Shown here: positions 1 through 64,000 of the stretch, one piece after another | How the letters are laid out: the number at the start of each line of letters is the position of its first letter | How positions within the stretch are numbered: the first letter of the stretch is position 1 | Origin: Candidatus Diapherotrites archaeon LH_S9 | GTDB taxonomy: Archaea; B1Sed10-29; WALL01; JAGXON01 | Assembly (NCBI GenBank): GCA_023659865.1 | Contig: JAGXON010000002.1 | Coordinates: 39,619-103,618 of the forward strand | DNA length: 64,000 bases | Direction: 5' to 3' | The notes under the pieces: model-generated | What the model was told of the DNA's origin: nothing | Database searches by the model: none | Seen by the model: the letters and a program-made list of their open reading frames with translations, nothing else | Translations under genes and position numbers: made by a program

Positions 1-688
1 GCTTGAATTCCTCGGAGTAGTCACCCCATTTCCACGCGAGTTTGTCAAGAGCTTGTTCGACTGACGGGTACTCGCCCACCTGGATCTTGAAGTGCGCTTC
101 CTTCAGGTCTCGAGCTACTTTTCCTTGACCGTGTTCTGCTGCGAACTTAAGAGCTTTCTCGAGATTAGGGTTCACCTTCATGGACATTACCAGGTAGTTC
201 ACTATCTCAGGAATGTAGGTCAATGACTTGATTTTCTCGGTCTCAACCGCTTTCATCGGGAAAATCTGGACGTAGTACATTGCACCCATCGCTACTACAA
301 AAGGAGCAAAATACCACGTTATTCCCATACCCATCCCTAGCGGATGCCCGATAAGCGTGAATCCTGCTAACTGGATTGGTGGAAACATGGTAGAGAAAAC
401 GTAGTTAAGTACTGCCCAGATAAATGCAAAGAAAAATCCAACGTACGCGACGAACAAAGGAGCTGAATTCAATTGTTTTGCATTGAGATCCCATTCAAGA
501 AATGAAAGGGCTTTCTTGTATTTTTCTGTCATTTCGTTTTTTGCTTGTTCACCCATTATGCTGCCGGTGAATTTGCAGAGCTTGACGTACCAGTGTTCCT
601 TTTTTTCTTCTTTTTCTTCTTTCTCTCTCTTCTGGAACTCTGCTGTCTCTGAAAGGAGCTTGTAGATATCCTTCTTTTTTTCAGGCAT
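1..688 (-). CDS. Type II/IV secretion membrane protein (TadC/FlaJ/GspF-like), 3' end truncated by window edge
   Basis: Minus-strand reading MPEKKKDIYKLLSETAEFQ...FAYIWAVLNY...NYLVMSMKVNPNLEKALKFAAEHGQGKVARDLKEAHFKIQVGEYPSVEQALDKLA; the EALKFAA..G.G.vA.dl..a......G...s...AL..la pattern is typical of the T2SS-F domain; its ATG abuts the ATPase stop codon. Confidence 0.75.
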   Translation of the reverse strand, partial: MPEKKKDIYKLLSETAEFQKREKEEKEEKKEHWYVKLCKFTGSIMGEQAKNEMTEKYKKALSFLEWDLNAKQLNSAPLFVAYVGFFFAFIWAVLNYVFSTMFPPIQLAGFTLIGHPLGMGMGITWYFAPFVVAMGAMYYVQIFPMKAVETEKIKSLTYIPEIVNYLVMSMKVNPNLEKALKFAAEHGQGKVARDLKEAHFKIQVGEYPSVEQALDKLAWKWGDYSEEFK

Positions 689-2980
689 TCATTCACCTTT
701 TTTTCCAGCTTTTTGCTCGGCTTTCTTTCTTGAAACAAGTTCTTTAACCAAGGTTTGTTTAACCCAGTCCTTCCATTCATCAAGAGCTCTGTCGTAATCA
801 ACGTTTCCCAGCTCCCTTCTCATGTTCTCCTGGATCAAAGTGTACTTGTCGTTGGCTCTAACAGTGTACTTAGCTTCAAGCAAGTCAGGGATACTGTACT
901 CCTGCTTCATGTCGACAAGAAATCTTTTGGCTTTCCCTCTGTGAAGTATGTCCGCCCAAATCCTTTCTTTACTCATTCCTCTTTCATCACTAAGCCCGTC
1001 GAACAACGGCGAGTTGTTGAGTATCGTGTCTTTTTTGATGTGCCAGCTGTCGGTCTTTGGAGTGTAATCCATAAGTTCAGTAAACCCGCCTTCAGCTTCA
1101 GGATCCTCTTTCCACTTCTTGCCAACTTCAGTGACCTGCACGACTCTTCTGTGCCTGCGGATAGATCCCTTGAACCTGACTGGAGCGCACACAACAACGC
1201 AGTCCGTAGCCTTGAAAGAAGTTGTTGGCACGTCAAGGTCGTTAACGATTCGGTCCCAGACCGAATAAGCACTTTCTCCGTGAATGGTTCCCATCACAAC
1301 GTTTCCGACGGCTCCGACTCTCATGGCTTCGTAAAGGGTTTGCGCTTCCTTGGATCGAACTTCTCCCATAATCAAACAAGAGTCTCCAAGCCTTAGAGCG
1401 GTTCTTAGCGCGTCTGAAGGACTGACTTCTGATCCGATTGCGCCAGCGCTGATAGGGCTCCTGGTCTTTAATCTCTGGATGTTGAAACCGATTTTTCTCA
1501 TGTATCCTACGGGAATTTCAAGCGTGTCCTCGATAGTGATTATCCTTAATGACGGCAGGATCTCGAGCATGAGACTCATCATCAAGCTGCTTTTTCCAGC
1601 TCCACGGCTGCCTGTAACTAAAGTACTGGCCTGCGCGTCAATCAAGTAAGATAAGAGTCCGGCCAGCTTCCAGCTGACCATGTCAACTTCGATGAATTGT
1701 GGTAGAGTCCAAGGAGTTTCTTTATGAATTCTTAGAGCGAATGCGATTCCATCAGGCGATAGTGGTTGCCCGATAGTGGCGACTCTGGTGTGGTACTTCA
1801 CTAGATCCATGTCGAGCACGGGGTGTGCTTCGTCGAAAGGTCTTCCTGACAGTGATCTAAATCTGGAGACAATGCTTTCTGCTTCGTCATGCGAGAAAAT
1901 TACATTGGTCTGGCAGGATCCGTAGTCTCCGTGAACTACGTAAACAGGTTTTTGACCGAGCGGTGCGTCCATGTAGACATCTGTAAGCCTTTGGTCAGAT
2001 AACAGAAGACCCATTATTCCGAATCCGATTGTGTATCTTGCAACGATTCCTGCTAATTCAGAGGTTTCTTCTGGACTGATTTCTATGTCGTTCTGGTTTG
2101 CTATGTCGGTTATCGTGGTTTCGTAAATTCTTTTGAAGTAGTCAGTTGATTTTGATATGTCTGTGAATTTCATTCCTTCCGGGTGGTAAGTGCTGACTCT
2201 TTCCTTGGTTTTGCTCATCAAGAAGTAGTGTTCCGGACTTAAGGAGTATTCCGGTGGATCGATGTGGTACAAGTACTCTACTTTTTCAGGGTGCTTATAG
2301 ATCTTGACTTCGCTTCCTTTAATCGTGTACTGGTCCACTAGCTCGATTTCTTCCGGTAGCTCGAACACAAGTCTTGAGCCAATGAACGACGGTTTCAGCT
2401 GAGCCTCGAATAATGAGTGGTAAATGGTTCTGCCTGAAGGCATTTCCTTAAGTTTCCTCAAGTACTTTTTCAGTCTCTGTATCAATTCAGTTGCTTCCAG
2501 CTTGGACTTGATGTACTCAAGTGTCTTAATGTACCTTTTGCTGCATTTCTTGTCCGTGCCTTTAAGTTTCTTGGCTCGGTTCCTCTCCCTTTTCAGTATC
2601 TTCAGTAACTTGACGTAAGCTTTGACTGGATCGGTTCTCAACAGATCTGAAGCAATGTTCACGACCGTGTCATGCCTTTCTGAGTGAGGTTTATTGCATT
2701 CATCAGCCTTGATCATCGAGCCGGCCCAGACTCCTTTCACTCGGAACTGTCGGATCAGGTCCGAGATTTCTTTGAGCAAGGAGGTTTGTTCTTCGTCGTA
2801 AACTCTCTCGTAAACTTCTGCGAGAACGAGTACGTCTGCATCCGTCTTACCTAGATACTGGATGGCTTCAGCCATTCTTTGAGGATAGTCCGCGATGCTC
2901 GGACCGTACGGAGAAGACCTACAGTCTATGACTAGGTACTTTTTTCCTCCTTCAGTCTTAACATGATAGTCAGCAGGCAT
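689..2980 (-). CDS. Type II/IV secretion system ATPase (FlaI/TadA/VirB11 family)
   Basis: Walker A VTGSRGAGKSSLM, Walker B-like CLIMGEVRSKEAQTLYEAMRVG, His box MGTIHGESAYSVWDR; MPADYHV (2980) is a more likely start than 3055. Confidence 0.9.
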   Translation of the reverse strand: MPADYHVKTEGGKKYLVIDCRSSPYGPSIADYPQRMAEAIQYLGKTDADVLVLAEVYERVYDEEQTSLLKEISDLIRQFRVKGVWAGSMIKADECNKPHSERHDTVVNIASDLLRTDPVKAYVKLLKILKRERNRAKKLKGTDKKCSKRYIKTLEYIKSKLEATELIQRLKKYLRKLKEMPSGRTIYHSLFEAQLKPSFIGSRLVFELPEEIELVDQYTIKGSEVKIYKHPEKVEYLYHIDPPEYSLSPEHYFLMSKTKERVSTYHPEGMKFTDISKSTDYFKRIYETTITDIANQNDIEISPEETSELAGIVARYTIGFGIMGLLLSDQRLTDVYMDAPLGQKPVYVVHGDYGSCQTNVIFSHDEAESIVSRFRSLSGRPFDEAHPVLDMDLVKYHTRVATIGQPLSPDGIAFALRIHKETPWTLPQFIEVDMVSWKLAGLLSYLIDAQASTLVTGSRGAGKSSLMMSLMLEILPSLRIITIEDTLEIPVGYMRKIGFNIQRLKTRSPISAGAIGSEVSPSDALRTALRLGDSCLIMGEVRSKEAQTLYEAMRVGAVGNVVMGTIHGESAYSVWDRIVNDLDVPTTSFKATDCVVVCAPVRFKGSIRRHRRVVQVTEVGKKWKEDPEAEGGFTELMDYTPKTDSWHIKKDTILNNSPLFDGLSDERGMSKERIWADILHRGKAKRFLVDMKQEYSIPDLLEAKYTVRANDKYTLIQENMRRELGNVDYDRALDEWKDWVKQTLVKELVSRKKAEQKAGKKGE

Positions 2981-3067
2981 GGCATCACCACAATATATAA
3001 TTAATTCTTTATAACCACAAAATTCTTTATACTTACTAAGGAAATAAAAGAACAATCATCCTATTAA

Positions 3068-3604
3068 ATGTTGATGTTGGAAGACCGATCAGAACAAATA
3101 AAGGGACTGAAATTCCTTTTCCTCACACTAGCAGGAGCAGGAGCAATATATTTCCTGATCCTTCCTCTAATGCTTCCAATTCTGCAGGAAATAACTGCCA
3201 GGATCTCTTCAGCTTTCCTGAACGTTTTAGGCGTAAGCAGCAGGTTCTTCGCAGGCTCGCCACCGCAAGTAAGTTTCAACGGAACTAAAGCACTGATTGA
3301 ACCACTTTGCGCGGGCGACATCGAGATAAGTTTTTTGGTCGCAGCAATCCTGGCAACCGCTGACAGAAGGTGGAGAAAAAGAATTTTTGGAGCCATCACT
3401 AGTTTTTTTTCTGTTTTCCTGGTTCTGAACCCGCTAAGAATAAGTTTAACTCTGGCTGGTGGAACCTGGTTCGGTTTCAAGGCCCTGGTTTTCCTTCATT
3501 CAGTGCTTTTCAGGATCACTTTGCTTGTCTCGGTTCTTGGAGTCTATGCTGTGTGGTACCTCCATCCTTTTATTACAAAGAAATATAAAGAGGGATCAAG
3601 ATGA
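3068..3604 (+). CDS. Exosortase/archaeosortase family protein
   Basis: Multi-TM protein with the family catalytic signature: Cys (EPLCAGDIEISFLVAAILA), Arg (NPLRISLTL) and His (LHSVLFR). Confidence 0.78.
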   Translation: MLMLEDRSEQIKGLKFLFLTLAGAGAIYFLILPLMLPILQEITARISSAFLNVLGVSSRFFAGSPPQVSFNGTKALIEPLCAGDIEISFLVAAILATADRRWRKRIFGAITSFFSVFLVLNPLRISLTLAGGTWFGFKALVFLHSVLFRITLLVSVLGVYAVWYLHPFITKKYKEGSR

Positions 3605-5694
3605 AGACCTGGCAAAAAACAAATGAAAAAGGATTCTCCGTGTTCACCCCGATGGTCGGAGCCCTCATCATAGCAATCGCGATGCTCATCATTGCCTCAA
3701 TCATCCAGAACGAAAGAGTGAACATGGCCGGCCTCATCCAAAGCTACAGAACCTCTAAGATGGCTGGGATGTCGAAAGAGATAAAGAGCAGGACGGTCGG
3801 GCACCTCAGATCCGAGATAAACTCAAAGCTATCGCAATCTGACACGATGGTGATACTTGTTCCTCCTTATAACTGCACTAACAAAGAAGTCAATGAAGCG
3901 TTTGACACAATGCATGAAGATTACGAAGGTAGTAACCGGAATGTTTGCGTTAACAGAACCCTTCACGAGCTTGGTGAAACTTTAGGAGCTAAGTTAGGAG
4001 GAGTAACTTTGCTTGAAAGCACTATGGAGGCAGTTGTTGAAAATGTTGTTGGGCGAGGAATGATTATGGATGTGAGGCCGGGAGACTTCACCGGTATGGG
4101 GGATGTTTTGCAGGAAAGAAAGTTGCTTGATTGTGGTGAAGAAGAGTGCAGTGACGGGCGGATAAAATTCACAGTTAATTTCACTAAGATAAAGGATAGG
4201 CCGATTGCGATAGTTGAAACGAACGAGAGCTCTATCAAGGTTTACGCAGACCCAGTAGTGAAGAAGTACACGACTACAGAGCCTTACGGTCTTTACGCAT
4301 TTCATCTGGGGAACAGCTTCCAGAACTTCACCTTGATGAACAAATCCTGGCACAACGCCGGAGGACTAGCAGAAGACCCTGGAGGGCGAGAAGGAAACCC
4401 TGAAGATCATCCGGGGGAAAAAGGCGCAATAGAAGAGGGTTGGGGTAATGGAAGCCAGTGGTATCACTATAATTACGTGGTTCACAAGCGTTACGCAGGA
4501 GCCGATCCAAACAGGGTGGAGTACGGTACTGAGTACCGAACAGGATTCAACCAGAGCATTGACAATAAACCGATCAATTTAACGAAAGAGCTGAAAACTT
4601 ATTTAGAAGACTTCAAAGAAGAGTGGGGTGGAGATCCTCCAAACTGGAGGGACTCGAGCGGGATGAGAGCCGACATAATCCGAGAACCAGTCGAGGATTA
4701 CACTCGTTCTGAAGAAGCTGGAGATGAGCCAATTGGAGGTGAGCCAATTGGCAGATGGTCCATAGATAATACACCCACTGAGTTAGGCTGGGACCAATTA
4801 AAGCATTTCGTGAACGGGAATTTAACAAAACACTCTTCAGGAATAGAACCAGGAGTAAGTGCTCTAGAAAAACTTTACTGGACCGCAGAGAGCATTGAAC
4901 CAGGAGGAGACTTAAGAAAACCAAGCGACGGCCGGTATTCAGAGAGCCATAACTATCTCCCAAATCTCAGTACTGGCGCCCCACCTTCAGACGGAATAGA
5001 AATCTCGCCAGCAATAAACTCTACTCACAAGTACAGCGAGAGAAGAAACTCGTCCATGCTCAGCGCACTACAAAAAATTCAGAAGAGCTTGGACGAGAAC
5101 GACGAAGTCAAAATCGGTTTAGGATTTACAGACGAAACCCCTAAGTACACGCTGAACGTGACAAGCACTCAGTTCTTTTCAGTTTCTGAAGGAGATTATC
5201 AAGACGCATCGAACTGGGAGTGCGGCCAATTCATAACGCAGTACATGACCAATCATTCAGACTACGGTAATGTAGACGATACCTTAAGTGCGTTTCATGG
5301 GCCAGATTCTTGCCCGCAAGAAAGGGAAGGAAGTAATCAAAATTGTCCGTGGTTTTATTCTCTTCCAGTTAACTTCACTTGCGAAACTAAAGTACTGGTT
5401 GGAGTTAAGGAAAAGCATGAGCTCTACAGGAGTAATCACACTCATCCAGGGCAAGAACCTTCAAGAAAAGTTTTTCAAGCAACTTTCTTCAGGATAAAAA
5501 GAAGTTACAACGAACCCGAGAACTATGATCTGTGGGAACACTCATCCGCGGACCCGAACAAGATGGAGAGCGATCGAAACCAGTTAAAAGAAGAATCAAT
5601 GGAAGACTTCACTGTAAGAGAGTGTAATTACTCGGTGAGCATAAACCAAGAGGAGGAACTGGAAAAAAGCAGTATTGACTGTCCCCCCTTATGA
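3601..5694 (+). CDS. Secreted/anchored ectodomain protein with type IV pilin-like N-terminus
   Basis: N-term MKTWQKTNEKGFSVFTPMVGALIIAIAMLIIASII (K-G-F before a hydrophobic helix) then ~640 aa soluble region with many NxS/T sequons and Cys; overlaps the exosortase stop by 4 nt. Confidence 0.7.
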   Translation: MKTWQKTNEKGFSVFTPMVGALIIAIAMLIIASIIQNERVNMAGLIQSYRTSKMAGMSKEIKSRTVGHLRSEINSKLSQSDTMVILVPPYNCTNKEVNEAFDTMHEDYEGSNRNVCVNRTLHELGETLGAKLGGVTLLESTMEAVVENVVGRGMIMDVRPGDFTGMGDVLQERKLLDCGEEECSDGRIKFTVNFTKIKDRPIAIVETNESSIKVYADPVVKKYTTTEPYGLYAFHLGNSFQNFTLMNKSWHNAGGLAEDPGGREGNPEDHPGEKGAIEEGWGNGSQWYHYNYVVHKRYAGADPNRVEYGTEYRTGFNQSIDNKPINLTKELKTYLEDFKEEWGGDPPNWRDSSGMRADIIREPVEDYTRSEEAGDEPIGGEPIGRWSIDNTPTELGWDQLKHFVNGNLTKHSSGIEPGVSALEKLYWTAESIEPGGDLRKPSDGRYSESHNYLPNLSTGAPPSDGIEISPAINSTHKYSERRNSSMLSALQKIQKSLDENDEVKIGLGFTDETPKYTLNVTSTQFFSVSEGDYQDASNWECGQFITQYMTNHSDYGNVDDTLSAFHGPDSCPQEREGSNQNCPWFYSLPVNFTCETKVLVGVKEKHELYRSNHTHPGQEPSRKVFQATFFRIKRSYNEPENYDLWEHSSADPNKMESDRNQLKEESMEDFTVRECNYSVSINQEEELEKSSIDCPPL

Positions 5695-5701
5695 CTTAAT
5701 C

Positions 5702-5729
5702 CTTATTAATAAGTAAATTAATAAGTAAA
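5702..5729. repeat. 12-bp palindrome CTTATTAATAAG overlapping a perfect 12-nt tandem repeat (TTAATAAGTAAA x2)
   Basis: Direct reading of the intergenic sequence before giant gene 1. Confidence 0.8.
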
Positions 5730-5758
5730 AACAATACCGATCACCTCGAGGTAAACAA

Positions 5759-8700
5759 ATGTCTCTCTCAGATATATACTTCAAACTGGAAGACAAGTTC
5801 TACGACATGACCGACGCCATTGACAACGCCGGCATACCAATCTACAGTATTATTGACCCAATTGAAAACGCAGGAATACCTAGCTTCCCCTTAACTATTG
5901 CAGTAGTGCTAATAATAATTGCACTAGCCGGCTACTTCTTCATGGGAGCTGCTCCAGCAGGAGGAGGAGAAGTGGGCATTCAAATAAGCGCTAACGGAGA
6001 ATTAAGACAAGGAGCAATAGTTAAAGCCTCTCAAGAAGGAGCCGAGAAAACATCGGGCACGACCAACAAAGAAGGGATGGTAGGCCTTTCCCTAAATTCT
6101 GACGAGACATACAAAATAGAAGTGACTGCAGAAGGCTGTACAACATATAGAGAAGCAGTCAAGCCATCTGAAGAAGCTCTACCTCTTAGCTTCACTCTTC
6201 AGTGCGCTGAAGGAGGAGAAGAAGAAGCTTGCTTCGGAATAAGCAAGAGCATTGAAGTAACTCAACTACAAGGACCTCAAGGATTCCCCCCAGAAGACTG
6301 TGCAGTAAGAGTACACAAAAAAGACGGAGGAGCCGTACCCCTAAACTGGAACGCAACCAACGGGAAACTAAGAATAAACGAGCCATCAGACACCTGCCCC
6401 CCAAAAAAATCAGATGTGATAATAGACTGTAACACGCTCGAGTACAAAGGAACAATAAGCACAATGCTCGAAGAACTCTCATTATACGGATCCCTCGAGA
6501 TGACAGAAAAAACAGATCAAGCAGAACAAGAAGAAGAAGGGGAAGAAGCACACTCCCTCATAAGCGCTGACATTAAAACAATGTCAACTCAAGGAGTACC
6601 ACTCGAAGGAATCGTAGTCAAAACAGTAGACGAAGAAGGAAACAAACTAGACCTCGGTTTCGAAAACACCGTGACCGAAACAACAACAGGACCGAACGGA
6701 AACGCGATAATAAAACTTCCTTCAGGACAAGACTTCTGGATCCAAGCCAACGACCCGCAAGGAGCGTACCAATCTATCTCGCCAGACAACATGTACACCG
6801 CAACCTCAACTCAAGCACAACAAACCATTTCAGTCACTTTAAGCAGAGGATACGAAACCACGATCATAGCAAAAGAAAAAGCCACACAAAACCCGATAAG
6901 GAACGCGAAAATCTCCGTGAAAACCAATGAAAAAACAATAACACAAGGATACACAAACGGAGAAGGAAAATTCGTCACCACACTCATAAAAAACCAGCAA
7001 TACACTACAAACGTCAGACACCCTCAATACGGATCAAAATCAGTTCAACTCCAAGGAGGAGGCACAAAAACAGTTTACCTCGAAGAAATAGACCAAACAA
7101 AAGCCGGAACGCTTACAGTTGACGTTAAAAGCAGTCACGATCTTAAAGAATCGTTCTCAGACGTGAAGCTAGAGCTCGTTTCAACCAAAAACAACACTGT
7201 CTGGATGGAAAAAACCACCGGACCAGACGGAAGAGCCTACTTCGAAAACGTGATGAGAGGAGATTACTTCCTGAAAGCACTGCCGCCCGGGGGAGTTAGA
7301 TACCAGAAGTTCGACCAGTTCTCAATCAGTGCAAGAAACACCACACAAAAACAACTGGAAGTAACTCCCGCACAAAGAGACATAACTGTCAAAACCGAAA
7401 TCTACTCAGAAAACGTGGATAGACCAATAAGAAAACAAGGAGTAAGAGTAGAACTCTGGGACCAGAACTACCAAGAAAGAATCGGAGTAAGGCAGAGCGG
7501 AAAAACAAGAAAAGTAAAGTTCACAGTCGACAGAGAAAGAAGAATATTCCTCATAGCAGAATTCGTCGACAACCAAGGAACTAAATACGGTCCACTCAAA
7601 ACCAGTCCATTCAAACCACTTCAAGACGAAGAAAAAACACTAACACTCCAAACAATCTCAGAAACCGTAAACCTCGAAGCACCAAACCAAATCATTGCAG
7701 GAAAAGAAAGAACAGCAGAATTACACTTATCTCTTCCAAGATACAAAGTACAGCAAAACTACCAGAACGCTTACATAGAATTCTTCACAGGAACTCCAGG
7801 AAACCTCGGAAGCCTTCAAAAAACACCAGTAGTCGTGAACCCTGTAAGCCTGTCGGACTTCGCAAGCCAAGACCCTTACATTGACTCGATAAAGAAAAGC
7901 AACGAATACTCGTACGGAACCGAACCCTCTCCAGACAAAACAGGCACTTCAAAGTACTTGAAAGTCAATGTAGCCCAGTACCAAGACCCCACCACCTACA
8001 CAATCGACATCCCGCTCTACGCAAAAGCTATGGCATCAGGAAAAACCAAACTAAGCTACAGAGCAGTCTGGACAACACCAGAAGGAAACGAAGTAACCTC
8101 TCACCAAGGCAAATGGAAAGAAAAACAAATAGAAGTATTCCCATCTCAAACCAACCAATACCACGAACTGGAAACAGGACCATTCTACTCCTACAGCTCC
8201 TGGCTAACCGAAACAAAAACCGGTTCACCACAACAAAAAATAAGCACCACCAAAAACAGTTACTTCTACAGCCACCTCAAAGCCAAGGCAAGAACAAGAA
8301 CAGATCGATGGGGCTTGAAAGTAACCAACATCCCGGACAATGCAGAAGGAGTTAGCTATGAAGGAAGAGTAGTCAAAGAAGGTAGCACGATACCTATTCC
8401 AAAAACTAGTGTGAGCGGAAGCGATTTCAAGATAGAGTCAACCGATCCAGCTTACTCACTTACAAAAGACGATGTCGTGGAATTTACCATTACAATGCAA
8501 GCAAAAGAAGAAGGAGAAGCTTCTCTTGCACTATTCAACGACTTCAACAACGCCCTAGAATACACTGTGACCGGGAAATCAAAAGAAGAAGAAACAATCG
8601 TTTCCGGAGTCACGGCAGCCCTAACCACAAAATCAAACTTCTGCACCCGGCACTACGACAACCAACAAGGCGACTGCTGGTACTCGTACAACCCAGAAGA

Positions 8701-11700
8701 AGAAACCTTACCAGCCAACTCAAAAGACCTGAAATTCATCACAAACCTACAGGCAAGCGAATCCCGAAAAGTGAACGTCAAATTCCAAGGCGGTCAAAGC
8801 ATAGAATTCACTGAAAACGAGCAAAACACTTTATTGAAGCAAGTTGAAGCACCGGAAGAAATCGAAATAGATGCAGAAGGAACCGCGATAACCAACGAAA
8901 AACTAAACGTATTTATCTGGGAACAAGGCACGCAACAACCAACCGAACCATGGGCTCAAGTCACATATGGACCAACAGACTACAAGATGAGTACCACACC
9001 AATCGATAACGGTAAAGTAAAACAAAGCTATAGCCAGCAAACCGATGAAATCAGGATCACAGTAACAAAAGAAACCGCTCAAATAATAGAGAATGTTGGA
9101 GCCAACGTGCTAAAACGGAACAGAGTAAAATTAACTTCACCCGGCTGGAGCGAATCAAGATACGCTTACCTAGACAACCAGCAAGAACAAAACGTATTCA
9201 CGCTCTCAATCGACCCCGAAAAAACACTGGAACAAAACGTTAAAATAACTGCAGAAAGCGATAAATTCGGTAAGATAGAAGAAGAAAAATCAGTGAAAAG
9301 CATTTCATTCGAACCAGAATTCCCTCACTTCTTCCAAGAAAGCGTGGCAATAAGAAAAGAGACCAGACCAAACACGATCACAATTTCAAGCACCTGGGAC
9401 AAACCAATAAGCGTGAGCGCATCAGAACTAAAAAGAACAGGATTCAAAATCACTCAAACAGCAAAAACGTTTTACAGCGGAGGAAACGACGTAAAAGAAA
9501 CCATTGAAGACACAAGCAACATCACGATACCGCCAGAAGGAAAAGCAAAGATAAGCATCGTTGGCAAAGCAACAGACGCCAAATGCAGGCTACAACAACC
9601 AGTTTCAGTAATCGATCTCGATGTACAAGAAGTGCCTGGAACCAAACACTACTCTTTCGAATTCAACTGCACGGTCGGAGAACAACCAGAAAAACAGATA
9701 CAAACCGTTAAAAGCTACTTCATAAGAGAAACCGAGTCACCCGCGCTCGTCAACAGGTTCAGCTGCCCAGTCGACACAAGACAAGGAAAATACGCTTACA
9801 TCTGCGACTCTCAACAACTAGGAATCGCTTTAGGAGACGCGGCAGACGATCTGCTAGAACACCGGCAAGTAGTAAACCACACGTACTACTACGCCTTCGG
9901 AAACGACAGGCTAACGGCCCTGGAACTAAGAGAAATAGCTAAAGACCACGACTTCGACCACATCATCAACGCCTACGGAAAAAAAGAAAGCGCAGCAAAA
10001 ACAGCTGCATCAGACCTAGTGCTCGACGGCAAAATAGACTGCGGAGTTATAAAAGCAACCGTGGAAAAAATCAACAACGACAACGACGTCAAAATCAACT
10101 TCGAAAAAACAGGAGACGCAACATGGTGCAGCAGAACAGGAAGCAACGAAGAAATGGCCACGTACTTCATGAGTTTACTTAACTACAACAGAGACTTAAG
10201 ACCGAACCTAGGAAAATTCTACTCGTTCGCTCAAGACACTGACGCAGAACTAATGGTAAAAGGACTTCAAGAAGCAAGAAAAAAAGGAAACCAGATCAAG
10301 AACTCAATGCTCTTCTCATACGACTCAGAAGGAATCAGTCCAGGAACACTCATCTCATCCAGAACAGGAGGAGCAGCAAGCAGCAAAATATACTACAAAG
10401 AATGCGCGCTAAACAACGCTGCAGGATGCCCAGAATTCGCTAGAAATAGTTTCACTCAACCCGCAATCGGTTACCTGAACGTCAACCAATTCAACGACGT
10501 GAAAATAGGCATGGTTTACAACGTGTCAAGCATCACTAGGCAAGAGCTCAGAGAATACCGAGCGCTCTACATGACTAGACTCGCGCAACTAGCATCCGGA
10601 GACACAGTAAACGCTCAATTTAGTTCAACAGCCTGGAGCTTCACTGTAAAAGCAAACGGAGAAAAAGGACTCATTTACAACCCAGCAGACGATGATAACA
10701 AAGAACAAGTAGTAGACTTGACCGCACCAGAAATCACTGAATTCAAGCTAAAAGGAGAAGACTTCTACGGAGAACCAAACAAAGAACTAACAGGAAAAAC
10801 AGACTTAAAAGCCAAAATAAAAGCAAATGGAGACATATCCTACTGCACCATCGTGAACGTCAAGCCAAACGGAGAAGAAACCGAAGGAAAAAACGTCTCA
10901 GGATTCAAACCATTCGGAGACCAAAAAACCGTTCTAGCGGACTTCAAAATACTGAGCGGTTCAGGAATTAAAACAGCAAGAGCCTGGTGCTACGAGCACG
11001 GAGTACCTTCACACAAAAAAGGAGACGGAATAGTGCTCGACGAATCAGGACTAAAACTCATTCCAGCACTACCCAGCCTGTACACGCTTGACTTTAAATC
11101 CGAAAGATTCCCTAACCTTGGAGCAATTAAAAACGTTAGAAGCCGGTACTCGCAACCAGACTACTGCTGGATGGAACTATCAAATTACGACAAACCAACA
11201 GAAGGAGAAATGCAAGCAGAAGCCACCAAGAACACGATCTGTGGCAACGATGAAGACGAGAACGCGAACGGTTATCAAGACGACGGATGCGGATGCACAA
11301 CCATACACAAAGAAGACGAAAAGGATGAAGAAAGCTGCGGTCCATTCCCAGAAGGAGCAGCAAATGAAGGAATATTCTTCTACACGACACCAGTGCACTT
11401 CCAAACCCCAGTCATCACCAACGAAATGGCTACAGAAAAAATTGAGACTGAAGTATACTGTAGGAACAAAGCAGGCAACGAACAAGAAATGCTCACGAAA
11501 GACGGAAAAACAATGAAGTTATACAAATGGAGCCAGCAAGTACCTGACTTCAAGCTCCCGGAAGACCTAACTCTCGCCCTCCCAGACCTGCCTGACGTGA
11601 GAGAAGAATCCTTCCGAATCTACCAAACAGACTCAGATTTAGTAAAAGAAAGAGATATCAACCCTGCAACAATCATCTCTAAAGAAAGAGGTTTCACTAT

Positions 11701-13891
11701 AAAAGCAACTGGAGATATAATAGAACCAACAGACAGCAATGGAGCAGAACCAACAGACAGCAATGGAGCAGAAAACGGTGAAGACAGTAGAATATTCAAG
11801 CTCACGTTCAGGGTAACAGACGAAGACGGAATAGAAGAAGGAGAAGAATCTTTCGATGTAAAAAGCGATTACTGGAAAGAAGACCACACAGGCCGAATGA
11901 CCGACGATAGTAATAGCTTCGGATCAACATCCTGTAATGCCGAACCCGTGACCCCAGGAGACTTAACAGAACACAAAGTAACCTGCCCAATCAAGATGGT
12001 GAACAATTCAGTGAACGACATCACTGTAACCGGAAAAGACAGAAGAGATAACACCAGAACCGAAACATTCAAAGTAATCTGGGATCAGAACCCACCAAGA
12101 ATAAACGATCTTTCTATGAACCCTCTTGGAAAGCTGGTTCTACAAGAAAACGAGGGACCTCTAAGAGACATGTCCCCAAAAATTTCTTTCACAGTAACAG
12201 ACAGGTACACCCCTATAGGCGGATGCGACGCAAGACTAAACTTCGGAGCAGAAGCAGCTGACTACCTAAGCTACGGGTGCAAACTTAAACCAAAAACACA
12301 AGTAAAAAACCAACCAAACAAAGCAAAAGTAGTCTGCGACTACAAAAACATTACCGACGACAAAACAGCACACTGGCCTCTCCTACTACTTGACATGAGT
12401 AACCCAGTCACCATAGACTGCTGGGACGGCCTTCTTAACAGGAACATAAAAAATATAGAAGATACGGGAAAGGGCTTAAAAGGGATAGACGCAACCGAAG
12501 TTTCAGACATCGTGGTCAAAGCCTGTAAATTAGTCAGAAAAGATTCTTCAGCAGAAGAGATACAAAAAGCAGGCTTCAGAGACGTAGGAGAAGAAGGATC
12601 AATAGAACTGAAAGAACATCATACGAGTGGAGCAGACATCGATGAAGACGGCGTCTATATTAGCGTCGTAGTAACAGGAGAGGATTCAATGGAGGTCGTG
12701 GAACCAGGTAAAGACGAAAAAGGCGAAATCGCAAAAGCCGTTAAAAATAGGTTACATAACATGAAAATACCAAGCTGGAGCATAGATTGTGCTACTGGAG
12801 GAATCTGCCTGGGTGGAATACAAGCAGCAATAAGGGCAGCATCAGCTGCATGCGCCGAAACTGGAGGAACAGGATGCAGGGAAGCTGCAAAAGAGACTAC
12901 CAGTGAAAGCTCAAAAGCATCAACTAAAGAAGGTAGCAAGGCATCCAGCGAAGCGATGGAAAAGACGCTCACAGAAGAAAAAGCGAACTATCTGCGCCAG
13001 TTCCTGCACGGAAGCCGGGACGCGGGAGAGACGGCCGGAGGAGAGGCGGTCAGCGGAGAAGAAACGACCAAACTGTTCAACTTCCTGGAAGGAGAGACGG
13101 AGACGGTCGGAGGAGAGTTCCGTATATCAGTACCAGAATGGAGTAAGGGGATGGAAGAAGGAATAGAAGAAGGAACCAAAATTACAATAGAAACCGAATC
13201 CGCTTCCGGATCATCCCTTAAAGGACTAGTGAAAGCGTTGGGAGGTAAAGGCTGGAGAGCTGTGAAAGCCGGAGGCTATAAGGGAGCTTCAGCCGGGAAG
13301 AGCATAGCTTCAGCCGGGAAGGGCATAGGTTCAGTCGGAAAAGGCGCACTAAAGAGAGGTCTATCAAAATTATCATACTTAGTTACTAACCCTCTCTCAC
13401 TAAGTTCCCGGGTTGCAAAAATTGGATTTATATCCGGTGCAGCAGAAAAAATTGGAATAGGACTAACAGTAGTCAGAGGAGCGGCATACGTAAGCATAGA
13501 GCATACGATGGGTCCAGCGGTAGAAGAAGTAGCAGGAAGATATAAAACAGGAGACGAATGCGAGTACAGTACTGAAAAACCGTGGGCGTCGCCGAAGGCT
13601 TTAGGAGTAGCCACTGAACTGGGAGCAGCAATGGTATGCCCTGGCTGCCTCGCCTTCAAAATAGCTCTCCCAGACAAGTGGGACGCACTAATATGCGAAC
13701 CAGAAAGCGGAGAAATATCCAGAAAAGACGACGAAAGCCCAAGAAGATACATAATTAACGCAAAAGGAGGCAGAAAAGACATGGGAGCAGGAGGACCCAT
13801 GGCCGGCGCTCTATCAATATGTACTGAATCATGCAACGACTATGTATGCATAGTCTCAATAGCAGAAGAACCTGAAGCTCCTTTCAGGTAA
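5759..13891 (+). CDS. Giant surface protein 1 (2710 aa), N-terminal TM anchor, CarboxypepD_reg/Ig-like repeats, distinctive Gly/Ala-rich C-terminal tip
   Basis: Single ORF; N-term YFKLEDKFYD...IPIYSIIDPIENAGIPSFPLTIAVVLIIIALAGYFF; repeats such as RNAKISVKTNEKTITQGYTNGEGKF. Confidence 0.9.
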   Translation: MSLSDIYFKLEDKFYDMTDAIDNAGIPIYSIIDPIENAGIPSFPLTIAVVLIIIALAGYFFMGAAPAGGGEVGIQISANGELRQGAIVKASQEGAEKTSGTTNKEGMVGLSLNSDETYKIEVTAEGCTTYREAVKPSEEALPLSFTLQCAEGGEEEACFGISKSIEVTQLQGPQGFPPEDCAVRVHKKDGGAVPLNWNATNGKLRINEPSDTCPPKKSDVIIDCNTLEYKGTISTMLEELSLYGSLEMTEKTDQAEQEEEGEEAHSLISADIKTMSTQGVPLEGIVVKTVDEEGNKLDLGFENTVTETTTGPNGNAIIKLPSGQDFWIQANDPQGAYQSISPDNMYTATSTQAQQTISVTLSRGYETTIIAKEKATQNPIRNAKISVKTNEKTITQGYTNGEGKFVTTLIKNQQYTTNVRHPQYGSKSVQLQGGGTKTVYLEEIDQTKAGTLTVDVKSSHDLKESFSDVKLELVSTKNNTVWMEKTTGPDGRAYFENVMRGDYFLKALPPGGVRYQKFDQFSISARNTTQKQLEVTPAQRDITVKTEIYSENVDRPIRKQGVRVELWDQNYQERIGVRQSGKTRKVKFTVDRERRIFLIAEFVDNQGTKYGPLKTSPFKPLQDEEKTLTLQTISETVNLEAPNQIIAGKERTAELHLSLPRYKVQQNYQNAYIEFFTGTPGNLGSLQKTPVVVNPVSLSDFASQDPYIDSIKKSNEYSYGTEPSPDKTGTSKYLKVNVAQYQDPTTYTIDIPLYAKAMASGKTKLSYRAVWTTPEGNEVTSHQGKWKEKQIEVFPSQTNQYHELETGPFYSYSSWLTETKTGSPQQKISTTKNSYFYSHLKAKARTRTDRWGLKVTNIPDNAEGVSYEGRVVKEGSTIPIPKTSVSGSDFKIESTDPAYSLTKDDVVEFTITMQAKEEGEASLALFNDFNNALEYTVTGKSKEEETIVSGVTAALTTKSNFCTRHYDNQQGDCWYSYNPEEETLPANSKDLKFITNLQASESRKVNVKFQGGQSIEFTENEQNTLLKQVEAPEEIEIDAEGTAITNEKLNVFIWEQGTQQPTEPWAQVTYGPTDYKMSTTPIDNGKVKQSYSQQTDEIRITVTKETAQIIENVGANVLKRNRVKLTSPGWSESRYAYLDNQQEQNVFTLSIDPEKTLEQNVKITAESDKFGKIEEEKSVKSISFEPEFPHFFQESVAIRKETRPNTITISSTWDKPISVSASELKRTGFKITQTAKTFYSGGNDVKETIEDTSNITIPPEGKAKISIVGKATDAKCRLQQPVSVIDLDVQEVPGTKHYSFEFNCTVGEQPEKQIQTVKSYFIRETESPALVNRFSCPVDTRQGKYAYICDSQQLGIALGDAADDLLEHRQVVNHTYYYAFGNDRLTALELREIAKDHDFDHIINAYGKKESAAKTAASDLVLDGKIDCGVIKATVEKINNDNDVKINFEKTGDATWCSRTGSNEEMATYFMSLLNYNRDLRPNLGKFYSFAQDTDAELMVKGLQEARKKGNQIKNSMLFSYDSEGISPGTLISSRTGGAASSKIYYKECALNNAAGCPEFARNSFTQPAIGYLNVNQFNDVKIGMVYNVSSITRQELREYRALYMTRLAQLASGDTVNAQFSSTAWSFTVKANGEKGLIYNPADDDNKEQVVDLTAPEITEFKLKGEDFYGEPNKELTGKTDLKAKIKANGDISYCTIVNVKPNGEETEGKNVSGFKPFGDQKTVLADFKILSGSGIKTARAWCYEHGVPSHKKGDGIVLDESGLKLIPALPSLYTLDFKSERFPNLGAIKNVRSRYSQPDYCWMELSNYDKPTEGEMQAEATKNTICGNDEDENANGYQDDGCGCTTIHKEDEKDEESCGPFPEGAANEGIFFYTTPVHFQTPVITNEMATEKIETEVYCRNKAGNEQEMLTKDGKTMKLYKWSQQVPDFKLPEDLTLALPDLPDVREESFRIYQTDSDLVKERDINPATIISKERGFTIKATGDIIEPTDSNGAEPTDSNGAENGEDSRIFKLTFRVTDEDGIEEGEESFDVKSDYWKEDHTGRMTDDSNSFGSTSCNAEPVTPGDLTEHKVTCPIKMVNNSVNDITVTGKDRRDNTRTETFKVIWDQNPPRINDLSMNPLGKLVLQENEGPLRDMSPKISFTVTDRYTPIGGCDARLNFGAEAADYLSYGCKLKPKTQVKNQPNKAKVVCDYKNITDDKTAHWPLLLLDMSNPVTIDCWDGLLNRNIKNIEDTGKGLKGIDATEVSDIVVKACKLVRKDSSAEEIQKAGFRDVGEEGSIELKEHHTSGADIDEDGVYISVVVTGEDSMEVVEPGKDEKGEIAKAVKNRLHNMKIPSWSIDCATGGICLGGIQAAIRAASAACAETGGTGCREAAKETTSESSKASTKEGSKASSEAMEKTLTEEKANYLRQFLHGSRDAGETAGGEAVSGEETTKLFNFLEGETETVGGEFRISVPEWSKGMEEGIEEGTKITIETESASGSSLKGLVKALGGKGWRAVKAGGYKGASAGKSIASAGKGIGSVGKGALKRGLSKLSYLVTNPLSLSSRVAKIGFISGAAEKIGIGLTVVRGAAYVSIEHTMGPAVEEVAGRYKTGDECEYSTEKPWASPKALGVATELGAAMVCPGCLAFKIALPDKWDALICEPESGEISRKDDESPRRYIINAKGGRKDMGAGGPMAGALSICTESCNDYVCIVSIAEEPEAPFR
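11723..11770 (+). repeat. Perfect 24-nt tandem duplication (EPTDSNGA x2) inside giant gene 1
   Basis: gaaccaacagacagcaatggagca repeated twice without mismatch. Confidence 0.95.
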
Positions 13892-13899
13892 ATTATAAT

Positions 13900-13952
13900 A
13901 TGAACTTAAAAGGCAAGCAATAGTATGAACCTAAAAGGCAAGCGATAGTATG
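13900..13952 (+). repeat. Triplicated start region: two 8-codon mini-ORFs (MNLKGKQ*, MNLKGKR*) before the ATG of giant gene 2
   Basis: ATGAACTTAAAAGGCAAGCAATAG and ATGAACCTAAAAGGCAAGCGATAG at 25-nt spacing, then ATGAATTTGAAAGAAAAG. Confidence 0.85.
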
Positions 13953-16900
13953 AATTTGAAAGAAAAGTACTTTGCAATAGAAGACAAATACTACGACTTC
14001 CTCGACAAACTCTGGAACAAAAACATACCCATCTACAAAATCATCGACCCAATAGAAGAAAAAGGAATACCCACACTCCCCCTAACAACACTCGTACTAC
14101 TACTAACGATAGCGATCCTCGGACACGCCTTCCTAATGCCAGGAGCAGCACCAACCCAAGAAGAAAGAATTCCAGTCACAATACAAACACAGAACCAGCA
14201 AAAACAATCAATCAGTGAAGTGCAAGTAGCAGCACTATACCAAAACCAAGAAATAGCATCCGGAACCACACAAAACGGAACAACACAACTACAACTCCTA
14301 AAAGGAAAAACAATCAAAATAACCGCAAAATCAACTGACTGCAACCAAACAACAAAACAAATAATAATAGCAGCAAAAACCACGATAATCCTCCAACTCC
14401 AATGCAAAACCACAGGAAAACCACAAGCCGGAAAATGCATCCAAATCATAGAAGGACTAGAACACACCCTACTAACCAGTCCAGCTGGAAGTATGGAACC
14501 ACAAAACTGCCAACTCACCATCAAAAAACCAAACGGAGAACCAAAAGACACAAACTGGAAAATACAACAAGAAAACACACTAATACTCGACCCAAACGAA
14601 TGCCTCACACAAAACCACACAATCCAAATCGACTGCCAACACCACCAATACCACAGCAACCCAAAACCCCTAATACAAGAAGCACAAACATACGGAGAAA
14701 TCGAACTAAACCCAATCGACCCAGAAGCAGAAGCAGACGCAGACCTCGACAACGTAGCAGACTCGCTTGACCCAGACACACAAGCCGAAGGACCCATAGT
14801 AGACGACAACCAGAACAACATCCCAGACGTAGAAGAACAAACCTCAAAAAACAACCACGACAACACCTACGCCATCCACATCAAAACAAAAAACAAGACA
14901 AACAAACCAATCAACCTAATAACCATCCAAGCAACCAACCAAAAAGGAGAACCCATCCAACCAGCATACGACAACGAAATATACACAGACCCAACAGAAA
15001 ACGGAACAGCAAAACTAGAAATAAAACAAGGCACAAAATTCTACTTAAAAGCCATAGACCCACAGAACAGATACAGAACAGCACTCACATCAACCTCGTA
15101 CACCTCCACTCCCCAAAAAATTGTTTCCATAACAATGGAAAAAGGATTCCCAACCACCACCACAATACAAAAACAAAAAAACAACCAAGCAATAGATTAC
15201 GCCACACTCAGACTAAAAGCAAACAACAAGCTAAGACAAAAAACAACCACAAACCACCAAGGAAAACACACCTTCAACCTCAAAAAAAACGGTGAATACA
15301 CACTCGAAATAACACACGACAACTACGTTCCAAAAAAAGTTTCTTTAACCGGAGCACAAGACCAAACCATCCAACTAAAAAAACTCAACCAAAACAACTC
15401 AGGAAACCTAGAAATACAAACAGTCAACGCAAAAGGAATAGAAGAACCATTCCCACAAGTCGAAACAAAAACCATAAACCTAGAAGGAATAACCACCAAA
15501 ACCTGCACCACAAACAGACAAGGCACATGCACACTCAAAAAACTACTGCAAGGAAACTACACACTAAAAACCAGAGCACCCGGAAAAAACAACTGGCAAA
15601 CACACACACAAACCACAATAAAACCAGGAGAAACCACCTACAGAACACTGAAAGCAATCCCGCTCGCCGTCACCCTCACAATCAGAACCAAAGTAAACAA
15701 CTACCCACAAGAAAACGTAGAAGTAACCCTATTCGACACCACCTACGGACAACCCGAAAAACTAGCAAAAAAAGACTCAGGAAGCACAAGAAAAGTCCGA
15801 TTCAACACATACAAAAACAAAAAACTGTTCCTAAGAACAGAATACCAGTCCGAAAAAGGATACTACGGACCCCAAATCACCAACGTATTCACCATACAAC
15901 AAGACACTACAAAAACAATCAACCTCAAACAAGTAAAACAAGACATACACCTAAAAACACCAAAACAAGCAACATCAGGACACACCTTCGACACCCAACT
16001 CAAAATAGACCTACCGTACCAGAACAACAAAACCAAACAAACCTACAGAAAAGCCGAAGTAGAAGTATGGACTGGAACACCAGGCACAAAAATCAATCCA
16101 TTCGCAACACCCGTGCTCCTGAACCCAATAAACACCTACCAATTCAAACTTCAACCAACACCGCAAGTCACCACACTAACCTACAACACCTATCACTATA
16201 ACAACCCAAGCGAAGGAAAAGAACCATCCACAGCATCCAAATACATTAAACTCACGATAACCAACTACGAAGAACCACAAACCTACTCAATCAACCTACC
16301 GATGTTCGCAAGACACGGAACAAACACCAACACAACAATACACTACCGAGCAACATGGGAAACCCAAAACGGGGAAGAAATCTACTCCCACACACAAAAC
16401 TTCGCACAAAAAAACATCACAATCACCCAAGGACAAAAATGGATACAAACAAAAAACCCAGAATTCCACAAATACAGAGCAGGATTCACAACCCAAAAAA
16501 ACACAGAAAACACCACCTGGCAACAAAGCCTCTCAACAACCCAAGGATCCATCTTCTACCTACAACTACAAGCCCTACCAAGATACGAAATGAACCAATA
16601 CAGCATCCCCCTCGACACCTACCCACCAATGCAAGGACAAAAACCAATAAAAACACTCTCATACAACGGAAAAATCCAGAAAATAAAAGGAACAACCCAA
16701 ATCTATGAAACAAAAGCAGAAACAGAACTCCCAACCGAACTAACCATCTCAGAAGGCAGCCCAACACCACAACTCAAACCAGGAAACATACTCCACACCA
16801 CAATACAACTACAAGCCCAAAACCCAACAACCACAGCAGAACTACAAATACTAGAAGACCAAGCCAACACCCTCAACTACCAAATAACCAAAACACCAAA

Positions 16901-19900
16901 ACAACAACAAACCACAATACCAAACATCATAGGACACACTCAAACCAAAGTAAAACAATGCCGCAACAAAAAATGCGAATGGACCACTCCAAAACAACCA
17001 ATACCAACCTCCTCACTAACAGGAGAACCAAAAGAAGTCGAAATCAAAACAGTGTTCAACAACACAGGCGACCAAACACAAAAATTCAACATAAACATAC
17101 AACCCAACGGACTCAAAGAAACCAGTGAAAACACCGAAAACATGACCCTCCAACCACAACAACAAAAAGAATTCACCTTAACCGGAGAAGGAAACACACT
17201 CAACAAAAAACAAATCAACATACAACTAAACAGTCAAACCTGGAAAACCATCGAACACACCGCAGCCACCTACCGAATGAACACCTACCCAAACCCAATC
17301 ACAGAACACGACCAAGAAATAACCGCAACCATCAACAAAGAAACCCATGACAACACCTACTCAATCACAGAAATAAAAACAGAAAACAGAGACCAAGAAA
17401 TCGAAATAACAGGCATCATAAACAAATGGCTAACACAAGACATCGCCGAAAACCCAGAACAATTCACAAAAACAGGACTAGACCTCGAAACCGGTCAAAT
17501 CACATTAAGAGCGCAGAGCCGAAGATTCGGAACAATAAACAAAACCATAAAAATACAGGGAACCGCAATCACACCAGAAAAAACTGATCACTCAACCACA
17601 TTCACAACCACACCCGAACAAAAAAGCACGACGTACGCCACAATACACAACTACTGGCAACAACCCATAACACTAACACTAGACGAAGTACACCAACACC
17701 TCGAAACACCTGAAGGACAACCAGCACAAAAACAACCAGAAGACATCTACCAAACAAAACATAAAATGCAAGCAATCAACGCAGACGGAAGCACAATATC
17801 TTGCGGCGGAGAATGCGACGTAGAAGAAAACGATAACATAGACATTCCCGTAAACGGAAAAGCCAACGTCATACTCGAAACCAAACCCGTATTTCCAGAC
17901 GAAGGAACACCAGAATGCAACAACTACGCACAACACACAAGAATAACCCTAGAAACAGAACCAGAACAAGCCGGAAGCAAAAAAACCAAGACCTACAACT
18001 TCAAACACAACTGCAACTACGGAAAAACAACTCCAGGCTTCGAAACACTCGGCACAACATACGTCACAAAAAGAGAAACAGGAACAGAAGACCAAATAAC
18101 CCCACACTCATGCTCAGCACTACCAGGACAAGCAACACTCTGCGACGCAGAACAAACCTCACTAACACTCCTCAAAAAAGTTGAACAATTCAAAAACACA
18201 CCAAAAACCAGTACAACACTCACACTCGCAACAGCAAACGAAAAAATAACCCCAAACACCCTCACAAAAACAAGTAACTACTACGGACTAGGAACAACTA
18301 CAACAAGAAAAAAACAAGCCAGCCAAGGAAACCTAGCGCTCCCAACAGACCTAACCTGCGGAGTCAACAGAATCACTCTAGAAAAACCAGCCAGCGCACC
18401 AGGCATAATCAACGCCACCGTAAGAAACAGACCAAAAGTTTGGTGTGACTCAAGCCAAAACAGGTTCGTCACCGGACTACTAAACAAAGACGAAGGACTA
18501 AAAGACCGCTACCAAAGCACACTAACACTACAAACCACCGGATTCCAAGGATTCGATAAATTCAGGGAAGCGGCACGAACCCACCTCCTCAACTACCTTA
18601 CAGGCGGAGAAGGTCTTCCACCCAGTGGAAGAAACCAAATCACATTCGGAGTAAAAGAACTATCTGGCTCCGACCTCGAACAAGGAATCAAGGACAAAAT
18701 CACCGACTACTACAAAAACAAAAACGAACCGATTCCGTCACTAACAGCGTACTACAACCAACAAGGAACATTTCGAGGAGGAGGAAAAGACATACAAATC
18801 CGAATAGTATACAAACAAGGAACAGATCAAGGAACCCGCGAAAAAATGACCTCCTGCTTCGTCAACAACCTCCTATCGCTCTGGATAAACGGAAACTCGC
18901 CAAAAGGAATCGAACCAAGTACATACGTCTACGACCTCACAACATGCGACAGCGTGGAAACCACTTTCAAAACACCAGAAATCACGGGCTTGACCTTCCT
19001 GAACGAACAGCCAAAGCCAAAAGGGATAGAAAGCGCTCGAACTGGTGAAACGGTCCACCCAGCATTCGACACAAATGCCAATCTAGAAGAATGCATAATA
19101 AACGCAGCAGACAAAGGCGAACCCATCAGCATATCAACGGACAAACTTTTAGAACTAGGAAAAGAAAATTTAGAACTAAAACAAGAAAACCCAAAAGACA
19201 AACTAGTCTACGAGGATGGAATAGAATGGGAAACAACCAAAGAAAAACAAAAACGAACAGTAGAAATCCGATGCCGAAACCAACAATGGCTATGGACCCC
19301 AATAAACAAAATGAATATCTTTATAGATGGAAAAGCACCAAAAATCGACATACCGTCAGAACCAGGCCTACTGATCTACGATGAAGGACTTGCAACCCCT
19401 GGCGGAGATCCACCAGCAAAATTCATCGTAAAGGCAACAGACCATTACATGGAAGAAGGAGGATGCAAAGTAACACAAGCAGAAATAGGTACCATACAAA
19501 TCGAAGAAGAACATATAGAAGAAGAAGAGTACTACCCCACATCAGGAGGTTCCCCCGACTGCTCCGTCTCATCAACCCCTTCCGCAACAGAAGAAGAAAC
19601 TGAATACGAGTGCACCTTCCCCAGCATCGAAGTAGCCGGACTAGAGCAAGCCAAGATAACCGTAACATGCACAGACAAACACGGAAACGAAAACACAAAA
19701 ACAAAATCCGCTACTTATGCAACCTCAGATAAGATGTCCTCATACATACTGGAGGAAGATTCAGTCCACTACCCCTCAGAAATAATAGGAAAGCAGTTAA
19801 CGGGAACCGGCGACAAAGACAAACTGCCAAACGAACTATTCCGATGGAAAGGAAACACTATATACTCAAACAGCGAAGAACTAACACTCGGCATACGACT

Positions 19901-19949
19901 CAACATGCCAAACGAATACGCTGGATGCAAAATCAAAAAAAAACGATAA
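13950..19949 (+). CDS. Giant surface protein 2, 5' part (1999 aa before a frameshift-associated stop)
   Basis: Paralog of giants 1 and 3 (YFAIEDKYYDFLDKLWNKNIPIYKIIDPIEEKGIPTLPLTTLVLLLTIAI); stops just after an A9 homopolymer. Confidence 0.85.
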   Translation: MNLKEKYFAIEDKYYDFLDKLWNKNIPIYKIIDPIEEKGIPTLPLTTLVLLLTIAILGHAFLMPGAAPTQEERIPVTIQTQNQQKQSISEVQVAALYQNQEIASGTTQNGTTQLQLLKGKTIKITAKSTDCNQTTKQIIIAAKTTIILQLQCKTTGKPQAGKCIQIIEGLEHTLLTSPAGSMEPQNCQLTIKKPNGEPKDTNWKIQQENTLILDPNECLTQNHTIQIDCQHHQYHSNPKPLIQEAQTYGEIELNPIDPEAEADADLDNVADSLDPDTQAEGPIVDDNQNNIPDVEEQTSKNNHDNTYAIHIKTKNKTNKPINLITIQATNQKGEPIQPAYDNEIYTDPTENGTAKLEIKQGTKFYLKAIDPQNRYRTALTSTSYTSTPQKIVSITMEKGFPTTTTIQKQKNNQAIDYATLRLKANNKLRQKTTTNHQGKHTFNLKKNGEYTLEITHDNYVPKKVSLTGAQDQTIQLKKLNQNNSGNLEIQTVNAKGIEEPFPQVETKTINLEGITTKTCTTNRQGTCTLKKLLQGNYTLKTRAPGKNNWQTHTQTTIKPGETTYRTLKAIPLAVTLTIRTKVNNYPQENVEVTLFDTTYGQPEKLAKKDSGSTRKVRFNTYKNKKLFLRTEYQSEKGYYGPQITNVFTIQQDTTKTINLKQVKQDIHLKTPKQATSGHTFDTQLKIDLPYQNNKTKQTYRKAEVEVWTGTPGTKINPFATPVLLNPINTYQFKLQPTPQVTTLTYNTYHYNNPSEGKEPSTASKYIKLTITNYEEPQTYSINLPMFARHGTNTNTTIHYRATWETQNGEEIYSHTQNFAQKNITITQGQKWIQTKNPEFHKYRAGFTTQKNTENTTWQQSLSTTQGSIFYLQLQALPRYEMNQYSIPLDTYPPMQGQKPIKTLSYNGKIQKIKGTTQIYETKAETELPTELTISEGSPTPQLKPGNILHTTIQLQAQNPTTTAELQILEDQANTLNYQITKTPKQQQTTIPNIIGHTQTKVKQCRNKKCEWTTPKQPIPTSSLTGEPKEVEIKTVFNNTGDQTQKFNINIQPNGLKETSENTENMTLQPQQQKEFTLTGEGNTLNKKQINIQLNSQTWKTIEHTAATYRMNTYPNPITEHDQEITATINKETHDNTYSITEIKTENRDQEIEITGIINKWLTQDIAENPEQFTKTGLDLETGQITLRAQSRRFGTINKTIKIQGTAITPEKTDHSTTFTTTPEQKSTTYATIHNYWQQPITLTLDEVHQHLETPEGQPAQKQPEDIYQTKHKMQAINADGSTISCGGECDVEENDNIDIPVNGKANVILETKPVFPDEGTPECNNYAQHTRITLETEPEQAGSKKTKTYNFKHNCNYGKTTPGFETLGTTYVTKRETGTEDQITPHSCSALPGQATLCDAEQTSLTLLKKVEQFKNTPKTSTTLTLATANEKITPNTLTKTSNYYGLGTTTTRKKQASQGNLALPTDLTCGVNRITLEKPASAPGIINATVRNRPKVWCDSSQNRFVTGLLNKDEGLKDRYQSTLTLQTTGFQGFDKFREAARTHLLNYLTGGEGLPPSGRNQITFGVKELSGSDLEQGIKDKITDYYKNKNEPIPSLTAYYNQQGTFRGGGKDIQIRIVYKQGTDQGTREKMTSCFVNNLLSLWINGNSPKGIEPSTYVYDLTTCDSVETTFKTPEITGLTFLNEQPKPKGIESARTGETVHPAFDTNANLEECIINAADKGEPISISTDKLLELGKENLELKQENPKDKLVYEDGIEWETTKEKQKRTVEIRCRNQQWLWTPINKMNIFIDGKAPKIDIPSEPGLLIYDEGLATPGGDPPAKFIVKATDHYMEEGGCKVTQAEIGTIQIEEEHIEEEEYYPTSGGSPDCSVSSTPSATEEETEYECTFPSIEVAGLEQAKITVTCTDKHGNENTKTKSATYATSDKMSSYILEEDSVHYPSEIIGKQLTGTGDKDKLPNELFRWKGNTIYSNSEELTLGIRLNMPNEYAGCKIKKKR

Positions 19950-21135
19950 CACTGACGCCCTGGACTGCATACAGGAAAACGAGGGCGAAGAAAACGGAGA
20001 ACTGGAGCCAATCGTGACCTGCGACCTCACAGGCTACATAAAAGAAGGAATAAATGAGTTCCCTTCCGACGGAGGAAAAGGCAACCTACGAATCCAATGC
20101 AAAAACGAAGAAGGAACAACCGAAAACCTAAACATCCCTGACATAATCGTGGACAAGACAGCACCTAAATTAGGTAAAATAGAGACATATAATTATGATG
20201 TGACTACATGTGAGACAACTGGAGGTATCAGGGATTTTGGAGTCAAGCCATTTAAAATAACAGACAGTGGGCACTTGGATCCAACCTTGAGCTGTGAGGT
20301 AACCTTTTTGAAACAAACAGGTGAAGAGAAACTTTGGAAAAAAGGGAAAGAAGAAAAGATAGAAGGGTGGACAGAAAAAAACGGAATTAAAGAAAAGAAG
20401 GTCACCGGTGGGAAGGACAACGGTGGATGGTGGTGGAGGATGCCGGAATTCGTTTCTCACTCGATTGGTTTGAACGACGAATGTTCGAACGAGGAACCTT
20501 CCACCGAGAACATTGAGAATATTAGAGTGAACTGTTCTTCAAGACATTACACCCGAGAAAAAAAAGTTTTTCATCCTATAACCTGCGCTGGAGAAGTAGA
20601 ATGGGACAATAGAAGAGTCTTCTTGGAGAAAAAACCTCCTGATGACTACGGTGATTATAAAGAGTGTACCACCGATGAAGATGTACCCTATATTGATAAT
20701 GATGATCAAGAGGAAGGGCAGTTACCCATCTACCTTCTTCCTCCTGACTCAAGCACTGCCACCAATTGGGTTGCCGATCTTGCATCTTACTGTTTTTCTA
20801 CAGCGAATCCGGGCGACACTGAAGGAGCAGATGACAGTGCTGACTGTTACTTCTTTTCTCCTGAACTGGTTGAAGGGGCCACCTCAGGGCTTAAAGAAAA
20901 GATAAGCGGCCCACACGACAAAGATGACATGTTCCTCTATGGCGCGCCTTACGCCAGGGGAAGCGGGGTAAAATCAATTTGGTATAGAGACGCCCAGTAT
21001 CCTTGGCAGAACGATATACTCATAACTGATGTTGATGATGATGAGAAAGACGTGGGATGGTTGAGGGGGGGCCCGCTAGACTGCTGGGAGGAACATCAAG
21101 CGCCAGTAGTAGGAAACGGAGAAGAATGCGGATGA
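19945..21135 (+). CDS. Giant surface protein 2, 3' part in the +1 frame (C-terminal tip)
   Basis: Open from the A9 run: NDNTDALDCIQENEGEENGELEPIVTCDLTGYIKEG...VDKTAPKLGKIETYNYDVTT..., resembling VLDSKAPKIKYTNVEDYNVST in giant 3; annotated ORF starts at 20014. Confidence 0.75.
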   Translation, partial: DNTDALDCIQENEGEENGELEPIVTCDLTGYIKEGINEFPSDGGKGNLRIQCKNEEGTTENLNIPDIIVDKTAPKLGKIETYNYDVTTCETTGGIRDFGVKPFKITDSGHLDPTLSCEVTFLKQTGEEKLWKKGKEEKIEGWTEKNGIKEKKVTGGKDNGGWWWRMPEFVSHSIGLNDECSNEEPSTENIENIRVNCSSRHYTREKKVFHPITCAGEVEWDNRRVFLEKKPPDDYGDYKECTTDEDVPYIDNDDQEEGQLPIYLLPPDSSTATNWVADLASYCFSTANPGDTEGADDSADCYFFSPELVEGATSGLKEKISGPHDKDDMFLYGAPYARGSGVKSIWYRDAQYPWQNDILITDVDDDEKDVGWLRGGPLDCWEEHQAPVVGNGEECG

Positions 21136-21268
21136 AAACACAAAGAAAGAGCCTATAAAAAAGCATTCAAACACAGAAAACGAATCAAATCCTTCTTCTC
21201 AGAGGAGCACATAAAAACATCAGACCCAAACAAGCGTCCAGCTAACCTTAAAACAGAGAGTGAATTTT

Positions 21269-21285
21269 TTTCTCTATTAGAGAAA
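21269..21285. promoter_or_regulatory. Perfect inverted repeat TTTCTCTA-T-TAGAGAAA followed by CTTTTT, upstream of giant gene 3
   Basis: Direct reading; terminator or regulatory dyad. Confidence 0.5.
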
Positions 21286-21326
21286 CTTTTTAATACAAGA
21301 CGTTTGTTTAATTAACTAGTTTGAAG

Positions 21327-24300
21327 ATGAACCTAAAAGAAAAGTACTTCACAATAGAAGACAAATACTACGACTTCCTCGACAAACTCCAAAACAAAAA
21401 CATACCCATCTACAAAATCATCAACCCAATAGACAAACACGTGCCCAGCCTCCTACTACTAATTCTCCTCACACTAACAACCCTACTTCTCCTAACCTAC
21501 TTCCTGCTCTCCTCCGCCGGAGCAGCAGAAACACAAATGACAGTCGAAGTCTCAAGCGCCAACCAACTACTAACCAACGCAAACGTCACCGCAAAATTCA
21601 ACAAAAAAACAGTCTCAGGCAAAACCAGTTCAAACGGAAAAACCACCCTAAACGTCCCAAACCAAGAACTGAACGTGACCGCCAGAAAAACCGGCTGCAA
21701 ACCAAAAAGCTTGCTGACAACACCAAAAAAAATCCTGAAAATAAGTTTAGCCTGCAACAAAGACGTACTAACCGGATGCCTCGACATAAACGAAAACGTT
21801 CCAAAAGTATACATGCAAACCCCAGACAACTCAAAACCAAGAAACTGTGTCCTACGAGTAACCGACAAAAACGGAGAACCAAAAGACATCGGATGGAAAA
21901 TAAACAAAAAAGAACAAGCCCTAATAATCAATCCAAGCACCTGCTTCAAAGCAAACTACTTCATACACATCTCATGCGACTCACACACATACACCAACAC
22001 CATCAAAAAACTCGTCCAAGAAATAAAGTCCAAGGGAGAAATCACTTTAAAGAAAATCAAGTCAGGAGCAACCAAGTGCAACCTAGTAACTCAAACCGAA
22101 ACAATCGAAAACTCTTCAGGCAACCCAATCCAAGGAATCAAAGTCACAGCAGTCAACAAAGAAGGCACCAAACTCAGCACTCAATGCGATAACACCGTTT
22201 TCGAAGGCATAACCAACGAAAACGGAGAAGTAACACTAAAACTACCGAAAGGAATCAAGTACTTCCTAAGGTACGAGGACCCACAAGAAAGATATTCACC
22301 AGAAACCTCTGACAAAAAAACAGCCAGCGAAAGCGGTTCAAACCCTTTCTATCTCTCAAAAGGCAGCGAAACCCAAATCACAATAGTCAACGAAAACAAC
22401 AATCCAATCAAAATGCCGACAGTGAAAATAAAGAAAGACAATCAAGTGCTCAAAGTCACAAAACCTGAAGACGGAGTCGCAGACATCGCTCTCGAAGAAG
22501 AAGAAAACTACAAAGTCGTAGCAACTCACCCAGATTACTACCCGGGCTCAGGAACCGTTACAGGAGGAAGCAAAACAAGAATCTCGCTCGAAAAAACCAA
22601 AGAAACAGGAACCGCTAAAATAAAAGCAATCAATCACAAGACCAAAACACCGCTCAAAGGAACCAGAATAGAACTAATGCATGAAGGAATAGTTTACAAA
22701 GAATGCGAAACCAAGGAAAACGGAGTATGCAAATGGAAAAACACAGGTACAGGCACATACGGGATAAGAGCGTACGCTCCAGGACAAACAACTTCCCAGA
22801 AATTCGATGAACTTGAAGTCAAAGCCAATCAACTTAACGAAAAAACAATCGAAGTAAACCCCAGGAAAGTAACCCTCACCATTAAAACACTTGTAGAAGG
22901 CGTTCCTCAACAAAACGTGAAAGTCACAGCAGGAGAACAAGAAAAAAACACAAACTCGGAAGGTACCACAAGCTTCGAAATGTATCAAGGACAAAAAATA
23001 AGCATAAAAGCACAATACCAGCAGATGAGGATTCATACAGCAAAATTAACACTAATACAAGACACTGAAAAAACGCTTAAACTAACCGAAGAAAAAGAAA
23101 TAACTCTAACCGCTCCATACACAATACAACCTAAAGCAAGAGACAGCATCCAAATAACAACTCAAGGCACCGGAAAAATCGAAGTATGGTCCGGAGAACA
23201 AGGAGAACTAGACAACGACGTACAAACACCAATCGAACTAGGACCCCTCCAAACAAACAACCTCCCCGAAAACGCCGGAATATTGGTGAGGAAATCCTAT
23301 CCTCTTGGCTCAAGATCAAGCACGGGAGAAGCCTTCAAGTACATTCAAGTAACCAACACGCAGAACCTGCAGTTCACAATACCAATAAAAGCAAAACAAA
23401 CCGCTACAGGAACCACAAAAATCCATTACAGGATCAAGGAAAAAAACTGGAAAGAAAAAACCATCGAAATCAGTGAAATTCCTGTGATTGAGAATCCTGA
23501 GGGAGAAGTTTTCAAAAGATTTTCTGCAGGCTTATCCGAACAAAAACAAGCACAAGAATACCTATGGCGGCAAAGCACTTCAGCTTCACGAAAAGAAACC
23601 GTCTACATTCATTTCAAAGCAAAAGCAAAAACAGAAGCACTCGAGTACAACATACCTATTAACACTGGAAAAGGTCTTGAAATGAAGAAATACGGCGGAA
23701 CAATAACCCAAGAAGACGGAACAGCAACAGAATTGACTGAAAAGCAACTGCAAGGAACCAAAGCAATACTAAAACCAGGAAAACCAATCCACCTGGAAAA
23801 CGAGCTTGAGCTATGGATAAAAACAACAGGAAAAACCCGTGGAATAGGTTCAATCAAGTTCTTCCAGAAACCAGCACTAGACTACTTCATTGGTGGAGAA
23901 ACAAACCCAGAAGAAACTCCAGTAGAAGGAATAGAAGCTTCAATAAAAACAGAAACCGAGATTTGCCCAAAACCAGGCTACGAAGGAACCTGCACATGGA
24001 TCCCATTCAACGTAAACAAAGAACCTCTTGTAACCAGTTCACTGGACGGGACAAGCAGACCAATCCAAATAGAAGTAAAAGCTCGGAACACAGGAGACGA
24101 AACAAAAAACGTGGAGTTAACTGGCATCGACCCAGAACTCACACAACTCTCAATAGACCCAGCGAGCACCTCGATACAACCTGGGGACACAAAAACCATT
24201 TCAATCCAGGGCTCCGCCCAAGAAACCTCAGCGCACGACATGACACTGAAAATGAATGGAAAAACCTGGAGAAAAATAAAACACACTCCAGCAAACTACT

Positions 24301-27300
24301 TGATTAGAACCCGAGGAATAACTAGAAACGGAAGAACAACTGACTACCTCAGCACCTCAACAGACTCAGTCCTCGTAACCTTCCTCCAGAAAACTCCTTC
24401 AAAAGAAAAAAAGCTAACTGAAAACACTCAAGCAACCATCACGCTCCCAAACGGAAGGAAAAACCCTCTTTACACCAGCTACCAACACGAAAACCAGTTC
24501 CACGGAACCCTAGGCAGAACAGATCCAGGACAAGCCAAAGTAAAAGTTAAGCACAAAAACCTCGAACTAAGCAAACCCGAACTAATCCGAGGAATCAAAC
24601 TCACTCCATCACCTGCAAACCCAATAAGAATACCATTAACCCCTATGCATCCGGTGAAAACACGGAACATAAACATTCAAAACAACCGGAAAACCCTAAC
24701 GAAAACAGAAGCAACCATAACACAAGAAGCTCAAGGATACGAACTAGAAACCACAACAACGCCAAACGAAATAAGCCCTATGTCAAACGCAGAAGTCGAG
24801 CTAAGAGCATCGTTAGGCGAAGAGGCACCAGAAGAAAGAACTGCAACACTCGAAATCAAAACAATCACAGGAAGCACCACGAGCACCGACAAATACAAAA
24901 TAAAACTAAGTTACGGAAAAAAAACAGGACCAGAAGGAATAGAAGGACTGAAAGTATTCAGAGAAACCGAAAAAATAAATCCAGACTCATGCGCATTCAT
25001 CACAAGTGAGAACGCAAAAACAGCTTACTTATGCGACTCAGAACAAGCCAGCAAAGCAATAATCCAAAGTTACAAAGACACCGTAGGCACAGCAGAAAAA
25101 ACTTTTGCACTCGCAGACGACAAAGTAACCCCTCAAACCATCAGCGAACTAACACCACCAGCAGGAATGAAAACAGAAGGAACCGCTTCCTGCGGAACAA
25201 TAACAGCCAAAATAAACAAACAAGAACAAACAGTAGAACTCGAAAGCGCTGAACAACCATGGTGCAACCCAGAAATGCCTTACTACTTCGTGAGCACCCT
25301 GAACAAAAACCCTAAGCTAAGACAGGAAGTTACAGGCACCATAAAATCCGTTTCGCTAACCCAGGAAAGCGAGTCAATCGACCTGAAAACACTTGGAGAA
25401 CTCGGAACCGAACACCGACAAGAAAACCCTGAAGCCCACTCAATAAACTACCAAAACCACCTAGAAAAACCAGGAATCGGATACGACTGGCTTAACCAAA
25501 CCTACGAAAAAACGGGCTACTTCAAAATCGATAAACTAGACGAAAAAACCAACATAGAAATCGGAACCATTGGAACAGGAACAGAAAACCCGGAATTTAT
25601 AAACAACTTGCTCAAATACTGGATTACAGGAAAAAACAAACCAATCAGCTCAAGAACCACAGAAAAAACCATGATAGTCAACCTGAACTCACTAGAAGCA
25701 ACTGAACCACCATCATACCCCAGCTTCGAACTACTGAACCAAAACCTAGAAACCTCCACGCCCGACATAACAGTAGAACTGAACAAAGAAATGGATGAAT
25801 GCAGTGTCTGGACCGAAACACCAAAACGGTTCGGAACCAAACAAAACCCAAAAACAAAATCCGGAAAAGACTTCAGCTACACACTCGCAGGAGAAACAAA
25901 AACAAGGTACCTAAAAATAACCTGCAAAGAGAATAACACCTGGACACACGTGAACACAATGACCGTGGAAATGGACACCGACGTAACCTCAACAATCTAC
26001 CTCGAAAACGCAACCGGAGCCTTCGCAAACACAGGCACATCCTACAAAACAATGAACAAAAACGTGACACTAGTACCCGGTTTCGAGAACCCGGACGAAG
26101 TACAGAAATGTACCTTAACTGATCTTTGGACTAGAAAAGTGAAGCAAGACTGCAAACAAGGCTGCAACATCACCTTCCCAGACGAATTCATCCAACAAAA
26201 TCAAGACCCAAACACAGACGAATACAAACCAGTCTCAAAAAACGCTAACATAACATGCGAAGACGAACACGGTAACAAAAAAAGCACGATAATCCAAGGC
26301 ACTTACTACGATCCAAACCAGTCCTTTATCCTCCTTCAACTCCTTGAAGAACCCGTCGTGCGAAAACAAGAAAAAGAGTGGGGCAACACGTACTATATCA
26401 CTGAATTCGGAACCGGATCCGATTTAACAATCGAAACGTATTCCCCTACTGGAACAGAAACCTGCTACATCCAGAAACAAGAAGCTAGTGGATTTAGGAA
26501 CTGCGAGAGAACTCATGAAACAGACCAGTGCAAAAGGATTCATGGAGAAGAAACGTGCTTGTTCAGGAACTTCTCATGCACGAGCTTGATCAACGAGATG
26601 AACATACAAGAAGGTGTGAACGAAAAAATAATAGAAGTAGGGTGCGTGGAAAAATTTACTGGAGACCAATTCGGTGGAGAATCCACTATAGTACTTGACA
26701 GCAAAGCACCAAAAATAAAATACACGAACGTCGAGGACTACAACGTTAGCACTAACATAAACCCAGGCGTGACGTTCAACATAACTGACGACGGATACTG
26801 GGATAAATACACGAACTGTACAGCAGAAATACTAAGAGGAAACGACCCACTAAGCTATCACACACATCCTTTTTACCCTTCAGCAGAAAACAAAGCACTG
26901 GAAGGAAGCGAAAGCTGGGAAAAACTACCATTAGACTCGGAACTCCTTGAAAAAACACTTTGGCTACCGAACTCCACAGCGCTCTTTATGACTGCAGTAA
27001 GAGGAATGAAGGATAATGGAATCGCTAGCGGTGTCGATAACTTGAACATAACCTGTAATACCACGCTATACAACCCTGAAGTCCAGGGAACAGAAACACC
27101 GGCTAACTCCACCCACATGAATGTGGATGTAGCTGGAAACGCATCAAGCGAAGCAAAAAGTGGCGCAGTAATCCGTGAAATCCCTGACTTCACTGGATTA
27201 GATGTTTACTTCCTGCCACCGGAGAAGAGTAAAGCGAAAAACAAACTAAGAGAACTTGGAAGGAAGTGCTACAACAATTCTTACAATATATCCACTGGAA

Positions 27301-29444
27301 AAAACGATTCTCAGGCTTGTTCCTGGGCAATCTTCGACGCACTAATAAAGTACAGAGATAACAACATATATAGTGACAGCTTCCGTAACCTCTGCTCCTC
27401 CCTCTCGAGCTTAGACAAAGGATTTTTTGCAAAAAGAGGAGAGATAGGTTCACTGCCTTCAGATGAAGATTGTGAATTCCAAGACAGAGGGTACAACTTC
27501 GATGAAAACAATCCTGCATTGTTCTGGTTCAAAGACGTTGGGTTCACGGAAGAACACTACAGAGACGGAAACTGGAATTTACTAGGCGGAGGTGAATTCA
27601 GGCACAGGAACAAACTCAGGCTCGATCCAAACCCCCCATCATCATCCAGCTTGAGCGCATGGCCCTCAACCGCAACTGCTCTCGAGGACCCCGGCGACCC
27701 GGATGCAGACGACTGGATAAAACCAAACTCGATAGAAATAGCGGTAGAACCTGCTGAAATATGGAGAAAATGCAGGCCGGGCGCTAGTATCGAAGCTAAT
27801 GGACCGGTGGAGGCTTCAGTTAATTGCTCTGCTAAAGACGTGGAGAGCAATAGCTTGAACTACTGGCTTTACTTTAATTGGACGAAAGCAAGAGAAGGTA
27901 ACTTCCCCATTCCTGCTAAAAGCAATACATTCATCCCAGAGAACAAGAGACTGAAAAACGGGCTATTGAGCAGTTACGAAGAAGGAGAAAACTACACTGC
28001 CCAAGGAAGCAGAGAAAATTACAACGTTTTTGATCCGCTCCGAGCGAAACACACCTTTCCTTTAGGCGGTGCTTCTGAAGCAGATTTTGATTTAAGTTGT
28101 ATTGCTAGCGATCAGGACTGGAACCGAACTAACGGAACAACAGAAATAACAATCAAAAACAATAAACCGAAAGTAACAGATCTGTCAATAGATTTGCCCG
28201 CCAATAGAGACTCAATACACTGGGGAGAAAGCACCACTGTAACATGTGAAGTAGGAGATTGTGAGGATGAATATGATCAATTAACCGTTGACCTAGAAGA
28301 AAATGGGCCGGACACAAACGGTTGGGAAGACGCGGTGGATCCAGGATCACCAGATAGTAGCGGAGAGGTTACTTACACAAAAGACGCGGAATATCCCTCT
28401 ATCCAATCATATCTGCCTGATGGTTACACGGGAAGATGGGATTACAAGTGCAAGGTAACCGACAAAAACGGGGATACAGGACAAGCCAACACCACCAACG
28501 GAGAAGGCCTCACGATAAATGGAATAAGCGAAATAGTCATAACCGCCACTCCAGAACCTCCTTACAGAACAGGAGATGTAATAGGTCTAGCAGTGTCAGG
28601 GTTCTTCGAGAACGGAGATGAAGTAGAAAATCTTGACTGGTCAACAATCCGCAGTTGTGGGGGATGGAGTCAATCGAGTCAATCCTCTAACACCAACGGG
28701 GGAAGTTTCGAAGAAAAAGAGGACTATGGATGGTCATACGAAGTAACATACGATTCCTGTGACGACGGTAACTGGACAGGAAAAATTGAAGCCAAGCAGT
28801 GGGGAGTAACAGGTGAGAAAGAAATAACAATAGAACCATGGGACGTCGTATGGGAAGGACAGTGCTTTAACACTGTAGACAGTGAAGGATGGTGCTGGCC
28901 TTCAGGAGGAAGCGACTTATCCTGCCGTACAGAAGGCGATCAACCTGGCAACTTCATAAATTGGATCGATTATCCCGGGGACTGGAATTGCGGTGGAAGT
29001 GGAGATAAATGCCCCGCATGGGAGGCCTTTTGCGGTCAAGGTGACTACATGAAATGGAGGGTTTACGGCTCAAATACTACGCTCGGAAGTTTTTCCACGG
29101 AAGAAAAGGATTATGAAGCGATTATTGATGGTGGAGGAAAACAGAATACCGCTACATCTGGAACGTGCTCAGGAAGCGGTTACCCTTATTGTCTATATAG
29201 AAAGGCAAAAGCAAGGTTGAAAAGCAACAGCTTGAGCATCAGTAAAAACTATGGTTTCCCAGACTCCGACACAACTGACAGCAGCTTCACCAGAAGCACG
29301 CCAAAAAGTGTAACACGCAACATTAACGCAAGCGAAAAAGAACCACTTGACCTGAAAGTGAAGTTCACAAACGATTGCTGCGGAAACGGTAGCAATATTG
29401 ACTTTCGCCTGAAAAGAATTAAGTTAAGAACAGTTTGTAGTTAA
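21327..29444 (+). CDS. Giant surface protein 3 (~2705 aa), N-terminal TM anchor, Cys/Trp-rich C-terminal tip
   Basis: N-term MNLKEKYFTIEDKYYDFLDKLQNKNIPIYKIINPIDKHVPSLLLLILLTLTTLLLLTYFL; alternative start 21321. Confidence 0.9.
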   Translation: MNLKEKYFTIEDKYYDFLDKLQNKNIPIYKIINPIDKHVPSLLLLILLTLTTLLLLTYFLLSSAGAAETQMTVEVSSANQLLTNANVTAKFNKKTVSGKTSSNGKTTLNVPNQELNVTARKTGCKPKSLLTTPKKILKISLACNKDVLTGCLDINENVPKVYMQTPDNSKPRNCVLRVTDKNGEPKDIGWKINKKEQALIINPSTCFKANYFIHISCDSHTYTNTIKKLVQEIKSKGEITLKKIKSGATKCNLVTQTETIENSSGNPIQGIKVTAVNKEGTKLSTQCDNTVFEGITNENGEVTLKLPKGIKYFLRYEDPQERYSPETSDKKTASESGSNPFYLSKGSETQITIVNENNNPIKMPTVKIKKDNQVLKVTKPEDGVADIALEEEENYKVVATHPDYYPGSGTVTGGSKTRISLEKTKETGTAKIKAINHKTKTPLKGTRIELMHEGIVYKECETKENGVCKWKNTGTGTYGIRAYAPGQTTSQKFDELEVKANQLNEKTIEVNPRKVTLTIKTLVEGVPQQNVKVTAGEQEKNTNSEGTTSFEMYQGQKISIKAQYQQMRIHTAKLTLIQDTEKTLKLTEEKEITLTAPYTIQPKARDSIQITTQGTGKIEVWSGEQGELDNDVQTPIELGPLQTNNLPENAGILVRKSYPLGSRSSTGEAFKYIQVTNTQNLQFTIPIKAKQTATGTTKIHYRIKEKNWKEKTIEISEIPVIENPEGEVFKRFSAGLSEQKQAQEYLWRQSTSASRKETVYIHFKAKAKTEALEYNIPINTGKGLEMKKYGGTITQEDGTATELTEKQLQGTKAILKPGKPIHLENELELWIKTTGKTRGIGSIKFFQKPALDYFIGGETNPEETPVEGIEASIKTETEICPKPGYEGTCTWIPFNVNKEPLVTSSLDGTSRPIQIEVKARNTGDETKNVELTGIDPELTQLSIDPASTSIQPGDTKTISIQGSAQETSAHDMTLKMNGKTWRKIKHTPANYLIRTRGITRNGRTTDYLSTSTDSVLVTFLQKTPSKEKKLTENTQATITLPNGRKNPLYTSYQHENQFHGTLGRTDPGQAKVKVKHKNLELSKPELIRGIKLTPSPANPIRIPLTPMHPVKTRNINIQNNRKTLTKTEATITQEAQGYELETTTTPNEISPMSNAEVELRASLGEEAPEERTATLEIKTITGSTTSTDKYKIKLSYGKKTGPEGIEGLKVFRETEKINPDSCAFITSENAKTAYLCDSEQASKAIIQSYKDTVGTAEKTFALADDKVTPQTISELTPPAGMKTEGTASCGTITAKINKQEQTVELESAEQPWCNPEMPYYFVSTLNKNPKLRQEVTGTIKSVSLTQESESIDLKTLGELGTEHRQENPEAHSINYQNHLEKPGIGYDWLNQTYEKTGYFKIDKLDEKTNIEIGTIGTGTENPEFINNLLKYWITGKNKPISSRTTEKTMIVNLNSLEATEPPSYPSFELLNQNLETSTPDITVELNKEMDECSVWTETPKRFGTKQNPKTKSGKDFSYTLAGETKTRYLKITCKENNTWTHVNTMTVEMDTDVTSTIYLENATGAFANTGTSYKTMNKNVTLVPGFENPDEVQKCTLTDLWTRKVKQDCKQGCNITFPDEFIQQNQDPNTDEYKPVSKNANITCEDEHGNKKSTIIQGTYYDPNQSFILLQLLEEPVVRKQEKEWGNTYYITEFGTGSDLTIETYSPTGTETCYIQKQEASGFRNCERTHETDQCKRIHGEETCLFRNFSCTSLINEMNIQEGVNEKIIEVGCVEKFTGDQFGGESTIVLDSKAPKIKYTNVEDYNVSTNINPGVTFNITDDGYWDKYTNCTAEILRGNDPLSYHTHPFYPSAENKALEGSESWEKLPLDSELLEKTLWLPNSTALFMTAVRGMKDNGIASGVDNLNITCNTTLYNPEVQGTETPANSTHMNVDVAGNASSEAKSGAVIREIPDFTGLDVYFLPPEKSKAKNKLRELGRKCYNNSYNISTGKNDSQACSWAIFDALIKYRDNNIYSDSFRNLCSSLSSLDKGFFAKRGEIGSLPSDEDCEFQDRGYNFDENNPALFWFKDVGFTEEHYRDGNWNLLGGGEFRHRNKLRLDPNPPSSSSLSAWPSTATALEDPGDPDADDWIKPNSIEIAVEPAEIWRKCRPGASIEANGPVEASVNCSAKDVESNSLNYWLYFNWTKAREGNFPIPAKSNTFIPENKRLKNGLLSSYEEGENYTAQGSRENYNVFDPLRAKHTFPLGGASEADFDLSCIASDQDWNRTNGTTEITIKNNKPKVTDLSIDLPANRDSIHWGESTTVTCEVGDCEDEYDQLTVDLEENGPDTNGWEDAVDPGSPDSSGEVTYTKDAEYPSIQSYLPDGYTGRWDYKCKVTDKNGDTGQANTTNGEGLTINGISEIVITATPEPPYRTGDVIGLAVSGFFENGDEVENLDWSTIRSCGGWSQSSQSSNTNGGSFEEKEDYGWSYEVTYDSCDDGNWTGKIEAKQWGVTGEKEITIEPWDVVWEGQCFNTVDSEGWCWPSGGSDLSCRTEGDQPGNFINWIDYPGDWNCGGSGDKCPAWEAFCGQGDYMKWRVYGSNTTLGSFSTEEKDYEAIIDGGGKQNTATSGTCSGSGYPYCLYRKAKARLKSNSLSISKNYGFPDSDTTDSSFTRSTPKSVTRNINASEKEPLDLKVKFTNDCCGNGSNIDFRLKRIKLRTVCS

Positions 29445-29518
29445 TAATTATAAACCCCTATACAATATAATTAAACCAGTCAATGAAACACATTCAACCT
29501 GGCTCCCGGAGGCCTTAA

Positions 29519-32500
29519 ATGAATTCAAATCAAGACGAACCAAGAAAAGACGAATCTCTAATTAACCTGTTCAAGCAGGCAGTGACTGACGAAAAAGGCC
29601 AAACTGGAGTTCTTTCCAAAGAAATAAACGGAGTACCTGTTCCAGTTATCATTGGAGTCTCTCTTCTCGTAGTGCTGGGTGCAGTCTACTTTTTTACTGC
29701 TCCATCCAACCAAGTAGGACTGACCGTGGAAGTAAGTAGTGCAGGAGAACTGGTTAAAGACGCGGAAGTAGCTGCGTTCATGGAAGGAAGCGAATTAACT
29801 TCAGGCAAAACTCAGGCAGACGGTTCTGTGGGATTAAGCGTTCCGAAAGAAGAAGAGATAACAGTCAAGGTAAACAAAGAAGGTTGCAGTGAATTCGAAA
29901 AACAATTAAAGCTTGAAAAAGAACGGTCCTTCCGGGTAAGCCTAACTTGTAGAAAAACAGGTGAACAAAAAGCCTGTCTAGACGAACTAGCGAACAAAAT
30001 CCGGAAAGCCCAGCTCGTAGGAGAACAAGGAGAACAAGTAAACGGGTGCCAAGTAAGAGTACTAGACGAGAACGGTAACCCAACCGACACAAGCTTCAGG
30101 ATCAGTCGAACACAAGAAATCTGGTTTTCAGGCGCTCAATGCCCGCAAAAAAATCAGCAAGTGCAAATCACGTGCGAAGAACACAGGTTTGAAGGAAGCA
30201 TGGACCGACTAATGACCGAAAGCAACGATGACAGAGAAGTAGAACTCACCAAAACCCAGACACAGACCACAATAGAATCCTCGGCACCAACCTCAACCAC
30301 AGAACCTCCAGAAGCAGATACAACATACGAAACTTACGTTAGCGTTAAAAAAGAGTCAGGAGACCCACTCACAACAGCAAAAGTTTACGCTGCAGGTGAG
30401 AACGGAGAAAAACTAGGCTTCGATTACAGAAACGTTAAAGTAGAAGCCACAACAGGTTCAGGCGGTACAGCCACCATTATACTACCAGAAGAAACCGAGT
30501 ACTACATCCACGTTGAAGACATGCAAAACGTTCACAGGCCCTTCCTAACGAACAACAACTACATTGCCTTGAGCACTAGAGACGTAACCGTGAACATGAA
30601 AGAAGGGTTCAAAACCAACATCAAAGTAAAAAACCCAAGAGAAAACGGACCGATTCCAAACGCTGGTCTAAAGCTCAAGCAAGATGGTGAACTCCTGAAA
30701 ACCGGTATCACCGACTCCGATGGCAATGCAAAATTCGTTCTAGCAAAAGAAAACTACGACGTTCACATCATTAAACATGGTTTCATCCCTCAAAGCACTT
30801 CAGTAACAGGAGAAACAGACACAGCAATCGACATGCCCCCACTAGACGAAGAGAACTCCGGACTCGTGACCGCAGAAGTCGTGAACGAGAAAGGAATAGG
30901 AGAATCACTTGAAAACATTTCCCTGAAACTCCAGAACAGTGAAGGAGTAGAATTCAAGTCCTGCACCAGCCAGGAAGACGGTTCATGCGACCTAGGAAGA
31001 GTTCAAGCTGGCGGCCCCTACGAAGTAATTTACGATGGAACAAGCATGGCTTCCATCACAGTAGAAGCAGGCAAGAACACTGAAAAAGAAGTCAACATCA
31101 TCCCTCCTCAGCTTACTCTAACCGTTCCCACGAAAGTAGAGGGAGCGAGAGCAAACGAAGTAACCGTTGAAGTGTGGGACGTCACGTACACTCCAAACGA
31201 CCCATACAAGCTCGGGGAAAAAACCAGTGATAGGAGAGGTCAAGTCGAGTTCACTGTAACTAAGGGAAACAAGATTTACTTGAGGGCGAAAGCAACAAAA
31301 AATAACCAGGAGTACAGGCTTGTCACAACCACTTTCACCATGGAAAATGACGAAGAATACTCCGTTAATTTAAGAGAACTCGAGAAAGATTTTGACATGG
31401 AAATAGTTAACGAGCAAGGTCAAGGAGTAAACTCACTTGCTCAAGGCGGCAAATACACTGCAGAAGTCGCACTTGAAGTACCTTACTACGACCCCCAGAC
31501 AAGAGAGAAGTTCACTAAAATAAACTTCAGGATGTGGACAGGTGACCAAGGAACTGTAAGCGAGATAGACACGACTCCGATAATCATTCGGAACCTGGAC
31601 CGAAGAAATTTCTTGAGAGAGAATCCAGAAGTAGGGAACGTGAGGACGTCAAACCAATTCCTTTTCAATGGTCGAACACCCCCCTCAAACTTATTGAGCT
31701 CTGCATCAAAGTACTTTGAACTAGACTTGAACAACAACTACGACCGACCAACAGTATATCAAATGGAAATCCCTCTAGGCGTCAGATACAAGACAGGAGG
31801 CGACACGGCAAGAATCAACTACAAAGCCGAGTGGAAGAAAGACGGAACCACAGTTCTTTCAACCGGCGAAACCTGGCAAACCAAAACTTACCCGATAAGC
31901 GGTAACCAGCCGAGCGAATTATGGGAAACCGAAAACGATAACTTCTACTTATACAACATCTGGCTCTCTTCAGACAAGCAAGGAGAAAACGAGCTAGAAA
32001 AACCAATTTCTGAAGCAGGAACATTCTACACGCAGTTCAGAGGAGTTGCAAGAAAAAGCACTAACGACTACCCGATCCCAATCTCCGTGCAAAGCCAGGG
32101 CGATTTAATCGACCTAAGCATTAACAGCTACTCTGGATCAATAGAAGAAGCAGGAAACCAAATCAAAAAAATCTATGAAATCACGGACACTGACAACGAC
32201 TTAGTTAACCCGCCAGCAGACGCAACAAACGGAAGAGAACAATACAGCATAAACTCCGACCAGCTCGTGAGCCTGCACGTGCAAATGTCAGCAGAAATAA
32301 AAGGAAACCTCGTTGGAACACAGACCGTCCCAGGCGAAATAAACGTCCTGAACGACCAAAATTACGATCACAAGCACTTGTTCGAAGTAATTGAGGTCTC
32401 CGAAGACCAGAAAACACCTGTAAGCAACCTCATAGGAAAAGTAGTCACTGCATCACAATTCAGTTCAGCAGGAAGGATATACGACCACACAGAAGAAACA

Positions 32501-35500
32501 GTTCCATCAATGAAACTAGATAACATAGCAAAAGGAAGACAGTTCGCAACAATAATGAAACTAGAAAACCGAGGACAAACAAAAAAAGATCTAGAACTGT
32601 ACATGAGAGACGAACACGGAGAAAACGGAGACTACTGGGCCAAGTTCTACGACATGAACCTGCCTATCAAGATAGAAAAACCAACCGCGGACCAGATCAT
32701 AACTAAGGACACAGAAGTATTAATAGAAGGAACCTCAGTCAAAGATATCTCTAACTTCACGATAGAAAGCACAAACACCAATGGAATGACTCCAATAAAC
32801 AACTACATTTACTTCAACGAGACAAAAAAGTTCTACGCCCTGTACTCACCATCAGAAACCGGGAATTACACAGTACACGCGAGCACGTCCGTGAACGGAA
32901 CCCGATTTAAAGACACGCAAGAATTCAAAGTGCACGACTTCCCGAGCGTGGAAATCAACAACATGGAAACTACCGCAGAAGACGGAGAAATAGCCGTGGG
33001 CGAACCAGTTAAAACCACAGCAACCGTGACAAACAACGGAAACAAACCAGCAAAGTACACGAACATAAAAACAGGAAACAGAAACACGAGAATTGGACCG
33101 TACCTAACCCTTTCAATACCAATTCAAGGCAAAACCTGGAAAAACGCTACGCTTGGAACCATACCAGAAGGCGGAACAAAAACTGTTGAATTCTCCTGGA
33201 CACCGACCACACCCCCAGCCACAGAAGTGACAGCAGAAACAGGTTTCATGGAAGAAAAAGGAACAAAAATGACTACGCTGGAAGAACACGATAACTCCAT
33301 GGAAGAACTAACAGTTCACGCGGCAACCAACAAGACGTTCCCCGACATCGGAGTCACAGACCTCGACTACTCAGACGAAGTATGGGAAGGAAACTCAACA
33401 AAAATTAAGTTCAACGCAATGAACTTCGAGCCGCCAGCAAGAAAAGCTTATTTCAGTGACCCCGACTACGGAGAAAGCGAAGAAAGCAGCTACGGAAACT
33501 TTGAAGAAAAGAAAGCTGGTGCAGGACTAATGGACTGGCTAAGTAACACAGACAAAGCTTACAGATCCACAATTATCTTCGACACCACAAAAAACGCTAT
33601 CCCAGACAGAGTCAGCGGAGGACCCTTATACAATTACATGCGAGCTGGATTAAGAGTAGCCTGGAAAGGAGAAAGACCAGTATACGTTACAAACTCTTCA
33701 GGTTCCAAGTTCGTTTACAATGGCACTAACGGAGGAGCCTGGGTACCGGCTGACAGCTGCAGCTTAAGTGAAGATGACTGCAAAGACTGGATTAATGCCA
33801 CCGGCTGGACTAATAGTTTATCAACAGACGAGTACGGAGGATTCTACAAGACGACAGGCAATGTAACGGAACTCGCTGAAAAAGGTAGAAAATTCAACTC
33901 CCACAGTACTGGCTGGAAAGCGAAGAATCTAGTCATGAAACCAGGAAAAATCATGAACAACTCCCCCGAAGGAAATCAAAGAATCAGACCAGAAACAATT
34001 CAAAACATCGCTGCAGACTCATCCACTTCAGTGAACTTCAGAACACCCAAGCTGGAAAGCAATCAAAGCTACTGGATCTGCACCCTGTATCACAAAAACG
34101 GAGAATACAGAGGAGACTACAGCTCGTCAAACAACTGCGAAGAAATTGAGATAGACGTGCGTCCACTACCACTCCTAGGAAAAATCCGTAGCCTCGAACA
34201 ACACGAAGCATCAGGAGACTGGGTTATAGGAGGAACACAAGGAGCTGGAACAACCGTAGAAGGTTACAACATAGAGAAAATGCTCCAGCAACAGAAATAC
34301 AATCAAGCAACGGATCGCCTGATGGAAGTAAACTGGACGCAAGCACTCGGAGAACCAGAAACCAAGCTGATGCACCAAAACATTACAGTAAAACCAGGAG
34401 AAAAAGAATTTGTAATTGCAATGGCAAAAGGAGACTCAACCTCACTAACCCAAGAAAACAGTGAAATGGAAACCTACTTGTTCGAAGAAAGAAACTATCC
34501 AGGACCAGGAGAACCAAACAAATGGAGTCAAGCAACCTACGACCACGGACTAGTCGACTTCGACACTCAATTACAAGCACTTGACAAAAACCTGAACCTT
34601 GCTAACGTCAACGAGCAAGAAAACAGTATAGACATGTCAGCCAACCTAATCGCAGTAAAAGTAATCAGGTACAGCGCAGGAAACACGGACGAAGGAACCG
34701 CGCTCGGACCAGAAGAAAACGGTATACCAAGCCAGAAAGTAATCCTATCAGGAAAAGGAATCGACGACGAAGAAAAAAATGCTTACTTCGACTACGAAAA
34801 CATGATCGAAGGAAACGCCTTCATAGCAGAAAACATGAACCTGAACCCAGGAAAAAACTTTAAAGTAACCGCAAGAAGCCCAAGATTCGGAGAAATGAAC
34901 ACCGCTTACTTCGTAGGGGGAGTAGACCTAGAAATACAACTAAGCAAAATCGACGACTTCAATTTCACCGAAGGAATAAACAATCACGGAACCTTCGAAC
35001 AAAGTGAACGAATCAACATCACGAACTACTGGAACCACGAAATAAATGTCTCGACACTGGAATTCATGGACTACTGGGTTAAAAAATACTACGGAACCAG
35101 TCCACGCGTTACAGAAATATACGAAAGCAACGGAGATCCAACCTGCACCCAATCAATGGAGTGTGAAGGATTACCAATTCCAGGAAACGAAGGATACGCG
35201 ACAATAGAAGTGGATGGAAGCGCAGGGTCCACTTGCAGAGGAACAAGAACCTCATGGCTGCACGCCAAAGTAGGAGGAGAAGAAGAAAAAGAAAGCGTGA
35301 CATTCGCCTGCCCAGGAACCATCCCGGCCGGAGAAGTAGCGTTTGGAAAACCGATAGCAAGAGAAACAACCGCTCCAGAAGACATTGAAAGAAGAGCAGG
35401 TAAAACACCGTGCGAAATAGCAACAGGAGAAGGAAAAAACGCAACCAACATAACTCGACTCTGTGACGCGCAACAGCTTGCAATGGCAATAGCAGACGAC

Positions 35501-38110
35501 GCAGAATCTTCTTCAGAAGGCACCAGCTACACTTACGCTTTCGGAGGAGACAGCCTAATAACCGCAGGAGCAAACGAAGTCTACGTAGAAGCAGACAAAG
35601 TCTACGACGGAAACACACCAACCGGGTTCATAGAAAGAACGGAAATCAGTCAAAGCAATCCTTCAACTCGACAAATCGTGATGCCAACAGACACCCACAT
35701 CACTTGCGGTATAGTAGAAGTCGAGTACACTCAAAAAAACAGGGATGCCTACGTAAACTACACCGTCCAAAGCATCAGCGACTGGTGCGATAAAGACGTT
35801 GGGTACGCCTACGGAATGGCTGCACTAAACTATGACAAAGGGCTGAGACCTGACAGCGGTTACGGAAGATACTTCGCGTTCAAAAACAAGAACTCGGAAC
35901 AAAAGTTCCTGAACACTTTAGAAGAAGTGATAAGAAAAAGAAAAGTAAATGGAACACCTGAATTCCAGGATCCTATGCTGGAAGACTTCTTTAGCTACGC
36001 AGAAACCAATATCAGCTACGTAGGAAATAATACGAGCTCAATAGAAGGAAAGACGGTAGCAGGAACAGGTTTAAGACACTACTACGAACTAGACTACGAA
36101 GACTTCCAAAAAGGTGAAGCAGGAGCAGTAGATAAAATAGATTACGCGAGCCCAAAAGAAGCTGATCCCGTACTAGGTTACTACAATGTCCGAGAGCTCA
36201 CTTCAGGAAGAGTTATTGAAACCGGACTAATCTACGACAACGCTGAAGTAACTGAAGAAAATCTGGGTATCCACAGACAAGAACTGATCAAAAACCTTGC
36301 AGAATTCTGGCTTTACAACAAAAGTAGTTTCACTGGAAACGAGAAACAAACAACGGACTTCAGCACGATAACTGCAAGACAACCTACTGCTGACGCTGGA
36401 AAAGATCAGTCCGTCGGAACCGGAGAAACCATTGATTTGAACGGAAGCGATTCGTACGACCTGAAAGGCGGGGTAATCGACTCCTACAACTGGACTATTA
36501 CTAACATGAGCAAAATAGAAGCTGAAGAATACACGGGCGACCTAGATAATGCACAATTAAGATATGCATCAGACGCCAGCGAAGGATTCTACCTAGACCT
36601 GCCTGAAGGCAACAATTCAACCTATGCGCTAGATATAAATGGATCACTGAACGTGACTGTAAGAGGAAGAAGAAAAGGCAATAATAACGTCCACCTCGAT
36701 ATATTAATAGATGGAGAGGAAAAAGCATCTACAGAAATCGACTCAAATAGCTGGGGAGTAAAAGAAGCAGGAGAGATTAAGATAGAGGATAGCGGATCGC
36801 ATAACCTAACCATAAAAACAGATAACCGAGTGAGAATCGACTGGATAAAGTTCAGCGGAGCAACAATAAAAACCATTGAAGATGAAGAACGACCCTCCTT
36901 TTCGATAGGCACTGCAGGAACTTATCAAGCAGAACTAACAGTAGCCGATAACGATGGACTGAAGGACACGGACACGGCAACAATCTACGTCTCGGAACAA
37001 CCCGGCAAGCTGAATATGACTAAAGCAACAAAAGACAGTCTCTCAGGAGCCACAAACGTAGACGTAGAAATAGAGAACACTGGCAGTCGCGCAAAAACTG
37101 GAGTGATATCCTTCTACCACGTGCCAACAAACGATTTAAGCAATAACTGCAGGAGAATACAAGCAGGTTATACCCCGCACACCCCTGAATCCACTGGGAA
37201 CATATCTGGTGGGACCATAGCCACCAAAGAAATCCAGACCACCCACCCCATTGATCCAAATAAGAAGCTGGTGGCAGTGCTTTCAGGAACCGGGACCTAC
37301 AACAATCTAAGCTGCGACAAACACATTAAAACAACTGGAACACTAACAGCAATAGCCAGTTCAGACAAGGATACTGCAATCGAAGGCGAGGATATTACAT
37401 TCAGTGGAAGCGGTTCGTACGACGACCCGAACGGAAACATCGTCCTCTACGAATGGGACTTCGGGGACAGTTCACCAACAGAAACCGGTGTAGTAGCCCC
37501 TCACAGTTACAGTTTACCCCGTCCTTACGCTGTTACTTACACTGTTACTCTTACAGTAACCGACGACGAAGGCAACACGGCTACAGACACATTACCTGTG
37601 GAGATAATCCCAGGAGGAGGATCTACACGAGAAATAATAGACGAGTGGAATTTCGACACCCAGGGTATTACTAGTGATTGGGATGCACATGGAAGCGCCT
37701 ACAGAAATCTGATGAGCGGAAACCCAGTGACCTGGTGCCAAGATCTTCCTGCAGGAGACGGTCAGTACATGCAAATAGGGGGCAGTTCCCAATCTACTGC
37801 TAGCGTGTCGAATACAATGCATCTTAGTGGCTACAAGGACGTGAATATAGAGTTTAGATTAGCATTTTCATTAGCTGGCACTGATAAACACGCTGAGGTA
37901 GTATGGGAAGGCAGTTCCGGACTAGACACCTTAATAGGCTTTCAAGGAGGTACTGACTGCCCTGAAAGAACGAGGAACTGGCAGACTTATACATACGACC
38001 TAGGTAAAGGAGAAGCAACTAATGAGCTAATATTTGAACTAGAAAACGCAGGAGGAGATTATGACTACCTCTACGTAGATAACATAATCATTTCAGGAAT
38101 ACCAGATTAA
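29519..38110 (+). CDS. Giant surface protein 4 (2863 aa) with CarboxypepD_reg-like repeats, PKD domains, CBM-like insert and terminal jelly-roll-like domain
   Basis: N-term TM NGVPVPVIIGVSLLVVLGAVYFF; PKD signatures NGSDSYDLKGGVIDSYNWTI and SGSGSYDDPNGNIVLYEWDFGD; C-term EWNFDTQGITSDWD...YLYVDNIIISGIPD. Confidence 0.9.
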   Translation: MNSNQDEPRKDESLINLFKQAVTDEKGQTGVLSKEINGVPVPVIIGVSLLVVLGAVYFFTAPSNQVGLTVEVSSAGELVKDAEVAAFMEGSELTSGKTQADGSVGLSVPKEEEITVKVNKEGCSEFEKQLKLEKERSFRVSLTCRKTGEQKACLDELANKIRKAQLVGEQGEQVNGCQVRVLDENGNPTDTSFRISRTQEIWFSGAQCPQKNQQVQITCEEHRFEGSMDRLMTESNDDREVELTKTQTQTTIESSAPTSTTEPPEADTTYETYVSVKKESGDPLTTAKVYAAGENGEKLGFDYRNVKVEATTGSGGTATIILPEETEYYIHVEDMQNVHRPFLTNNNYIALSTRDVTVNMKEGFKTNIKVKNPRENGPIPNAGLKLKQDGELLKTGITDSDGNAKFVLAKENYDVHIIKHGFIPQSTSVTGETDTAIDMPPLDEENSGLVTAEVVNEKGIGESLENISLKLQNSEGVEFKSCTSQEDGSCDLGRVQAGGPYEVIYDGTSMASITVEAGKNTEKEVNIIPPQLTLTVPTKVEGARANEVTVEVWDVTYTPNDPYKLGEKTSDRRGQVEFTVTKGNKIYLRAKATKNNQEYRLVTTTFTMENDEEYSVNLRELEKDFDMEIVNEQGQGVNSLAQGGKYTAEVALEVPYYDPQTREKFTKINFRMWTGDQGTVSEIDTTPIIIRNLDRRNFLRENPEVGNVRTSNQFLFNGRTPPSNLLSSASKYFELDLNNNYDRPTVYQMEIPLGVRYKTGGDTARINYKAEWKKDGTTVLSTGETWQTKTYPISGNQPSELWETENDNFYLYNIWLSSDKQGENELEKPISEAGTFYTQFRGVARKSTNDYPIPISVQSQGDLIDLSINSYSGSIEEAGNQIKKIYEITDTDNDLVNPPADATNGREQYSINSDQLVSLHVQMSAEIKGNLVGTQTVPGEINVLNDQNYDHKHLFEVIEVSEDQKTPVSNLIGKVVTASQFSSAGRIYDHTEETVPSMKLDNIAKGRQFATIMKLENRGQTKKDLELYMRDEHGENGDYWAKFYDMNLPIKIEKPTADQIITKDTEVLIEGTSVKDISNFTIESTNTNGMTPINNYIYFNETKKFYALYSPSETGNYTVHASTSVNGTRFKDTQEFKVHDFPSVEINNMETTAEDGEIAVGEPVKTTATVTNNGNKPAKYTNIKTGNRNTRIGPYLTLSIPIQGKTWKNATLGTIPEGGTKTVEFSWTPTTPPATEVTAETGFMEEKGTKMTTLEEHDNSMEELTVHAATNKTFPDIGVTDLDYSDEVWEGNSTKIKFNAMNFEPPARKAYFSDPDYGESEESSYGNFEEKKAGAGLMDWLSNTDKAYRSTIIFDTTKNAIPDRVSGGPLYNYMRAGLRVAWKGERPVYVTNSSGSKFVYNGTNGGAWVPADSCSLSEDDCKDWINATGWTNSLSTDEYGGFYKTTGNVTELAEKGRKFNSHSTGWKAKNLVMKPGKIMNNSPEGNQRIRPETIQNIAADSSTSVNFRTPKLESNQSYWICTLYHKNGEYRGDYSSSNNCEEIEIDVRPLPLLGKIRSLEQHEASGDWVIGGTQGAGTTVEGYNIEKMLQQQKYNQATDRLMEVNWTQALGEPETKLMHQNITVKPGEKEFVIAMAKGDSTSLTQENSEMETYLFEERNYPGPGEPNKWSQATYDHGLVDFDTQLQALDKNLNLANVNEQENSIDMSANLIAVKVIRYSAGNTDEGTALGPEENGIPSQKVILSGKGIDDEEKNAYFDYENMIEGNAFIAENMNLNPGKNFKVTARSPRFGEMNTAYFVGGVDLEIQLSKIDDFNFTEGINNHGTFEQSERINITNYWNHEINVSTLEFMDYWVKKYYGTSPRVTEIYESNGDPTCTQSMECEGLPIPGNEGYATIEVDGSAGSTCRGTRTSWLHAKVGGEEEKESVTFACPGTIPAGEVAFGKPIARETTAPEDIERRAGKTPCEIATGEGKNATNITRLCDAQQLAMAIADDAESSSEGTSYTYAFGGDSLITAGANEVYVEADKVYDGNTPTGFIERTEISQSNPSTRQIVMPTDTHITCGIVEVEYTQKNRDAYVNYTVQSISDWCDKDVGYAYGMAALNYDKGLRPDSGYGRYFAFKNKNSEQKFLNTLEEVIRKRKVNGTPEFQDPMLEDFFSYAETNISYVGNNTSSIEGKTVAGTGLRHYYELDYEDFQKGEAGAVDKIDYASPKEADPVLGYYNVRELTSGRVIETGLIYDNAEVTEENLGIHRQELIKNLAEFWLYNKSSFTGNEKQTTDFSTITARQPTADAGKDQSVGTGETIDLNGSDSYDLKGGVIDSYNWTITNMSKIEAEEYTGDLDNAQLRYASDASEGFYLDLPEGNNSTYALDINGSLNVTVRGRRKGNNNVHLDILIDGEEKASTEIDSNSWGVKEAGEIKIEDSGSHNLTIKTDNRVRIDWIKFSGATIKTIEDEERPSFSIGTAGTYQAELTVADNDGLKDTDTATIYVSEQPGKLNMTKATKDSLSGATNVDVEIENTGSRAKTGVISFYHVPTNDLSNNCRRIQAGYTPHTPESTGNISGGTIATKEIQTTHPIDPNKKLVAVLSGTGTYNNLSCDKHIKTTGTLTAIASSDKDTAIEGEDITFSGSGSYDDPNGNIVLYEWDFGDSSPTETGVVAPHSYSLPRPYAVTYTVTLTVTDDEGNTATDTLPVEIIPGGGSTREIIDEWNFDTQGITSDWDAHGSAYRNLMSGNPVTWCQDLPAGDGQYMQIGGSSQSTASVSNTMHLSGYKDVNIEFRLAFSLAGTDKHAEVVWEGSSGLDTLIGFQGGTDCPERTRNWQTYTYDLGKGEATNELIFELENAGGDYDYLYVDNIIISGIPD

Positions 38111-38231
38111 ACCACGAGCAAGAAACCAGGCCAAACACCCTTTCTCCCCTCCTATCTTTTTTCTTCAACTTTCCTTAAATCCTGAATACAAGTAAAAAGC
38201 TTTTATAAACACGACTCCCTCTATTTAAAAC

Positions 38232-38633
38232 ATGATCCCCTTCCTCAACATACCTTTTTTCCACCTATTCCAAAGCATGGGAGGCAACCTAGGAACAGCC
38301 TGCAACTTCATCCCCTACTGCAACCTCATCATGACAGGATTCAAAATCATAATACTAGTGTTCATAGTAGGCTGGGTAAGAAAAAGACTGGGAGGAGGAA
38401 CACTCGCCAGCGTCATCATGCTCATCATCGGATACTTCGTACTATTCCCAGGATGGTTCCTGTTCGGGCCACTAGGAGTGCTCTGGCTAATAGTACTAAG
38501 CCACTTAACACACTTAATAACCACATTCGGTTTCGCAAAAGGGTCGCTCCTACAAAAAGAAAAAAAGATGCAAGGAAAAGCTGAAAAAAGAATGATGCAA
38601 GAAAAAGGAGCCGGAAGATACCGAAACCAGTGA
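38232..38633 (+). CDS. Small multi-TM membrane protein
   Basis: Hydrophobic 133-aa ORF with basic tail, first of a small-gene run after the giants. Confidence 0.7.
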   Translation: MIPFLNIPFFHLFQSMGGNLGTACNFIPYCNLIMTGFKIIILVFIVGWVRKRLGGGTLASVIMLIIGYFVLFPGWFLFGPLGVLWLIVLSHLTHLITTFGFAKGSLLQKEKKMQGKAEKRMMQEKGAGRYRNQ

Positions 38634-38639
38634 AAGGAG

Positions 38640-38981
38640 CTGAAAAAAATCAAACTAACAAACCAAAAAGGATTCATCGCAATCCCATTACTCATAGTCA
38701 TCATCATGGTAGCCGCAATCGTATTCCTCCCAATGATAGCAATAACCATTTCAAACGAATTAAAACTATTATTCCAGATAGCCGCATCAATAATGATCAT
38801 TTCATGGGTAAGAAGAATCGTAGGAAAAGGAATGGTCTCCCTAGTAATTTCAGGAGTGCTCATATACATATTCGTGTTCGTCCTACCGCAATTAACCATC
38901 GGACTATATGCATTCTACGTAGTAACAAGTCTAGGACTGCTAAGCAGCCTAATCTGGATAATTGCCATATTCACCCCATAA
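38640..38981 (+). CDS. Small membrane protein with pilin-like N-terminus; start uncertain (first ATG is 38706)
   Basis: In-frame upstream sequence KKIKLTNQKGFIAIPLLIVIIMVAAIVFLPM has a prepilin-like QKGF motif but no ATG/GTG/TTG in that frame before 38706. Confidence 0.5.
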   Translation: MKKIKLTNQKGFIAIPLLIVIIMVAAIVFLPMIAITISNELKLLFQIAASIMIISWVRRIVGKGMVSLVISGVLIYIFVFVLPQLTIGLYAFYVVTSLGLLSSLIWIIAIFTP

Positions 38982-39020
38982 AAGTTTAAATTAAGCAAAA
39001 CCAATAATTAAACTGATTAC

Positions 39021-39248
39021 ATGGCAGGACTTTGGACCGATCTACAGCTGGCCGCGATCCTCATAGTGTTCCTGTACCTAACCCAATGGGCAATAGGAAC
39101 CACAGGATCAAAAAAAGTAGGGATAATGATAGCAATAATCGTAACCTACTTAACGGTGTACAGGCACTTCATAATACTAATCATAGTAATGATAGTGTTC
39201 TTCGGATCAGACTTCTTCCCGAACTTCGAACAAGTAATAAAGGAGTAA
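39021..39248 (+). CDS. Small membrane protein (75 aa)
   Basis: Two to three hydrophobic segments, tight spacing with neighbours. Confidence 0.65.
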   Translation: MAGLWTDLQLAAILIVFLYLTQWAIGTTGSKKVGIMIAIIVTYLTVYRHFIILIIVMIVFFGSDFFPNFEQVIKE

Positions 39249-39252
39249 AACA

Positions 39253-39534
39253 ATGGACTCGTTCACCCTAGCAGTATTCCTCATCATGCTGATGCTAGCA
39301 ATCAGCCAAGAAGTAACCTGGGCCGTAATCGGCTTAGCAGCCTTGATGATATTCCTGCTCAGGTCCGCTGGACTCGGTTTCCTGCTCGTGATCGGAATCC
39401 TTGTGACCGTCATGTGGAGCTCGATGTCTCAATACGTCTGGATCATACTGGCAGTAGCAATACTCGGAGTATACTTTTACCACCAGTCAGGCGGTCGAGG
39501 ACCAGGAGGATACTCGCCTAATCGGGTGATGTAA
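39253..39534 (+). CDS. Small membrane protein (93 aa)
   Basis: Hydrophobic segments; stop overlaps the start of the next gene (TAATGG). Confidence 0.7.
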   Translation: MDSFTLAVFLIMLMLAISQEVTWAVIGLAALMIFLLRSAGLGFLLVIGILVTVMWSSMSQYVWIILAVAILGVYFYHQSGGRGPGGYSPNRVM

Positions 39535-39896
39535 TGGATTTATTTACCACGATGCTGCTGCTGATCGTTATTGGAATAGGTTTATCCAGAGAAATAACTT
39601 GGCTGGCGATAGTAGGAGTTATTGTTTTGATTGGATACGTTTACGCTAGTAAGCCACAAAAAGAACCTGCTCCAGCAGGCGGAAGCGGGCCAAAAGTCAA
39701 GCCAATCGTGGTAAAAAGACGATACAAGCAAGACTCGATTTACCCTTCAAAGATGAGGATTGGAGTGAACCCAAGCTGGGGTGGATTCGGATCCAGAAGA
39801 GGACCGATGCTTAAAATGGGTACTCTTGCAAGAATGATTCTCGGATCACTTGGAATCGGGGAAATAGGAAGAAGAAAAGATAAAGACGAGGACTGA
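39534..39896 (+). CDS. Small 2-TM protein with cytosolic-type tail (paralog family)
   Basis: 2 TM then EPAPAGGSGPKVKPIVVKRRYKQDSIYPSKMRIGVNPSWG... Confidence 0.75.
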   Translation: MDLFTTMLLLIVIGIGLSREITWLAIVGVIVLIGYVYASKPQKEPAPAGGSGPKVKPIVVKRRYKQDSIYPSKMRIGVNPSWGGFGSRRGPMLKMGTLARMILGSLGIGEIGRRKDKDED

Positions 39897-39902
39897 TAAG
39901 TA

Positions 39903-40265
39903 ATGGAAGCAAAAGCCGTTTTACTGATGGTCATCGTGATCCTGATAGCACTTCACTTGAACATGCACTGGCTAGCGCTGTTGTTAGGCGTGGTCAGTTT
40001 CTTTATGGCTATCTCAATGATATCCACGCAAAAAAAAGAGGAAAAAGAAGCCGCTCCCGCAGGAGAAGAAGAAGAGCAGGTGCTAACTCCAGTCGTGGTC
40101 CAAGACGTTGGAGAACCTCCAGATCTTTATCCTCCAAGCTTCAAACTCAAGGTTTCAGACCAGTACAAAGGAAAAGCATGGTTTGAAATAGCTGTTGGAA
40201 CCTTTGCAAATATCGTAGGATTCATGAAACACATATTCACAGGGAAACCACCAAAAAGTGATTAA
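39903..40265 (+). CDS. Small 2-TM protein (paralog family)
   Basis: 2 TM then AAPAGEEEEQVLTPVVVQDVGEPPDLYPPSFKLKVSDQYKGKAW. Confidence 0.75.
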   Translation: MEAKAVLLMVIVILIALHLNMHWLALLLGVVSFFMAISMISTQKKEEKEAAPAGEEEEQVLTPVVVQDVGEPPDLYPPSFKLKVSDQYKGKAWFEIAVGTFANIVGFMKHIFTGKPPKSD

Positions 40266-40268
40266 AAA

Positions 40269-40655
40269 ATGAATTTAAACGAACTCATATTACTGGTTGG
40301 CGTGAGCGCAATCTGCTACTACACCGGATACACATTCATAGCCATGGGAGTAATCGGGATCACAGTGCTATCCGTTCTTTTCGACGCAGCCTTTGCAAAA
40401 CAAACTACAGAAAAAACGGCTTCAGCAGGAGGCGTCACAGTAAAAGGAGCTCGAACAGAAGAACCAATAGTCATAGAAACAAAGAAAAACGCTCCGTTCA
40501 AAGTCCAAGAAGACATGAGAATAAAAATGAACCCTGAATGGCAGAGTAGAGCCTGGCCTGAAGCAGGCATGAGAAACATGTACGAAAGAGGAGTATCTGG
40601 AATGGGAATTTTTGCGGGCATGCTCGACAAAATATTCCGAGGTAAAGGGCGATAA
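40269..40655 (+). CDS. Small 2-TM protein (paralog family)
   Basis: 2 TM then TASAGGVTVKGARTEEPIVIETKKNAPFKVQEDMRIKMNPEWQSRAW. Confidence 0.75.
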   Translation: MNLNELILLVGVSAICYYTGYTFIAMGVIGITVLSVLFDAAFAKQTTEKTASAGGVTVKGARTEEPIVIETKKNAPFKVQEDMRIKMNPEWQSRAWPEAGMRNMYERGVSGMGIFAGMLDKIFRGKGR

Positions 40656-40656
40656 A

Positions 40657-41148
40657 ATGCTTGAGTGGCTGATAAGCTTTTTTTTGATCGGAACAGGACT
40701 GTGGAACAGTTCTCTCGGACTGCTAGCTCTAGGTTCAGGTCTTTTCCTGTTTCTCGTGATAGCTCAGTTCATAGGTTCCAGCACACAAGAGGAAACAGTT
40801 TCAAAAAAGGAAACAACAAAGAAAAAAAAGAAGTACAAGCTGATTCAAGCTCCTTCAGGAGCATGGGAGAGCGATGAAATCTATCCACACATGATGAGTC
40901 CTCCGTGGTCAGCTGCTACAGGAGGAAAAGGCATCCCCAATATTGATCCATTAGAAAAATCCGTGAAAGAGTTTGATGACGAAACAGTCTCAGGAACAAT
41001 CCGACAGTTCCTCCCGTTCCCAGAATACGGTGGGCCTCCCGCAGGAAAAAAAGTTGTTCCAGGTTTCCCAAGACCTGTTAACAGGGTTCTTGCCGGCCTC
41101 CCAATAAGTTTAAGTAAGTTCCTTGGCTATAAAAAAAAAGGTGATTAA
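40657..41148 (+). CDS. Small 2-TM protein (paralog family, longer tail)
   Basis: MLEWLISFFLIGTGLWNSSLGLLALGSGLFLFLVIAQFIG then KYKLIQAPSGAWESDEIYPHMMSPPWSAA; the listed ORF start at 40612 lies in the previous gene. Confidence 0.75.
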   Translation: MLEWLISFFLIGTGLWNSSLGLLALGSGLFLFLVIAQFIGSSTQEETVSKKETTKKKKKYKLIQAPSGAWESDEIYPHMMSPPWSAATGGKGIPNIDPLEKSVKEFDDETVSGTIRQFLPFPEYGGPPAGKKVVPGFPRPVNRVLAGLPISLSKFLGYKKKGD

Positions 41149-41772
41149 ATGAAAAAACTTGTTATCTTCATACTGTTGCTTGGAATGCTTGTTCCCGCAC
41201 TCGGTTTCACTAAAAAAGATTGCGAGCAATTCTCAGACCACTTGATCTGCCCAACTCCAGCTTCATTCACAAACCAGGAACTGGTCTTCAAATCCGACGC
41301 AGAATGCTACTACGAGTTAGACGAATTCAACCAAGTTTCCTTAACCGCTTGCATGGCTAACGCTAGTACTGGCTCTGAACTCAGTTTAAAGAACTGTAGT
41401 ATTTACATGCATTTCAACGAAACCAATCTAGATTATTTGAACGTGGACTACGAGCATAACTGCAGGGAAAAAAGCTTGAGCAAAGGAGTCGATATTGCTT
41501 TCATTGGGTTGGAAGAAGTTTTTGATGATTGCGTAACCGTTGATGAAGGAAATTTCTCTAGAATAGAGGAGTGCGAAGTAGAGGGAGAGACATGGATTGC
41601 TAACGGCACCATAAAAAACCTGAACAATACTTGGACCGTGAACGTGGCTGGAGGAAAAGAAAGAAAAGAAGCAGGCCCGGAAGATCTCTGGATTTACGGA
41701 GTTATCGCGCTTGCAGTTATCGTACTTGTTTATGTTTGGAAAAAAGAGTCAGGCTCGGAAGAAAAGTATTAG
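41149..41772 (+). CDS. Secreted protein with signal peptide, Cys-rich ectodomain and C-terminal TM
   Basis: MKKLVIFILLLGMLVPALG signal; C-term EDLWIYGVIALAVIVLVYVWKKESG. Confidence 0.75.
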   Translation: MKKLVIFILLLGMLVPALGFTKKDCEQFSDHLICPTPASFTNQELVFKSDAECYYELDEFNQVSLTACMANASTGSELSLKNCSIYMHFNETNLDYLNVDYEHNCREKSLSKGVDIAFIGLEEVFDDCVTVDEGNFSRIEECEVEGETWIANGTIKNLNNTWTVNVAGGKERKEAGPEDLWIYGVIALAVIVLVYVWKKESGSEEKY

Positions 41773-42221
41773 CTCCCGTACTTTGAAAGCATTTTCTTGT
41801 TTATGTCTAATAGGTTCTCGTTAAGTCGTTTTATTGCTGAAAGCAACGGCTTCATCTCATCCATCTCGTCCTTTACTTCATCAAGCTGCTTCTGCATTTC
41901 CTTGATTTCTTCAACGCTATCCTTTAACTCGCCGTGCTTTTCATGAAGTTCTGAAACGTTTGAGTGAAGCCTTTCAAAGTCCTCGTCATGCTTTTCCAGT
42001 TTCTCGTTGGTTTCATCCATCTTCTGCAGTTTCTCCGAGACTTTCTTGGTTTCTTCGTGAACGTCTTTGACTCCGACTTCTACTTCGCTCATGATCTCGT
42101 CAATATTATCGTCTGAAACTCCCATCTGCTCAAGGTTCTGCTTGATTTCTTTAGCGCTCATTCCTTGAGAACTCATGTTTTTTACTATTCTCTTCAATTT
42201 CTTTGTTCTTTCGTCATCCAT
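41769..42221 (-). CDS. Coiled-coil protein
   Basis: Heptad-like KKVSEKLQKMDETNEKLEKHDEDFERLHSNVSELHEKHGELKDSVEEIKEMQKQLDEVKDEMDEM. Confidence 0.7.
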   Translation of the reverse strand: MDDERTKKLKRIVKNMSSQGMSAKEIKQNLEQMGVSDDNIDEIMSEVEVGVKDVHEETKKVSEKLQKMDETNEKLEKHDEDFERLHSNVSELHEKHGELKDSVEEIKEMQKQLDEVKDEMDEMKPLLSAIKRLNENLLDINKKMLSKYGS

Positions 42222-42286
42222 AAATACCCTGTAATTTTAAATTAACACGAAGGTTAAAAAACTATTGTTACATTCATTGTGATTGG

Positions 42287-43744
42287 ATGACTGAATTACA
42301 ACTCCCTTACGGGCCTTGGAAAAGAATGCTTTCCGGCAGCTGGAGCGGAAGCGAGATAGTTTACTACGAGAACCCGAACAGACAGCTACTTATCTTCATA
42401 CTGGATAAAAAAGGAGATGAAATAGTTGGAACAACCCTGATGATGTCCCAAATCTATGCTTCGGATCAAGATCCGTCTAAATTAGTTGATAGCGTGGAAG
42501 GAAACCTTTTAGCCATCCAGAAAAGAACTGGAGCATTCAAAGGAGATTACGTTATAATAACCACCACGCCCACCTACGTGGAGTTCCAGCCAAACAAAAT
42601 CATCTCTGGAACAGAAGATCTTCATTCAGCTCTCGAAGAAACCTCGAAAAAACTCATAAACAACTCACGAAAGTATTCAGTAGAATTAACGGACCTTGAG
42701 TACGCCGACGAAGAAACAGCGCAAAGGTTCTTCGGAGAACCATTAGCCTTACCAAGCATGATCATCAGAAAAGCTCAAGGCAAAATGATCAGCTCCAAGA
42801 AAACCGAGAAAATCCACTTAGGAAAGAAAAAAAACGGAGAAAAAGCCCAGGAAAGAACAGAGTCATTCAGACTAACCATAGTGACGGGAGACAAAGAAGA
42901 AAGAAGACACGCAGCGCACCTCGTTCTCGAAGGAAGCGTGCTTAACGGCGTTCCAACAATAATATTCAACGAAGAAGACAAGTACAGCCGCCTGGAAAAC
43001 CCAAACACTAACACCAGCAGATTCAAAAAATTCAACATGAAAGCCGAGCCAATCGGGCTCCCAATAAAAAAGTTCGAGCCAGGAGAAAACGTTTTCATTG
43101 AACCAAGCCTCCTGACAAAAAAAGCTTTCTCAGAAATAGCTGGAATCAGAACCAACTCAAAAACTGCAAAAGTTATTTCAGAAGTACTGGACAAGAACCC
43201 TGACAACTTCAAAGAAATGAAAAAAGAACTGGACAAACTAGACAGCGAGAAAAAAAGGTTTCACGCAAAAAGAGCTCAAAGAATCATTTCAGTAATCGAA
43301 AACCAGGCACCAGAAGTCAGCGAAGGAAAAAACGATCCAGAAGACTTCATCGCCCCATGGCTCAGAAAAATGGGAAGAACCGCAATGATACAACTAAATG
43401 AGCTGGACGAAGGAATAAAAAAAGGCCTGGTATACTGCGTGATAAAATCAATTCAACAACACTTCAAAAAAGAAGGAACCAAAGACCTCAAGGCCGAAAT
43501 ACTGTTCGAAAGATTCTATCAAGGAAAAGGAATCAACGAAGAAATAAACAAGTTGATAAAAAAGAACCAGGAATGGGGAATAGGAGCATGCATTACCGCA
43601 GAATCCGAGATAGACTTAGACAAAGAACTTATGGCGAACGCTTCAATAGAAATCAGTACCGAGGGACAAAGAAAAGCTACTGTAAAAGAAAGTACGAAAA
43701 AACCTTACCAGATGGTCTTAAGGCCTTCACTCAGTTCCCTCTAA
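42287..43744 (+). CDS. HerA/VirB4-like protein with degenerate ATPase core (no P-loop)
   Basis: RLTIVTGDKEERRHAAHLVLEGSVLNGVPTIIFNEEDKYSRL at the Walker A position; GRTAMIQLNELDEGIKKGLVYCVIKSIQQHF resembles the HerA 'L..L...l...l...ll..i' segment. Confidence 0.5.
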   Translation: MTELQLPYGPWKRMLSGSWSGSEIVYYENPNRQLLIFILDKKGDEIVGTTLMMSQIYASDQDPSKLVDSVEGNLLAIQKRTGAFKGDYVIITTTPTYVEFQPNKIISGTEDLHSALEETSKKLINNSRKYSVELTDLEYADEETAQRFFGEPLALPSMIIRKAQGKMISSKKTEKIHLGKKKNGEKAQERTESFRLTIVTGDKEERRHAAHLVLEGSVLNGVPTIIFNEEDKYSRLENPNTNTSRFKKFNMKAEPIGLPIKKFEPGENVFIEPSLLTKKAFSEIAGIRTNSKTAKVISEVLDKNPDNFKEMKKELDKLDSEKKRFHAKRAQRIISVIENQAPEVSEGKNDPEDFIAPWLRKMGRTAMIQLNELDEGIKKGLVYCVIKSIQQHFKKEGTKDLKAEILFERFYQGKGINEEINKLIKKNQEWGIGACITAESEIDLDKELMANASIEISTEGQRKATVKESTKKPYQMVLRPSLSSL

Positions 43745-44215
43745 ATTCTTTTTTATTCTCCTGTCCACGATGTCTTTAACCTGATCCATTGTAACGTACT
43801 CCATAGGGTTCACTGTATCCAGGATGTACTGAGCTTCAGACACAGAGGACTGAAGGTCTGAAACCTTTTTCTCAAGATCTTCGAGCTTTTCATTAATTCT
43901 TTTCATTTCCTTTGGAGAAACTTCTCCTCCTTCCGAAACACTTTCCTTGATTTCTTCCTTTATCTGATCAACATCTGCTTCAGAGACACCGCCTCCGCCC
44001 TTACTAACCTGGTCCTCAAGGTCCTCAAGGTTCTTCTTTTGACTTATAACTGTTTTACCAACTACTTTATTGTTCTTTTCAATATTCTTAAGCTTCTGAT
44101 TCATCAACTTTATTTTAGACTCTAGAGACTTGACTCTGTCAGGAATAGAAGCTGCTTTAGACTTATCTTTGTCTTCCTTTGATCTTCTGTGGTGTCTTCT
44201 TGCCATCTGAACCAT
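43727..44215 (-). CDS. Coiled-coil protein with basic N-terminus
   Basis: MARRHHRRSKEDKDK...VKSLESKIKLMNQKLKNIEKNNK...KMEKLEDLEKKVSDLQSSV-type heptads. Confidence 0.65.
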   Translation of the reverse strand: MVQMARRHHRRSKEDKDKSKAASIPDRVKSLESKIKLMNQKLKNIEKNNKVVGKTVISQKKNLEDLEDQVSKGGGGVSEADVDQIKEEIKESVSEGGEVSPKEMKRINEKLEDLEKKVSDLQSSVSEAQYILDTVNPMEYVTMDQVKDIVDRRIKKNLEGTE

Positions 44216-44248
44216 AAAGATTAAAACATCTTCACCTTATAAATTTTT

Positions 44249-46591
44249 GTGATGAATTCCTTTCAAGGAGTAATCCTGGACACAGACTATAATCCTAGTG
44301 AAGAAAAACCAGGAATAACTCTGTACTTCAAAAACCTGGATACAGGAGAAGAAAAAAAACTGGAAGAAAACAGCTTCAAATCCTACTTCTACGCTGTTCC
44401 TGAAGACAAAAAAGCTCTTGAAAAAGAGCTGGAAGGAAAAGCAGACCTGGAAGAAGAAACACTCCTTGATGGAAGAACAGAAAAAAAAGTCCTGAAAGTG
44501 ATCGTGGATCATCCGAAAAAAATCTCTGAACTGAAAGAAAAAGCAAGAGAACACGGAGAAACCTATGAAACCGGAATAAAGTTCACAAAACAGTTCCTGC
44601 TCGAAAAAGGCATCAAGCCAATGCAACCCAGAACCTACTTCCACAAAGGAAAAGAACTTAAAAAAATTGGAGAACCAATAGAACAAAAAAAATTTGACTT
44701 AACCAAAGTAGCTTTTGACATAGAAACCTACAACAAAAGAGGAATCTCGGACCCAGAAGAAGACAAAGTAATAGCAGCCTCTTACTACACAGAAAACAAT
44801 GGAAAAGTTATAACCTGCAAAAAAATCAACAAAGACTTCGTTAAAACCGTTAAAAACGAAGACAAGCTAATAGAAGAACTTGAAAAAGCCCTCAGGTCAA
44901 ATAACATCATCTACGGATACAACACAGACAACTTCGACTTCCCGTACCTCAAAAAAAGAAAACCAGACTCCGAACTCGCTAAATGGATAAAACTAAGAAG
45001 AACAAGAGACGGCTACAAGACCAAAGTCCCAGGAAAAGTACACCTAGACTGCTACACCGGAGCCACATTCCTAGAGACCATAGGCAGCCTTAACCTACCA
45101 AGATACACGCTGGAAAACGTTTACAAAGCATTCACAGGAAAAGAAAAACCAGAAATAGATATAAACAACTTATGGAAAAACTGGGACAAAGAAAAAGAAC
45201 TCGAAAAAATAGCTGAGTACTCGCTCTCTGACTCAGAAGCCTGCTACACCATAGGCGAAGAAATGATCGAACTATTCAAACAACTAAGTCAACTGCTCCC
45301 GCAAACCATGTTCGAAACCTCCAGATCCTCAGCAAGCAAAATGGTCGAAGAAATGCTTCAAGCAAAATCAAAACAAGAAGGATACCTCATCCCAAACAAG
45401 CCATCAAGCGAAGAAATCGGAATGAGAGCCAGGCAAACAATAAAAGGAGGATTCGTCAAAAACCCTGACCCCGGACTCCACGAAAACATCGTGGTCGCCG
45501 ACTTCAAATCACTGTACCCCACCCTCTCACTCTCGCACAACATAAGCCCTGAAACCCTGAACTGCAACTGCTGCAAAAACCCTCACAAATCACCAACAGG
45601 ACAAACATTCTGCAAAAAAGAAACAGGACTCATCCCAAGCACCCTGAAAACACTTCTAGACGAAAGACAAGAAATAAAAGAAAAAATGAAAGAACTAGAC
45701 CTAGAAACCGACGAATACCGACGCCTAAACGCAAGACAGACCGCACTAAAAATCATTGCAAACGCCTCATTCGGCTACATGGACTACATACGCGCCCGCT
45801 GGTACTGCAGAGAATGCGCTCAAGCCATAACAGCATGGGGAAGAAAATACGTAAAAGAAGCAATAAAAGAAGCAGAAAAAGAAGGCTTCGAAGTCATCTA
45901 CGGCGATACAGACTCAGTTATGCTAAAAAGAGATAGTAAAAGCAAGAAAGACGTAGAAAAATTCCTCAAGAAATACAACAGTAAGCTACCGGACCCAATG
46001 CAACTCGAACTAGAAGGATTCTTCCCAAGAGGCCTGTTCGTCACCAAAAAAGGAGGAGGAGCAGCCAAAAAAAGATACGCGTTGATCACAGAAGACGGCA
46101 AAATGGAAGTGAAAGGACTTGAAGTCGTCAGGAAAGACTGGGCGAACATAGCAAAAGAAACTCAGAGGAAAGCCCTGAAACAAGTTCTTGAAGGAAACGT
46201 GGAAAAAGCCAGGAAGACTGTGCAAGAAACCATCAAAAAACTCAGAGAAGGAAACGTGAAAAAAGAAGATCTCTTGATCTACACCCGAATGCAGAAAGCT
46301 CTTGACAGCTACGAAACCACTGGACCGCACGTTGAAGCAGCAAAAAAACTAGATCGAGCCGGGAAAAAAGTGAAGGCAGGCATGACCATCAGGTACATCG
46401 TGACAAAAGGCGGTGGGAGCATCTCGGAAAGAGCTTACCCTATGGAACTGATCAAGAACCGTAATCCGGACCCGCAGTACTACATAGATAACCAAGTTCT
46501 TCCTGCAGTCACGAACATACTTAAACAAGTAGGAATAAAAGAAAATGAGTTGAAGTACAAAGGAAAACAAAGCAAACTAGGTAGATGGTAA
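44249..46591 (+). CDS. polB: DNA-directed DNA polymerase, family B
   Basis: Exonuclease FDIETYN, YNTDNFDFPYL; polymerase VVADFKSLYPTLSLSHNISPETL, NASFGYMD, YGDTDSVML. Confidence 0.93.
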   Translation: MMNSFQGVILDTDYNPSEEKPGITLYFKNLDTGEEKKLEENSFKSYFYAVPEDKKALEKELEGKADLEEETLLDGRTEKKVLKVIVDHPKKISELKEKAREHGETYETGIKFTKQFLLEKGIKPMQPRTYFHKGKELKKIGEPIEQKKFDLTKVAFDIETYNKRGISDPEEDKVIAASYYTENNGKVITCKKINKDFVKTVKNEDKLIEELEKALRSNNIIYGYNTDNFDFPYLKKRKPDSELAKWIKLRRTRDGYKTKVPGKVHLDCYTGATFLETIGSLNLPRYTLENVYKAFTGKEKPEIDINNLWKNWDKEKELEKIAEYSLSDSEACYTIGEEMIELFKQLSQLLPQTMFETSRSSASKMVEEMLQAKSKQEGYLIPNKPSSEEIGMRARQTIKGGFVKNPDPGLHENIVVADFKSLYPTLSLSHNISPETLNCNCCKNPHKSPTGQTFCKKETGLIPSTLKTLLDERQEIKEKMKELDLETDEYRRLNARQTALKIIANASFGYMDYIRARWYCRECAQAITAWGRKYVKEAIKEAEKEGFEVIYGDTDSVMLKRDSKSKKDVEKFLKKYNSKLPDPMQLELEGFFPRGLFVTKKGGGAAKKRYALITEDGKMEVKGLEVVRKDWANIAKETQRKALKQVLEGNVEKARKTVQETIKKLREGNVKKEDLLIYTRMQKALDSYETTGPHVEAAKKLDRAGKKVKAGMTIRYIVTKGGGSISERAYPMELIKNRNPDPQYYIDNQVLPAVTNILKQVGIKENELKYKGKQSKLGRW

Positions 46592-47475
46592 GAATGGACG
46601 AAGAAGAAAAACAAAAATGGTTGGAAGCAGGAAAAATAACCAGGAAAGCTCTCGAGCACGGAAAGAAGAAGATATCGCCCGACAAAACACTCCTGGAAGT
46701 AGCCGAAGCAGTTGAAAACAAGATAAATGAACAAGGAGCAGAAACAGCTTTCCCAGTCAACCTATCTCTTAACGAAGAAGCAGCGCACTACACGCCAGAA
46801 GCAGAAGACGATAAAAAATTCGGAGAAAGCATCGTAAAACTCGACGTAGGCGCTCAAGTAGATGGATACATCGGAGACTGCGCAAGAACCATCGACTTAA
46901 CAAACGAAAACAAGGAACTAGTTAAAGCATCTGAAGAAGCACTCGAAAACGCCATAGAAATGGTTGAACCAGGAGCAAAAACCCGGGAAATCGGAGCAAA
47001 GATTGAAGAAACAATAGAATCGCACGGATTCAAACCAATAAAAAACCTTTCAGGACACGTCATGGTGCAAGGAATAGTCCACACCGGACTAACAATCCCA
47101 AACTACAATACAGCTGGATTCGAACTACAGGAAGACATGGTCATAGCCATAGAACCTTTCGCCACTAAAGGACGAGGAAAAGTAAGTTCAGGAAGCAAAA
47201 CCCTCATATTCGGTTTAAAGGAAGAAAAACCCGTAAGAAACCAGCACGCAAGAAAAATACTTGAACTCGCAAAAAACTACGAAGAGTATCCTTTTGCAGA
47301 AAGATGGTTAACCAAGGCAGCAAAAGGCTTCAAACTAAAAGCAGGACTGAAAGAACTAGTCCAAAAAGAAGTTTTCACAACCTACCCCGTTCTAAAAGCC
47401 AAAGACCTCGTCTCTCAAACAGAAAACACCGTAATCGTAACAGAAGACGGCTGCGAAATAACCACAAAACTCTGA
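46585..47475 (+). CDS. map: Methionine aminopeptidase (type II)
   Basis: KLDVGAQVDGYIGDCARTIDL, NLSGHVMVQGIVHTGLTIPNY, VIAIEPFATKG. Confidence 0.9.
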   Translation: MVRMDEEEKQKWLEAGKITRKALEHGKKKISPDKTLLEVAEAVENKINEQGAETAFPVNLSLNEEAAHYTPEAEDDKKFGESIVKLDVGAQVDGYIGDCARTIDLTNENKELVKASEEALENAIEMVEPGAKTREIGAKIEETIESHGFKPIKNLSGHVMVQGIVHTGLTIPNYNTAGFELQEDMVIAIEPFATKGRGKVSSGSKTLIFGLKEEKPVRNQHARKILELAKNYEEYPFAERWLTKAAKGFKLKAGLKELVQKEVFTTYPVLKAKDLVSQTENTVIVTEDGCEITTKL

Positions 47476-47510
47476 ACTGCATTCAGAAGACCTTCAAAAA
47501 AATTTGAGAG

Positions 47511-47600
47511 CGGGCCCGGCGAGAACTCCAATCCATTTTTTTGAACTCGCGATCTACTGCTCCGAAGGCAGTCGCCTTATCCGAACTAGGCTACGGGCCC
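47511..47600 (-). tRNA. tRNA-Arg(TCG) with ~15-nt insertion in the T-loop
   Basis: GGGCCCG...CGGGCCC acceptor; ACTGC-CTTCGGA-GCAGT anticodon arm; GCGAG/CTCGC T-stem enclosing 22 nt. Confidence 0.85.
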
Positions 47601-47640
47601 TTGATAACATTTATTACTCGTGAAGGTATTTATTTATTTT

Positions 47641-48498
47641 ATGAAGTACCTGAATTTCAAGGAAAAGCACCTGCCGGAACTCGTAAAATTCTGGAACCAG
47701 AACTTTCCCAGAAACCAGGTAACGGAAGAAAAGTTCAGGAAAAGAGTTCTAGAGCACCCGAAGTTCAGCGAAAGCCATTTCTTTCTCTGCAAAGAAAACA
47801 AAGAACTAGCCGGGTTCTCTCACTCCCTAGACGAAGGAGACGAGAACTTCGTTTGCTTCATATACGTTGATCCAGAACACCGAGAACAAGGGATCGGATC
47901 CACACTCCTAGAAAAATGCACTCAAAACCTTAAAGGCCGAATCTGGGTTGGAAAAGAGTTTGAAACTCCGTTTTACGGAAACAGAGAAGGTCCTTTTCCT
48001 CCGTTATACGGTTCTACTGAATTTCTTGGTTTGAAGAGCGGTGACAGAGGATCAGTAAACTTTTTCAAGAGAAAAGGTTTTTCCGTAAAAGAAAAAACTG
48101 TGTCGCTGGAGTGTTCTCTGAAGGAGCACGAGTACGATGAAGGAAGTGAAGACTACTTTTTTTCAACTGAGAAGAACTTGGAACCATGGAGTGATTTTGA
48201 GAACGATGTTTTTGTGAGCTGGTGCTCTGACTGGAGAGGAGAAAGTGTTGGGACAGTTGTCTGGTTTCCTTTAGAAGAAGAGCGAGCTGGGATATACGAT
48301 TTCTACGTGAAAAGAGAGCACAGGATCGGGGAAGTTGGAAAAAAGTTAATGAACTACGTTCTGCGGAACATGCAGAAAAAAGAGTTCTTGTTCTGCAATG
48401 CTGCTGTCAATGCTTTTGATCCAACTTTCTTGTTTTACGAGGATCTCGGGTTCCGACCGGACAGTTACTGGGTTTCTATGGCTTCTGAACGTTCTTAA
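47641..48498 (+). CDS. GNAT-family acetyltransferase (apparently two GNAT domains)
   Basis: FVCFIYVDPEHREQGIGSTLLEKC and GIYDFYVKREHRIGEVGKKLMNYVL. Confidence 0.75.
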   Translation: MKYLNFKEKHLPELVKFWNQNFPRNQVTEEKFRKRVLEHPKFSESHFFLCKENKELAGFSHSLDEGDENFVCFIYVDPEHREQGIGSTLLEKCTQNLKGRIWVGKEFETPFYGNREGPFPPLYGSTEFLGLKSGDRGSVNFFKRKGFSVKEKTVSLECSLKEHEYDEGSEDYFFSTEKNLEPWSDFENDVFVSWCSDWRGESVGTVVWFPLEEERAGIYDFYVKREHRIGEVGKKLMNYVLRNMQKKEFLFCNAAVNAFDPTFLFYEDLGFRPDSYWVSMASERS

Positions 48499-48928
48499 AG
48501 AACTTCTCAGCGAAAACTTCTCCGCAGTACTTGCACTTAAGCCTTACCGGGTTCTTCAAGACCTTGAACTCGGGCTCGGCTGGTTCTCTCTCCTGGTTGG
48601 TTATGCACTTCGGATTGAAGCACTTCAAAACGCCTTTTATCTCTGAAGGTAGTTTCACTTTCCTCTTTTCTTCTACTTCTCCTTCTTTAATCAAGTTCAC
48701 TGTAGCGTTTGGAGCCAGTAAAGACACTAAATCAAGAGTGTCTTCATCGAGGTAAACGTTCTCCAGTTTCAAGATATCTTTTTTCCCGTGACGCGTGCTC
48801 GAAACATTCATGGCCAAGACCACCGGGTCTTCAGTGTCTCCTTTGACGAGTTTCATTACTCCTGGGCCTTTCCCTGCCTTTATATGGTCGACGACCGTGC
48901 CGTTCCTGATGTGTCTTACGAGCATCAT
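48476..48928 (-). CDS. pyrI: Aspartate carbamoyltransferase regulatory chain
   Basis: IRNGTVVDHIKAGKG, VAMNVSSTRHGKKDILKLEN, Zn site CFNPKCITNQE...CKYCGE. Confidence 0.93.
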   Translation of the reverse strand: MMLVRHIRNGTVVDHIKAGKGPGVMKLVKGDTEDPVVLAMNVSSTRHGKKDILKLENVYLDEDTLDLVSLLAPNATVNLIKEGEVEEKRKVKLPSEIKGVLKCFNPKCITNQEREPAEPEFKVLKNPVRLKCKYCGEVFAEKFFKNVQKP

Positions 48929-49866
48929 ATTAGTTCACCTTCTTCCAGTGCTCCTGTAACCATTGCAAGCAACGCCATCCTGGTTGGCACTCCGTAAAAA
49001 GCTTGTTTGAAGTAAACTGCTCGCGGGTCGGAGTCAACCGTACTCTTTATCTCATTTATTCTTGGTAACGGGTGCATCACGATAGCATCGTCTTTGAGTT
49101 CGTTCATCACGTTTTCGTTTATCACGTAAGTTCCTTTAAGTCGCTCGTACTCGGAAGGGCGAGGGAAACGCTCTTTCTGGATTCTGGTAACGTAAACCAC
49201 GTCCGCGTCAGAGAGTTCGAGCTCGTTGGTTTCTTCGTAATCTGTTCCTTCCTTGTATTTTTTCGGCATCTCCAGTTCTTCTGGAGCGATGAACTTGAAG
49301 CTCGTGTCAAAGTTTTTTAGTGCCGTGCAAAGAGAATGAACTGTTCTCCCATATTTTAGGTCTCCAACGAACGCGACTTTACAGCCATCTATGTTTGAAT
49401 CAGAAGAAGAGGGGGGCCTTTCTTGTTGGATTGTCACAAGGTCAAGAAGCGTTTGCGTAGGATGCTGGTTCGATCCATCTCCTCCGTTTATGACTGGAAC
49501 TTCTGCGGATTCGGCGGCCAACTTTGCAGCTCCTGGGTTCGGATGCCGTATGACTATTACGTCTGAGTAGGCGGACGCCATTTTTATTGTGTCTGAAGTT
49601 GTTTCACCTTTTTTTCTGGAGCTGGTTCTCGGGTCCGAGAAACCAATGATTTTTCCACCAAGTCTTTTCATGGCTGCGTGAAAAGATAGTCTGGTCCGAG
49701 TTGACGGTTCGAAGAACAAGCTGCTCATCAGTTTTCCTTGAAGAACGTTTAAGGGCGTGCCTTTGTCTAAGAGGTCAATCATTTTTTCAGAGTTTTTTAA
49801 GACTCGGTAAAAGTCTTCTTTCGAGAATTCGTCGATCGATATTATGTTTCTGCCTTCCCAACTCAT
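48925..49866 (-). CDS. pyrB: Aspartate carbamoyltransferase catalytic chain
   Basis: SLFFEPSTRTRLSFHAAMKRLGG, VIRHPNPGAAKLAAE, GDGSNQHPTQTLLDL; alternative start 49896. Confidence 0.95.
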   Translation of the reverse strand: MSWEGRNIISIDEFSKEDFYRVLKNSEKMIDLLDKGTPLNVLQGKLMSSLFFEPSTRTRLSFHAAMKRLGGKIIGFSDPRTSSRKKGETTSDTIKMASAYSDVIVIRHPNPGAAKLAAESAEVPVINGGDGSNQHPTQTLLDLVTIQQERPPSSSDSNIDGCKVAFVGDLKYGRTVHSLCTALKNFDTSFKFIAPEELEMPKKYKEGTDYEETNELELSDADVVYVTRIQKERFPRPSEYERLKGTYVINENVMNELKDDAIVMHPLPRINEIKSTVDSDPRAVYFKQAFYGVPTRMALLAMVTGALEEGELI

Positions 49867-49971
49867 TAAATCACTCCTTTTTGGAAGGGAGCTCATAAAG
49901 TGAACCCGAGAATATATTACTTTAGCAACATATAAAATACTTTAGTTCACAAAAAACCGGTTGAAGAAAAC

Positions 49972-50046
49972 GCTCCTGTGGTCTAGTCCGGTTAATGATA
50001 CAGGCCTCTCGAGCCTGCGACCCGGGTTCAAATCCCGGTGGGAGCA
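49972..50046 (+). tRNA. tRNA-Glu(CTC), intronless
   Basis: GCTCCTG...TGGGAGC acceptor, CAGGC-CTCTCGA-GCCTG anticodon arm, CCGGG-TTCAAAT-CCCGG T-arm. Confidence 0.95.
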
Positions 50047-50055
50047 CTAAAAAAT

Positions 50056-50481
50056 CTACTTTACTTTTATCTCTTTCTTCTGAATCTTTTTCCCATCTTC
50101 TGTTTCTAGCTTGGCTTTCAAGTACCAGTCTATCCTTCGCGAAGAATAACCCTCGTGCTCGCTTCTGGAAGAAGCTACTTTAGCGCTCGCTGAACCAATG
50201 TCGCCTGCAGAAGTTCTTTCAAGCACGTTTTCCGGTAACTGGAAACTGAAAGAGTACTCGTCTCCATCCACAACCTCGTGAAATCCCAAGCTTTTTTCCT
50301 GGTTGAACAAGTAATTCATGCTCGTCTTCATGCTTCTCTGTATTGATTGCTTTATTTTTTCCACGCCAACCAATCGAACGCTTAACTCGGCTTCCGGACT
50401 CTTTTCTCTAGCGTTGATTTTAATGGTTCCGTTTACTTCTTGTCCAATAAAAAAAACTTGTTTTTCCAGAACTATTTCCAT
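50056..50481 (-). CDS. Arrestin/Spo0M-like beta-sandwich protein (tentative)
   Basis: MEIVLEKQVFFIGQEVNGTIKINAREKSPEAELSVRLVGVEK...YSFSFQLPENV...RIDWYLKAKLET. Confidence 0.5.
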   Translation of the reverse strand: MEIVLEKQVFFIGQEVNGTIKINAREKSPEAELSVRLVGVEKIKQSIQRSMKTSMNYLFNQEKSLGFHEVVDGDEYSFSFQLPENVLERTSAGDIGSASAKVASSRSEHEGYSSRRIDWYLKAKLETEDGKKIQKKEIKVK

Positions 50482-50589
50482 GGACTTAAGGCCGTAGATC
50501 ATCAAAAGAAAGAAAACAGGCCTGGAATAAAATGATTTGTGAACCTCAGCATATATAATCACGCACCAGTCTATAAATAGACCTTCAAG

Positions 50590-50785
50590 CAGAGGCTCCG
50601 AGGCATGAGGACCGACCCTTACAATACCAATACAAAGCTAGCGACTGCCTGAGCAGGCTTAGGCAATCCCCTGGCCTGTGCGAAAAGAACAAAAGACTGA
50701 TTCTCGATTTTTGTCACGAGGCCGTTGCCCGCAGATCCAGATGGAAAAGGCTGTGAGTTCTAGGACGAGGTCTTCCAGCCGAAAA
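50590..50785 (+). ncRNA. Candidate structured ncRNA of unknown family
   Basis: Intergenic, GC-richer than flanks, TATA-like CTATAAATAG just upstream; complementary ends GGCT/AGCC and AGGACC/GGTCTT; internal GCCTG-AG-CAGGC, GGCAA/TTGCC and GGCC/GGCC pairings. Confidence 0.45.
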
Positions 50786-50822
50786 GAATAAAAAACCAGG
50801 AGGAAAAACTTAAATTCAATGC

Positions 50823-51662
50823 ATGTCTACTTCAAAGCGAATGCAACTAAAAGCATGGGTAGAAATAACAAGACCGTTCAACGGCATCATGGGGGCCCTA
50901 GCCGTTTTAGTAGGTTTCTTTGTTTCCTTGAACAATTTCTTGATTAACGGCTCTTTGATACTAGGTCTCCTAAGCGTTTTCTTCATATTAAGTGCTGGTA
51001 TGATGGTTAACGACTTCTTCGACAGGTTCATTGACAAGAAAAAGAAGCCTAGGAAACCCATCCCCTCCGAACGAATTTCCGCCAAACACGCTCTTTACGG
51101 CAGTTTCGTGCTCTTTTTCGTTGGAATCATTCTTTCCGTATGGGCCGATATTGCAGCAGGCCTTATTGCCTTGGTAAACTCTTTCCTGCTAGTAATCTAC
51201 TCGAAAGAGTTTTCGAAGAAGCCTTTAGTTGGAAACGTAATAGTTGCTTTCCTTGTTGGAAGCAGCTTTGTTTTCGGAGCAGCAGTAGCAGGAAACGTTT
51301 TCTCGATGACGGTTTTTGTTCTCGCGATTCTTGCTTTCTTATCCACGCTTGCAAGAGAAGTTTTCAAGGACTGTGAAGACATTGAAGCAGACAAAGGAGA
51401 GAGAAAAACGCTTCCCATCACGATCGGTGAAGACAAAAGCAGTAACTTGGCTGGTTTCCTGACCATGTTAAGCGTTCTACTGAGTCCAGTTCCGTTTCTC
51501 ATAGGTTTAAACTGGTTTTATCTCGCGGTAGTTGTTGTCGCGGACGCGTACTTCCTCTGGATAATACGACAGGGGTTGAAGAAAGAGTACGGTTTTTGCA
51601 GCAGGCACATGAAGTACGCTCAGGCACTCGTGTTAATCGGTTTTCTCGCAGGCATACTCTAA
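50823..51662 (+). CDS. UbiA-family prenyltransferase (archaeal lipid biosynthesis type)
   Basis: NDFFDRFIDKKKKPRKPIPS motif, REVFKDCEDIEADKGERKTLPITIG, multi-TM; start codon likely ATG at 50823. Confidence 0.85.
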   Translation: MSTSKRMQLKAWVEITRPFNGIMGALAVLVGFFVSLNNFLINGSLILGLLSVFFILSAGMMVNDFFDRFIDKKKKPRKPIPSERISAKHALYGSFVLFFVGIILSVWADIAAGLIALVNSFLLVIYSKEFSKKPLVGNVIVAFLVGSSFVFGAAVAGNVFSMTVFVLAILAFLSTLAREVFKDCEDIEADKGERKTLPITIGEDKSSNLAGFLTMLSVLLSPVPFLIGLNWFYLAVVVVADAYFLWIIRQGLKKEYGFCSRHMKYAQALVLIGFLAGIL

Positions 51663-51696
51663 TTAAAAAGAGTTCCTAAAACAATAGTGATCCAAA

Positions 51697-52152
51697 GTGA
51701 AAAACCAAATCCAATTCATTGCAAAAACGGATGACTGGAAGATGGTGAAAAAGCTAACAGTCAAAGAAAAAACAAAGCCTTTAGAAGTCGCTAGATTTCT
51801 TTCAAGCGTTCACGAATCCCTAGACAAAAAAATGTGGAAAAAGTTAAGACAGTCAATGGACTTAAACGCTTTGGATGAACTAGCTGCAGAGATAACCGGA
51901 GCAGAAAAAAAAGACGAGGAATACAAAATCAAGGGCAGGATCACGTTCGACAAAATTCAGGAAAGCCTGAAGAAACTGAAGAGCCCGAAAACCGGGAAAA
52001 AAGTCAACAAAATCGTTTCAACAAAACCAGGGAAGCAACCAGTAAAAGCTTACCTAACAAGAAAAGTTCTAGGACTACTGAAAATGAGGATCGAGCCAGA
52101 TCCAGACAAGATAAAAAAACACATAAAAAAGAAAAGACTTCAGCAAGCCTAA
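51697..52152 (+). CDS. Hypothetical basic protein
   Basis: GTG-start 151-aa ORF with well-distributed residues and basic C-terminus. Confidence 0.6.
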   Translation: MKNQIQFIAKTDDWKMVKKLTVKEKTKPLEVARFLSSVHESLDKKMWKKLRQSMDLNALDELAAEITGAEKKDEEYKIKGRITFDKIQESLKKLKSPKTGKKVNKIVSTKPGKQPVKAYLTRKVLGLLKMRIEPDPDKIKKHIKKKRLQQA

Positions 52153-52196
52153 AACATAAATACTGGGATCAACAAAATCAAAACAACAAATCTTTT

Positions 52197-52300
52197 GGGG
52201 TCGTAGGGTAGCCTGGCATCCTGCGAGCTTTGGGACCTTTTTCGCTCAAGCGAAGAAGGCCAAACAGCTTGTGACCGGAGTTCAAATCTCCGCGACCCCA
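52197..52300 (+). tRNA. tRNA-Pro(TGG) with canonical-position (37/38) intron
   Basis: GGGGTCG...CGACCCC; CGAGC-TTTGGG[intron ~31 nt]A-GCTTG; GGAGTTCAAATCTCC. Confidence 0.9.
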
Positions 52301-52315
52301 CTCCAAAGTTTTTTT

Positions 52316-52467
52316 GCAGGGGTCCCAAAGCCTCTTTCAGAGCTTTCGGGTTCTGAGGGCTTTAATGGTCAAATGGGCAGGACTTAAGATCCTGTGGCTT
52401 TTTGTTCGACCTTAGGGTCGAGGGAAACACACAAGTGCCTTCGAGGGTTCGAATCCCTCCCCCTGCA
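52316..52467 (+). tRNA. tRNA-Leu(TAA) with insertions in both the D-loop and the variable arm
   Basis: GCAGGGG...CCCCTGC acceptor; CAGGA-CTTAAGA-TCCTG; GAGGG-TTCGAAT-CCCTC; extra hairpins between D-stem strands and within the variable arm. Confidence 0.85.
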
Positions 52468-52560
52468 TTTTCTTAGAAAAAAGTTAATGTTCCCCCACGT
52501 ATTCTTCTTCAAGTTCTCCAGCTGTCCCCCCGTTGCTTTCTCTAGTTATCACGTCTTCTG

Positions 52561-52635
52561 CTTCTTCTCGATTATTATCAATGGTCTTATTTCGTTCGCT
52601 TCTTCTCGTTTATTATCATGATCTTACTTCGTTCG
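52561..52635. repeat. Imperfect ~38-nt tandem duplication
   Basis: cttcttctcgattattatcaatggtcttatttcgttcg / cttcttctcgtttattatcatgatcttacttcgttcg. Confidence 0.85.
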
Positions 52636-52822
52636 CCCGAAGAATAAAGTTCAAGTGGTCTAATTCATCTGGATCAGTTGCTTCTTGAGCTGGTTCCGTG
52701 TGGAAAAACTTCTCTTCTTCATTCCTGCGTATCAAAAGTTTTTTCGGAACTCCTAGGCTACTGGCACCTATTCTCCTGTAAACAAGTCTCAAGAAACTTT
52801 TGTCTTCCTCAGGCATCAACAA
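52616..52822 (-). CDS. Small hypothetical protein
   Basis: 68-aa ORF; 3' end lies in the tandem duplication. Confidence 0.4.
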   Translation of the reverse strand: MLMPEEDKSFLRLVYRRIGASSLGVPKKLLIRRNEEEKFFHTEPAQEATDPDELDHLNFILRANEVRS

Positions 52823-52922
52823 ACTTTATGTTCCAACAGATCTAAATTTCTTCAGAGAACGCTCCTCAACCAACAATCAATTATTTAAAAGAAACTGGAT
52901 TAAGTTAAACCGAGGGAAAAAA

Positions 52923-53192
52923 ATGCCATCCCAAGAAGAAAAAATCATTAAAATGATCACAGAAGAACTGCAGAAAGGTAAAAGCCCGGACATGGTGGTA
53001 AAAGAACTCGTGGACGCTGGTATGCCGAGAGAAGAAGCTCAAAAAGTAGTTAGAGCTGTACAACAAAAAACTCAGGGAGGTGGAGGAGGAAGACCACCTC
53101 AAAGAAGACCTCCAGGCGGAGGACACTCATGGCTCGTGCCAACCCTAATGATCATCGCAGTAATAGTGCTGTTATGGGTAGCGTTCTCGTGA
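52923..53192 (+). CDS. Small tail-anchored membrane protein with helical N-terminal domain
   Basis: MPSQEEKIIKMITEELQKGKSPDMVVKELVDAGMPREEAQKVVRAVQQKT...SWLVPTLMIIAVIVLLWVAFS. Confidence 0.7.
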   Translation: MPSQEEKIIKMITEELQKGKSPDMVVKELVDAGMPREEAQKVVRAVQQKTQGGGGGRPPQRRPPGGGHSWLVPTLMIIAVIVLLWVAFS

Positions 53193-53254
53193 AAAACTTT
53201 TTTCTAGGGCAACAAAAAATATTTATACGGCGGAAACCAAAAAAGATTCGGAAA

Positions 53255-53343
53255 GCCTCGGTAGCTCAGTTGGAAGAGCGCCACCTTGGTAAGGTGGAGG
53301 CTTCCCGGGTTCGAACGATCAACAGAAACTCCCGGCCGAGGCT
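53255..53343 (+). tRNA. tRNA-Thr(GGT) with ~14-nt insertion in the T-loop
   Basis: GCCTCGG...CCGAGGC; CCACC-TTGGTAA-GGTGG; CCGGG/CCCGG T-stem enclosing 21 nt. Confidence 0.85.
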
Positions 53344-53373
53344 TCAAAAAATTTATCTAGGCAGGCAAACAAA

Positions 53374-54204
53374 ATGAACACGGAGCTAATCAAAGAAAAA
53401 GGAACTAAAGCTACAGCCCTTGCTTCAGCACTCATAATAATCATCATAATCGCTTTAAATCTTTACGGATTCCAGGAAACAGCAGCACCGGAATCCTCTT
53501 TGACAAATCAAACTCCAGGGAAAGAAAGCGTGATCAAAAAAGACTGCATTGAGTTGCCGAGATACGCTACCTTGGGAGGAAGAAACGTTACCAGAGTTAC
53601 TGGATGCCAGTTAACAGCCTACGACAAAAACGGAAACGAAATAGAAACAAAAACAGAAGTTAAAGGAAATTACTTGGTCTTCAACTCCTCTGACTGCCTC
53701 AAAAAAGATCAGCGGATAGAAATAAAGTGCGATAGCCACGAGTACCTAGGAAAAGCAAAGGATTTAGTGTGGGAAGCAAAATCTTTTGGGGGGATAGCTT
53801 TAAAGAAGATTACAGAACAACCAGAAGGATTAAGAGAGATTACAGAACAAGAAAAAGAAGAAATAGAAGCAAGTCATCCCTGCAACGGGAACATGACCTT
53901 TGAAACAAGATACGATAGCTACAGATGCTTTGAAAAAAGAGAAGAATTTGTGAACTGTACTTACTACTTCCTGAAGAAAGGAAGAGAGCTAGAAGAACAG
54001 TCAAGCATGTTCATAGACTCTGAAGCAGTTGGTTTCTACTCTACTGCACTCAACTGCGCTAGAAAAATAGAGGAAAAGCCTGAAATTAGAGTAAAAGTAG
54101 AAAGTTACAGGAACGAATACAAAGAATGGGGAGAAAGCTTCCATGTAACTGCAAACGACATAGACGAACTTATAAACAAATTAAGTTCAACGAGATTTGA
54201 GTGA
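53374..54204 (+). CDS. Membrane-anchored protein carrying the N-terminal Cys module of the giant surface proteins
   Basis: CQLTAYDKNGNEIETKTEVKGNYLVFNSSDCLKKDQRIEIKCDSHEYLGKAKDLVWEAKSFGGIALKKI aligns by eye with giant 3 CVLRVTDKNGEPKDIGWKINKKEQALIINPSTCFKANYFIHISCDSHTYTNTIKKLVQEIKSKGEITLKKI. Confidence 0.8.
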   Translation: MNTELIKEKGTKATALASALIIIIIIALNLYGFQETAAPESSLTNQTPGKESVIKKDCIELPRYATLGGRNVTRVTGCQLTAYDKNGNEIETKTEVKGNYLVFNSSDCLKKDQRIEIKCDSHEYLGKAKDLVWEAKSFGGIALKKITEQPEGLREITEQEKEEIEASHPCNGNMTFETRYDSYRCFEKREEFVNCTYYFLKKGRELEEQSSMFIDSEAVGFYSTALNCARKIEEKPEIRVKVESYRNEYKEWGESFHVTANDIDELINKLSSTRFE

Positions 54205-54207
54205 AAC

Positions 54208-54322
54208 GCCGGCGTGGCTCAGCTGGTTAGAGCGCCAGACTCATAAAGACACTTTTCGCCCGTTATCAAGAAAAAGCGCTTGAGACATCTGGAGGTCACG
54301 GGTTCGAACCCCGTCGCCGGCA
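54208..54322 (+). tRNA. tRNA-Met(CAT) with canonical-position intron
   Basis: GCCGGCG...CGCCGGC; CCAGA-CTCATA[intron ~41 nt]A-TCTGG; ACGGG-TTCGAAC-CCCGT. Confidence 0.9.
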
Positions 54323-54374
54323 TTTTCTTACCTAAACAAAGTTAAATACCAGTAATCTCAAAAAAACTGTTACC

Positions 54375-54485
54375 GCCTCGGTAGCTCAGCGGTTAGAGCG
54401 CATGCCTTGTAAGAAACTTTCAAAAAAAGTTCCATCAAAACTCCAGGAAAGCATGATGTCGTGGGTTCAAATCCCACCCGAGGCT
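54375..54485 (+). tRNA. tRNA-Thr(TGT) with canonical-position intron
   Basis: GCCTCGG...CCGAGGC; CATGC-CTTGTA[intron]A-GCATG; GTGGG-TTCAAAT-CCCAC. Confidence 0.9.
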
Positions 54486-54646
54486 TCCTATTTTCAAGAG
54501 CAGAGCCGCATCCTTGAGACAGCGCACTTCCAGGAAATGCACTCCTAATTCATTGATTGCCCGCCTCTAGCAAAACTCGTTGATTTACTACCCTAAGTAT
54601 TAAATTACCTGGCCACAATTATCCTAGCTGCAAAGGTAATAGAACC

Positions 54647-55045
54647 TTGGTGATAAGTGTGATTGTGACAGAGACCAAACCGTTTGGGATAATAAAAGCA
54701 AAACTGAAGAAAGACGAGGAAGTATCCATAGTTAGTTGCAACCACTGCGCAAAGCTGTGCGGGACAGGGGGCAAACAAGGCTTGAAGGAGATGAAAGAAA
54801 GATTAGAGGGGGAAGAATACACAGTATGTGACGAGTTCGTTCTCGCGCCAGCATGCGACAAGAACACAAGCAAAAAAATAGTCAAGCCAGGAAAGAGCGT
54901 GGTTTTAGCGTTAACTTGCGATGCTGGTGTAGCTATTATGAAACAATTGTTCAAAGATAATAAAGTGGCCCCTGCTTTAGACACGGTTGGTTTAGGAGCA
55001 TATGATGAAGAAGGGAATATCTTCCTAATAAAAAAGTTTGAGTAG
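54647..55045 (+). CDS. Methylenetetrahydrofolate reductase C-terminal-domain-like protein (MTHFR_C/MetV-like), standalone
   Basis: SCNHCAKLCGTGGKQGLKEMKERL...VLAPACDKNTSKK...VVLALTCDAGVAIMKQLF...VAPALDTVGLG. Confidence 0.7.
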   Translation: MVISVIVTETKPFGIIKAKLKKDEEVSIVSCNHCAKLCGTGGKQGLKEMKERLEGEEYTVCDEFVLAPACDKNTSKKIVKPGKSVVLALTCDAGVAIMKQLFKDNKVAPALDTVGLGAYDEEGNIFLIKKFE

Positions 55046-55052
55046 TATCCAA

Positions 55053-55070
55053 TACTTGATGCATCAAGTA
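55053..55070. repeat. Perfect 18-bp palindrome TACTTGATGCATCAAGTA
   Basis: Self-reverse-complementary by direct reading. Confidence 0.95.
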
Positions 55071-55074
55071 CAGA

Positions 55075-55288
55075 ACAAGGGCTCCTTCCAGGCTTCTGTC
55101 TCTGGCGGCTCCAAACGACCAACCCCTCCACAAACGCTTTGTCGTAAGGGATTTCCGCGAGGACTAGGAAGTCCTCGCCCCCGCGAAAGGCCTAATCTTT
55201 CCGGCCATCTCCTTGTTCAGGCCAGCCTTGTTGATGAACTGCCCCTAGCTTTCGGAAGAAGACTTCCCGGCGGTTATGTTAAAGTTTT
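55075..55288 (-). ncRNA. Candidate structured ncRNA, possibly RNase P RNA
   Basis: Minus-strand TATA-like CTTATAAATTT upstream; 5' GCCGGGAAGUCUUC resembles CR-I (GGAAGUCC) and 3' GACAGAAGCCUGG resembles CR-V (ACAGAA.CC.G); strong hairpin GCGAGGACUUCCUAGUCCUCGC. Confidence 0.4.
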
Positions 55289-55451
55289 TTAGAAGCACCT
55301 AAACGGCTAAAAAATTTATAAGGAAAAAAAGTAAAAACAAGATAAGGAAAAAACCATGGCCAAAGAGAACGAAGTCCTGGGCCAGAAAAGAGAGGGATCA
55401 ACACTAGAAATTTAAAGCAAGCTCAAAAAATCATTTCAGGGAGGTAAAAAA

Positions 55452-56534
55452 ATGGATGAAGAAAAACTCATAATTGCAATATCTTTCCTACTAGTTGGAA
55501 TATTCTTGTCGCCAATCACAATGCTCTCAAAAAGCAGTACAGTGCAAAAAGAAGTAACGCACGTAACATACGAGCAAGCAAACTACAGTAAAGTATATCA
55601 ACAAACAAAAAACTCGGTAGTATCCATTAAAAGCATTCCAAAAGATCCTGAAGAAACCGTTTCAGAAGGATCAGGATTCATCTACGACAAGAAAGGTCAC
55701 GTGGTAACGAACGCACACGTAGTAACTGAAAATGGAACCACAGGCGTTTACCTGCCGAACGGAGAAGTGAAAGAAGCAAAAGTAATAGGAATAGATATTT
55801 ACACTGACATAGCTGTCCTTAAAATCAATGCATCACAAACCGAACTAGAACCGTTACCTCTTGCTAACTCTGAAAACGTTAAAGTAGGTCAACCAATCGC
55901 ATCGATCGGTAGCCCGTTCGGATTCAGTTCAACAATAACTACAGGCGTCATCAGCCAAAAAGACCGGTTGCTGAAAACAAAAACTCTTTTCCCCGTCCCA
56001 AACGCTATCCAGACAGACACTCCGATAAATCCAGGGAACTCAGGAGGACCTTTAGTATCGATGAAAGGGAAAGTGATCGGGATAACCACAGCAATAAGGT
56101 CACAGATTAGACAGTACTCGGGAGTAGGTTTTGCCGTGCCCTCAAACGCGTTGAAGGAAATCGTGCCCAAGCTCATCATAAACGGAAAGTATCCTCACTC
56201 CTGGATTGGAATAATTGGGATGAATATACCGCCAGAAATAGCTAGATATTCTTCAAAAGGATTTCTCGTGAACCAGGTGGCTGAAAACAGTCCAGCAGAC
56301 AAAGCAGGGCTCAAAGCAGGCACAGTAGAGTATGAAGAAGAAGAAATAACGGTCACAGGAGACATCATCACAGGGATAAACGGAAAAGAAGTCAAGAACC
56401 TTGAGGACCTGCTGAGCTATTTGCACGAGAACACAACCCCAAACGATACAGTAACCATGACCGTGATCAGGAACGGAGAAAAAAAACAACTCAAACTAAC
56501 CCTAGGGATAAGGCCTTTACAAAGAAAAGATTGA
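55452..56534 (+). CDS. HtrA/DegP-type trypsin-like serine protease with PDZ domain, N-terminal TM
   Basis: NAHVV (His), DIAVLKI (Asp), NPGNSGGPL (Ser), PDZ region AENSPADKAGLKAGT...ITGINGKEV. Confidence 0.92.
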   Translation: MDEEKLIIAISFLLVGIFLSPITMLSKSSTVQKEVTHVTYEQANYSKVYQQTKNSVVSIKSIPKDPEETVSEGSGFIYDKKGHVVTNAHVVTENGTTGVYLPNGEVKEAKVIGIDIYTDIAVLKINASQTELEPLPLANSENVKVGQPIASIGSPFGFSSTITTGVISQKDRLLKTKTLFPVPNAIQTDTPINPGNSGGPLVSMKGKVIGITTAIRSQIRQYSGVGFAVPSNALKEIVPKLIINGKYPHSWIGIIGMNIPPEIARYSSKGFLVNQVAENSPADKAGLKAGTVEYEEEEITVTGDIITGINGKEVKNLEDLLSYLHENTTPNDTVTMTVIRNGEKKQLKLTLGIRPLQRKD

Positions 56535-56830
56535 ATGGAGGAAAAACCTCGTGCAGCAGCAGTCATTCCAAGAAAAACCGCAAAAAAAGCAGCAGAAAGA
56601 AAAGTAAAAAAAGAGACCACGTAAGCGCTGAAGCAAAAAAAATTACTTTACTACAATGACTTCATAGCTCCTGACAGGCATCGCCTGGAACTGTTTTTTC
56701 TGTGCAAACCAGAGGACAAAGAAAAAAAAGAAAAACTAGCCGACGCAAAATTCGTCGAGCGAGAAAAACTAAAAGCACTTGACACCCAGCCGAAAACACT
56801 GATAAAAGATTTTAAGAAGGTTTCGAGCTC
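56535..56830 (+). pseudogene. Remnant of a Nudix hydrolase with internal deletion
   Basis: MEEKPRAAAVIPRKT (N-term-like), stop at 56622, then LLYYNDFIAPDRHRLELFFLCKPEDKEKKEKLADAKFVEREKLKALDTQPKTLIKDFKK (Nudix C-term-like); Nudix box absent. Confidence 0.55.
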
Positions 56831-56853
56831 GAGAAAGAACAGAAAAGCGTTAA

Positions 56854-56926
56854 TGGGGTCACTGAGATTCGAACTCAGGTCACGTGGCCCCGAACCACGC
56901 AGGATACCAGACTACCCTATGACCCC
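56854..56926 (-). tRNA. tRNA-Pro(CGG), intronless
   Basis: GGGGTCA...TGACCCC; CGTGG-TTCGGGG-CCACG; CTGAG-TTCGAAT-CTCAG. Confidence 0.93.
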
Positions 56927-56980
56927 TTCCCATCAAACAATTTTTAAATAACTCCGCATAAAATACTTAACACCAAAAAA

Positions 56981-57089
56981 CCCTGCTTAGCATAGCCTGG
57001 AAATGCGTCCGCCTGTAGAGAGCTAACGCCCCCGAGGCGTTATGGACGCATTAAGCGGAAGATCCCCAGTTCGAATCTGGGAGCAGGGA
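56981..57089 (+). tRNA. tRNA-Tyr(GTA) with canonical-position intron
   Basis: CCCTGCT...AGCAGGG; TCCGC-CTGTAG[intron]A-GCGGA; CCCAG-TTCGAAT-CTGGG. Confidence 0.9.
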
Positions 57090-57092
57090 CGT

Positions 57093-57201
57093 GCCCTGGT
57101 AGTGTAGTGGCCTATCATCCGAGATTGTCGATCTCGGGACCCGGGTTCAAAAGACTTTTTTTCATTCGATGAAAGAAGGTGAGAAATTCCCGGCCGGGGC
57201 G
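57093..57201 (+). tRNA. tRNA-Asp(GTC) with ~36-nt insertion in the T-loop
   Basis: GCCCTGG...CCGGGGC; CGAGA-TTGTCGA-TCTCG; CCGGG/CCCGG enclosing 43 nt with internal hairpin CTTTTTTTCAT-TCG-ATGAAAGAAGG. Confidence 0.85.
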
Positions 57202-57302
57202 CTTTTATTATTTTCCGATAACAGGTTCAGCAGAAGACTGGAGTAACGCGGACCAAAAGAATTACAAAACATTTATAAATAAAGTTAATTAAAACGTAAT
57301 GG

Positions 57303-57554
57303 GTGCGGGGATACAACTTGGTTGATTCAGAGATTATTCTAAAACACAAATTAGTACCTGAGCACGAAATCCTTTCTGAAAAAGAGAAGAAAAAAGTGCT
57401 GAAGGAACATAACGCTACAGAAGAGCAGATGCCTAGAATAAGAAAAGATGACCCAGTAGCCAAAGCCATAGGTGCAGAAAAAGGCGATTTGCTCAGAATA
57501 AAAAGAAATTCGATAACAGCAGGCGAATCCACTTACTATAGAATAGTTGTCTGA
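57303..57554 (+). CDS. rpoH: DNA-directed RNA polymerase subunit H
   Basis: KHKLVPEHEILSEKEKKKVLKEHNATEEQMPRIRKDDPVAKAIGAEKGDLLRIKRNSITAGESTYYRIVV. Confidence 0.93.
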   Translation: MRGYNLVDSEIILKHKLVPEHEILSEKEKKKVLKEHNATEEQMPRIRKDDPVAKAIGAEKGDLLRIKRNSITAGESTYYRIVV

Positions 57555-57591
57555 ATACTTTCTTAGTTCCGCACACTCGCGAGGAAAGAAA

Positions 57592-59073
57592 ATGTATAAC
57601 TGGGAAGCAGCAGAGGCCTTTTTAAATGATAAAGGTTTGGCAGAGCAGCACATAAAGTCGTTCAATGACTTCATAGATAATGGATTGCAGAGGATAATCG
57701 ATGAGAAAGGAAAAATAGAATCTCATCAAGAAGGAGTAAATGTTAACTTGGGGAAAGTCCGAGTAGAGAGACCAAGAACCATTGAAGCAGACGGGTCTTC
57801 TCCAAGAGTAACTCCGATGCGAGCAAGACTAAGGGATCGAACTTACTCCGGAAAAGTCTTCCTGGAACTAGGATTAATCGAAGGCGATGTAGAAAGAGAC
57901 ATGCAAGAAGTATACATCGGAGAACTCCCTATGATGGTTCAATCAAGAAAGTGCTATCTAGACGGGCTTTCAAACGAAGAAATGATAGAGAAAGGCGAAG
58001 ACGCTACAGACCCAGGCGGATACTTCATAGTCAACGGCTCTGAAAGAGTTCTAGTTTCTGTTGAAGAACCTGCACCCAACAGAGCCATCGTATCACAGAA
58101 AACCAGATCAGGAAAGACCAGCACTATAACACGCGCTTTCTCAACCAGAAGCGGTTTCCGAGCCAAAACACAAGTCAAAAGAAAATACGACGGAACCCAC
58201 TATATATCTTTCCCTGCTTCTCCTAAGCACCTGAACATCGTTACAGTACTCCGCGCACTAGGCCTGGACACAAACGAAGAAATCTTTAACGCTTTCGATG
58301 AATCAGAAAAAGAACTCATCAAAAACGATCTGGTTCTGAACATAGCGAGAACAAAACCAGAGAACACTGAAGACGCAATAATGCACCTAGGGAAAAGAGC
58401 AGCATCAGGACAAACCGAAGAATACCAGTTACAGAGAGCTAACTATCTTCTGGACAACTACTTGATCCCGAACGACGGAGTCGAAGAAGAAGACAGAATA
58501 AAGAAAGCTTACCATATCTGCAGGATGATGGAAAAAGGAGCAAAAGTAGCTCACGGGCAAAGAAAAGAGGACGACAAAGACCATTACGCGAACAAAAGAC
58601 TCAAGCTAGCAGGAGCCCTGATGGAAGACCTCTTCAGGCACGGGCTCAAGTACTTCGTGAAAGACGTTAGATACCAGATAGACAGAGTGTTCTCAAGAAG
58701 TAAGAAATTAAGAGTAAGATCCCTAGTTAGACCGGACGCACTAACAGACAGAATCCAGTACGGTCTAGCAACCGGGGAATGGCCAGGAGGAAGAACAGGA
58801 GTATCACAACTTCTGGACAGAGTGAACTACACTTCCGTGGTCTCGCACTTGAACAGAGTTGTTTCCCCGTTAAGCAAAGTTCACCCGCACTTCGAGGCAA
58901 GAGACCTTCACTCAACACACTTCGGAAGAATTTGCCCTAACGAAACTCCGGAAGGACAAAGCTGTGGACTAGTAAAAAACTTCGCGGCAAGTGCAATGGT
59001 CACAGCCACGTCACCAGACACTGAAGAACTCGAGGAAAAACTCGAGAAGATGGGGGTAACATTTAAGGAGTGA
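57592..59073 (+). CDS. rpoB2: DNA-directed RNA polymerase subunit B''
   Basis: GYFIVNGSERVLVSVEEPAPN, HPHFEARDLHSTHFGRICPNETPEGQSCGLVKN; ORF start 57547 is upstream of the likely start. Confidence 0.93.
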   Translation: MYNWEAAEAFLNDKGLAEQHIKSFNDFIDNGLQRIIDEKGKIESHQEGVNVNLGKVRVERPRTIEADGSSPRVTPMRARLRDRTYSGKVFLELGLIEGDVERDMQEVYIGELPMMVQSRKCYLDGLSNEEMIEKGEDATDPGGYFIVNGSERVLVSVEEPAPNRAIVSQKTRSGKTSTITRAFSTRSGFRAKTQVKRKYDGTHYISFPASPKHLNIVTVLRALGLDTNEEIFNAFDESEKELIKNDLVLNIARTKPENTEDAIMHLGKRAASGQTEEYQLQRANYLLDNYLIPNDGVEEEDRIKKAYHICRMMEKGAKVAHGQRKEDDKDHYANKRLKLAGALMEDLFRHGLKYFVKDVRYQIDRVFSRSKKLRVRSLVRPDALTDRIQYGLATGEWPGGRTGVSQLLDRVNYTSVVSHLNRVVSPLSKVHPHFEARDLHSTHFGRICPNETPEGQSCGLVKNFAASAMVTATSPDTEELEEKLEKMGVTFKE

Positions 59074-59077
59074 TAAA

Positions 59078-60888
59078 ATGAGTCAAGCAACTGTTTACCT
59101 GAACGGAACATTAATCGGTTTCCACGACAAGCCAAAAGAACTAGTTGAAAAAATAAAAGAAAGAAGAAGACAAGGAAAAATCTCCGACAAAGTGAACGTA
59201 GGATACTACGCTGACACGCACGCTCTTCACGTTAACTCAGACAAAGGCAGAACCAGAAGACCTTTAATTGTTGTCGAAGACGGAGAACCAACTCTAACAG
59301 AAGAACACCTGCAGAAACTTGACAAAGGAAAAATGGACTGGCAGGACCTGCTTAACAAAGGAATAATCGAGTACCTTGACGCAGAAGAAGAAGAAACAGC
59401 TTACATCGCAAGAACAAGAGAAGAAGCTTCAGAAGAACACAATTACCTGGAAGTACACCCATCACTCATAATGGGAAACGTTGGATCATTCACCGTTTTC
59501 CCAAACCACAATGCCTCGCCAAGAATCACCATGGCCACCTCTATGCTTAAACAATCCATCGGACTATACCAATCTAACTTCAACCTCCGAATGGACACCC
59601 AGGGCTACATCGGATACTACCCGCAGATGCCTCTAGTTAAAAGCAAGCAAACAAAGATCCTTGGATCAGACAAAAGACCTGCAGGGGAGAACCTGGTCGT
59701 AGCTATCTCCCCTTTCGACGCATACAATATTGAGGACGCCATTATAATGAACAAGGCAAGCATCGAGAGAGGAGCAGCAAGAAACATTTTCTGCAGAACC
59801 TACTCAGGAGAAGAAAGAAGATACCCAGGAGGCCAGAAAGACCGGTTCGAGCTACCTGACCCGGAAATCCAGGGTTACAGAGGAGAAGAAGAGTACAAAT
59901 ACCTGGACGACGATGGAATAATCCAGCCGGAAACCGAGGTTGAAGGAGACAACGTTTTGATCGGAAAAACTTCTCCACCAAGATTCCTTGAAGAAAAAGG
60001 AGAACTAAGCATCATCGAAGAAAGCAGAAGAGATGACTCAATAACCACAAGATCAAACGAATCAGGAGTCGTTGACGTCGTAATGCTCACAGAAGCATCA
60101 AACGGAAACAAATTAGTTAAAGTAAAAGTAAGAAGCGAACAAATCCCTGAACTCGGAGACAAATTTTCTTCAAGACACGGACAGAAAGGAGTTATCGGAT
60201 TAATAGTTCCTCAGAGAGACTTGCCGTTCACGGCAAACGGAACCGTACCAGACCTGATAATGAACCCGCACGCAGTACCATCCAGAATGACGGTCGGACA
60301 CATAATGGAGCTACTGGGCGGTAAACTAGCCTCAATGGAAGGAAGAACAATAAATGCAACAGCCTTCGAAGGAGAAAACTACGAAGACCTTGAACAAGGA
60401 CTCAAAGACCAAGGATTCAACCCAAGAGGAGAAGAAGTCCTCTACAACGGAAAAACCGGAGAAGAAATCAAGGCACAAATATTCATGGGAGTCATCTATT
60501 ACCAGAAACTAAAGCACCTCGTCTCCAAAAAAATCCACGCAAGAGGCAGAGGACCAGTACAGATGCTTACAAGACAGCCAACAGAAGGAAGAGTAAGAAA
60601 AGGAGGACTAAGATTCGGAGAAATGGAAAGAGACACGTTAATAGGACACGGAACCTCCATGCTACTTCTTGAGCGACTGTTAAAAGAATCAGATGCAGCA
60701 GAAGAATTAATCTGTAAAGACTGCGGAGAAATAGCAGTAAGAGACAGAATAAGAAACAAAAAATTCTGCCCACTATGCGGAAGCAAGAACATAGAACCAG
60801 TCGAGATCTCTTACGCATTCAAACTACTGCTCGACGAACTTAAAGCAAGCACGATACGGCCTAAACTGAACCTGACCGACAAAACAAT

Positions 60889-60892
<4 letters not shown>
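59078..60892 (+). CDS. rpoB1: DNA-directed RNA polymerase subunit B'
   Basis: YNIEDAIIMNKASIERG, GDKFSSRHGQKGVIG, MTVGHIMELLGGKLAS, GLRFGEMERDTLIGHG. Confidence 0.95.

Positions 60893-64000
<3,108 letters not shown>

Follow-up and report, generated by a model that had tools for sequence, protein, structure and literature searches.

Archaeal lineages in which single tRNA genes carry multiple introns were listed in 2014 as Crenarchaeota, Nanoarchaeum, Methanopyrus, Methanothermobacter, Korarchaeum and ARMAN-1/2 (PMC4033280). Pyrobaculum calidifontis, one of the Thermoproteales, harbours 71 introns in 46 tRNA genes (PMC8450103), and the work of Fujishima et al. 2010, as summarised in PMC4090602, describes for the Thermoproteales a large-scale intron transposition with similar introns across different tRNAs. 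Introns at various positions also occur in the tRNA genes of ARMAN-1/2 (Micrarchaeota), whose tRNAs are processed by an epsilon2 splicing endonuclease, and multiple-intron tRNAs are known from Methanothermobacter thermautotrophicus and Methanopyrus kandleri (PMC4033280). In the literature, diverse tRNA introns have been linked to splicing endonucleases (EndAs) with a second subunit or with special loops: according to a review, introns with a relaxed bulge-helix-bulge (BHB) are efficiently removed only by (alpha-beta)2 and epsilon2 EndAs (PMC6379350), and broad EndA specificity has been tied to the CSL and ASL loops (PMC12397907).

The tRNA-Leu(TAA) gene described here lies in a window of 64,000 nucleotides (the whole stretch of DNA that was analysed) from an assembly of 670,822 bases in 38 contigs, which is about 66% complete. 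Its RpoA' matches two 'Candidatus Diapherotrites archaeon' records best, at 64% and 63%; judged by these, the host belongs to Diapherotrites-like DPANN archaea and not to the Thermoproteales. The sequence-only reading of this locus had drawn a comparison with the Thermoproteales, which holds for the multi-intron kind of gene but not for the host. Like the Thermoproteales, the host has BHB introns outside position 37/38, more than one of them per gene and similar introns across different tRNAs. However, it belongs to another lineage, and while crenarchaeal EndAs are mostly of the (alpha-beta)2 type with a Crenarchaea-specific loop (PMC4033280, PMC12397907), only one enzyme, apparently of the alpha4 type and without this loop, was found in the host. 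With ARMAN-1/2 it has in common that it is an ultrasmall DPANN archaeon with variously placed introns and relaxed motifs, but in ARMAN-2 the enzyme is of the epsilon2 type, fused from three units and with an ARMAN-specific loop (PMC12397907), whereas the host protein is a plain 170-aa alpha subunit that could be aligned over its full length to the M. jannaschii EndA. M. thermautotrophicus and M. kandleri are similar in having more than one intron per tRNA gene outside the Crenarchaeota; the host appears to differ in its at least 10 noncanonical introns, found in an incomplete genome and including T-loop introns without one flanking helix.

No earlier report of tRNA introns in the Diapherotrites lineage was found in the open-access literature searched by titles and openings of abstracts, with subscription papers and preprints mostly outside this scope, and a novelty at the level of the lineage is therefore claimed provisionally. 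Two-intron tRNAs as such are already known. Of interest is the pattern in this lineage in combination with an apparently plain alpha4 EndA; the presence of relaxed introns and such an enzyme in one lineage makes the idea of their co-evolution directly testable.

The tRNA-Leu(TAA) gene and its two insertions

The gene comprises 152 nt on the forward strand (52316-52467) and does not encode the CCA end. The sequence-only reading had placed here a tRNA-Leu(TAA) with insertions in the D-loop and the variable arm and an uninterrupted anticodon loop, and both coordinates and description proved to be right. The acceptor stem (GCAGGGG/CCCCTGC, discriminator A), the anticodon loop (CTTAAGA, anticodon TAA) and the T-arm (GAGGG-TTCGAAT-CCCTC) are intact, while the D-loop contains an extra double stem and the variable arm (V-arm) holds the hairpin TTCGACC-TTAG-GGTCGAG. 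The 152-nt gene is better folded than its shuffled versions (z = -3.2). Only 15 nt upstream, on the same strand, a tRNA-Pro(TGG) gene with an anticodon-loop (37/38) intron is located (52197-52300).

In its intact form the Leu(TAA) gene is reported neither by ARAGORN nor by the Rfam tRNA model at gathering score. After in silico removal of both insertions ARAGORN calls Leu(taa), and this applies equally to the two products considered here, with 33 and 33 nt or with 33 and 35 nt removed, which correspond to predicted mature tRNAs of 86 and 84 nt, respectively. Removal of the V-arm insertion alone gives a shortened Leu(taa) starting inside the D intron, and with the D insertion alone removed no tRNA is reported.

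The D-loop intron (52333-52365, forward strand, 33 nt) is located just 5' of G18G19, between positions 17 and 17a. It is exactly absent in the Leu(TAA) gene of the relative G002, where the site reads ...CCAGAGCC|TGGTCAAATGGG, and at precisely this junction a strict BHB can be formed (52327-52366, forward strand). Its central helix pairs 52327-52330 (AAAG) with 52360-52363 (CTTT), the bulges are 52331-52333 (CC^T) and 52364-52366 (AA^T), the inner helix has at least 8 bp and the outer helix only 2 bp. Dinucleotide shuffles produce such a BHB, with an inner helix of at least 8 bp, in 0.035% of cases at exactly this junction and in 0.4% if any register within 2 nt is accepted. A second strict register for the D intron, of 31 nt, was rejected because the product tested, a single combination with the 35-nt V-arm intron, is not called as a tRNA by ARAGORN and because the 33-nt product agrees with the relatives.

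For the V-arm intron two 5' ends have to be considered, with the 3' end unchanged. BLAST adjacency and the uninterrupted sequence GGCTT|AGTGCC in relatives delimit an intron of 33 nt (52401-52433, forward strand), whereas the strict BHB delimits one of 35 nt (52399-52433), which starts 2 nt earlier. In the 35-nt form the central helix pairs 52393-52396 (TGTG) with 52428-52431 (CACA), the bulges are GC^T and CA^A, and the inner helix consists of 4 bp, a G/G mismatch and a further 7 bp. With the 33-nt junction, just two of the four pairs of the central helix are formed, so that no strict BHB results. The 5' splice site of this intron is therefore uncertain by 2 nt. ARAGORN accepts both forms of removal, in Leu(TAA) as Leu(taa) and in the second leucine gene described below as Leu(tag). 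Outer helices are short in both introns (1-3 bp). If any register up to 2 nt away is accepted, 2.6% of dinucleotide shuffles also yield a V-arm BHB. This fold alone is therefore modest evidence, and the relatives and the second leucine gene carry more weight in the case for the V-arm intron.

A blind search, in which zero to two BHB-like introns are excised before ARAGORN is asked for a tRNA, gave the 33-nt D intron with the 35-nt V-arm intron as its top Leu(taa) solution. When 150 pieces of 290 nt were drawn at random from the window and treated alike (14,383 trials), no tRNA was obtained on that strand. In several intronless or single-intron genes, however, the search added a spurious intron, located in flanking sequence or close to an end of the tRNA, and its top solution for Leu(TAG) was wrong. 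Its solutions were therefore relied on only if support for the junction came from a paralogue, a relative, the T-stem or a long inner helix.

Leucine tRNA genes of relatives and competing explanations

The Leu(TAA) gene of G002 lacks exactly both stretches: it reads GCAGGGGTTCCAGAGCC|TGGTCAAATGGGCAGGACTTAAGATCCTGTGGCTT|AGTGCCTACGAGGG..., with 33 nt missing at each bar. When the gene is compared with the relatives by BLAST, query position 85 is followed directly by position 119 in G002, G009 and G049. A tRNA-Pro gene lies directly upstream of Leu(TAA) in several relatives too (e.g. G002, G007, G017), and this recurring gene order supports the orthology of the genes compared. Other leucine genes are interrupted in a different way. 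Leu(TAG) of G004 has an insertion in the anticodon loop only and a short V-arm, and Leu(TAA) of G012, read by eye, contains an anticodon-loop intron and an apparent D-loop insertion at a different place. A scan of the genome collection, from which the host genome was possibly excluded, found no V-arm insertion of 8-38 nt in tRNA-Leu genes, and among the 19 genomes of the class only the two Leu genes of the host match this pattern.

The second of these two is a tRNA-Leu(TAG) gene on another contig (C32). It contains the identical V-arm insertion with identical flanks and has no D insertion, and outside these parts the two genes show about eight differing positions and a 2-nt gap (our own count). 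The identical sequence in two genes and its absence in the relatives examined point to a recent gain of the V-arm intron, probably common to both Leu isoacceptor genes. The simplest account suggested is a spread of the intron from one of the two genes to the other, through transposition or gene conversion; it resembles the intron transposition of the Thermoproteales (PMC4090602).

Taken together, relative G002, the BHB folds, the behaviour of ARAGORN on the spliced forms and the blind search make two BHB-type introns at unusual positions, as already proposed from the sequence, the best reading of the locus. With a probability of about 0.9 we regard it as a functional tRNA-Leu(UAA) gene with two predicted archaeal BHB introns, in the D-loop and in the variable arm, of which the latter is probably a recent gain shared with the second Leu gene. 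By analogy with known archaeal tRNA processing we infer that both introns are spliced in the cell. In the transcript, exon nucleotides would pair with the 3' end of each intron to form a 4-bp helix between two 3-nt bulges, a fold which is present in the sequence for the D intron at the junction of the relatives and for the V-arm intron with the 5' cut 2 nt earlier. EndA would cut both bulges, and an RNA ligase would join the exons to a tRNA-Leu of 84-86 nt.

Alternatively, the D-loop insertion might be spliced alone and the V-arm insertion retained as a very long variable arm. As a class II tRNA, tRNA-Leu has a variable arm anyway, and the insertion sits in the sole arm that tolerates a change in length; its hairpin is stable (z = -3.1), its copies in the two Leu genes do not differ, as would suit a structure that is retained, and its strict BHB is not exactly at the junction of the relatives. 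However, such a BHB is available only 2 nt away, most relatives examined have a short V-arm of the form GGCTTAGTGCC, and ARAGORN, as described above for Leu(TAA) freed of its D insertion alone, also rejects the unspliced Leu(TAG). Moreover, on general grounds, retention would require the LeuRS to tolerate a V-arm extended by about 33 nt. We therefore consider retention unlikely in comparison with the removal of both introns. Still less probable, to the point of being hardly credible, is a decaying pseudogene or an assembly artefact with another tRNA-Leu(TAA) serving the cell: in an assembly of this completeness a second copy, which the sequence-only reading had named as an argument against a functional gene, could be missing, but none was found in the assembled part, all features of a mature tRNA are intact, both insertions have BHB potential, the V-arm insertion is repeated exactly in Leu(TAG) on another contig, and introns occur in many further tRNA genes of the host.

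Further interrupted tRNA genes in the host and its class

The at least 10 noncanonical introns of the host are distributed over nine genes, the two Leu genes included, so that at least seven of them lie beyond the Leu genes of this incomplete assembly. T-loop introns of 13-16 nt at position 59/60 are present in Arg(TCG), Thr(GGT), Ser(TGA) and Ala(TGC). In these the T-stem serves as outer helix, one strand of the 4-bp helix is provided by the T-loop bases TTCA or TTCG (with a single mismatch in the helix of Thr and in that of Ala), and the inner helix is 1-3 bp long. Two of them lie in the window and were also found by the blind search. The tRNA-Thr(GGT) gene (53255-53343, forward strand) has a 14-nt intron with a relaxed BHB, in which three of four pairs of the central helix are formed and the T-stem is the outer helix. 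The tRNA-Arg(TCG) gene (47511-47600, reverse strand) has a 15-nt intron with the central helix TTCA/TGGA, again the T-stem as outer helix and no inner helix. D-loop introns occur also in Val(GAC), Ile(GAT) and Gln(TTG). For Val(GAC) the junction CCCGG|TTAAGAC is given by the intronless paralogue Val(CAC), and for Ile(GAT) and Gln(TTG) the junctions were taken from the BHB search and from reading by eye. Beside Val(CAC), near a contig end (contig C5 of the host assembly G000, near 5440-5520), the 3' part of a tRNA-Gln(CTG) with an apparent D-loop insertion can be seen.

The host genome appears to belong to a Diapherotrites-like class of which several sampled members carry D-loop and T-loop tRNA introns. 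Among the 19 class genomes, tRNA genes interrupted in the D-loop or the T-loop were read in G001, G012 and G016. These three are no fair sample of the class because they were picked for odd-looking hits of the tRNA model. In G001, although it is 92% complete, the Rfam tRNA model matches only eight loci at E <= 0.01 and 15 at E <= 10, compared with 13-54 matches at E <= 0.01 in the other class genomes. The low number is due, at least in part, to the interruption of T-loops, and ordinary tRNA searches can therefore undercount the tRNAs of these genomes.

One group of short insertions (5-11 nt, CCTGCAGG) is defined by the motif GG(G/T)(T/C)TGC(A/G)CC, which has 15 matches in the class, ten in G001 and five in G012, and none in the other 17 genomes. 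Most of the copies that were read lie in the T-loops of various tRNA genes, and a change between T/A and C/G in them closes the same loop. In an Rfam search with five T-loop-intron loci from G012 and G001 the tRNA family alone scored above the gathering score. The group looks like a transposing tRNA intron family common to two orders.

The splicing endonuclease

The host assembly contains one EndA gene, which encodes 170 aa and is matched by both PF02778 and PF01974. Residues 3-170 align with residues 5-171 of the alpha4 EndA of M. jannaschii (1A79; E = 8e-32), and the active-site Tyr, His and Lys are conserved. As far as the primary sequence tells, no loop of the CSL/ASL kind is present, since there is no insertion of more than about three residues relative to the M. 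jannaschii enzyme. The protein thus looks like a plain single subunit of the alpha4 type, for which a tetramer is predicted. A heteromeric enzyme, which the sequence-only reading had suggested to look for, was not found: a profile of the class EndAs (E <= 10) detected one gene each, and no gene for a second subunit, in the incomplete host genome G000 and in G001, G002, G011, G012 and G013. A gene for the RtcB ligase was not found in the host assembly either, an absence which at about 66% completeness is not interpretable.

The occurrence of relaxed T-loop introns together with an apparently plain alpha4 EndA is in tension with the published specificity rule. This tension may be resolved by an alpha4 enzyme of broad specificity, by an undetected partner, or by a cutting that is inefficient but sufficient. 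The Leu introns perhaps do not need a broad enzyme, since their BHBs are strict, with the 2-nt caveat for the V-arm intron and with short outer helices in both. Tentatively, and at somewhat less than even odds, we propose that the whole Diapherotrites-like class has accumulated noncanonical tRNA introns, including the relaxed ones in the T-loop at 59/60, with a plain alpha4 EndA that lacks CSL and ASL. If this is true, the rule that limits the efficient removal of relaxed-BHB introns to (alpha-beta)2 and epsilon2 enzymes would be broken, and the alpha4 enzyme would either have a broad specificity or be aided by a partner.

The only class genome searched in which two EndA genes were detected is G016 (C33:1043-1540 and C41:3484-3981), where D-loop tRNA introns are also present. 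It is possible that G016 represents an (alpha-beta)2 case within the class.

Apart from the tRNA genes, the window contains four neighbouring very long open reading frames of 1999-2863 aa (5759-13891, 13950-19949, 21321-29444 and 29519-38110). The first three of them start alike (e.g. MNLKEKYFAIEDKYYDFLDKL); this is possibly a tandem family of large surface proteins.
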